37,100 bases of DNA from Spirochaetales bacterium (GCA_016928955.1 JAFGJV010000055.1:1-37100), one strand, 5' to 3'. Shown: positions 1 through 37,100, counted from the stretch's first letter. Made by a program: numbers and translations. Notes: generated by a model not told the origin, from the letters alone.

Positions 1-186
1 GCGAAGGCGGCGGAAAGCGCGCAGGACGCGCGCGACAGGCCCGAACCGCGGCCCGGAGCGAGCAGACAGGACGTATGCGAGTGGAGGCGGCCGAGCTTGC
101 AGGGAGGCCGGTCATCGGGTAGACTCGAACATGAAGGCTCCCTGCCTGGGCCTATCACGATCGAGGACGAAACGTATGCCCGATGA
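1..186 (+). CDS. C-terminal end of an unidentified protein (partial)
   Basis: Frame 1 is open from the window edge to a TGA at 184-186, giving about 61 residues. The third codon positions are almost all G or C, as in the certain genes of this window, which argues for coding. The peptide is rich in Ala, Arg and Glu and ends in the acidic stretch ITIEDETYAR. The stop lies 11 nt inside the next gene (start 176), the usual picture of translationally coupled genes. Frame 3 is also open, to a TAG at 120-122, so the frame is not certain. No family is recognisable from this tail. Confidence 0.4.
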   Translation, partial: AKAAESAQDARDRPEPRPGASRQDVCEWRRPSLQGGRSSGRLEHEGSLPGPITIEDETYAR

Positions 187-1843
187 CATAGATCCCGAAA
201 TTGCGGCGCTGTTAGGCGGCGTTGAGGAATACTCGCCCAAGAAAAGCGGCAAGGCGGCGCCCAAGGGCGCCTCTGGGCCGAGCTTTGAGAAGCTGTTCGG
301 CGACATGAGCGTGAGCGGTGAGGTGGCCGACAAGGGCGAGTTCAGCGTCGATTTCAGCAAAAAAGCCTATGAGCCCATCTCGGTATGGGAGCAGGAGCCG
401 CCTAATTCCTGGTTCGAGGACCCCCAGTTCTACCAGAAGGCCATGGCCGGCGAGGGCGAGCTGTCCCAGCGTTTCCACGACGTCCTCAAAAAATTCCTGC
501 AGGCCACGGATCCGAAAGACAGGGGCATGTTCCGCCAACAGGTGATAACCACCTACTGGAACATGATGTCCAGGCTGATCATACGGGCAATTGCCAACCA
601 ACCCATCATGCCCAAGCTGATCCTGTCGCGCTACGGCTACGCCCTGCCGACCATGCTCCTGCCGGATCAGCGCGCCGCTTTTGCCCGCGTGGTCCACCGC
701 AAGATACCCAAGGAAACCGTGTACTACATGGACGAATGGCTCCGGGCCGTGGCCACGGGCCAGATCAGCCAGAGCAGCACGGACGAAGTGCGCACGTCCG
801 CCAAGGACGAGCACAGCCGCTTCAACGCCCTTCTGCAGAAGGCCATGGGCAAGCGGGAAACCGCCGAGGCCTTCCTGAAGTCCAAGGCCGACGAGCGTCG
901 TTCCATGGAGAGCATGCTCAAGGACCGCATCGACCTGATATGCGAGCATTCGGGCATGCCCGGTTTCCTCCACATATCCGCGCCGTACTCGGACGCCCAG
1001 AAGAAAACCATCAACGAGCTGTCCGAGATCATGCGCAAGCTCCTAGGCGCGGACCGGGAGCTGGTGGGCGCGGCCACGGCCTTTGAGGAGGCCAGCAGGG
1101 ACGTTCAGAGCATACGCGAGAAGATGACGGGCCTGGGCGCTGAGGACACCAAGGCAAACCTGCAGACCCTCAACCAGGAGTTCGACACGGTTCGCCAGAT
1201 GCTCAAGATGTGCGTGGGCAGGCAGGGCAATCATTTCCCGCTGGTGACCAAGGAGTATTTCCACCTGGGCATCAAGGACATGGGCACCAGGGAAAACGTC
1301 ATAGACGTGCTGGCGTGGATAGAGTCCATAGACGCCCAGGCATACTGCAGGCCGTACAAGAGCTCGCTCAACCGCATCGAGCCGTACGTGGTGCTCCTGC
1401 CCTGCTATGGCGACCAGGGCGTGTGCTGGGAGCCCTTCGACAAGTTCAACAGGCATTCCAGCCGTTCGCGCCTGGCGGTTCCCATGTATCCCAAAAACCT
1501 GCGCATAGCCGTGGCCATAGCGGTGGCCGACATGCGCTGGCAGGCGGCCAAGGAAAAGGCGTCGTACTACTGGATGGAGGAAGGCCTGACCGGCCAGTAC
1601 TACCAGTGGTTCCAGAAGCAGAAGCTCAAGGGCGACGTGAAGGAATACTTCATCCAGGACTATATCATCTGGGTGACCAAGGAAAGCGAAGGTATCCAGA
1701 AGCTGGACAAGGAAGTGCGCGGCATATTCTGGCGGCTCATGCCCTTCCAGCAGTCCATCAAGGACAAATTGCGCGACCGCAGCTTTGTCTACCAGGAGTT
1801 GTACCAGCGCGACATCAACCGCACCATGTCCGACGGCTACTGA
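176..1843 (+). CDS. Conserved-looking protein of unknown function, 555 aa
   Basis: I chose the ATG at 176 because a GAGGA ribosome site lies 8 nt upstream; the in-frame ATG at 131 has none. The protein begins MPDDIDPEIAALLGG and has a low-complexity Lys/Pro/Gly stretch near residues 20-35. The rest is mostly helical and charged, with a probable coiled-coil region around residues 270-350 and Trp/Tyr-rich segments in the last third (MRWQAAKEKASYYWMEEG). There is no signal peptide or membrane segment, so it should be cytoplasmic. I do not recognise a family with a known activity. It overlaps the end of the preceding reading frame and is followed after 31 nt by a convergent gene, so it is probably the last gene of its operon. 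Confidence 0.8.
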   Translation: MPDDIDPEIAALLGGVEEYSPKKSGKAAPKGASGPSFEKLFGDMSVSGEVADKGEFSVDFSKKAYEPISVWEQEPPNSWFEDPQFYQKAMAGEGELSQRFHDVLKKFLQATDPKDRGMFRQQVITTYWNMMSRLIIRAIANQPIMPKLILSRYGYALPTMLLPDQRAAFARVVHRKIPKETVYYMDEWLRAVATGQISQSSTDEVRTSAKDEHSRFNALLQKAMGKRETAEAFLKSKADERRSMESMLKDRIDLICEHSGMPGFLHISAPYSDAQKKTINELSEIMRKLLGADRELVGAATAFEEASRDVQSIREKMTGLGAEDTKANLQTLNQEFDTVRQMLKMCVGRQGNHFPLVTKEYFHLGIKDMGTRENVIDVLAWIESIDAQAYCRPYKSSLNRIEPYVVLLPCYGDQGVCWEPFDKFNRHSSRSRLAVPMYPKNLRIAVAIAVADMRWQAAKEKASYYWMEEGLTGQYYQWFQKQKLKGDVKEYFIQDYIIWVTKESEGIQKLDKEVRGIFWRLMPFQQSIKDKLRDRSFVYQELYQRDINRTMSDGY

Positions 1844-1874
1844 TAGCGCGGGTTCCGGGCGGACATGCCGGGCA

Positions 1875-2762
1875 CTAGCCCGTTTGCCGCCTTTTTGCTC
1901 CCGACAAGCCGGCCAGGTACACGCCGGCAACGGCCACGGCTCCGCCGGCCAGCTGGATAGGCGATAGCCGCTCCCCGAGCAGGGCAAAGCTGGCAGCCAC
2001 CGATACCACGGGCACCAGGTTGATGAACACGCTGGACACACCGGCCCCAAGGACATCCAGTCCGGTAACGTAAAACAAGTAGCCGATGGCCGAACAGAAC
2101 ACGCCCAGGTACAGCACGTTGAGGATCACCGGCGCGTCCACCCGCGCCCAGGGCACGCTCTCGAACAGCACGAACGGCACAAAGCCCAGGCCCCCGAACA
2201 CGCTTTGCCAGAAGGTGATCTCCACGCGGTCGTAGCGCTTGAACAGAGGCCGTGTCATGAAGGCGTACGCCACCCAGGACAGGGCGGCCAATCCCATGAA
2301 CAGGTACCCCAGCGGCTCGTCGCTCACGCGCAGGGATTCGGACACCATAACGCCTATGCCGACGGCCGACATGCCCGCCCCCAGATACTGAGCAGCGCCC
2401 ATGCGGGCGCCTGAGAATAGGTGGTCGGCAAGCGTGGTGAGCACGGGTATGGTCCCTATGATGATGGACGACTCCGACGCCGACAGGAGGAGCACGCCGT
2501 TGTTCTCGCCCAGGAAATACAGGGTGACGCCGGTGAGGCCGGCGCCTGCCATCAGGGGAAGGTCCCTGAGCTTGAGGGCGGGCCGCCTGCGCCTGAGCGG
2601 GAAGGAAAGGCCCAGGATGGCCGACGCTATGACAAAGCGCGCCAGGCCCAGGCTCATGGGCGGTATGACGGCCACGGCCACCTTAATGCTGAGAAACGAC
2701 AGCCCCCAGATGACCGCCACGCCGGATGCCAGGGCTATGGCCAGTTTCCTGCCCACGTTCAT
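1875..2762 (-). CDS. EamA/DMT-family permease
   Basis: A 295-aa, strongly hydrophobic protein with about ten membrane-spanning segments arranged as two EamA repeats. The N-terminus shows the typical WGLSFLSIKVAV motif and the second half carries a GVSSVFINLVPV-type segment near residue 240. DMT/EamA permeases of this size move small metabolites, often exporting amino acids or importing nucleotide-type compounds; the substrate cannot be told from sequence. Its ATG overlaps the TGA of the upstream gene (ATGA at 2759-2762), so the two are co-translated. It ends 31 nt from the end of the convergent upstream neighbour, with no obvious hairpin terminator between them. Confidence 0.9.
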   Translation of the reverse strand: MNVGRKLAIALASGVAVIWGLSFLSIKVAVAVIPPMSLGLARFVIASAILGLSFPLRRRRPALKLRDLPLMAGAGLTGVTLYFLGENNGVLLLSASESSIIIGTIPVLTTLADHLFSGARMGAAQYLGAGMSAVGIGVMVSESLRVSDEPLGYLFMGLAALSWVAYAFMTRPLFKRYDRVEITFWQSVFGGLGFVPFVLFESVPWARVDAPVILNVLYLGVFCSAIGYLFYVTGLDVLGAGVSSVFINLVPVVSVAASFALLGERLSPIQLAGGAVAVAGVYLAGLSGAKRRQTG

Positions 2763-3745
2763 TGCCGCTGGTACTCCATGCCGGAGCGGGGTACGGCCGG
2801 GTCGCCCTTCCAGGCGGTCATGGCGCCATCGAGTCCGCCAAGGCCCGCAAAGAGGTCGTCAAAGCTCCCGTAAGCGCCCATGAGGAAGCTGCCGCACAGG
2901 CCCAGCATACCGTCAACGCCGAGCCGGTCCAGGAGAAACGCGCTGAAATCCCCGGCCGCTTGGTAGAAATTCGACAGCTTGTGCGGTTCGGAGAAGGTGG
3001 CCATCCATATCAGGCGTTCCTGTTCCGCTATGGGGCTTGATTCGGAGGCGTACGCGTCGCGGACGTGGGCGGGGTACGCACGGGCCGCGGCGTCCATGCT
3101 TCCAAGGCGTCCCGACAGGGCCTGTATGTCGGTGACGAACAGGGCGACCGCCTCGTCGACAAACCGGAACGAGAACCAGGTATCCTCGTTGAAATTCGTG
3201 TCAACGTTCATGCTGGCGGCAAGCTGCGCGGGCATGTTCCTGGCTGCCAGGGCATGGACGTGGCCGTGCAGGGCCGCCCGCCGCCAGTCTCCGTTGGCCG
3301 TCAGGAACACGTACTGGCCGTCCTTGCTGGTTATGGTGTCTGCGACCAGCTCGTTGGCGTACAGCCTGAGGCTGAGGTTCCTGAAGACGGCAAAGTCCGA
3401 CGACGCCGCTCCCGGCAGCTTTTTGGCAAGGAAGGAATCCGACGAGTTGATGGCGCCGTAGTTCAGGTTGGTGACGAAGAACGCAGTTGGCAGGGGACGG
3501 GAGGGACTGCGTATGCCAAGCCGCGCGAGGGCGCCCACCGTGGCGTCCTGGAGACCGTCCTGGATTTCCGCCCGCGCGGCCGACTCGAGGTTCCTGTCCA
3601 TGAACACGTGCGCGCCGTCGATGAGCTTGTATTGGAAGCCGCTCTGCACCTCGTCGGACGAGAAGTGGGCTATGAACCACAGGAGGAGGATGCCCGATAC
3701 GACAACCGCCGCCTGGCCGATGGCTTTTTTTGTGGAGCTTTTCAT
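2759..3745 (-). CDS. Membrane-anchored MA-type peptidase-like protein with degenerate active site
   Basis: The frame is open further upstream, but the ATG at 3743-3745 follows an AAAGGA ribosome site and starts a convincing N-terminus: basic MKSSTKKA, then a hydrophobic helix (about residues 10-27) anchoring a 300-residue extracytoplasmic domain. The domain has the order of features of MA-clan (gluzincin, peptidase MA-like) proteases. A His-rich helix (RRAALHGHVHALAARN) stands where HExxH is expected. A WFSFRFVDEAVALFV segment replaces the usual W-x-x-EG-x-AEY helix. A C-terminal region of the Y..A..F..FL..RLG type follows. The catalytic Glu of HExxH is Gly here, so the protein is probably not an active zinc protease. 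The family call is from pattern only. It is co-translated with the EamA permease. Confidence 0.7.
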   Translation of the reverse strand: MKSSTKKAIGQAAVVVSGILLLWFIAHFSSDEVQSGFQYKLIDGAHVFMDRNLESAARAEIQDGLQDATVGALARLGIRSPSRPLPTAFFVTNLNYGAINSSDSFLAKKLPGAASSDFAVFRNLSLRLYANELVADTITSKDGQYVFLTANGDWRRAALHGHVHALAARNMPAQLAASMNVDTNFNEDTWFSFRFVDEAVALFVTDIQALSGRLGSMDAAARAYPAHVRDAYASESSPIAEQERLIWMATFSEPHKLSNFYQAAGDFSAFLLDRLGVDGMLGLCGSFLMGAYGSFDDLFAGLGGLDGAMTAWKGDPAVPRSGMEYQRQ

Positions 3746-3824
3746 GGAGGATATCCTTTCGGGCGTGCCGGCCCTGTCGGCCAGAGGATACAACGCGGCG
3801 GCCCGCCTGCGCAATGGAGCGGGT

Positions 3825-3853
3825 TTGACCAGCCAGCCCCGAATCCGCATAAT
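3825..3853 (+). promoter_or_regulatory. Sigma-70-type promoter for the DUF1015 gene
   Basis: TTGACC at 3825-3830 and CATAAT at 3848-3853 are separated by 17 nt, about 85 nt before the ATG at 3939. It lies in the 193-nt gap between two divergent genes. No equally good promoter was seen for the minus-strand gene. Confidence 0.6.
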
Positions 3854-3938
3854 GGGCTTCGTCGCGGATCCCGGTCCGCGGACGTGCCCAGGGCACGGGC
3901 GTCTTTGCCAAGGGCGCCGAAATAAGGAGGGTTTCTGT

Positions 3939-5276
3939 ATGGCTGATCTCAAGGAACGCTTTGCCGCGCTGGGTGTCGGCGTCCCGGACATGTACCTGCC
4001 GGCTCCGGGCGTGGACTACGCGCGCTGGGCCGTGGTGGCCTGCGACCAGTATTCCAGCGAGCGCGAGTACTGGGAAAAGGTGGCCGCCGATGTGGGCGAC
4101 GCTCCCAGCACGCTCAGGCTCATTTTTCCCGAGTGCTACCTGGAAGACAGCGACAAGGCGGAGCGTGTTGGCCGCATCCAGGCAGCTATGCATGACTATC
4201 TGGCCAAGGGTCTGGTCAAAGCCCTGGGTCCCGGTTTTGTCCTGGTGGAACGCTATACCCCCTTCGAGAAGCGGCCCCGGATAGGCCTGGTCATGGCCGT
4301 CGACCTGGAAGCGTACCAGTACGGCAAGGGTGTCACCTCCCGCATACGGCCAACCGAAGGGACCATCGTGGAGCGCCTGCCCCCGCGCATGGACATACGC
4401 CGGGGCGCTCCGCTGGAACTGCCGCACATCATGCTGCTGGTAGACGACGCCGCCAGAAGCGTCATAGAGCCCCTGTACGCCAGAGCGTCCGAGCTCCCGT
4501 CAGTATACGACTTTGATTTGATGCAGGGTTCCGGTCACATACGCGGCTGGCACGTGTCCGATCAAGGCTCACTGGCAGCCGTGGCGTCCGCCCTGGAAAA
4601 ACTGGCCGACCCCGCCGCGTACAAGGCCCGGTACGGCAACGACCAGGTGCTCCTGTTCGCCGTTGGCGACGGCAACCACTCACTGGCCACGGCCAAGGCC
4701 ATCTGGGAGGAAACCAAGAAGGCCGGCGCCTCCGATCCGCGCATCATGGAGCATCCGGCACGCTGGGCCCTGGTCGAGCTCGTCAACATATACGACGAGG
4801 GCCTCCCCTTCCATCCCATCCACCGGGTGCTTTTCAAGGCCGACGAGGCAGCCATCATGGCTGATATCCAGGCGGCTGGAGCCGAGTTCAGGCCCATGCC
4901 CTGGGCGGACGCCGTGCGCCTGACCGACGAGCCGGCCGGAAGCGAGCATCGCTTTGCCTTTGTGTCAGCGGGCAGGAGCGCTCTGGTCACGTTCAGGCGG
5001 CCAAGCGCCAAGCTGGCGGCAGGCACCATCCAGGAAATATTGGATGCCTTTCTCAAAAAAAGCCCGGGTACCGTTATAGACTACATACATGGCACGGAAA
5101 GCATGGAGACCCTGGCCAGGAAGCCGGGGAACCTGGGCCTGTACCTGCCTCCCATAGACAAGTCCAGCTTTTTTGGCACGGTCATCCGCGACGGCGTCAT
5201 GCCCCGCAAGACCTTCAGCATGGGCGAGGCCCCCGAGAAGCGCTTCTACATAGAAGCCCGGCGTATCACCCGCTAG
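3939..5276 (+). CDS. DUF1015 family protein
   Basis: A 445-aa protein. I chose the ATG at 3939 because AAGGAGGG lies 8 nt upstream; the longer open frame before it is non-coding. It has the hallmarks of the DUF1015 family: a start that speaks of a cofactor-free cytoplasmic enzyme, the segment WAVVACDQYSSEREYW near residues 30-45, and the highly conserved FAVGDGNHSLATAKA motif near residues 240-255. The reaction of this family is not established to my knowledge. Its members occur in many anaerobes and a serine- or phosphoserine-linked role has been suspected, which I mention only as a possibility. The gene stands alone with its own promoter and a strong terminator 15 nt downstream. Confidence 0.9.
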   Translation: MADLKERFAALGVGVPDMYLPAPGVDYARWAVVACDQYSSEREYWEKVAADVGDAPSTLRLIFPECYLEDSDKAERVGRIQAAMHDYLAKGLVKALGPGFVLVERYTPFEKRPRIGLVMAVDLEAYQYGKGVTSRIRPTEGTIVERLPPRMDIRRGAPLELPHIMLLVDDAARSVIEPLYARASELPSVYDFDLMQGSGHIRGWHVSDQGSLAAVASALEKLADPAAYKARYGNDQVLLFAVGDGNHSLATAKAIWEETKKAGASDPRIMEHPARWALVELVNIYDEGLPFHPIHRVLFKADEAAIMADIQAAGAEFRPMPWADAVRLTDEPAGSEHRFAFVSAGRSALVTFRRPSAKLAAGTIQEILDAFLKKSPGTVIDYIHGTESMETLARKPGNLGLYLPPIDKSSFFGTVIRDGVMPRKTFSMGEAPEKRFYIEARRITR

Positions 5277-5290
5277 TATCCGCAGCAAAA

Positions 5291-5328
5291 AGAGCGGCGC
5301 GGCCCGATGGGCCGCGCCGCTCTTTTTT
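5291..5328. terminator. Bidirectional intrinsic terminator
   Basis: A perfect 15-bp GC-rich stem (5291-5305 with 5309-5323, loop GAT) is followed on the plus strand by five further T's. It is preceded by a run of A's, which gives a U-run on the minus strand. It separates the convergent DUF1015 gene and the oppA fragment. Confidence 0.95.
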
Positions 5329-5345
5329 GTCGTCAAGATAATCCG

Positions 5346-5838
5346 CTACTTTTTCCGTTTAAGGTACTTGGGCGGGTGTATGCCCAGGGGGTTGGAGTAC
5401 CACCCGTCCCACACGGTCAGGTCTATGAGATCCTGGTTGGCGTAATAGTAGAGGGGAATGACATGCTGGTCTCGGGTGATCAGCATGTCCTCAGCCTGGC
5501 GCAGGGCGTCCATGCGCGCGGCGCCGCTCAGCTGTGCCGCCCCGCGCACCAGCCGGTCGTAGTCGGGATTGTCATAGAGGCCGTCGTTCAGGCCGGAGTC
5601 GGAAAGGAACATGTCCAGGAAGGTATTGGGGTCAATGTAGTCGCCAACCCAACCGGCGCGGACTATTGAAAAATCATGCGAGTCCTGGCGCACGCGCAAG
5701 AACGCGCTCCATTCAATGTTTTTTGTGCCTATGGTGATACCCAGGTTTCTTTTCCAGGAAGCCACGGCCCACTCGGCGATCTTCTTGTGGCCTGCATTGG
5801 TGTTGTATAGGAGGGTGACTTCGGGGAAGCCCCGGCAG
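5346..5838 (-). pseudogene. 3' fragment of a second oligopeptide-binding protein gene (oppA-like)
   Basis: The last ~163 codons of an OppA/DppA-type solute-binding protein, very similar to the C-terminus of the intact oppA at 10458-12032. Shared blocks include GWVGDYIDPNTFLDMFL, SGLNDGLYDNP and DQHVIPLYYYANQDLIDL, and both end in NPLG.HP.KY. The similarity begins abruptly at GFPEVTLLYNTNAGHKKIAEWA (about 5838). Upstream codons in the same frame are unrelated and meet a TAG near 5893. No signal peptide, lipobox or ribosome site precedes the fragment, and the N-terminal two-thirds are missing. An internal Met at 5765 could start a 139-aa product, but nothing suggests it folds or is secreted. 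Confidence 0.88.
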
Positions 5839-5948
5839 ACAGGGCTGGTTAGCAGCCGGACAACAATATATCTTGCCAGTCTGGACAGTTTCTAGGGCCG
5901 TGGATGATGTTGATCCGCTTGTTGGTTTGAGCGCGTGACCCCGGGCGC

Positions 5949-5979
5949 AAAAAAACCCGCTCCCTGGAATGGGAGCGGG
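5949..5979 (-). terminator. Intrinsic terminator (minus strand)
   Basis: A 9-bp stem (CCCGCTCCC 5956-5964 with 5971-5979, six-base loop) is followed on the minus strand by seven U's (A-run at 5949-5955). It lies beyond the end of oppF and the palindrome cluster, and probably ends opp operon transcripts before the oppA fragment. Confidence 0.85.
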
Positions 5980-5997
5980 CTACTAAACAGGGCTTTG

Positions 5998-6034
5998 GGG
6001 AACCTCTAAAAACCCCATGGTTTTTAAGGTTCCC
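5998..6034. repeat. Imperfect palindrome 1 of the post-oppF cluster
   Basis: GGGAACC-TCTAAAAACC pairs with GGTTTTTA-AGGTTCCC across a four-base centre, with one bulge. It is the first of three palindromes packed into 105 nt. The AACCTCTAAAAA word recurs in palindrome 3, so the two look related. Confidence 0.75.
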
Positions 6035-6060
6035 TTGCGTTTTCGGCCGAAAACACAAGG
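6033..6060. repeat. Palindrome 2 of the post-oppF cluster
   Basis: A near-perfect palindrome centred on CGGCCG: CCTTG.GTTTTCGG pairs with CCGAAAAC.CAAGG, 13 of 14 positions matched and no loop. It overlaps the end of palindrome 1 by two bases. Confidence 0.75.
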
Positions 6061-6072
6061 TTTTTCAAGGAA

Positions 6073-6102
6073 GACCTCTAAAAACTGAAGTTTTTAGAGG
6101 TC
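6073..6102. repeat. Perfect palindrome 3, just after the oppF stop
   Basis: Two perfect 14-nt arms (GACCTCTAAAAACT and its reverse complement) are separated by GA, 13 nt beyond the oppF stop. Related pieces occur elsewhere in intergenic DNA: AGTTTTTAGA at 10330-10339 upstream of oppB, and TTTTATAGGTCCCCTT at 19021-19036 upstream of pelD. This suggests a dispersed repeat family. It could also protect the 3' end of the opp mRNA. Confidence 0.8.
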
Positions 6103-6114
6103 CCCTTAGGTATG

Positions 6115-7122
6115 TCAGGCGGGATCGTGGTACAGGAAGCAGGCAACCTGGTGTCCCGGGCCCGCGTCCTTGAGCAGGGGCACGTGATCCTTGCACTTGT
6201 CCATGTGTTTCTGGCAGCGGTCATAGAAGGGACAGCCGGTCCTCACCTTGTCGGGAGACGGCACGTCCCCGGTCAGGATGATGCGTTGGCGCTTGCGCTC
6301 CACCTCCGGGTCGGGGATGGGCGCCGCGGACAGAAGAGCCTGGGTGTAGGGGTGCAGGGGCTTTTTGTACAGCTCCGCAGACTCGGACACCTCAACGATG
6401 ACGCCCAGGTACATGACCGCTATGCGGTTGGATATGTACTGGATGACCGCCAGGTCGTGGGCAATGAACATGTAGGTCAGGCCGAACTCGTCCTGCAGGT
6501 CCTTGAACAGGTTCAGGATCTGGGACTGTATGGACACGTCCAGTGCGGACACGGGCTCGTCGCAGAGCACCAGGTCGGGCTTGAGCGCCAGGGCGCGGGC
6601 AATGCCTATGCGCTGGCGCTGGCCGCCCGAGAATTCGTGGGGGTAGCGGTTCTTGAAGAAGCGCGACAGGCCCACGCGCTCAAGCAGCTGCTCCACGCGC
6701 TCGTCGATCTCAGCCTTGGACATGGAAAGGATCCCGGCCTTGGTGAAGATGCGCATGGGCTCGGCCACGATGTCGCGGGTGGTCATGCGCGGGTTCAGTG
6801 ACGCGTAGGGGTCCTGGAACACGATCTGCATGTCCTTGCGGGCGGACATCAGCTCGCCCTGGCTGAGCTGGACCAGGTCCCTGCCCTTGAGCATGACTTT
6901 GCCGGCTGTCGGTTTGTACAGCTGGGCCACCGCGCGGAGCGTGGTGGATTTGCCGCAACCGGACTCGCCCACCAGGCCAAGGGTCTCGCCCTTCTTGATA
7001 TGGAGGTCCACCCCGTCCACCGCGTATATGTAGCCCTTCTTGCGGTTTAAGAACGAGCCGGTGTGGAAGGGGAAGTGCATCTTGAGGCCTCGGACCTCGA
7101 GCAGGTTTTCGCTTTCGTTCAT
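6115..7122 (-). CDS. oppF: Oligopeptide ABC transporter ATP-binding protein OppF
   Basis: A 335-aa ABC ATPase of the OppF/DppF type that powers peptide import together with OppD. Visible motifs are Walker A GESGCGKST (about 52-60), Q-loop in IVFQDP, signature SGGQRQ (165-170), Walker B LVLCDEP (184-190) and the switch His in IAHD (about 222). The C-terminal oligopeptide-transporter extension has four cysteines (GCPFYDRC, DKC and VACF), the pattern that holds an iron-sulfur cluster in some Opp ATPases. Last gene of oppBCDF, directly abutting oppD. A cluster of palindromes follows it. Confidence 0.96.
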   Translation of the reverse strand: MNESENLLEVRGLKMHFPFHTGSFLNRKKGYIYAVDGVDLHIKKGETLGLVGESGCGKSTTLRAVAQLYKPTAGKVMLKGRDLVQLSQGELMSARKDMQIVFQDPYASLNPRMTTRDIVAEPMRIFTKAGILSMSKAEIDERVEQLLERVGLSRFFKNRYPHEFSGGQRQRIGIARALALKPDLVLCDEPVSALDVSIQSQILNLFKDLQDEFGLTYMFIAHDLAVIQYISNRIAVMYLGVIVEVSESAELYKKPLHPYTQALLSAAPIPDPEVERKRQRIILTGDVPSPDKVRTGCPFYDRCQKHMDKCKDHVPLLKDAGPGHQVACFLYHDPA

Positions 7123-8106
7123 TTACTTCCCCTCTCCGTACAGCCAGCAGGATACCGTCCGGCCATTCCCCAGGTCGGCAACCGGCGGATACTTGGACTT
7201 GCATATGTCCATGGCGCGGTCGCAGCGTGGGAAGAAGGGACAGCACTCTGGCAGATTGATCACGTTGGGCGGCTGGCCGGGTATGGAGTACAGCCGCTGT
7301 TTGTTTTCCTTGTCCAGACGGGGCACGCTCTTTATGAGGCCTACGGTGTAGGGGTGTTTGGGATCGGCAAAGATCTCGTCGGCCGAGCCCTTCTCAACCA
7401 CGCGGCCGGCGTACATCACGCATATGTTGTCGCACATGCCGGCCACCACACCCAGGGAGTGGGTAATGAGGATCACCGCCGTGCCCAGGCGCTGTGACAG
7501 CTCGTTGATGAGCTCCAGGATCTGCGCCTGGATGGTCACGTCCAGCGCCGTGGTCGGCTCGTCGGCTATGAGGATCTCCGGATTGCACGACAGGGCCATG
7601 GCTATCATCACGCGCTGGCGCATGCCGCCTGAGAACTGGTGCGGGTACTGGTCGATGCGGTTTTCCGGCGCGGGTATGCCGGCCAGCTTGAGCATCTCGA
7701 TGGCTTTTTCCTTGGCCGCTTTCTTGTCCAGGCCCTGATGGAGGACGATGGTCTCAACCATCTGGGTGCTGATGCGGAGGAAGGGGTTGAGCGATGTCAT
7801 GGGATCCTGGAAGATCATGGAAATCTTGTTCCCGCGGATCTGCCGGATCTCGTTGTCGTTCATGGGGATGAGGTCCTTGCCGTCAAAGATCACCTGGCCG
7901 CCGGCTATGCGTCCGGGCGGCGTGGGTATCAGCTTCATGATGGCCAGGTTGGTAACACTCTTGCCGGATCCGGACTCGCCCACGATGCCCAGGGTCTCGC
8001 CCTTGCGGAGGTCAAAGCTCACGCCGTCCACGGCCTTGAGGAGTCCCTCGTCCAGCTTGAAGTATGCCTTCAGGTCCTTGACCTGGAGTATGACGTCATC
8101 GGTCAT
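7123..8106 (-). CDS. oppD: Oligopeptide ABC transporter ATP-binding protein OppD
   Basis: A 327-aa ABC ATPase, partner of OppF. Motifs: Walker A GESGSGKS (about 43-50), Q-loop MIFQDP, signature SGGMRQ (159-164), Walker B ILIADEP (178-184) and H-loop LITHS. The OppD/F-type C-terminal extension again carries cysteines ([17 protein letters not shown]), which in related transporters can bind an Fe-S cluster. The stop is immediately followed by the oppF start, and the start lies 20 nt after the oppC stop, so the genes are co-transcribed. Confidence 0.96.
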
Positions 8107-8126
8107 TCGGTGGTCTCCTTACGCGC

Positions 8127-9218
8127 CTAGGTTCGGTTCTTGCTCTGCGGATCCAGGGCGTCCCGCAGACCGTCGCCCATGAAGTTCATGGCGAAGAGGA
8201 AGATGGTCATGGCCGCGCCCGGCACGAGGAGGCGCCACGGATACAGCTGCATGCTCTGGACGCCGTCGCTTACCAGGGTGCCCCAGGAGGCCATGGGCGC
8301 CGAAACGCCAAGACCCAGGAAGGAGAGGAAGCTCTCGTTCATGATGAAGCTGGGAAAGGACAGCGTAGAGTACACGATGATGATAGTCAGCGTGTTCGGC
8401 AACAGGTGGCGGAAGATGATGCGCGGGCTAGACGCGCCCATGGAGCGGGCCGCTTCCACGAATTCCGAGTTCTTGATGCTGATGACCTGGCCGCGCACCA
8501 CGCGAGATATGGTAAGCCAGGATATCATGGCTATGGCGATGAACAGCACGAATACCTTGGTGGTGGGATTGGTGGTCTCTATCATGGCCATGATGATGAT
8601 GACGATGAGCATGTACGGCAGGCTGTACATGATATCCACAAAACGTCCGAGGAGATTGTCGAACCAGCCCCCGAAATAGCCGCCCATGGCCCCAAGCACG
8701 ATGCCGATGAGCCCGGCCGTCAGGGTGCCTATGAGCCCGATCAGGATGGATATCTGGCCTCCGTATATGGTGCGGGCCAGCATGTCTCTGCCCAGGCTGT
8801 CTGTGCCCAGGATATACACCCGCTTGTGGACGGGGTTGGAGTCAATTTCCGTCTTGAGCTGCTCGGCTTCCAGGAGGATGCGCGTAAGGTCGGTCTTGAG
8901 GTCCTCGCGGTTGGTCTGCGCGATGGCGGACTCAAGCTCGAGCTTGCGCATTTCCAGGCGCTCAAGGGTCACGATGCCCGCCGGCTTGAACGACGGCGGC
9001 AGGTTGGCGTGCATGAGCTCCTGGTCGGTGTAACTGAAGAAAGGAAGCAGGCCGGCAAAGAAGGTGATGAATATGTAGATTCCCACTATCCACATGCCCA
9101 TCAGGGCCATCTTGTTGCGCCTTAAACGCTTCCACGCGTCCGCCCACAACGAGACCGGTTTTACGTACTGGTTGAACTCGTTGACGGCGTTGTCCTTGGT
9201 CTTGGTCGATATCGGCAT
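8127..9218 (-). CDS. oppC: Oligopeptide ABC transporter permease OppC
   Basis: A 363-aa inner-membrane permease. After a soluble N-terminus there is a first membrane helix (about residues 37-60, WIVGIYIFITFFAGLLPFF). The diagnostic GTDSLGRDMLARTIYGG follows, then five more helices with the EAA loop (NSEFVEAARSMGASSPRIIFRHLLPN). It is about 60 residues longer than the usual ~300 aa. The extra length sits between helix 1 and the GTDSLGRD motif and is a charged, helical, coiled-coil-like stretch (LERLEMRKLELESAIAQ and following). This insert faces outside the cytoplasm and could contact OppA. The start is 11 nt downstream of the oppB stop. Confidence 0.95.
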   Translation of the reverse strand: MPISTKTKDNAVNEFNQYVKPVSLWADAWKRLRRNKMALMGMWIVGIYIFITFFAGLLPFFSYTDQELMHANLPPSFKPAGIVTLERLEMRKLELESAIAQTNREDLKTDLTRILLEAEQLKTEIDSNPVHKRVYILGTDSLGRDMLARTIYGGQISILIGLIGTLTAGLIGIVLGAMGGYFGGWFDNLLGRFVDIMYSLPYMLIVIIIMAMIETTNPTTKVFVLFIAIAMISWLTISRVVRGQVISIKNSEFVEAARSMGASSPRIIFRHLLPNTLTIIIVYSTLSFPSFIMNESFLSFLGLGVSAPMASWGTLVSDGVQSMQLYPWRLLVPGAAMTIFLFAMNFMGDGLRDALDPQSKNRT

Positions 9219-9229
9219 GTGCGGGCCCC

Positions 9230-10162
9230 TTATTTGTAGGTGATGCGCGGGTCAAGGATGCCGTAAAGGACATCGACGATGAAGTTCGCGCTGATCAGGA
9301 TGAGGGAATACACGATGACGTCGCCCATGATAACCGTGTAGTCGCGGTTGAACGCAGACTGCACGAATATCTTGCCTATGCCCGGTATGTCAAAGATCCT
9401 TTCCACGACCACCGAGCCCGTCACGATGCCGGCAAAGGCCGGGCCTAGGTAGGTGACAACGGGCAGAAGGGCGCCCTTGAGCACGTGTTTGGTGATGACG
9501 ACGTTTTCCTTCAGACCTTTGGCGCGGGCCGTGCGTACATAGTCTGAGCGGATGACCTCAATGATGGAACCACGGGACATGCGCGCGATGTAGGCAAAGG
9601 GCGGCAGCATAAGCGTCATGACCGGCATCACCACTGTTGCCCAGCCCGCGCGGCTGCCTATCCAGCCTGAGGTCGGCAGCCAGTCCAGTATAAGCGCGAA
9701 CACGAGCATCAGGACCGGGCCGACCACGAACAAGGGTATGGATATACCCAACACGGCAACGGACATTGCCGCGTAGTCCTGCCATTTGTTTTGTTTCAGC
9801 GCGGATATTATGCCCACGAGCACGCCCAGAAAGGTGGCCACGGCGAGGGCCATCACGCCCAGGGTGAGCGACACGGGGAAGGTGGTGCCCAGGAGGTCGT
9901 TGACCGTCTGGTCCTTATACTTGAACGACGGTCCCAGGTCAAAGCGGAGCACATCGCCAAGGTAGCGGAAGTACTGCTGGGGAAGGGGCTCGTCCATGTG
10001 ATACTTTTTGAGCAGATTCTGAAGGATCTCCGGCGGAACCTTCTTCTCCCGGGCAAAGGGGCCACCGGGAGCCATGCGGATGAGGAAGAAGCTGAGCGTT
10101 ATGATCACGAACAAGGTCGGGATGGTGCTCAGCAGCCTGCGTACGATGAATCTGGTCATCAT
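9230..10162 (-). CDS. oppB: Oligopeptide ABC transporter permease OppB
   Basis: A 310-aa permease with six predicted membrane helices, beginning MMTRFIVRRLLSTIPTLFVIITLSF, which is typical of OppB/DppB. The FDLGPSFKYKDQTVNDLL segment and the EAA-type loop (DYVRTARAKGLKENVVITKHVLKGALLPV, about residues 205-235) are in place. First gene of the oppBCDF block. It lies 295 nt downstream of oppA, with an intrinsic terminator and a palindrome in between, so it may be transcribed both by read-through from oppA and from its own promoter. Confidence 0.95.
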   Translation of the reverse strand: MMTRFIVRRLLSTIPTLFVIITLSFFLIRMAPGGPFAREKKVPPEILQNLLKKYHMDEPLPQQYFRYLGDVLRFDLGPSFKYKDQTVNDLLGTTFPVSLTLGVMALAVATFLGVLVGIISALKQNKWQDYAAMSVAVLGISIPLFVVGPVLMLVFALILDWLPTSGWIGSRAGWATVVMPVMTLMLPPFAYIARMSRGSIIEVIRSDYVRTARAKGLKENVVITKHVLKGALLPVVTYLGPAFAGIVTGSVVVERIFDIPGIGKIFVQSAFNRDYTVIMGDVIVYSLILISANFIVDVLYGILDPRITYK

Positions 10163-10265
10163 GGCCTCGACTGAGAGGATTTCAAACCGCTGGTGGGGGA
10201 TGCGGTCCGACGCGGGCAGGTGGACCGATGCCGGTGGCAGGCGGACAACCGCGCCGCGAACTAGG

Positions 10266-10279
10266 GAAGTATATACTTC
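10266..10279. promoter_or_regulatory. Perfect 14-bp palindrome upstream of oppB (possible operator)
   Basis: GAAGTATATACTTC is a perfect palindrome about 104 nt before the oppB start. On the minus strand it contains TATACT, which could serve as a -10 element, although no good -35 lies 17 nt before it. Its size and A/T centre suit a dimeric repressor site. Function is inferred only. Confidence 0.4.
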
Positions 10280-10377
10280 TTTGTCATTTCGCGCTACTGC
10301 TAAAGGGCGCTTATCTGAAAAGTAAAATCAGTTTTTAGAAATTGAAACGACTCGGTCGACCCTTGTGGAAGCAACCC

Positions 10378-10414
10378 AAAAAGCGGGCCGCCCCGGCATA
10401 TGCCGGGGCGGCCC
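10378..10414 (-). terminator. Intrinsic terminator after oppA
   Basis: A perfect GC-rich palindrome at 10385-10414 (15-bp arms centred on CATATG) is followed on the minus strand by GC and then five U's (A-run at 10378-10382). It lies 43 nt past the oppA stop. This allows oppA to be transcribed more than the permease genes behind it. Confidence 0.85.
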
Positions 10415-10457
10415 CGATCGCGCACGAGCGGCCGGATGGCCGTCCGTTACAGGAGTC

Positions 10458-12032
10458 TTACTCCTTGGGAGCGATGTACTTCCAGGGATGCGATCCGAGA
10501 GGATTCGGATACCAGCCGTCCCACTTGGACAGGTCGATGAGGTCCTGGTTCACATAGTGGTAGAACGGGATGACATGCTGGTCGTCCGTGATCATGATGG
10601 TCTCGGCCTGGCGCAGGCTCTCCATGCGCTCGGCGCCGGACTGGGTGGCCGCGAGGCGGACCAGTTCGTCGTAGGCGGGGCTGTTGTAGAGGCCGTCGTT
10701 CAGGCCGGAGTTGGCCAGGAACATGTCAAGGAAGGTGTTGGGATCCAGGTAGTCGCCCACCCAACCGGCGCGGCAGAAGTCAAAGTCGTGCAGGTTCTGG
10801 CGGATGTCCAGGAAGGTGCCCCATTCCTTGTTATCCAGGGAGATGGTGGTGATGCCAAGGTTCTGCTTCCAGGATTCCTGGGCCCACTCGGCGATCTTCT
10901 TGTGGCCTTCATTGGTGTTGTACAGGAGGGTGGTCTCGGGGAAGCCCTTACCGTTGGGGTAGCCGGCGTCAGCCAAGAGGCGCTTGGCTTCTTCGGGGTT
11001 GAAGGGGTTGCCGTCAACCGGGGTGTAGCCGGCCATGGCCGGAACCAGGCCGTTGGCGGGGATCTGGCCGCCCTTGAGCACCTTGTCCACCAGTTCCTGC
11101 ATGTCAAGGGCCATGGTCAGGGCCTTGCGGACGCGGACGTCTTTGAAGGGCTCGCGGGTCATGTTGAAGATGTAGTAGTAGGTGGCCACCTGGGGGTTGC
11201 CCTGGTAGTCCGGGCGGAGCTTGACTTCGTCGATCAGGTCAAGGGGAACGCCGGAGGCCCAGTCGATCTCGCCGGCCTTGAACTTGTTGTACGCGGTCAG
11301 CTGATCCTCGATGGGGAGGAAGGTGATCTTGGACAATTTGACGTTCTTGGCGTCCCAGTACTTGGTGTTCTTGACCACGGTCAGGGATTCCTGGGGCTTC
11401 CACTCCTGGAGCACGAAGGCGCCGTTGCTGACCATGTTCTCGGGCTTGATCCACTCGGTGCCCTTCTCGGCGATGACGTGCATCGGGAGGATGGCAAAAG
11501 CGTAGTGGGCCATCATGTCGACGGCGTAGGGCATGGGGCCGAGCAGGTCGACCTGGAAGGTGTAGTCGTCCAGGGCGCGGATGGCCACATCGGAAGCGGC
11601 GCCACCGCCGGTGTTGTAGGCTTCGGCGCCCTTCACGACCATGTTGACCATGTAGGCATACTCAGCGGCGGTATCCGGATGCAAGGTGCGCAGCCAGCTG
11701 TCAACCACGGTCTGGGCGGTGATGGGGGTACCATCTGACCAGGTGGACTTGCGGAGCTTGAACGTGACGGTCAGGCCGTCGGCGGACGTACTCCAGCTCT
11801 CGGCCACGCCGGGAGCCGCCAAGGAGGTCTTGGGATCGTAGGTCACCAGGCCATCGAACAGCGCCATGTAGATATGGTGCTCAGGGACGCCCGAAATGTT
11901 GGACGGGTCAAGGGTGGCGGGCTCGGCGCCGTTGTTCATGATGAACTCGGCTCCCTGGGCTCCACCGCCGCAGGACACGAAGAGGCTCGTCGCCAGCGCG
12001 ATCATAAGCACTGCAGACAGAACACGTTTCAT
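10458..12032 (-). CDS. oppA: Oligopeptide-binding lipoprotein OppA
   Basis: A 524-aa extracytoplasmic solute-binding protein of the OppA/DppA family (SBP_bac_5). The N-terminus is a lipoprotein signal: MKRVLSAVLMIALATSLFVS followed by Cys21 and glycines. Family features include the start of the mature domain (NNGAEPATLDPSNISGVPEHHIY), a LTVTFKLRKSTWSDGTPITA-type block (about residues 90-110), and a C-terminal half shared with the fragment at 5346-5838. It binds peptides outside the inner membrane and delivers them to OppBCDF. Its start is fixed by an AAGGAGG ribosome site, and it has its own promoter and terminator. Confidence 0.96.
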   Translation of the reverse strand: MKRVLSAVLMIALATSLFVSCGGGAQGAEFIMNNGAEPATLDPSNISGVPEHHIYMALFDGLVTYDPKTSLAAPGVAESWSTSADGLTVTFKLRKSTWSDGTPITAQTVVDSWLRTLHPDTAAEYAYMVNMVVKGAEAYNTGGGAASDVAIRALDDYTFQVDLLGPMPYAVDMMAHYAFAILPMHVIAEKGTEWIKPENMVSNGAFVLQEWKPQESLTVVKNTKYWDAKNVKLSKITFLPIEDQLTAYNKFKAGEIDWASGVPLDLIDEVKLRPDYQGNPQVATYYYIFNMTREPFKDVRVRKALTMALDMQELVDKVLKGGQIPANGLVPAMAGYTPVDGNPFNPEEAKRLLADAGYPNGKGFPETTLLYNTNEGHKKIAEWAQESWKQNLGITTISLDNKEWGTFLDIRQNLHDFDFCRAGWVGDYLDPNTFLDMFLANSGLNDGLYNSPAYDELVRLAATQSGAERMESLRQAETIMITDDQHVIPFYHYVNQDLIDLSKWDGWYPNPLGSHPWKYIAPKE

Positions 12033-12060
12033 GGTTCCTCCTTACGGAACTAGTTGCGAC

Positions 12061-12090
12061 ATTGTACGCCCAGGTTATTAAACTTGACAA
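12061..12090 (-). promoter_or_regulatory. Sigma-70-type promoter for oppA
   Basis: On the minus strand TTGTCA (plus 12085-12090) and TACAAT (plus 12061-12066) are separated by 18 nt. They end 28 nt before the oppA ATG. Each box differs from consensus at one base. Confidence 0.75.
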
Positions 12091-12142
12091 GCGTTTTAGC
12101 CATTTAATTACCACAGCCATTTACTGAAACGGTTTAGCAGAC

Positions 12143-12179
12143 AAAAAGGCCGCTTCCGGTCGGAAACCGGAAGCGGCCT
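12143..12179 (-). terminator. Intrinsic terminator after hsp20
   Basis: A perfect 14-bp stem (12147-12160 with 12166-12179, five-base loop) is followed on the minus strand by five U's. It lies 21 nt past the hsp20 stop. Confidence 0.9.
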
Positions 12180-12199
12180 GCAGCTGGAAAAAGGCCGGA

Positions 12200-12643
12200 T
12201 CAGCCGCGGCTGATGGCTATGGTCTTTTCCTGGGCCTCGGGGCGCTTGGGCATGGATACGGTCAAGAGGCCGTCCTTGAAGCTGGCGCCTATCTTCTCCG
12301 CGTCCACATTGCGCGGCAGGGTGAAGGCCCTGCGGAAGGCGCGGACGCCGCGCTCGCGGATCAGCCACACGCCGTCGCGCTCTTCCTTCTTGTCTTCTTC
12401 CTTTACGGAAGCAATGGACAGCACCCTGTCGTTGACCTTTATGGCCACATCTTTCTCCCCGAGTCCGGGAAGCTCGGCCTCAAGCACGTAGCGCTCTTTT
12501 TCCTCGCGGACATCCACCGGCGGGTACCCCGCGCTTGCCATGCCCGTGTAGCTTTCGCGGCCAAGGAAATCGCCAAGCATGCGGTCCCAGTCGTCAAAAA
12601 TGGACAGGACGGAATCGGGATTGTACGTGACTACGCTCTTCAT
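12200..12643 (-). CDS. Small heat-shock protein, Hsp20/alpha-crystallin family
   Basis: A 147-aa protein with the alpha-crystallin domain: PPVDVREEKERYVLEAELPGLGEKDVAIKV, then RERGVRAFRRAFTLPRNVD, GLLTVSMPK and KTIAISRG at the C-terminus. I chose the ATG at 12641-12643 because GAGGAGG lies 7 nt upstream; the longer open frame runs back through the promoter. Such proteins are ATP-independent holdases that bind unfolding proteins in the cytoplasm. The gene is monocistronic, with a sigma-54-type promoter and a hairpin in its leader (see those entries). The usual heat-shock CIRCE element was not seen. Confidence 0.95.
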   Translation of the reverse strand: MKSVVTYNPDSVLSIFDDWDRMLGDFLGRESYTGMASAGYPPVDVREEKERYVLEAELPGLGEKDVAIKVNDRVLSIASVKEEDKKEERDGVWLIRERGVRAFRRAFTLPRNVDAEKIGASFKDGLLTVSMPKRPEAQEKTIAISRG

Positions 12644-12678
12644 AGTGTGCCTCCTCACTACGTTGTGTTCGTTTGTGT

Positions 12679-12709
12679 CGCGACCCTTGTGGCATTGGCC
12701 ACTGTCGCG
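12679..12709 (-). promoter_or_regulatory. Stem-loop in the hsp20 5' leader
   Basis: CGCGAC (plus 12679-12684) pairs with GTCGCG (12704-12709). A nested GTGGC/GCCAC stem (12689-12693 with 12698-12702, four-base loop) lies inside. If transcription starts about 12 nt after the sigma-54 -12 box, the hairpin begins almost at the mRNA 5' end, about 35 nt before the ATG. It could stabilise the message. It does not itself pair with the GAGGAGG site. Confidence 0.65.
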
Positions 12710-12722
12710 TTCGTAAATATAT

Positions 12723-12740
12723 ATGCAATAAGCGTGCCAA
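12723..12740 (-). promoter_or_regulatory. Sigma-54 (RpoN) promoter for hsp20
   Basis: The minus strand reads TTGGCACGCTTATTGCAT. This matches the RpoN consensus TGGCAC-N5-TTGCA exactly, with GG and GC separated by 10 nt. It sits about 80 nt before the hsp20 ATG, in the right orientation. The intergenic DNA behind it is long enough for an activator. Confidence 0.85.
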
Positions 12741-13063
12741 AATAACATTAAACTTGTATTGAGGCGCACCGTCCGTTGTCAAAGCGTCGCCAGGTAAGAT
12801 ATGAGTAATTCTATTATATAAAAACAATTAACTGTAGAATTATAAGGTGGTATGTGTCGTCCCGAGAAAAAAAACGTGCGTGGTGTTGAGAACGCAGGCA
12901 CGTATACCACCAGTCATGAGTTTGGTGTATCATAACGAAACAACGTGTGTGGCTATTATTTTCCTGCTAGTGTATCAAAAATAAACACTATTTTTAGATG
13001 GGACGCTGCCCTGTGTCTCCCGGAAACTGGAACGCCGAGCCCGGTCGGCCTTCCGCCTTCCTG
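12741..13063. other. A/T-rich intergenic region upstream of hsp20 with repeats
   Basis: No gene is visible in these ~320 nt, which are much richer in A/T than the surroundings. They hold an inverted repeat GGTGGTAT (12846-12853) / ATACCACC (12904-12911), with a second ACGTGC/GCACGT pair inside it. They also hold a direct repeat GTGTATCA at 12925-12932 and 12970-12977, 45 bp apart. These lie about 130-265 bp upstream of the predicted sigma-54 start, where enhancer-binding activators usually dock. That use is inferred. Confidence 0.5.
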
Positions 13064-13471
13064 CTAGTGGGTCTGTCTGCCAGCGGGCGGCCGACGCACA
13101 AACAAGGGTATGTGGGCTCTTTCCTGGCCGTCTATGGCCAGGCTTACACGCCAGCTGCCCTCGTGCTCAAGTCGCAGGTTGAACAGGTTCAGGGTCATAT
13201 TTGCGCAGGCGGAGTCGCCTCCTATGCCGTTGACGTTCAGCTCGCCCTTGAGCGGGGGCACGAGCTGGGCTCCGTCGGCGTCCGTTATGTCGACGCTTAC
13301 CTGGTGGGCCCCCAGCTCGTATACGGGAAAACGGATGCGCGCTGCCACGCAGAGCAGGGGGTGGGTGGCCGGGAAATCGCGCACGGTTACCGCGTCAAAA
13401 CAGCCCACCACGGTAAGTTTTCCCATCATATCCTGGGCAAAATCGCACAAGGTCAGCACTTCAACGGTCAT
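13064..13471 (-). CDS. DUF6941-type protein
   Basis: A 135-aa protein beginning MTVEVLTLCDFAQDMMGKLTVVGCFDAV, the diagnostic start of a widespread small family (DUF6941) in which a '.lCDfA....GKl.ivG.fd' motif opens a single beta-rich domain. The rest alternates strands (ARIRFPVYELGAHQVSVDITD; GSWRVSLAIDGQERAHIPLFV) and suggests a beta-sandwich. No signal peptide; function unknown. It starts 13 nt after the FliL-like gene and is probably the last gene of that operon. Confidence 0.85.
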   Translation of the reverse strand: MTVEVLTLCDFAQDMMGKLTVVGCFDAVTVRDFPATHPLLCVAARIRFPVYELGAHQVSVDITDADGAQLVPPLKGELNVNGIGGDSACANMTLNLFNLRLEHEGSWRVSLAIDGQERAHIPLFVRRPPAGRQTH

Positions 13472-13483
13472 GACGAGCTCCCT

Positions 13484-13960
13484 TCAGGGAATAACCTGAA
13501 ATTCAGTGAAGTACACGGTGTCCAAAGCGCCGAGCACAAGAATGGCATTGAGGCGGTCTCGAAGCCCGGCCTTGACGGCGCCTTCTCCGCCTTCCTGGAT
13601 GGTGCCTGAGTCCACGGATTCCAGGAGTTCCCGGGCCAGGGCCTTGAGTTCGGTCCTCTTGCCGGCAAGTTCCTCGCGGAATGCCCGATCGGCGCCGCTG
13701 TAGGGCAGCACGATGCGCGCCACGACGACGGAACCGTCAGCCGCCTCGGCCCTGAGCCTGCCAAGATCCAGCCACTGGTCCTGGCCAGAGGCGTCCGGTT
13801 CCGATGCCGCCAGGGCCGAACGTATGGCCTTTTTGGCGGGAAGTCCGGCCGCCAGGGCATACACAGTCCCGGCCGCCAGTACCACGGCCAGGCAAGCGGC
13901 CACCGCGCCAAGGACGCGTTCTATCCGGCGTGGGCCGGGTTTTTGGGTTTCGTCACTCAT
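13484..13960 (-). CDS. FliL-like single-pass membrane protein
   Basis: A 158-aa protein with a short cytoplasmic N-terminus, one membrane helix (about residues 17-38) and a periplasmic domain. The C-terminus, VKAGLRDRLNAILVLGALDTVYFTEFQVIP, is the conserved end of FliL, a flagellar stator-associated protein. The domain before it is also FliL-like in order (LGRLRAEAADGSVVVARIVLPY; FREELAGKRTELKALARELL). Unlike a normal fliL it is not beside motor genes but between an MFS exporter (ATGA overlap) and a DUF6941 gene. It may be a FliL-domain paralogue with another partner. Confidence 0.8.
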   Translation of the reverse strand: MSDETQKPGPRRIERVLGAVAACLAVVLAAGTVYALAAGLPAKKAIRSALAASEPDASGQDQWLDLGRLRAEAADGSVVVARIVLPYSGADRAFREELAGKRTELKALARELLESVDSGTIQEGGEGAVKAGLRDRLNAILVLGALDTVYFTEFQVIP

Positions 13961-15180
13961 GCGCGCTCCACGGACCTTTCCGGGCCGGCAAGGCGGCCGG
14001 CCTTCGTGTTGATGGCCACCATTATGCCCACGCCCCCCAGTATGGCGGTAGTAATGAAGAAAATCGAGCTATAGCCGGCTCCCAAAGCCATGACCGTCCC
14101 CAAGGCTGGGCCCAGCGCCATGCCTGCGCTGGATATGGACGCAGACAGCCCGTAGGTCGCCCCCTGCTTGCCCCGCTCGCACAGACGCGCTATCAGGGCG
14201 TTCACGTTGGGCATGGTGCCGCCCAGGCATAGGCCGCTTCCAAAGCGCAAGGCCAGGAGTATCCACGGCGAGCGGACAAAGCCCTGGGGCAGGTAAAACA
14301 GAAAGGCGCCCGCCATGCTCAAGATCAGGGTCCTGGCCGAGCCGGCGCGTATGGATATACGGCCTATCAGCACGGCGCCCAGGGCGCCCGCCACGCCAGT
14401 GGTCGTTATGATGGTGCCCGACATCATGGTTGCCTGGGCCTCCGTGGCCACCACGGAGCGTATGTACAGGGGAAGCATGGGAGCCACCACCGAGTTGGCG
14501 AACTGGAACAGGAATACCACGGCCAGGAGGGGCAGGAGGGCCGGCGTGCGCACGAGGGGCGAAAAGTCAGGCAGTATCCGCGACACGAGCGAGCCGGTGG
14601 ACGGTTTAGGCGCGAATTCCTCCTTGGCAAAAACGATGATGACCAGTCCGGCGGCCATGAGCAGGCCGCTGGTTACCAGGAAGTTCCCGCGATAGCCCGT
14701 GTGCACGGCCAGGGAGCTTCCTATGATGGGCCCCAGCGAGTTGCCCAGGTAGACGGCCATCTGCATGAGCCCAAGGCGGTAGCCCGTTTCCTTTTCCGGT
14801 ACCAGCGACGCGGTGAACACGTTGGCCGCTGCCACGGTGCCTGTCACCGAACCCTGGACGGTGCGCAGGAGCGCCACCTGCCAGGGTTCCGTGGTCAGGG
14901 ACAAAAGGCCTATGAGGAGCGAGCCGCCGAACATGGCGCGCATCAGCATGGGCTTGCGCCCCACGCGGTCGGCAAGGCCGCCCCAAATGGGCGCGAATAT
15001 GGCCATGGCCAGGGACGCGCCGGTGTGCGTGGCGCCTGTCCAGAATTTGAGCGCAGCCTCGTCCCCAAGGCCCAGGCTGGCCAGGTAGTAGGCTATGATG
15101 GGCGTGGTGGTGGCAAAGCCGGCTATGGCTATGAACTCCGCCACCCATACGGCCCAAAACGTCCGCTTCCATTGTTCCAT
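13957..15180 (-). CDS. MFS transporter, drug-exporter (DHA1) type
   Basis: A 407-aa permease with about 12 membrane helices. Motif A is clear between helices 2 and 3 (GGLADRVGRKPMLM, about residues 67-80). Helix 5 has LGNSLGPIIGSSLA, a variant of the antiporter motif C. The second half begins with a motif-A-like echo (VLIGRISIRAG). This fits proton-driven efflux of small hydrophobic compounds, but the substrate is unknown. I used the ATG at 15178-15180 (MEQWKR); in-frame ATGs at 15192 and 15195 are possible and none has a strong ribosome site. It starts 55 nt after the pelB-like stop and overlaps the FliL-like gene (ATGA). Confidence 0.9.
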   Translation of the reverse strand: MEQWKRTFWAVWVAEFIAIAGFATTTPIIAYYLASLGLGDEAALKFWTGATHTGASLAMAIFAPIWGGLADRVGRKPMLMRAMFGGSLLIGLLSLTTEPWQVALLRTVQGSVTGTVAAANVFTASLVPEKETGYRLGLMQMAVYLGNSLGPIIGSSLAVHTGYRGNFLVTSGLLMAAGLVIIVFAKEEFAPKPSTGSLVSRILPDFSPLVRTPALLPLLAVVFLFQFANSVVAPMLPLYIRSVVATEAQATMMSGTIITTTGVAGALGAVLIGRISIRAGSARTLILSMAGAFLFYLPQGFVRSPWILLALRFGSGLCLGGTMPNVNALIARLCERGKQGATYGLSASISSAGMALGPALGTVMALGAGYSSIFFITTAILGGVGIMVAINTKAGRLAGPERSVERA

Positions 15181-15235
15181 GCGTCCGCCCATCATAGCGG
15201 CGTGGGCGGACGCGGGCAAGGGCGCCCGGCGAGCC

Positions 15236-18200
15236 TCAGGGCGCTATCAGGTCGGTCACCGGCACCGTGCCCGACAGCTCGAAACCAAGCGTCCAGTACG
15301 CGTCGCCAGACGAGGGGAAGGCCTGGGTCAGGAAGGCCCTGCCGCCGAACGTGGCGTCCCTCCTGGTCCATTCCAGGCGCAGGTCCGCCTGGACCAGGGG
15401 ATAAAACTCGTCTGCGTCTGCGTATATGCCGCCGGCCACCCGGCCTATGAAGCCCAGGACGCCGCCTCCCGACAGGCCCGGCCAGGACAGCAGGGTAAGG
15501 GCCAGGCGCGCGTTCAGGGCCTGGTCGGGGGCGTAGTACAGGCGCGGCTCGTGGTCAAAGGCGTGCTCAAAACTGAGTTCGGCTGCGGCCAGCAGGTTGG
15601 TCCACGGCGAGTCGTCCAGGTGGAAACCCAGGGCAAGCTCGCCCAGGCCCGTGGCTATCAGCCGCGGGTCCTCGGCCAGCCCTTCCAGGATCACGTCGTC
15701 CAGGCGGCCGTACAGGCGCGCATAGCTGAAATCCATGAAGGGCAGGGTGACTGATGCGTCCGCGCTGGCCCGGTACATGAGCGGGCGGCCAGGCACCAGG
15801 GACTCGTCCATGAGGCGCAGGGACGCCCCCGCTGACAGGCTTGATCCGTCCGAGCCCAGAACCAGGCGGATGTCGGCGCGCGGGTACACGTCCCGGCCGC
15901 TCAGGGCGTCCAGGATGCCCTCGCCTGACACGGGGTAGCCGGCGCTACCGCGACGGTCGACGATGGTGGCGCCCAGCTCGGCGGCGACCTTCACGGGCGA
16001 GGACGGCAAGCCAAGGCGCAAACGGGCGCCGGCGTCCATCCAGGAAGCCGAGGACGGGTCCTCGGTAACGGTGACCGTGCCTCCCATGCCGTCGTCCACC
16101 AGGAAGCTGCGCGCGGTATAGCGTCGCACGTCCCTGCCGCTCAGGGCCAGGGTAAGCTCGAGCGAGCTGGCAAGCCCGAGCGACCAGGACGAGCCCGCGT
16201 CGAACACCGATACCAGAGGATCCACGTACCCGGTGGCCGTGGCGGCCAGGCTGTCCGCGTTGGACCGCGCCAGCGCGTTGTGGAAACCCTGGACATTGGC
16301 GTAGGAAGGATCCAGCTCGTACACGCGGCGGTACAGGCGCATGGCCTCCACCCAGTCGCCCGCGCGTTGCCGCAGGTTGGCCAGGGCGAACACGGCGGCC
16401 GCGTCGCCAGGGTCGCTTTGAAGCGCGGTCCGGAACTGGGCAGACGCCCGCTCAAGCCGCCCGTCCGCCAGATGGAAGGAGCCAAGCTCCCGCCGGAGGC
16501 TGACCAGGTCCCGCTCGACCTCGCGGAAGAGCCGCTGGTCGCGAGCGTCGCCAAGAGCCAGAGCGTCCCTGGCCAGGACGTCAAGGCTCTTTATGGTTGA
16601 CGGCAGGGCCTCAAGCAGGGCGTCAATGGCGGCAAGGGCTAGAGGGGCCCCGGAAAAGGCGCTGGCGCCGGACGGGAGCCCCTCGGATGCGGGGCGCAGG
16701 ACGCCGGCAAGCAGGCGCATACCTTCGCTGCCGCCCGGGGCCAAGGCGTCCGCCAGGGATAGCGCTTCCTGGCGTCGGTCCAGCGCGAGTGCCGCCTTTA
16801 AGGCGCCAAAACGCAAGGACGGCGAATCCGGCTGGGCCAGGGCCGCGTAGGCCAGCCCCAGCTCGGTCCTGGAAGGAACCGGGCCGGGCAGGCGCGTCCG
16901 TACGAACCAGGCCACGGGATCGCCGGCTTTGAGGGCGGAGGCCAGGTCGTCCAGCCACACCTGCCTGTCCAGGGTCCAGCCGGACGCAGAGCGTTCCAGC
17001 TCAAAGGCGTCCGCCAAGGGCTTGTCCGCCTGCCTGAGCTGGTCCAGGGTCAGGGCCAGGGCCGCCGCCCTGTCTGCCAGGGCCTGATCCCAGCGCAGGG
17101 CGGCCGTTTCTGCGACCAGGGCGTCGTCCATGGCCTGGGCGCTCCGTTCGGCTTCTACTTTCAGCTCTTCCCGGTCAGGTTCCTTGGCCAGGCGGGCCGC
17201 TGCGGCCTCAGCAGCGTCAACGGCGGCTTTGAGGCGGCGTCCGCGTTCGGGCAGCTGTTGCCTGGCGTCATCGGCCCACAGCCTGAGGGCCATAAGCTCG
17301 GCCTGGAAGTCGGCAAGATCGGGCGACGCTCTATCCGCGGCGGCTATCACGTCATAGGCCCGGGCGGCAAGGAGGCCCTCAAAGGCGGCTATGGCCTCGG
17401 CACGGCGGCCGTGCCAGAACAAGGCTTGCACGCGGAGGTTCCTGAGGCCTATGTCGTCCGGCCGGGCGGCCGCGTCCGCGGCCAACGTATCAAGATAGGC
17501 GCGCGGCGCCTTGATGACGGCTTCCTCCCGGCTGGCGTAGTCCAGGTAGTCCGCGCCTGGCTCGTAGTCTTTCCGGGCCTTGGACAGTACGGCGTCCGCC
17601 CCTGCCTGGTCGCCGGAGCGTTCCAGCGCCGCTGCCAGGGCGTAGCGGAGGGCGGCCTGGGCGGGATGGGCCTTGACGGCGGCGGCAAGCAGGGCGGCTG
17701 CCCGGTCGGGGTAGCCCGAAACCACAAAGGACGCGGCCAGGTCCAGGGCCCGCCGGGGCTCGGCAAGAGCAAGGCGCTCGGCTTCCTTAAGGACGCGCTC
17801 GCCCTGGTCGCCCTGCCCGGACCATATCAGGGCAAGCCCGTAGTCCACGGTCAGGGTGGGGTCATCGGGGAAAAAGGCCAAAGCGGTCCGGTACAGGGCT
17901 ATGGACCGGGCGTAGTCGCTTCTCCACGCTGCCGTCTTTGCTGCCTCCTGCCAGCCGGCAAGGTTGTCCGGATCCAGGGCCAGGCCGCGTTCCCAGGCCA
18001 TGAGGCCGCCGGTCACGTCGTCCAGGCCCAGGCGGGCGCGGGCAAGGGCCTTCAAAAAGCGCGCCGAGTCCGGAAACAGGTCGGACGCGCGCTGGGCGTG
18101 GCGCGCCGCCGACGAATAGTCGCCCAGGGCAAAGGCCGTCTCCAGGAGGGCCGCGTGGGCGTCGCGGTCGCCGGGATTGGCACGGATCAGGCGCTCGTAC

Positions 18201-18832
18201 TCGCTTTCCGCAAGGGGAACGGCCACTGGCGAGCCTACCGCCCCCCGTGGCTGCGGGGACGCGCCCAGCACGGTCCTGATGGCGGCGACGGCGTCCAGCT
18301 CGAAGTAGAACCGGCCGTCCGCCCTCCTCTTGTCGCGGATCTCCAACCTGAGGATGTGCGGGCCTTGGGTGAGCGTGGCCGTGGTGATGGCCGCCCAGCG
18401 CCGGTTGGGCTCGTCGCCGGAGGCATGCACCTGGGAACCTTCCCAGGTCAGGAGGAAGGGCGCGCCGCCGTCAAGGCTGGCCCACACGGGGGCGTAGTAG
18501 CCGGGAACGTCCGTCCTGGACGAAGCGGGCGGGCTGCCCGCGTACCAGAGGGTGTATTCGCCCGCCGCCGGCACCTGAAGGTACAGTTCCGCAAAGTAGT
18601 CGGCGCCGCCATAGGCTTTGTCCGACGCGTCCAGCACCAGGGCCCTGTTGCCGGACGCCCTGTAACGTATGACAGGCTCGCGGGCAAAATTGGTGGCCAG
18701 GGCGTTCTCGCCCTCCGCGTACACCGACGTGGATTCGGGGTAGGGCAGTTCAGCGGCTATGCCGGCCTGGGCCTGGGCCCGGCCGGACACCATGCCGAAC
18801 AGCACGAGGGCAACAAGGAAACTCTGGCGCAT
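15236..18832 (-). CDS. PelB-like outer-membrane exporter: sugar-binding-like domain, TPRs, C-terminal beta-barrel
   Basis: A 1198-aa protein; the ATG at 18830-18832 follows AGGAG and opens a signal peptide cut after A-Q-A (about residue 23). Residues ~30-200 look like a galactose-binding/CBM fold (VYAEGEN at the start, AGEYTLWYAGS, ILRLEIRDK.ADGRFYFELDAV). About 15 helical repeats follow, several clear TPRs (e.g. LFPDSARFLKALARARLGLDD), with an Ala-rich coiled region in the middle (~580-680). The last ~320 residues alternate short amphipathic strands and turns, as in an outer-membrane barrel. Length and order match PelB of the Pel exopolysaccharide system (about 1190 aa, TPRs then barrel), and pelDEFG-like genes lie divergently next door. 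The N-terminal sugar-binding-like domain is not a feature I know from classical PelB. Confidence 0.8.
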   Translation of the reverse strand: MRQSFLVALVLFGMVSGRAQAQAGIAAELPYPESTSVYAEGENALATNFAREPVIRYRASGNRALVLDASDKAYGGADYFAELYLQVPAAGEYTLWYAGSPPASSRTDVPGYYAPVWASLDGGAPFLLTWEGSQVHASGDEPNRRWAAITTATLTQGPHILRLEIRDKRRADGRFYFELDAVAAIRTVLGASPQPRGAVGSPVAVPLAESEYERLIRANPGDRDAHAALLETAFALGDYSSAARHAQRASDLFPDSARFLKALARARLGLDDVTGGLMAWERGLALDPDNLAGWQEAAKTAAWRSDYARSIALYRTALAFFPDDPTLTVDYGLALIWSGQGDQGERVLKEAERLALAEPRRALDLAASFVVSGYPDRAAALLAAAVKAHPAQAALRYALAAALERSGDQAGADAVLSKARKDYEPGADYLDYASREEAVIKAPRAYLDTLAADAAARPDDIGLRNLRVQALFWHGRRAEAIAAFEGLLAARAYDVIAAADRASPDLADFQAELMALRLWADDARQQLPERGRRLKAAVDAAEAAAARLAKEPDREELKVEAERSAQAMDDALVAETAALRWDQALADRAAALALTLDQLRQADKPLADAFELERSASGWTLDRQVWLDDLASALKAGDPVAWFVRTRLPGPVPSRTELGLAYAALAQPDSPSLRFGALKAALALDRRQEALSLADALAPGGSEGMRLLAGVLRPASEGLPSGASAFSGAPLALAAIDALLEALPSTIKSLDVLARDALALGDARDQRLFREVERDLVSLRRELGSFHLADGRLERASAQFRTALQSDPGDAAAVFALANLRQRAGDWVEAMRLYRRVYELDPSYANVQGFHNALARSNADSLAATATGYVDPLVSVFDAGSSWSLGLASSLELTLALSGRDVRRYTARSFLVDDGMGGTVTVTEDPSSASWMDAGARLRLGLPSSPVKVAAELGATIVDRRGSAGYPVSGEGILDALSGRDVYPRADIRLVLGSDGSSLSAGASLRLMDESLVPGRPLMYRASADASVTLPFMDFSYARLYGRLDDVILEGLAEDPRLIATGLGELALGFHLDDSPWTNLLAAAELSFEHAFDHEPRLYYAPDQALNARLALTLLSWPGLSGGGVLGFIGRVAGGIYADADEFYPLVQADLRLEWTRRDATFGGRAFLTQAFPSSGDAYWTLGFELSGTVPVTDLIAP

Positions 18833-18884
18833 GGCTTGCTCCTGGCTTGCTGGCTCCGGCCCCGAGGAACGCGGGCCGGGTCCT

Positions 18885-18933
18885 AAAAAAACATCCTGGG
18901 CTCTTTCAAAAGTCGGACGAGTTTTGAAAGAGC
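18885..18933 (-). promoter_or_regulatory. Stem-loop plus U-run in the pelB-like leader (possible attenuator)
   Basis: A perfect 12-bp inverted repeat (GCTCTTTCAAAA 18900-18911 with 18922-18933, ten-base loop) is followed on the minus strand, after 8 nt, by seven U's (A-run at 18885-18891), about 50 nt before the pelB-like ATG. It could stop or slow transcription before the gene. The 8-nt gap is longer than in standard terminators. Confidence 0.45.
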
Positions 18934-19146
18934 TACATAGTGAGACGCGATGTGCGTGGCGATTGCGAAACATGCAAACAACCGCGAGCAATCGCAAAGC
19001 CAATTTCAGAAGCAACAGACTTTTATAGGTCCCCTTTTGAAATCGGCTCACCTGTTAGAAAAATCATCAATTTCCGACAAAAACGCAAGGCAATTCGGAA
19101 CGGGCCCGCCGGCAGCGTCCAGACGACTATGGGCAAAGACCGGCCC

Positions 19147-19184
19147 GTATATGCCGATATACCTAACAGGATGCTGGCATCCTG
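19147..19184 (+). promoter_or_regulatory. Two inverted repeats in the pelD leader
   Basis: GTATAT/ATATAC (19147-19152, 19157-19162) is followed by a perfect 8-bp hairpin (CAGGATGC/GCATCCTG, 19167-19174 with 19177-19184, two-base loop). The hairpin sits just before the ribosome-site region of pelD. It could be an operator or influence translation of the GTG-started gene. Confidence 0.4.
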
Positions 19185-19205
19185 CAAGGGAGCAAGGCGG
19201 GTCGG

Positions 19206-20591
19206 GTGGGTGTTCGCAGGCTGAAAAACCGTATCGTTCCTCTGGAAATGCTGGCGGTGCTGGCGGCCTTGGTGGCGTGGAATGTCCTGTCTGGCGACCA
19301 ACCAGGCTTTCCGCGCCTGGCCTTTGTGCCGTACTGGCTGCCGGCAGTGGTGTTCGCGTCGTTTTACGGCCCGGTGGCCGGTCTTGCCGCGCTGGCCCTG
19401 GGCGTGGGGGCCCTGCCCGTGGCCGCGGCGTTCATGCCCGGCAGCCGGGTGCCCTGGGCCGAGTTGGCCGGGCCCCAGTCCGCCCTGGTCCTTCTGGCCG
19501 TGGGAGCCATAGGCTTTGGGCGTTCCGGGTCCAAGGCAGCCATCGCGTCGCTCCGCGCGCGCTACCGCGAGCTGTACAAAAAAGGCGTACGCCTGTCCAA
19601 AACCCTGGACGCCCTGCGCGTGGTCAACGGCTACTACGAACGGGAGCTCCTGTCCGCCAGGGATTCCCTGCCCCTGATCCACGAGCACCTGCGTTCCCTG
19701 GATACGCGCTCGGTTGAGGGTGTGGCCGGGGGCATACTGACCCTGCTGGAACGCTTTGCCGGCGTGCGCTCTGCCGCCCTGTACCGGGCGGATTCCGCGG
19801 ACGGAACGCTGCAGCTGGTGCTTGGCGCGGGCGACGGCCAGGCCCCCGCTCAGCGGCCGCTGGAGGGTTGCGTGGAAGGCTGGGTTCACCGCAATGGCTC
19901 GCGTTTTACCATACGGCAGGTGCTGGACGACCCGTACCTGGCGTCCATGGATGACGGCGGCGTGATCATGGCCTTTCCCCTGGCCCCGTCCGGGGAGCCC
20001 TGGGGCGTGCTGACCGTGCGCGACTTGCCCTTTGTGGCCTATACCGAGAGCACCGAACGGGCCATAGAGGCCATGCTCGAGCTGGCCAGGCCCTATCTGG
20101 ACCGGGCCGTGCGCTACGAGCGCCTGACCAAGGACGCCGAATTCGACCAAGGCGCCGGCGTGCCGTCCTACGCCCAGTTCATGGCCATGGTGGACGAGGC
20201 CTTTGGGCGCGGTACCGGCTCCCCGTTCTCCGTGGTAATATGCCAGATCGACAACCTTGCGGCCATCGTCGCGGAAGCCGGACCGGACTCGGGGCGGCGC
20301 ATAGCGGACGCCGTGTCCAGGGCCTTCAGCGCGTCTGCCGACACCCCGATGATGGCCTGCCAGTACAAGCGCGGCGACCAGCTGGGCCTGTTTGTGGGCG
20401 GTCTGGACGAGGACGGGGTGTCCCGCCTGAGCCTGGAAGCCCTGGGCACCCTGCAGATGTCGCCCCCGGACATAGGCGGACAGGCACGGCGCCTGGATCT
20501 GCGCGTGGGCTTTGCGTCCAGGAGGAGAGCGGACGCGGGCGTGGACGAGATCATAGGCAGGGCCGAGCTCCTGATAGAATTGCAGGGCTGA
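19206..20591 (+). CDS. pelD: PelD-like inner-membrane regulator (TM helices, GAF, degenerate GGDEF)
   Basis: A 461-aa protein, close to the 455 aa of Pseudomonas PelD. Three to four membrane helices (residues ~12-30, 40-80, 88-106) are followed by a short coiled coil, a GAF domain (~160-320; VEGVAGGILTLLERFAGVRSAALY, VIMAFPLAPSGEPWGVLTVRD) and a degenerate GGDEF domain (~325-461; FSVVICQIDN, then YKRGDQLGLF at 387-396 in place of R.GGDEF). Classical PelD binds c-di-GMP through an RxxD site shortly before the GGDEF remnant and thereby switches on Pel synthesis. Here that position reads T380-P-M-M383, so the site appears absent. The start is an assumed GTG with a weak ribosome site. First gene of pelD-pelE-pelF-pelG. 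Confidence 0.82.
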   Translation: MGVRRLKNRIVPLEMLAVLAALVAWNVLSGDQPGFPRLAFVPYWLPAVVFASFYGPVAGLAALALGVGALPVAAAFMPGSRVPWAELAGPQSALVLLAVGAIGFGRSGSKAAIASLRARYRELYKKGVRLSKTLDALRVVNGYYERELLSARDSLPLIHEHLRSLDTRSVEGVAGGILTLLERFAGVRSAALYRADSADGTLQLVLGAGDGQAPAQRPLEGCVEGWVHRNGSRFTIRQVLDDPYLASMDDGGVIMAFPLAPSGEPWGVLTVRDLPFVAYTESTERAIEAMLELARPYLDRAVRYERLTKDAEFDQGAGVPSYAQFMAMVDEAFGRGTGSPFSVVICQIDNLAAIVAEAGPDSGRRIADAVSRAFSASADTPMMACQYKRGDQLGLFVGGLDEDGVSRLSLEALGTLQMSPPDIGGQARRLDLRVGFASRRRADAGVDEIIGRAELLIELQG

Positions 20592-20592
20592 C

Positions 20593-21327
20593 ATGGGAGA
20601 ATGGCGACGCGCTCCCGACGGCTACGAACGTTTCAGGAACCCGGGCGTGTACCGGACGGCCCGCACCCCGGACGCTGCCATCCACGGCATGCTGGCCGGG
20701 TCCTTGGACGCGGCCGCCCTGTACGAGGCCGCCGGCAGGGTGAAGCCCCTGGTGTCCGAACCCCAGGATCCCGCCGACCTGGACCGGGCCCTGGCGCGGT
20801 GGAAACCGCTGGCCGAGGGCGGCTTGGCCCTGGGCGAGGCGTTCCGAGCCCGGCTCCATTCCCGGGACCAGGAAAGCGCCCTCCACGCCGCCGAGAGCCT
20901 GTCCATTATGGAAGTACGTCACGCGCGTGCCATAGAGTCAGCCCGCAAGAAAGGCGACAGCTACCTGGTGGCCAGACTGTACGCCGAGCTGGCCGAGCTG
21001 GCCGGCAAGGGCTCTCTCAGGGCTTTTTACTACCGGGAGGCGTTCCGTGCCCTTGAGGAACTGGCGCGCGCCGGAGCCCTCAAACGCAAACACGTCAGCC
21101 TGGCCCTGTCCATCCACCTGGCCCTGGGCAGGCTCAGGGAGGCATCCGCCCTTCTGGACCGCGTCCTTCTGGCCCGCCCGGACGATCCCGAATTCCTGGA
21201 GCTTCTAGCTGATCTCCGTTTCAGGCTGCGCGACTACGCGGGCCTCCGCTGGGCCGTGCGCCGCCTACAGGCCACGGGGCACCTGGGCATGGGCCCCTTT
21301 GCCGCCGCGTCGTCAAGGTGGCTGTGA
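20593..21327 (+). CDS. PelE-like helical repeat protein
   Basis: A 244-aa protein starting two bases after the pelD stop and overlapping the next start (TGATG), so tightly coupled. It has no clear membrane helix. The C-terminal half is made of TPR-like helix pairs (SYLVARLYAELAELAGKGSLRAFYYREAF; HVSLALSIHLALGRLREASALLDRVLLARPDDPEFLELLADL). In classical Pel operons the gene between pelD and pelF is pelE, a TPR protein of about 330 aa with two N-terminal membrane helices. This one would be a shorter soluble version. The assignment rests mainly on position and the TPR character. Confidence 0.65.
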   Translation: MGEWRRAPDGYERFRNPGVYRTARTPDAAIHGMLAGSLDAAALYEAAGRVKPLVSEPQDPADLDRALARWKPLAEGGLALGEAFRARLHSRDQESALHAAESLSIMEVRHARAIESARKKGDSYLVARLYAELAELAGKGSLRAFYYREAFRALEELARAGALKRKHVSLALSIHLALGRLREASALLDRVLLARPDDPEFLELLADLRFRLRDYAGLRWAVRRLQATGHLGMGPFAAASSRWL

Positions 21328-22730
21328 TGGGCGCGGCGGGGGCCAGGCGCGTGTGCGTCATATCCGAGGGTTCCTATCCGTACATCACCGGGGGCGTCAG
21401 TTCCTGGGTGCATGACCTCATAGGCAATCTGGGCGACTATCACTACGCCGTGTTCAGTTTGTCGCCCGAGGCCGGGCAGACGCCCCGGTATACCTTCCCG
21501 GCCAACGTGGTCGAGCATCGGGACGCGGTCATATCGCGGGCGCCCAGGGGCGGCGGCGGTACGGCGGCCAAGGCGGCCGTTGCCTTTCTGCGTTTCCTGA
21601 ACTCGGGCCAGGGCGAGGCCGTGGACAGCTTTGGCTGCCTGGTCCGCGCCCTGGACGAACGGCCGGTGGGCATGGACGAGCTGTTGTCCGACCAGCGGCT
21701 GTGGAAATTCGTGTGCGCGTCGCACCAGACCCTGAATCCCCTGTATCCCTTCAGCGATTTTTTCTGGGCCTGGAAGGCCGTATACAGCATGATGCTGGCC
21801 GCCATCACGGCGCCCCCGCCCGCGGCCGACCTGTACCAGTGCCTGTCCACGGGTTTTGCCGGCCTGGCGGGGCTCGCGGCCAAGGTGCGCACAGGGTCGC
21901 CCCTCCTCTTGTCCGAGCACGGTCTCTACCATAAAGAGCGCGAGATGGAGATACGCAAGGCCGACTTTGTGCGCGGCTACCAGCGCGACCTGTGGATAGA
22001 CGCGTACGCCCGTTTTGCCAGGCTGTGCTACGCGGGGGCAGACGCCCTCACGTCGCTCTTTGAGACCAACAGGCGGGAACAGCTCGCCCTGGGAGGCCGC
22101 GCCGACCGGGCCCTGGTCACGCCCAACGGCATAGACATCCAGCGTTTCAGCGTGGAGCGCCAGGAGCATGAGGGTTTTGCCGTGGGCCTGGTGGGCAGGG
22201 TAGTGCCCATCAAGGACGTGAAGACCTTCATAGCGGCCGCCCGCATCATAGCGGACGCCGATAGCCGGGCCCGCTTCTACTGCATTGGGCCCACCGACGA
22301 GGACCAGGCATACTACGACGAGTGCGTGAAGCTACGCGACAGCCTTGGCCTGGCCGACACGCTGGAATTTACCGGTCCCGCCGACGTACGCGCGTGGTAC
22401 GCCCGCCTGGATCTCCTCATGTTGACCAGCGTGCGCGAGGCCCAGCCGCTGGTCATCCTAGAGGCATACGCGGCGGGCGTGCCCGTGGTGTCCACGGCCG
22501 TGGGCAACGTGCCCGAGCTCCTGGACTACGACAGCCGCTTTCTGGCCAGTCCTCGGGATCCCGAGGCCCTGGCCGCTGGAGCCCTGTACGCTGCTGCCCA
22601 TCCGCAGGACATGGCCGCCGTGATAGACGCCAACAAGCGCCGCGTGCGCGCCCATTACGACAAGCGCGGCCTGCACGAGCGTTACCGGACCATATACGCT
22701 TCCCTCCTGGAGGGCGCATGGCGGGCATAG
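21327..22730 (+). CDS. pelF: PelF-like glycosyltransferase (GT4 family)
   Basis: A 467-aa cytoplasmic GT-B glycosyltransferase. The N-terminal domain opens with RRVCVISEGSYPYITGGVSSWVHDLI, the typical start of PelF, which polymerises the Pel sugar chain from UDP-activated sugars. The C-terminal domain has NGIDIQRF, VGLVGRVVPIKDVKTFI and the catalytic E-x7-E (E371 and E379 in REAQPLVILEAYAAGVPVV). I used the ATG at 21327, which overlaps the previous stop; in-frame GTGs at 21318 and 21324 are alternatives. The 3' end overlaps pelG by 13 nt. Confidence 0.88.
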   Translation: MGAAGARRVCVISEGSYPYITGGVSSWVHDLIGNLGDYHYAVFSLSPEAGQTPRYTFPANVVEHRDAVISRAPRGGGGTAAKAAVAFLRFLNSGQGEAVDSFGCLVRALDERPVGMDELLSDQRLWKFVCASHQTLNPLYPFSDFFWAWKAVYSMMLAAITAPPPAADLYQCLSTGFAGLAGLAAKVRTGSPLLLSEHGLYHKEREMEIRKADFVRGYQRDLWIDAYARFARLCYAGADALTSLFETNRREQLALGGRADRALVTPNGIDIQRFSVERQEHEGFAVGLVGRVVPIKDVKTFIAAARIIADADSRARFYCIGPTDEDQAYYDECVKLRDSLGLADTLEFTGPADVRAWYARLDLLMLTSVREAQPLVILEAYAAGVPVVSTAVGNVPELLDYDSRFLASPRDPEALAAGALYAAAHPQDMAAVIDANKRRVRAHYDKRGLHERYRTIYASLLEGAWRA

Positions 22731-24079
22731 GCTTCACGCTCAAGCGGGTCATATCCCGGGGAGACCTCACGTCCTTCACCGCCGGCAGCCTGTCCGGCGT
22801 GCTGGTTGTGGCCGGCCCGTCCCTCTTGTCCATGGCGACCATATGGCTGGTGATGGGGCCTTTGGGAGCGGCCAGGCCGGAGGCGGCCGCGCCCTTTACC
22901 GCCCTGCTCATATACACCTTGGCCCTGTCCACCATCCTCTCGGGCGGCATACAGTACTCGTTCACGCGTTTTGTTGCGGACCGCATCCACGAGCGGGCCG
23001 AGCCGGTGGCCGTGGGCGCCCTGCTCAGGCTCCTTGCCTGGCTGGCCCCCTCAGCATGCGCCGCCGGCGCGCTGTTTTCCTTAATTGGCCGGGTGTTGCC
23101 CGGGAACCAGGCCCTGGCCGCCGCCGTGTCCGGCCTTCTGTCCGGGGCAGTCACCTGCATGTGGGTGCTGGTGCTGTTCTCAAGCCTTCTCCACAAGCAC
23201 GCTCGCATCCTGCTCGTGTACGGCTTAGGCATGGCCGCCGCGGCCGGCCTTTCCTGGCTTGGCAGGGATATGGGGCCGGCCGGGCTGGCCCTGGGCTTTG
23301 GGCTTGGGTACCTGGTCCTGTGCGCGGGCCTCCTGATCCTGATCCTGGCAGAGTTCAAGCCACAAGCTCCGCCCCGGGGTTCGGCCGTTGTGGCCATGGC
23401 CAGGCGCTATCCCGCCCTGTGCGCCTACGGCTTTACGTACTACGCGGCAACCTGGGCAGACAAATTCGCGGCCTGGCTGGTCTTGGGCGACGCTCCCCTG
23501 GGCACCAGACTGCTTCTCCACCAACCGACCGATTCCGTGGCCTATCTGGCCGGCCTCACTATCGTTCCCGGCCTGGCGTTTTTTGTCATAGCCAGCGAGA
23601 CCTCGTACTTTGCCGCGCTCAGGCGTTTCCTCAAGGCCCTGTCCGGCAGGCCGTACCTCGATATACAGCGCACGCTCGCCGATCTTGCGGCCAGGGGGCG
23701 GGAAGCCCTGGCCGCTCTGGCCCTTTTCCAGGCCCTGGTAACGGCCGCCGCCCTCCTTGCCGCCCCCGCCCTGGCCCTGGAGCCGGGCCGCATGCGCGGC
23801 TTTGCCGTTTATACCCTGGGCGCTTTTTTCCAGCTCATGGCCGTGGCCGCCCAGAATTTCCTCTTTTACGTGGAGGCGTACGGAAAGGCCCTCTCTGGCG
23901 CCGCCGTGTTTCTGGTGGTCAACGCGGCGCTCAGCACGGCCCTGGCCCTGGCGGCCCCCGGCCTGGGACCTGGCTGGGGCTTTCTGGCCGGGGCGTTGGC
24001 GTCTGCCGTGCTGTCCCTGTTCCTGGCCCTGCGTTCGTTGCGCTGTCTGGACAGGCTGTTGTATACTTCCAGCAACTGA
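22718..24079 (+). CDS. pelG: PelG-like 12-TM membrane protein (Wzx/MOP type)
   Basis: A 453-aa, very hydrophobic protein with about 12 membrane helices; Pseudomonas PelG has 456. The start MAGIGFTLKRVISRGDLTSF is typical of PelG, and GGSLSGVLVVAGPSLLSMATIW-like helices follow. PelG belongs to the flippase-like MOP superfamily and forms the inner-membrane channel with PelD, PelE and PelF. The ATG at 22718 follows GGAGGG and lies inside the end of pelF, so translation is coupled. The next gene begins 67 nt downstream. Confidence 0.88.
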   Translation: MAGIGFTLKRVISRGDLTSFTAGSLSGVLVVAGPSLLSMATIWLVMGPLGAARPEAAAPFTALLIYTLALSTILSGGIQYSFTRFVADRIHERAEPVAVGALLRLLAWLAPSACAAGALFSLIGRVLPGNQALAAAVSGLLSGAVTCMWVLVLFSSLLHKHARILLVYGLGMAAAAGLSWLGRDMGPAGLALGFGLGYLVLCAGLLILILAEFKPQAPPRGSAVVAMARRYPALCAYGFTYYAATWADKFAAWLVLGDAPLGTRLLLHQPTDSVAYLAGLTIVPGLAFFVIASETSYFAALRRFLKALSGRPYLDIQRTLADLAARGREALAALALFQALVTAAALLAAPALALEPGRMRGFAVYTLGAFFQLMAVAAQNFLFYVEAYGKALSGAAVFLVVNAALSTALALAAPGLGPGWGFLAGALASAVLSLFLALRSLRCLDRLLYTSSN

Positions 24080-24146
24080 AAAAAGCCGTGCGGCTTCCCT
24101 CTCCGGCCGCCCCTGGTCGCCCCAAGCCTGTGTCGTAGGAGCATCC

Positions 24147-25013
24147 GTGAGCATGCAGGACCCCGTCAGCCTGGTGTCGTCCGTACCCGTACTGCCGGCC
24201 GCCGCCTTCAAGGCGCTCGAGCTTTTGGACCCTGACTCCAAGGCCAGCTTCAAGGACCTGGAAGACGCGGTCAAGCTGGACTCTGCGCTGACCGCCCGCT
24301 TTCTCCGCGTGGCCAACTCGGCCATGTACGCGCGGCGCGGCAAGGTGGAAAGCCTGGGTACAGCCATATCGCTCTTGGGCTTTTCCATGGCGCGGAACCT
24401 GGTGCTCCTGGTGGCCACCTCGTCCAGCTTTGACCCGGAATCATCGGACCCCTTCTTTCCCGGTTTCTGGCGTGCCACCCTCAGGGCGGCGTTCTACGCC
24501 AGGTACCTGGCCGACGAGCTGTCCGCAAAGGACCAGGCGGACAGGGCCTTTACCGCCGGCATACTCCACTACATGGGCCTGGTTGGTTTACATCGGGCGG
24601 ACGGAACGGCCTTGGCCGGCGCCCTTGCCCAGGCCGGTGAGGACCTGGAACGGCTCCTTGCCCTGGAAACCCAGACCTTTGGTACCGACCACCGGGCCGT
24701 GGGCGCCGCTTTGCTGGCTTCCTGGGGCCTACCAGAGCCCTACGTGGACGTGGCCGCCGAGTACGGGTCGGCCCGGGTGACGTCCAGGCACAAGCGCCTG
24801 ATCCTCCTCTTCTCCCTGGCCGAGGCCCTGGCCAGGCGCTCGTCCCTGGAGCCCCTGCCGCCTGAGTGCGCCGAGCTTGCCCGCGCCATGGACGTGGACG
24901 CGGCGCGCCTGCCTGTCTTAAAGGAAACCCTGGAAGCCCGCTTGGGACTGGATCCCTTTGCCGGCGAGTGCGGTCTCATGCTGTGCGCCGGAGCCAGGCT
25001 GGTCAGCGCCTGA
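24147..25013 (+). CDS. HDOD-domain protein
   Basis: A 288-aa protein made largely of one HDOD domain. It shows LPAAAFKALELLDPDSKASFKDLEDAVKLDSALTARFLRVANSAMY and SLGTAISLLGFSMARNLVLLV in the canonical order, then GILHYMGLVGLH where an active HD protein would have a metal-binding HD. HDOD proteins lack the catalytic residues and act as regulators in signalling, often linked to c-di-GMP, motility or biofilm. The start is GTG 24147 (AGGAG 5 nt upstream) or ATG 24153 (11 nt). It lies 67 nt after pelG on the same strand with no clear terminator between, so it is probably in the pel operon. Confidence 0.85.
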   Translation: MSMQDPVSLVSSVPVLPAAAFKALELLDPDSKASFKDLEDAVKLDSALTARFLRVANSAMYARRGKVESLGTAISLLGFSMARNLVLLVATSSSFDPESSDPFFPGFWRATLRAAFYARYLADELSAKDQADRAFTAGILHYMGLVGLHRADGTALAGALAQAGEDLERLLALETQTFGTDHRAVGAALLASWGLPEPYVDVAAEYGSARVTSRHKRLILLFSLAEALARRSSLEPLPPECAELARAMDVDAARLPVLKETLEARLGLDPFAGECGLMLCAGARLVSA

Positions 25014-25075
25014 ACCACAGGCATCGCCCACAATTCGACAAAAAGCGCGAAACCAGAAAAAAACGTCGAGGCATG

Positions 25076-25104
25076 TTGACATTCTTTGCATGAAGCGCTA
25101 CATT
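25076..25104 (+). promoter_or_regulatory. Sigma-70-type promoter for the lipoprotein gene
   Basis: TTGACA (25076-25081) and TACATT (25099-25104) are separated by exactly 17 nt, about 98 nt before the ATG at 25203. It lies in the 189-nt gap after the HDOD gene. Confidence 0.7.
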
Positions 25105-25202
25105 CATGATCGGAATACCTTCTGTATGTCACCCCAGTTGTCGTTGATGTCCCGGGCCGCATGGTCGGCGCCAGGAAATTCGCCCGAGCGCGAGGTGGGA
25201 TG

Positions 25203-26678
25203 ATGAAGAAGAACCTGTTTTTTGGCGTGCTGGCCCTGATCGGTCTGGCGCTTGCCGGCTGTTCGGCCAGTCCCGTGGTGGATCTGGAGCAGGCGGCTGT
25301 CCAGCTCGAGCCCCTGGGCTCCATGGTGTCCGTGGCCCGCGCCGCCGGCCATGTGGTGGACGCCAGCGGCTACGAGGCCAGTTCCAAGGCCGTCAATCCC
25401 GGCGACGCCTATTTTGACTCAACCGAAATAAATGACCGGACTCCAGCCCAGGTATGGGCTCTACGAACGGACGGCACGGTGCGCCGCTATCCTACAGCAG
25501 GCTACTATGAAGACTACTACAACGTCGGCGAGGAAGCGTACTTCACCCTGGAAGTGGCCACAGACTCGCTGGGCGCTCCCATCAGCGGCTGGTATCTGGT
25601 CAAGGTGTACGTGTATCCCCGCTACAGCCTGCTGGTGAGCTACGTGTATGAAGAGTATTACGTGCAGGCCGATGACGCTACCTGGGCTTATTATTCCGAT
25701 ACGAGCTCTAGCCCGGGGTACGCCCTGCTCCAGACCTACATGAAATCCGGTCAGGTATTCACCAAGACGGTAAACGCCACCGGCGTGGCTAGCTACACGG
25801 GCACGGACGCGTTCAGCCTAGATCCCCTGGTCGATCCGCCTGCCTACGCATACAGCGCGACTCCCGGCGCCCCGGGCACGGACACCGGGCTTTTCTACGT
25901 GGACGCGTACTCGGTAACGCCCAACGGCCGCGCCTACGTGCGGGAATTCTACTCGGAGACGGATTCAGTCGTTCCCGGGCAACCTGACAGCTCGGGCGTC
26001 ATGTACGTATACGACCGCTACCTCGGCAACAAGGAAAAGACCGAGGTAACCCGCTACAAGAAGCTGGGCGACGAGCGTACCATACGCTCGTTCTATACCG
26101 ACGACAGGCATAAAAGCGGCCTGTACACGGGCGTCGTGGCCACCAACATAGACACGGTATCCGGAGCTCCCATCGTCATAGAAGAGTTCTCCGACTACTG
26201 GCCGGGCACAAGCGGCCAGAGCTACGATACCGCGTCCGGTACCTATATCAAGCTGACGGAGACAAGCGTCGGTTCCAACGCTTATTCAGGCACCCTGGTG
26301 GACTACTGGCCGGGCGGGGCATACGTGTACAGCGCGGATATCAGCGCCGACGGCACGGCAAGCTACTCGGGCGGCGTGTACGACGGAGCCTGGACCAGGA
26401 CCGGCGTGGCCGGCTGGCCGGATACCTTCAACGCCCGCTCCCTGAGCCCCCGGGCGGCCCTGGCGGACCAAAGCCTGGACCTTGCGGCCCTGGGCGGCTT
26501 CTCGCTGGTGCTGCCGTCTGGCGCCCGGTTCCACGGCGCGTTTGAGGGCGGCGTGTTCTCGGGCACCTTCACCGACCTCAACGGAGCCACGGCGACCGTG
26601 GTGGTAGACAGCTTTGGCGTCGCGGTCGGCGACGACTTCCAGCCCTGGCCCCGCCTTCAGGAAGCGCTCCTTCCCTGA
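25203..26678 (+). CDS. Lipoprotein of unknown function, 491 aa
   Basis: The ATG at 25203 follows GAGG at 7 nt spacing and opens a lipoprotein signal, MKKNLFFGVLALIGLALAG then Cys20. The mature protein is rich in Tyr, Ser, Thr, Gly and Asp and appears all-beta. It has many short strands with Y-x-Y patterns, two DYWPG words (near residues 340 and 370) and a C-terminal GARFHGAFEGGVFSGTF stretch resembling a MORN-type hairpin repeat. It is probably exposed on the outer or inner membrane. I recognise no family. It is a single-gene unit with its own promoter and double terminator, lying between the pel and lysine operons. Confidence 0.85.
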   Translation: MKKNLFFGVLALIGLALAGCSASPVVDLEQAAVQLEPLGSMVSVARAAGHVVDASGYEASSKAVNPGDAYFDSTEINDRTPAQVWALRTDGTVRRYPTAGYYEDYYNVGEEAYFTLEVATDSLGAPISGWYLVKVYVYPRYSLLVSYVYEEYYVQADDATWAYYSDTSSSPGYALLQTYMKSGQVFTKTVNATGVASYTGTDAFSLDPLVDPPAYAYSATPGAPGTDTGLFYVDAYSVTPNGRAYVREFYSETDSVVPGQPDSSGVMYVYDRYLGNKEKTEVTRYKKLGDERTIRSFYTDDRHKSGLYTGVVATNIDTVSGAPIVIEEFSDYWPGTSGQSYDTASGTYIKLTETSVGSNAYSGTLVDYWPGGAYVYSADISADGTASYSGGVYDGAWTRTGVAGWPDTFNARSLSPRAALADQSLDLAALGGFSLVLPSGARFHGAFEGGVFSGTFTDLNGATATVVVDSFGVAVGDDFQPWPRLQEALLP

Positions 26679-26703
26679 TTTCCCCTGCGTTTTGAAACAG
26701 CGG

Positions 26704-26732
26704 CCGCCCCTCTATGGGGCGGTCTTTTTTTT
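26704..26732 (+). terminator. Intrinsic terminator after the lipoprotein gene
   Basis: A 7-bp stem CCGCCCC (26704-26710) / GGGGCGG (26716-26722) is followed by TC and eight T's, 26 nt after the stop. A second hairpin (9-bp arms 26735-26743 / 26750-26758) follows at once and may act as back-up. Confidence 0.9.
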
Positions 26733-26785
26733 GCAACGCCGCCGGGTGCGGCGGCGTTTCATTATTTGACGACCTGTTTCCTTCC

Positions 26786-26814
26786 TTGACATGGCCTCCC
26801 GCGCGGGCTATAAC
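26786..26814 (+). promoter_or_regulatory. Strong sigma-70-type promoter of the lysine-fermentation operon
   Basis: A perfect -35 TTGACA (26786-26791) and a -10 TATAAC (26809-26814, one mismatch) are separated by exactly 17 nt. Start of transcription is expected near 26821, giving a ~60-nt leader before kdd, whose AAGGAGG is also ideal. Confidence 0.85.
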
Positions 26815-26879
26815 TGGAAGACTCGCCCGGGCTCCCGTGGGCTACGTGTGCCCGGAGACCAAGAGCACAAGGAGGACCC

Positions 26880-27920
26880 ATGGCATTAGGATGCAAGTAC
26901 GGCACCCACCGGGTGATCGAGCCGGTTGGGGCCATGCCGCAGACCGCCCAGCGCATCAACAACGACATGAGCACGATCTGGGACAACGAGATCCTGCTGG
27001 ACGTGATCGCGCTGAACGTGGACTCGGCAAGCTTCACGCAGATCGAGGAAGAGGCCGGCGGCGACCCGGACAAGATCGGGCAGAAGATCATGTCCATCGT
27101 GGGCGAGCGCGGCAAGCAGCAGAATCCCGTGACCGGTTCCGGCGGCATGTTCATCGGCACCGTGGCCAAGATCGGCCCGGCGCTCAAGGACCGCGACCTC
27201 AAGGTGGGCGACAAGATCGCAAGCCTGGTGTCGCTGTCGCTCACCCCGCTCAAGATCAAGCGCATCATCAAGGTCATGCCCGAGGTGGACCGCGTCATGA
27301 TCGAGGGCCAGGCCATCCTGTTCGAGTCCGGCATATACGCCAAGCTTCCCACCGACATGGACGAGGGACTGGCCCTGGCCGCCCTGGACATAGCCGGAGC
27401 TCCCGCCCAGACGGCCAAGCTGGTCAAGCCGGGCGACAGCGTGCTGGTGCTCGGCGCCGGCGGCAAGTCCGGGCTCATGTGCTGCTACGAGGCCATGAAG
27501 CGCGTCGGGCCTACCGGCCGCGTGCTGGCCAACATCCGCAACGAGAAGTACGTAAAGCCCCTGCGGGACATGAAGCTCTGCCACGAGATAGTCATGGCCG
27601 ACTCCACCAAGCCCGTGGACGTGCTCAACGGCGTGCTCAAGGCAAACAAGGGCAAGGAAGTGGACGTGGTCATCAACTGCGTGAACCTGCCCGGCTGCGA
27701 GATGGCCAGCATACTTCCCGTGCGCGACAACGGCATCGTATACTTCTTCAGCATGGCCACCAGCTTTACCCGCGCGGCGCTCGGAGCCGAGGGCATAGGC
27801 AAGGACGTGCTCATGATCATCGGCAACGGCTACACCAAGGACCACGCCGAGATCACGCTCTGGGAGCTCAGGGAAAACGCCCAGCTCCGCGCCTTCTTCG
27901 AGCAGCAGTACGTTAAGTAA
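26880..27920 (+). CDS. kdd: L-erythro-3,5-diaminohexanoate dehydrogenase
   Basis: A 346-aa NAD-dependent dehydrogenase that oxidatively deaminates 3,5-diaminohexanoate to 5-amino-3-oxohexanoate in lysine fermentation. The N-terminus (GCKYGTHRVIEPVGAMPQTAQRINND) and the Rossmann segment DSVLVLGAGGKSGLMCCYEA (GxGGKxG at about 191-198) are typical of Kdd. Kce, KamA and KamD/E downstream confirm the pathway. Isoleucine is mostly ATC here, while ATA is common in many neighbouring genes; this and the near-consensus promoter and ribosome site suggest high expression. A 378-nt spacer follows before the next gene. Confidence 0.93.
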   Translation: MALGCKYGTHRVIEPVGAMPQTAQRINNDMSTIWDNEILLDVIALNVDSASFTQIEEEAGGDPDKIGQKIMSIVGERGKQQNPVTGSGGMFIGTVAKIGPALKDRDLKVGDKIASLVSLSLTPLKIKRIIKVMPEVDRVMIEGQAILFESGIYAKLPTDMDEGLALAALDIAGAPAQTAKLVKPGDSVLVLGAGGKSGLMCCYEAMKRVGPTGRVLANIRNEKYVKPLRDMKLCHEIVMADSTKPVDVLNGVLKANKGKEVDVVINCVNLPGCEMASILPVRDNGIVYFFSMATSFTRAALGAEGIGKDVLMIIGNGYTKDHAEITLWELRENAQLRAFFEQQYVK

Positions 27921-28298
27921 GGCGTTTCCGCCCAAGGCGGGAGCGACCAGGTAAAAATTCAAGGCGCGCGCAGCAACGCGAACACGTTGGCCACGCGCAC
28001 CCGGCCAGGAAGCACGGCAAGCCGGTCCGCGATGAGCGCGGTCAGCCGGCGGGGGCAGTCCGACTTCCGGCTGCGAAGGGTCGTCCGTCGGCCGTTCGCG
28101 GCGGCGACCGGGCGTATGTAATGTGAGAAGACGGGTAACCGTCTCTCGCCCCGGGGGCTCCCCGTCCCCGGCGCGGCGAGCGAGCGCCATCCGGCAATCC
28201 GGACCAGACGCGCGCAAGCCGGAAGCGGTGGAGGCCGGACGGGTTCCGGCGGGATGGACGAGACCATCCGTCACCATGCGTTTTCAAGGAAGCACACT
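27921..28298. other. Long structured spacer between kdd and the aminotransferase gene
   Basis: No plus-strand gene fits these 378 nt. They are very GC-rich and full of short inverted repeats. Examples are CCGCG/CGCGG near 28026-28040, CAGCCGG/CCGGCTG near 28042-28073, AGACGG-GTAA-CCGTCT near 28128-28143 (a GNRA-type loop) and GCCGGA/TCCGGC near 28233-28250. The minus strand has an open 102-codon frame (27959-28267), Arg/Pro-rich and without ribosome-site support, which I do not call. It may be an inserted element or a structured RNA inside the operon transcript. Its last bases carry the AAGGA site of the next gene. Confidence 0.5.
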
Positions 28299-29573
28299 AT
28301 GGCGAGAGAGTATCCCAAGCTCAAGCTGGACAAATCCATGTCCATGTTCGAGGAGGCCCAGCGCCTGTCCCCCGGCGGCGTGATGGGCATACGCAGACCC
28401 TACAACTTCATCCAGGGCGAGTACCCCATCTTTATCGATCGGGGTTACGGCGGGCACATCGTCGACGTGGACGGCAACGACTACATAGACATGCTCTGCG
28501 CCTACGGCCCGGTGATCCTGGGCTACGACGAGAAGGAAATCAACGACGCGGTCAAGCACCAGATGGACCACAACGGCTTCTGTTTCAGCCTGGTCCAGCC
28601 GGCGCAGAACGAGCTTGAGCGCGCCGTCATCGATATGGTGCCCTGCGCCGAGCAGGTCATACCCGTCAAGACCGGTTCGGACGCCACCACCCTGGCCGTC
28701 CGCATCGCGCGCGGCTACACCGACCGCTCCGTGATCCTGCGCTGCGGCTACCACGGCTGGCACGACTGGTGCGTGGAGAACCACGGCGGCGTGCCCGAGG
28801 AGACCCTGGCCCTGACCGACGAGTTCGAGTACGGCGACCTTGCCGACCTGGAGCGCAAGCTGGACGCGCACAAGGGCAAGGTTGCCTGCGTGATCATCAC
28901 GCCGGTGGGCCATCCCCTGGCCAAGCCCGTCCAGGCGCCGCCGCCCGGTTACCTGGAAGGCGTCCGCGACCTGGCCCACAAGCACGGCGCCGTGCTCATC
29001 TTTGACGAGATACGGACCGGCTTCCGCGCCGCCCTGGGCGGAGCGCAGGAACGCTACGGCGTGACGCCGGACCTGGGCACCTTCGGCAAGGCCATGGCCA
29101 ACGGCTACCCCATATCCTGCGTGGCTGGCAAGCGCGAGATCATGTCCGTGTGCGAGAAGAAGGTGTTCGTGAGCTCGACCTTTTTCCCCAACAGCCTGGA
29201 AATGGTCGCCGCCATCAAGTGCATGGAGATACTCAAGCGCGAGGACGTACCCAACAAGATATGGGAGCGCGGCACCCGCTTCCTGGCCGGCATCCAGAAG
29301 GCCGTGGACGACACGGGCTCGCCGATAACGGTATCCGGCATTCCGCCCATGCCCTTCTTCACCTTTGACCAGGCGCCCGGCGACCCTGACAAGACGTATA
29401 AGGCCCGCCGCGAGTATTTCTACACGCAGACCATACGCCGCGGCCTTTTCATCCAGCCCTTCCACCACTGGTACATAGCGTACCGGCACACGGAAGCCGA
29501 CCTGGCCAAGGCCCTGTCCGCCATCCGGGAAAGCCTGGAACTGATGATGGACAAGTACCCGGTGAAGAGGTAA
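28299..29573 (+). CDS. Class III (GSA-type) PLP-dependent aminotransferase of the lysine operon
   Basis: A 424-aa PLP enzyme of fold type I, subgroup III. The ATG at 28299 follows AAGGA. Visible features are RLSPGGVMGIRRP at the start and GSDATTLAVRIARGYT for the phosphate-binding region. D236 in LIFDEIRTGFR holds the pyridine nitrogen, and K264 in TFGKAMANGYP is the Schiff-base lysine. It resembles glutamate-1-semialdehyde aminomutase, but the setting between kdd and kce points to amino-acid catabolism rather than haem synthesis. The classical lysine pathway has no transaminase. Possible substrates are beta-lysine, 3,5-diaminohexanoate, 5-amino-3-oxohexanoate or a later amino acid such as 3-aminobutyrate; none is shown. 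Confidence 0.88.
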   Translation: MAREYPKLKLDKSMSMFEEAQRLSPGGVMGIRRPYNFIQGEYPIFIDRGYGGHIVDVDGNDYIDMLCAYGPVILGYDEKEINDAVKHQMDHNGFCFSLVQPAQNELERAVIDMVPCAEQVIPVKTGSDATTLAVRIARGYTDRSVILRCGYHGWHDWCVENHGGVPEETLALTDEFEYGDLADLERKLDAHKGKVACVIITPVGHPLAKPVQAPPPGYLEGVRDLAHKHGAVLIFDEIRTGFRAALGGAQERYGVTPDLGTFGKAMANGYPISCVAGKREIMSVCEKKVFVSSTFFPNSLEMVAAIKCMEILKREDVPNKIWERGTRFLAGIQKAVDDTGSPITVSGIPPMPFFTFDQAPGDPDKTYKARREYFYTQTIRRGLFIQPFHHWYIAYRHTEADLAKALSAIRESLELMMDKYPVKR

Positions 29574-29584
29574 TACGGAAAGCG

Positions 29585-29854
29585 AACCACGGAGGCACGG
29601 AGAAGAGGATGTAGGGTGGAGACAAGGGAGCGGGATCCATGAACCAAGGATATCATCGCGAGCGCGATAGAGGTGCGCCGTGAACTTGGTCCGGGTTTGC
29701 TTGAGAGCATATGCGATGACGATAGAATTGGATGCGCTGGGCTTGCGCTACCAGAGGCGGGTTCGCTTGCCGGTCATCTACAAAGGCAGGGCGTTGCCCT
29801 GTGTATTCCGCGTTGTAGCCCTTGTTTTTTCTGCGACTCTGTGCCTCGGCGGTT
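29585..29854. mobile_element. Small element bounded by inverted repeats, carrying a broken GxxExxY gene
   Basis: The spacer between the aminotransferase gene and kce starts with an 18-nt sequence AACCACGGAGGCACGGAG (29585-29602). It ends with an inverted, 15/18-matching copy (29837-29854). Between them lies the remnant of a GxxExxY protein gene (separate entry). The bounded structure suggests a small inserted unit. A related inverted-repeat spacer lies upstream of kamA at 30736-30913. No target-site duplication could be recognised. Confidence 0.6.
29643..29787 (+). pseudogene. Remnant of a GxxExxY-family gene
   Basis: One frame reads TKDIIASAIEVRRELGPGLLESI, the signature start of GxxExxY proteins (the family-naming G..E segment). 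The frame then breaks near 29710. A second frame continues the family pattern with IELDALGLRYQRRVRLPVIYKG (29720-29787). After that the similarity stops, so the last two-thirds of the usual ~125-aa protein are missing. The remnant therefore has at least one frameshift and a large 3' deletion. The family's role is unknown. Confidence 0.8.
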
Positions 29855-29891
29855 AGCCTATTCGTTTGTATCGTTGATAACTGGAGGTATC

Positions 29892-30719
29892 ATGTCATTG
29901 GACGGTAAGATCGTAATTACCTGCGCCTGTACGGGCGCGGAGACCAGCAAGGAACTCCAGCCGGCCCTGCCCATCACGCCTGAGGAGGTGGCCAAGACGG
30001 CCGCCGAGTGCAGGGCCGCGGGCGCGGCCATACTGCACCTGCACGTGCGCGACGAGCAGGGCAAGGCCACCCAGAGCGTGGGGCGCTTCAAGGAGGCCAT
30101 AGAGGCCGTCCGCAAGGTAAGCGACATCGTGATCGAGCTGACCACCGGCGGGGCCGTGGGCGACACAGCCGAGGAACGGCTCCGGCCGGTCACCGAGCTG
30201 GAGCCGGAGATGGCCAGCCTGGACTGCGGCACGGTCAACTTTGGCGACGAATACATCGTCAACGACCTGCCCACCATGCGCGCCTTTGCCTCCGAGTTCA
30301 AGAAGCGCCGCGTGCGCGCCACGCTGGAATGCTTTGACCTGGGGCACGTGTACGCCAGCCACTACCTGATCAAGGAGGGCCTCCTCGAGCCGCCCTACCA
30401 TTACGGCTTTGTGCTCAATGTTCCGGGCGCCGTGCCCTACACGGTGGAGAATCTGTCCGCCTTCATGCGGGCCTTGCCCGACGGCGCGGATTTCACCGTG
30501 ATGGGCATAGGCCGCTCTTCTTTGCCCGCGCAATACGGCGCCCTGGCCAACGGCGGCTGGATACGCGTGGGCTTTGAGGACAACGTGTATTTCAGCAAGG
30601 GCGTCCTGGCGTCCAGCAACGCCCAGCTCGTCGAGCGGGCGGCCCGGATAGCGCACGAGGCTGGCCTGAAGCCGGCCACGCCCGACGACGTCCGGAAGCA
30701 CCTGAAACTCCGGGGCTGA
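29892..30719 (+). CDS. kce: 3-keto-5-aminohexanoate cleavage enzyme
   Basis: A 275-aa enzyme, the normal length for Kce. It condenses acetyl-CoA with 5-amino-3-oxohexanoate and cleaves it to acetoacetate and 3-aminobutyryl-CoA. It shows VITCACTGA at the N-terminus, the metal-binding HLH of AILHLHVRD (H49, H51), ELTTGGAVG around residue 80, GTVNFGDEYIVND, and FTVMGIGRSSLPAQYGALANGG near the C-terminus, all hallmarks of the BKACE/Kce family. The start at 29892 has GGAGG 5 nt upstream. It follows an inserted-element-like spacer and precedes another one. Confidence 0.93.
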   Translation: MSLDGKIVITCACTGAETSKELQPALPITPEEVAKTAAECRAAGAAILHLHVRDEQGKATQSVGRFKEAIEAVRKVSDIVIELTTGGAVGDTAEERLRPVTELEPEMASLDCGTVNFGDEYIVNDLPTMRAFASEFKKRRVRATLECFDLGHVYASHYLIKEGLLEPPYHYGFVLNVPGAVPYTVENLSAFMRALPDGADFTVMGIGRSSLPAQYGALANGGWIRVGFEDNVYFSKGVLASSNAQLVERAARIAHEAGLKPATPDDVRKHLKLRG

Positions 30720-30735
30720 CCGATCGATGAAGGCC

Positions 30736-30913
30736 AACCACAGAGACGCAGAGGCACGGTGCGATCCGAGCTGGCGCAGGATCGCAGGGTCCGGGGCGCG
30801 GGTACTCCCGCGAATCCCCGGAGAGGGGGTAGCGGAGAAGCGTTGCGCATCGCGCAACCTTCGAAGCGAGGGGGAGACCTCCCCCTCATTCCCTACACGA
30901 GACTCTGCGGTGG
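30736..30913. repeat. Second inverted-repeat-bounded spacer, before kamA
   Basis: The 214-nt gap between kce and kamA has AACCACAGAGACGCAGAGGCAC at its left (30736-30757) and CTCTGCGGTGG at its right (about 30903-30913), an inverted partial copy. It holds no gene, but the interior forms hairpins such as GTTGCG/CGCAAC and GGGGG/CCCCC (about 30842-30884). It resembles the ends of the element at 29585-29854 and may be a non-coding relative of it. The ribosome site of kamA lies just after it. Confidence 0.55.
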
Positions 30914-30933
30914 AACTAACGTAAGGAGAAACC

Positions 30934-32229
30934 ATGCACGAGTATCCGAGCTTCGAGTATAAACGCATTCCGCTGTACAAGGACGTGACGCCGGAGCAGT
31001 GGAACGACTGGCACTGGCAGATGAAGAACGATATCAAGGACGTGGCTACCCTGGAGAAGGTGGTGCCGCTGACCGACAAGGACAAGTCGGACATCAACGA
31101 GGTCCTGAAGGTTTTCAGGATGGCCATCACGCCGTACTACGCGTCGCTCATAGACCCGGAGAATGCCGGCTGCCCGGTGCGCCTCCAGGCCATACCCCGC
31201 CTGCCGGAGACGCGCTTTGACGCAAGCGACCAGGAAGATCCCCTGCACGAGGACTCTGACAGCCCCGTGCCCGGGCTCACGCACCGCTACCCGGACAGGG
31301 TCCTCCTCCTGGTGACGCATATATGCTCCATGAACTGCCGGCACTGCACGCGCAGGCGCCTGGTGGGCGAGGAGGACATGTCCATGCTGGACCATCAGGT
31401 GGACGCGGCCATAGACTACATAGCGCGCACGCCCATCATCCGCGACGTGCTCATATCCGGCGGCGATCCCCTGGTGCTGTCCGACGAAAAGCTGGAGCGC
31501 ATCATCCAGAAGATCCGCGCCATACCCCACGTTGAGATCATACGCATCGGGACCCGCACGCCGGTGGTCATGCCCATGCGCATCACCGACTCGCTCGTGG
31601 CCATGCTCAAGAAGTACCATCCCATATACGTGAACACGCACTTCAACCATCCCAAGGAGATCACCGCCGAGTCGCGCGAGGCCTGCCGCAAGCTGGCCGA
31701 CGCCGGCATACCCCTGGGGAACCAGACCGTGCTCCTGCGAGACGTGAACGACTGCCCGGTGCTGATGAAGAAGCTCATGCAGAAGCTCCTGGCCATACGC
31801 GTCAAGCCGTACTACATATACCAGTGCGACCTTTCGCGCGGCATCAGCCACTTCCGCACCACCGTGTCCAAGGGCATAGAGATCATCGAGAACCTGCGGG
31901 GCCATACCTCGGGCATGGCCGTGCCCACCTTTGTGATAGACGCGCCCGGGGGCGGCGGCAAGACGCCGGTCATGCCCAACTACGTGATCACCAGCAATGA
32001 CAAGCGCGTGGTGCTGCGCAACTATGAGGGCGTGATCACCACGTACGACGAGCCGAGCGAGTACCACGAGGATTGCGGCAAGTGCCGGATATGCTACGAC
32101 GAGGTCCAGCTCAACGCCACCTGCGGCGTGGCCCGGCTTCTGTCCGGCGACGAGAAGACTCTTAATCCCACGGGCCTGGCCCGCGGCGCGCGGAGCGCGG
32201 ACAAGCTCAAGCCGCGCGGCAAGCGTTGA
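30934..32229 (+). CDS. kamA: L-lysine 2,3-aminomutase
   Basis: A 431-aa radical-SAM/PLP enzyme that converts L-lysine to L-beta-lysine, the first step of the operon's pathway. The [4Fe-4S] cluster cysteines are C131, C135 and C138 in ICSMNCRHCTRRR. The PLP lysine is K343 in APGGGGKTPVMPNY. The C-terminal cysteines (CGKCRIC and ATCG) match the zinc site of clostridial lysine 2,3-aminomutase. Length and motif order match the clostridial-type fermentative enzyme rather than the shorter EpmB type. AAGGAG lies 6 nt upstream of the start. Confidence 0.95.
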   Translation: MHEYPSFEYKRIPLYKDVTPEQWNDWHWQMKNDIKDVATLEKVVPLTDKDKSDINEVLKVFRMAITPYYASLIDPENAGCPVRLQAIPRLPETRFDASDQEDPLHEDSDSPVPGLTHRYPDRVLLLVTHICSMNCRHCTRRRLVGEEDMSMLDHQVDAAIDYIARTPIIRDVLISGGDPLVLSDEKLERIIQKIRAIPHVEIIRIGTRTPVVMPMRITDSLVAMLKKYHPIYVNTHFNHPKEITAESREACRKLADAGIPLGNQTVLLRDVNDCPVLMKKLMQKLLAIRVKPYYIYQCDLSRGISHFRTTVSKGIEIIENLRGHTSGMAVPTFVIDAPGGGGKTPVMPNYVITSNDKRVVLRNYEGVITTYDEPSEYHEDCGKCRICYDEVQLNATCGVARLLSGDEKTLNPTGLARGARSADKLKPRGKR

Positions 32230-32254
32230 GCCGGAAGGGACCCAAGGGCAGCGT

Positions 32255-33139
32255 ATGCGTGACGACGCGCTCGATTTTCTCGGCTCGGTGACCTTCATCA
32301 CCGGGCCGGAGAAAAACTGCGGCAAGACCACCTTCATGAACCGCGCGGCCGAGCTGGCCAGGCGGTCGTCCCGTGAACGCGGGCTGAGGGCGCCGGCCAT
32401 ACTCACCGTGGGCTACGACGGCGAGACCAGGGATTTCCTGTCAGGCGCCCGGAAACCGTCGGTGACCGTGGACGCGGGAGACGTGTTCGTCACGGCTGAG
32501 CGCTTCCTCCGCTCGGGCGGGGCGGCGCCGGAAATTCTGGACCTGGTGCCAGGTTCCACTGCGCTCGGACGGCTGGCCGTGGCCCGGGCCACCCGCCGTG
32601 GCACGGTGGCCCTGATAGGTCCTGAGGGGAACGCCGCCGTGGACTGGACCATAGCCCGCGTCGTAGACGGCGGCCTTGCGGACACGGTATTCGTGGACGG
32701 GGCCATCAACCGGGTGACGCAGGTTGCCGGTAGGCCGGGCGCCAAGCTGGTGTACGTCATGCGCGTGGACAGGGCAACGCTGTCACGCTCCGGCGCCCAG
32801 GCCCGACGCATGGCGGCACTGGTCGGCCTCCCCGTCGCCGAGCCGGGGGCTCCCGGCGTCCTTGAGTTTGAAGGCGCGCTGACCGCGGACGAGGCCGGAA
32901 GGCTCCCGCGCGAGGCCCAGGCCGTGTCCGTGGCGGACTTTACCAAGGTGTTCCTGGACGCGTCAGAGCTGGCGGCTTTCTCCCGCGCGCGGCGGCTGTA
33001 CGTGCGGCGGCCCGTGGACTTTGCCGGTTTCTCAGTGTCCCTGCGCGGCGTGACCCGAGACGAGTTTCTCGCGGAGCTCGGGCCGGCCGCGGGCATGGCG
33101 TCGTTCAGTCCCTACGAGACGGGCAGGGTGGCTGCATGA
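32255..33139 (+). CDS. kamB: KamB-like P-loop protein of the lysine-fermentation cluster
   Basis: A 294-aa protein with an N-terminal P-loop (GPEKNCGKTT, about residues 17-26), so probably an NTPase, and no membrane segment. Genes at this position between kamA and the MutS-like gene in lysine-fermentation clusters are called kamB. Their role is unproven; help in reactivating or assembling the B12-dependent 5,6-aminomutase is the usual guess. It is translationally coupled to kamC (ATGA at 33136-33139), which fits a two-protein machine. Start ATG 32255 with an AAGGG site upstream. Confidence 0.75.
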   Translation: MRDDALDFLGSVTFITGPEKNCGKTTFMNRAAELARRSSRERGLRAPAILTVGYDGETRDFLSGARKPSVTVDAGDVFVTAERFLRSGGAAPEILDLVPGSTALGRLAVARATRRGTVALIGPEGNAAVDWTIARVVDGGLADTVFVDGAINRVTQVAGRPGAKLVYVMRVDRATLSRSGAQARRMAALVGLPVAEPGAPGVLEFEGALTADEAGRLPREAQAVSVADFTKVFLDASELAAFSRARRLYVRRPVDFAGFSVSLRGVTRDEFLAELGPAAGMASFSPYETGRVAA

Positions 33140-34746
33140 AGGACGCCTGGGCTTTCTGCCAGCTGGACGGTTTCTGGGCCGACTACACGCCCCTTTCGCC
33201 CTGGGGCCGGGACGAGGCGGACCGGCGCGAGGTGCTCACCGAGCGCGAGTCGATAGAGTCGCGCTATGACGACATCGAGCGGGCCCTGGCGTTCATGGAC
33301 GCCTGCTCGGGTGATCCCGCGCGCCAGGACAGGGTCAGCCATCACCTGAAGCGCGTGCCACGGCTCCCGCTCCGCGCCAGCGAGCGCTACGAGCTCATAG
33401 AGCTGTTCCAGATAAAAAAATTCCTGGCCAACTACCGCGGGCTTGTGTCCGCCCTGGGCCCGGATACGGCGGGAGCCTTTGGCCTTACTTCCGTGGCCGC
33501 GCGACTAGCGGCCGAGCTGGACAAGGGCGGCTCCGATCCCGAGACTTTTTTCATAGCCGACCGCTATGACGACGAGCTGGCTGCCGCCCGCGCCGCGCTG
33601 GCTGAGCTGGACGCCGACGAGCGTACGGAACGCGCGAGGCTGGAAGCGTCCATCAGGCTGACGCATGGCCTGAGTTTTGACGGCCGGGAGTTCGTTGTGG
33701 TGCCCAGGGAGGACGCGCCGCCGCCCGACTCAACGCTGTGCGCCCTCGAGCCCTACGACGACACGCGCTACCTGGTGCGTCCGCGTCCGCAAGCCCAGGC
33801 CCTGGAGTTGGCTGCGCGCAGGCAAGCCTTGCTCGAGCGCGAGCGCCTGGCTGAGGACCGCGTCATCGGGCGCCTGTCCGAGCTGGCTTCCGAGGCCATG
33901 CCGGAGCTCTCCGGCGCCGTGGCTGCGCTCACGCGCTGGGACCGGGCCTTTGCTGGAGCCAGGCTGGCGCGGGCCTTTGGCCTTGTACGGCCGGCCCTGG
34001 ATTCGGACGCCATGGTCCTGGACGGCGCGCGCCACATACCCTGCCAGCGAGACTGCGCGGACCTGGGCCTGGCCTACCAGAGCCTTTGCGCGGATTTCAG
34101 CTCGGGTGCCGTGGTTTTGTTCGGCTCCAACATGGGCGGCAAGACCGTGGCGCTCAAGACCGTGCTCTTCCTCCAGCTCCTGGCCCAGGCAGGGCTCTTT
34201 GTGCCGGCCATCGCGTTCAAGACGCGCGTGTACCGGGCCGTAGAGTACGTGGGCGAGCTGGGCGGGGAGCGGCTGGCCGGGCTGTCAGGCTTTGGCTTTG
34301 AGCTGTGGCGCCTGGAGCGCGCGTGGAAGGAAGCCGACGGCGCCCTGGTCGCCTTTGACGAACTGGCGCGTACCACCGGCTCGCACGAGGCGGAAGCCCT
34401 GCTGTCGGCGGTGGTGTCGGCGTGGGCGCTGAAGGCGGGGCGATCGGGCGGCCGCGCCTTTTTTGCCACGCACTTCCGCGGCGTGCGCCGGGCGGACGGC
34501 GCCCAGTTCCTCAGGATGCGCGGCCTGGACAGGCAGGGCGCCCTTGAGGCCCTGGACGCGGACGCCCCGCTCAAGGACAGGCTGGCCGGGATCAACCGCC
34601 ACATGAGATACGAGATCGTGCAGGACGACGCTGGAGACACGGCGGGGCGCAGCGACGCCCTGGCCATAGCCGCCATGCTCGGACTGGACGGGAACATAGT
34701 CGCGGACGCCGAAGCATGGCTGTCCCGCGCTACAGAACGACACTGA
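33136..34746 (+). CDS. kamC: KamC-like, MutS-related ATPase of the lysine-fermentation cluster
   Basis: A 536-aa protein whose C-terminal ~220 residues are a MutS-type ABC ATPase: Walker A GSNMGGKTVALKT (K336), Walker B LVAFDELART (D408, E409), a FATHF switch histidine segment, and MutS-like YEYVGELGGERLAGLSGF-type sequence between. The N-terminal half is helical with a coiled coil and lacks the DNA mismatch-recognition domain, so a DNA repair job is unlikely. MutS-like proteins of this kind recur as kamC in lysine-fermentation operons and may remodel the aminomutase. The start overlaps the kamB stop. Confidence 0.8.
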   Translation: MKDAWAFCQLDGFWADYTPLSPWGRDEADRREVLTERESIESRYDDIERALAFMDACSGDPARQDRVSHHLKRVPRLPLRASERYELIELFQIKKFLANYRGLVSALGPDTAGAFGLTSVAARLAAELDKGGSDPETFFIADRYDDELAAARAALAELDADERTERARLEASIRLTHGLSFDGREFVVVPREDAPPPDSTLCALEPYDDTRYLVRPRPQAQALELAARRQALLERERLAEDRVIGRLSELASEAMPELSGAVAALTRWDRAFAGARLARAFGLVRPALDSDAMVLDGARHIPCQRDCADLGLAYQSLCADFSSGAVVLFGSNMGGKTVALKTVLFLQLLAQAGLFVPAIAFKTRVYRAVEYVGELGGERLAGLSGFGFELWRLERAWKEADGALVAFDELARTTGSHEAEALLSAVVSAWALKAGRSGGRAFFATHFRGVRRADGAQFLRMRGLDRQGALEALDADAPLKDRLAGINRHMRYEIVQDDAGDTAGRSDALAIAAMLGLDGNIVADAEAWLSRATERH

Positions 34747-34782
34747 CACCGCGCCGCCCGGCGGCAGCGGAAAGGACGGACC

Positions 34783-36354
34783 ATGCGAACGAAACTGCAT
34801 CTACCGAAGGACCGGGTGGATTACGCCCGCCAGCTGGCGCGCAAGATCACGGCCCCGGTATCGGAGTTCATCGACCAGCACAGTTCGGTCACCGTTGAGC
34901 GCGCCACGCTGAGGCTGGCCGGCGCCGACGGGGCCAACGCCGACGGCGTGCCCGTGCCCAATCTCGTGGTCGACCAGATCCGAGCGGCTGATCCGGCCCT
35001 GCTCGAGGACGGGGCGGCCGTGCGCTATGTCAACGCCCTCCTGAAAACCGGGTCGTCCGTGGACGAGCTCAACAGCAAGATAGCCGGCGGCCTGGACGTG
35101 ATGGGCCTGGCTCTCGGCGAGCGCGCCGCCATAGAGCGCAAGGCCGCCGAGCTCGTGGACGCCGCCATCGCCCGCGTCAAGGACAACCGCGCCCACCGCG
35201 ACCGCAAGCTGGAGGAATTCCGGGATCGCAACCACAAGCCGCTTTTGTACCTCATCGTCGCCACCGGCAACATTTACGAGGACGTGAAGCAGGCCACCGC
35301 GGCGGCCGAGCAGGGAGCGGACGTCATAGCGGTCATCCGCACCACGGCGCAGAGCCTCCTTGATTACGTGCCCTATGGGCCCACCACCGAGGGCTTTGGC
35401 GGCACCTACGCCACGCAGGAGAATTTCCGCATCATGCGCGCCGCGCTGGACGAGGTGAGCGAGAAGGAGAAGCGCTACATCCTCCTTACCAACTACGCGT
35501 CCGGCCTGTGCATGCCCGAGATTGCCGCCATGGGAGCGCTCGAGCGCCTGGACATGATGCTGAACGACAGCATGTACGGCATCCTGTTCCGCGACATCAA
35601 CATGTACCGCACCTTTGTGGACCAGAAGTTCAGCCGCATGATCAACGCCCAGGCCGGCATCATCATCAACACCGGCGAGGACAACTACCTGACCACGAGC
35701 GACGCCTACGAGAAGGCGTTCACCGTGCTGGCCAGCCAGTTCCTCAACGAGCAGTTCGGCTTCATGGCGGGCCTTCCGCCGAGGCTCCTCGGCCTCGGGC
35801 ACGCGTACGAGATGGACCCGTCCATCAAGAACGGCTTCCTGTACCAGCTCGGCGAGGCCCAGATGGCGCGGGAGATATTCCCCGAGCATCCGCTCAAGTA
35901 CATGCCGCCCACCAAGTTCATGTCCGGTGACGTGTTCAAGGGCTACGCCATGAACACCTTGTTCAACTTCGTTTCCAAGGCGACCAACCAGGGCATCCAT
36001 CTCCTGGGCATGCTCACCGAGGCGGTGCACACGCCGTTCATGATGGACCGCTACCTGGCCGTGGAAAACGCCAAGTACGTGATGAACAACATGGAGGACT
36101 TCTACGACGACGTGGAGTTCCGCAAGGACGGCATCGTGGTGAGGCGCGCGCACGACGTGCTCAACCAGACCATCGCCTTCCTCGAGGAGGTCGAGGCCAT
36201 GGGCCTGTTCGACTCTATCGAGCGCGGCATGTTCGCCGAGGTCAAGCGGCCAAAGGACGGCGGCAAGGGTTTTGAGGGCCTGGTGCGCAAGGGGCCCGCA
36301 TACTGGAATCCCTTCGAGGCTCGGCTCAAGGCCGAACTCGGGCTGGGCAAATAA
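34783..36354 (+). CDS. kamD: Lysine 5,6-aminomutase alpha subunit
   Basis: A 523-aa large subunit of the adenosylcobalamin- and PLP-dependent lysine/beta-lysine 5,6-aminomutase, which moves the 6-amino group of beta-lysine to C5. It begins LHLPKDRVDYARQLARKITAPVSEFIDQHSSVTVERATLRLAGADG, and contains VIRTTAQSLLDYVPYGPTTEGFGGTYATQENFRIMR and INTGEDNYLTTSDAYEKAFTVLASQFLNEQFG, all typical of KamD. The TIM-barrel subunit binds the substrate-PLP end of the reaction. AAAGGA lies 8 nt before the ATG. The next gene, kamE, encodes its partner and starts 15 nt after the stop. Confidence 0.95.
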   Translation: MRTKLHLPKDRVDYARQLARKITAPVSEFIDQHSSVTVERATLRLAGADGANADGVPVPNLVVDQIRAADPALLEDGAAVRYVNALLKTGSSVDELNSKIAGGLDVMGLALGERAAIERKAAELVDAAIARVKDNRAHRDRKLEEFRDRNHKPLLYLIVATGNIYEDVKQATAAAEQGADVIAVIRTTAQSLLDYVPYGPTTEGFGGTYATQENFRIMRAALDEVSEKEKRYILLTNYASGLCMPEIAAMGALERLDMMLNDSMYGILFRDINMYRTFVDQKFSRMINAQAGIIINTGEDNYLTTSDAYEKAFTVLASQFLNEQFGFMAGLPPRLLGLGHAYEMDPSIKNGFLYQLGEAQMAREIFPEHPLKYMPPTKFMSGDVFKGYAMNTLFNFVSKATNQGIHLLGMLTEAVHTPFMMDRYLAVENAKYVMNNMEDFYDDVEFRKDGIVVRRAHDVLNQTIAFLEEVEAMGLFDSIERGMFAEVKRPKDGGKGFEGLVRKGPAYWNPFEARLKAELGLGK

Positions 36355-36369
36355 GGAAGGACGGATAGC

Positions 36370-37100
36370 ATGCACGTGATACGGCCGTATGGCGATACCA
36401 TGGACGACGGCAAGGTCCAGCTGTCCTTCACGCTCCCGGTACCGGACGGGGCCCGCGGCAGGGAAGCCGCCCGCAAGCTCGTCCTGTCCTTCGGTTTCCG
36501 CGACTGCGAAGTCGTGCACTCGGCTCCCCTGTCTGCTGAGTTCTCGTTCTACGTTGTGTACGGAAAGACCGAGGCGCAGATAGACTACGATTCCGTGGAG
36601 GCCGACGAGGCGACCAGCGAGGCGTCCATGAGCATGGACGAGGTGAACGAATTCATCCGGCGAGAGATCGGCCGCAAGGTCGTGGTCGTTGGCGCCTGCA
36701 CCGGCTTTGACGCGCATACCGTGGGCATTGACGCCATCATGAACATGAAGGGCTACAACCACCATTTCGGGCTTGAGCGCTATTCGGACATGGACGCGTA
36801 TAACCTGGGCGCCCAGGTTCCAAACGAGAAACTCATAGAGTTCGCGCTCAAGGTTAACGCAGACGCCATCTTGGTCAGTCAGGTGGTCACGCAGAAGGAT
36901 ACCCACATCCACAACATGACGGAGTTCGTGGAACTCCTTGAGGCCAAAGGTCTGCGCGGCCGATTTATTTGCATAGCCGGCGGCCCCCGCATCGGCAACA
37001 AGCTCGCCGTAGAGCTGGGCTTCGATGTCGGCTTCGGGCGCGGCACGTACGCAGACGATGTGGCCACGTATATCGTGAAAAAGCTCGTAGAAAGAAAACA
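36370..37100 (+). CDS. kamE: Lysine 5,6-aminomutase beta subunit (partial, runs off the window)
   Basis: The first ~243 residues of the cobalamin-binding small subunit. The base-off B12 motif D-x-H is at D114-A-H116 in GACTGFDAHTVGIDAIMNMKG. K127, 11 residues after the histidine, matches the PLP-binding lysine of characterised beta subunits (H133/K144 spacing). A Rossmann-like B12 domain follows (ADAILVSQVV, FICIAGGPRIGNKLAVELGFDVGFGRGTYADDVA). The full protein is about 260 aa, so only the last ~15-20 residues are missing. Later pathway genes (kal, a CoA-transferase) are not in the window. Confidence 0.95.
   Translation, partial: MHVIRPYGDTMDDGKVQLSFTLPVPDGARGREAARKLVLSFGFRDCEVVHSAPLSAEFSFYVVYGKTEAQIDYDSVEADEATSEASMSMDEVNEFIRREIGRKVVVVGACTGFDAHTVGIDAIMNMKGYNHHFGLERYSDMDAYNLGAQVPNEKLIEFALKVNADAILVSQVVTQKDTHIHNMTEFVELLEAKGLRGRFICIAGGPRIGNKLAVELGFDVGFGRGTYADDVATYIVKKLVERK

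Follow-up and report, generated by a model that had tools for sequence, protein, structure and literature searches.

A Pel-type exopolysaccharide locus of Spirochaetota, probably reduced, without detectable PelA or PelC

In Pseudomonas aeruginosa, all seven genes of pelABCDEFG are needed, and extracellular Pel requires the deacetylase activity of PelA (PMC10269871). Work on Pseudomonas makes PelA deacetylation a requirement of Pel export and describes the PelC ring as essential (PMC10269871, PMC12141448), and the published structure of PelB is a 16-strand barrel resembling BcsC and PgaA (PMC12141448). PelD senses c-di-GMP through an RxxD motif, the I-site, which reads RGLD in P. aeruginosa. 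Surveys of pel loci cover Proteobacteria, Bacilli, Clostridia, Thermotogae, Actinobacteria and others, and rearrangements of pelA and pelB are known (PMC7112194). No description of Pel in Spirochaetota was found in the literature searched, mainly openly accessible articles.

The window, i.e. the whole stretch of DNA analysed here, is a complete contig of 37,100 bp (C14) from a 2.87 Mb genome assembly with 59 contigs and 99.5% estimated completeness. Annotation by profile, fold and context gives the following features:

15236..18832, minus strand: PelB-like exporter, 1,198 aa from the ATG at 18832, with TPR Pfam matches, an AlphaFold2 model, barrel structure matches and conservation across Spirochaetota; it comprises a signal peptide, a CBM6/35-like domain (residues ~36-202), a TPR/helical scaffold (209-857) and a 16-strand beta-barrel (860-1192)
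18833..19205, no strand: divergent intergenic region between the pelB-like gene and pelD, ~373 bp, without Rfam match
19206..20591, plus strand: PelD, with TM segments, GAF and degenerate GGDEF domains; canonical RxxD I-site absent
20593..21327, plus strand: PelE-like TPR protein, 244 aa, without predicted TM helix
21318..22730, plus strand: PelF, GT4 glycosyltransferase (NF038011, DUF3492)
22709..24079, plus strand: PelG, polysaccharide transporter (PF16933)
24153..25013, plus strand: HDOD-domain protein (PF08668, E 1.9e-42), candidate regulator and recurrent neighbour of Spirochaetota pel loci
25161..26678, plus strand: putative lipoprotein downstream of pelG, with homologues at a few other Spirochaetota pel loci

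The exporter reading frame stays open to a GTG at 19051 and encodes 1,271 aa at full length; the 1,198-aa form from the ATG carries the signal peptide. Spacing of the core is operon-like, with a gap of 1 nt between pelD and pelE and overlaps of pelE with pelF and of pelF with pelG. The original prediction had placed pelD, a TPR gene, pelF and pelG on the plus strand in tight classical order, with a 1,198-aa TPR/barrel protein transcribed away from them. Both parts hold: the ORFs are located accordingly, and the large minus-strand protein has TPR matches and a predicted 16-strand barrel. PelE differs in one detail, with 244 aa and no TM helix predicted in a simple hydropathy test, compared with 326-362 aa and 1-3 TM helices in three proteobacterial references. 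Rfam searches for a riboswitch at the pel loci returned no match except one tRNA in another locus. We read the locus as a Pel-type, synthase-dependent exopolysaccharide locus of Spirochaetota that has been reduced and rewired, and give this explanation as a whole a probability of roughly 0.7.

The synthesis core carries this reading. PelF scores 308.8 bits against the NCBIfam equivalog NF038011 (cut-off 100, E 7.8e-92) and matches DUF3492 with E 2.8e-62; PelG, present in one copy according to a single genome-wide profile match, reaches 252.7 bits against PF16933 (cut-off 29, E 9.2e-75). PelF and PelG thus both clear curated cut-offs in the profile check of the predicted core. PelD has no match to Pfam PelD_GGDEF (PF16963); since the controls are likewise all unmatched, that profile is uninformative. 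A PelD profile searched against PDB sequences did not recover P. aeruginosa PelD. The window's PelD nevertheless has the expected layout, with three hydrophobic segments, a GAF match and weak GGDEF matches below cut-off, and the 244-aa PelE contains TPRs. The two closest PelF proteins come from Spirochaetota MAGs (72% identity to one labelled Spirochaetes bacterium RA.bin94, 70% to the next); the host is accordingly a member of Spirochaetota, in agreement with the spirochaete-type host suggested before.

A search through PelF in named genomes found 75 loci, ~68 of them in Spirochaetota, and PelG exceeds its cut-off in 23 of 393 genomes in a sample of the phylum. A MAG named Gracilinema caldarium is among the carriers (L071). 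Most of the ~68 loci have the divergent layout, which answers the synteny comparison proposed earlier. Dozens of Spirochaetota genomes share this set and arrangement of genes, so the locus is not a chance grouping, and its reduced architecture is a common form in the phylum, not peculiar to the window's genome. Among loci with enough flank, the divergent layout without DUF2194 is the commonest (21 loci), besides a collinear DEFG-B-DUF2194 layout (8 loci) and a divergent layout with DUF2194 (3 loci). By profile, the DUF2194 proteins encoded next to pelB in PelA-positive relatives are PelA homologues; they retain DD and HxxxH motifs, a pattern typical of the metal-dependent deacetylases in carbohydrate esterase family 4. 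DUF2194 is missing genome-wide from 10 of the 11 PelG-positive genomes in the window's class, a single-contig assembly (G412) among them, versus 1 of 12 in other classes, the remaining 11 possessing it. PelA was therefore probably lost in the window's lineage. Parsimony on the PelF tree, a quick tree with several open forks, gives three changes of the PelA state. Deep-branching loci are divergent, with DUF2194 beside a longer pelB, and the simplest reading is an ancestral Spirochaetota locus that was divergent with PelA next to pelB, followed by loss of PelA in most of the class and rearrangement in one clade.

The absence of pelA and pelC near the core, noticed in the original prediction, extends from the contig to the whole assembly. 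Neither PelA DUF2194 (PF09960), nor the PelA hydrolase domain GH114/166 (PF03537, which covers that domain in reference loci), nor the classical PelA profile has a match in the assembly, and the PelC profile has none at E 0.05. Positive controls in reference loci reached 9.7e-81 for PF03537, 2.5e-293 for the classical PelA profile and 1e-73 or better for the PelC profile. PelC was likewise unseen at every Spirochaetota locus scanned. Weak matches to the PelC profile, with E 7e-10 at best, occur elsewhere in a few genomes. There are two ways to read this: the polymer may remain acetylated and need neither PelA nor PelC, or other proteins may stand in for them.

These roles could fall to a differently folded deacetylase and to a PelC that is unrelated in sequence or much diverged. 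The corresponding alternative is an ordinary, partly deacetylated Pel, with PelA replaced by a deacetylase that escaped recognition and is encoded at another site of the genome (an 851-aa PF01522 protein or another fold) and PelC by a non-homologous lipoprotein; we consider it somewhat unlikely. The barrel of the window's exporter is anionic, with a net charge of -17, as expected for a cationic chain, but this figure counts all residues, not those of the lumen. As a sign of polymer charge we rejected barrel charge: PelA-positive loci average -16.1 and PelA-negative ones -9.8 (p 0.008), a statistic that ignores kinship, counts all residues and includes a PelA-positive outlier of +25. The PF01522 protein is the lone polysaccharide deacetylase of the genome; it occurs in 91 of 119 relatives, many of them without PelG, and is equally common there. 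Being kept with or without PelG, it is not specific to Pel and makes an unlikely substitute for PelA, and PelA-minus loci have no enzyme gene linked to them. The putative lipoprotein at 25161-26678, just downstream of pelG, has relatives at other pel loci and could stand in for PelC, but we assign it to the Pel system tentatively; its similarity to the LamG-bearing lipoproteins that occupy the same place at other pel loci is distant. These LamG-bearing proteins were also considered as a PelA replacement and set aside: they never occur together with DUF2194 at scored loci, but independent pairs are too few for a test. A relative of the window's lipoprotein is present at a PelA-positive locus (L107).

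The other branch is a polymer that is possibly un-deacetylated. In its complete form it holds that a fully acetylated, uncharged Pel-type polymer is exported over the outer membrane without PelA or PelC, with a CBM-like domain of the exporter capturing the chain and HDOD control after PelD lost c-di-GMP binding. We regard this combination as unlikely; the neutral polymer is kept below even odds because the barrel is strongly anionic, and an anionic barrel would rather suit a cationic polymer. 

In the Pel-type reading that we favour, by analogy with Pseudomonas and Bacillus, PelF most likely polymerises an N-acetylgalactosamine-type sugar nucleotide, and PelD, PelE and PelG carry the chain over the inner membrane. 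The secreted PelB-like protein would take it from the periplasm along the TPR scaffold and through the 16-strand barrel to the surface, and the N-terminal domain probably catches it as it emerges. As no PelA was found in the genome, the chain would escape processing by PelA, and no PelC ring such as is known would lie on its path.

The N-terminal beta-sandwich of the exporter (36-202), modelled alone with pLDDT 77, compares with CBM6 2cdp_B at Z 11.7, with the GH26-CBM35 3zm8 at Z 12.5 and with many CBM35 domains at Z 10.9-11.6. Cry toxin domains score equal to CBM6 and CBM35, so that the match is one of fold class, and Pfam CBM_6 matches 2 of 13 members of the exporter family (best E 0.024) and not the window's protein; for both reasons we speak of a CBM6/35-like fold. 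A profile of the domain finds it in all Spirochaetota PelB-like proteins longer than 1,000 aa whose N-terminus is covered by the sequence examined, with scores of 130-137 for the most distant homologues; the classical PelB proteins searched gave no match. The domain probably binds the emerging chain.

RxxD is present in the aligned PelD of 10 of 10 non-spirochaete sources, P. aeruginosa included, and in 0 of 65 distinct Spirochaetota PelDs; the window's PelD has DTPM or SADT at this position, depending on the alignment. The genome holds ~20 further GGDEF domains, so c-di-GMP signalling is to be expected and the second messenger is probably made. Since PelD is without the canonical c-di-GMP I-site, its control would have to use another site or protein. 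The best candidate is the adjacent HDOD protein, whose gene adjoins 26 of the 37 pel loci that are flanked by 1.5 kb or more on either side; it may act as a replacement sensor or regulator.

Several of these peculiarities would also fit a different, non-Pel polysaccharide made by a Pel-derived core, for which deacetylation and PelC would be irrelevant. PelF relatives in Spirochaetota are only ~35% identical to proteobacterial PelF, PelD is without I-site, PelE without predicted TM helices, and the exporter has gained a CBM-like domain. PelF, however, scores more than 200 bits above the NF038011 equivalog cut-off, and related spirochaete loci join the same genes to a PelA homologue, which makes such a polymer quite unlikely.

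That pelA and pelC lie elsewhere, as the original prediction allowed, is contradicted by the genome-wide searches, which were negative while their controls matched. A split locus with both genes in assembly gaps is accordingly very improbable: the window is bounded by both contig ends, and a gap among 59 contigs could hide a gene, but the assembly is nearly complete by estimate, 10 of 11 PelG-positive genomes of the class are likewise without DUF2194, the single-contig one included, and PelA-positive relatives have the gene beside pelB, at a site fully inside the window.

The AlphaFold2 model of the exporter (13 homologues; mean pLDDT 81.5, pTM 0.68) predicts a barrel of exactly 16 strands. 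Its best structural match in VIA-align is PgaA 4y25 (Z 24.6, rmsd 2.7, 278 aligned), followed by BcsC 6tzk (Z 22.6) and PelB 9h80 (Z 21.6). All three share the barrel fold, which therefore cannot separate them, and the earlier suggestion that a better alignment with BcsC would overturn the Pel assignment is not decided by fold; the conserved linkage to the Pel genes does speak for Pel. An exporter profile detected no homology to three classical PelB reference sequences, and HMMER searches of PDB sequences with barrel and N-terminal profiles gave nothing significant, leaving fold comparison alone informative there. The PelB assignment thus rests on fold and conserved neighbourhood. The large protein is identified as the Pel exporter by its conserved place beside pelDEFG, which some relatives share with a PelA homologue. 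An exporter of BcsC or PgaA type unrelated to the Pel genes can practically be dismissed, despite the order of the barrel matches: the protein's scores of 30.9 bits against the PgaA family profile (cut-off 366.65) and 15.2 against BcsC (cut-off 858) stem from TPR regions only, the window shows no synthase gene for cellulose or PNAG, and the pelB-like/pelDEFG neighbourhood is kept in Spirochaetota in several arrangements. An invariant Y1099 of the exporter can be set beside the conserved Tyr-1103 of PelB (PMC12141448), a likeness by position only.

The Pel-type reading extends Pel to Spirochaetota and adds two phylum-wide features beyond the original prediction, the CBM6/35-like domain of the exporter and the loss of RxxD from PelD. 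The lineage seems to dispense with PelA, PelC and RxxD while using the synthesis core known from Pseudomonas and having an outer membrane for the chain to pass. This makes the Spirochaetota locus a testable exception to the accepted scheme of Pel export, and natural material for studying the purpose of PelC and of deacetylation, and the control of Pel in the absence of the I-site.

Among known systems, PgaA (PNAG) and BcsC (cellulose) share TPRs and a 16-strand barrel with the window's exporter, and neither needs a PelC-like ring (PMC12141448); they differ in their synthase partners, and their family profiles score far below cut-off here. The Gram-positive pelDEA(DA)FG loci (Bacillus cereus, PMC7112168) have a reduced D-E-F-G core without PelC as well. 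Unlike the window, they retain a gene for a deacetylase and lack an exporter in the outer membrane; in B. cereus, the I-site that binds c-di-GMP is also kept. Streptococcal PelD has lost the entire GGDEF domain, whereas the window's PelD keeps the domain and only the site is gone. An Azospirillum-type locus (L020) has its pelA split into a GH114 and a DUF2194 part, together with a pair of TPR genes and a pelC resembling GNA1162. Its DUF2194 PelA is of the type found in PelA-positive Spirochaetota, but it has PelC and an intact RxxD, and no CBM-like domain was found in its exporter. Compared with P. aeruginosa-type loci, the window is without detected PelA or PelC, its PelD without RxxD and its PelE without predicted TM helices. 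Its exporter is divergently transcribed, carries a signal peptide and a CBM6/35-like domain, and shows no detectable sequence similarity to classical PelB. With pelABCDEFG of P. aeruginosa and the loci of Pseudoalteromonas and Caballeronia it shares PelF and PelG sequence, the PelD layout, a TPR PelE, an exporter of TPRs and 16 strands, and the order D-E-F-G.

Downstream of pelG, the window encodes a putative lipoprotein distantly related (hhalign, probability 93%) to LamG-bearing lipoproteins, which occupy the equivalent position in many relatives without a detected PelA. Features of the window and of comparison pel loci from other genomes (L numbers) are:

6115-12032, minus strand, operon for an ABC transporter of the oligopeptide type, encoding two ATPases, two permeases and a binding protein
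25161-26678, plus strand, putative lipoprotein after pelG (grouped with L025:11578-13041)
28254-36354, cluster probably for lysine fermentation, with genes for a class III aminotransferase, a BKACE enzyme, lysine 2,3-aminomutase, a MutS_V-domain protein and the D-lysine 5,6-aminomutase alpha subunit
L139:11600-12709 and L142:943-2064, TPR protein with S-layer-homology domain

Some deep-branching Spirochaetota (L140, L141, L144) possess a second pelFG pair, located near the full pel locus or apart from it. In the deep-branching Spirochaetota loci L139 and L142, the gene of the S-layer-homology TPR protein separates pelD and pelB, and its product is a possible functional counterpart of PelC, the lipoprotein of Pseudomonas Pel export.
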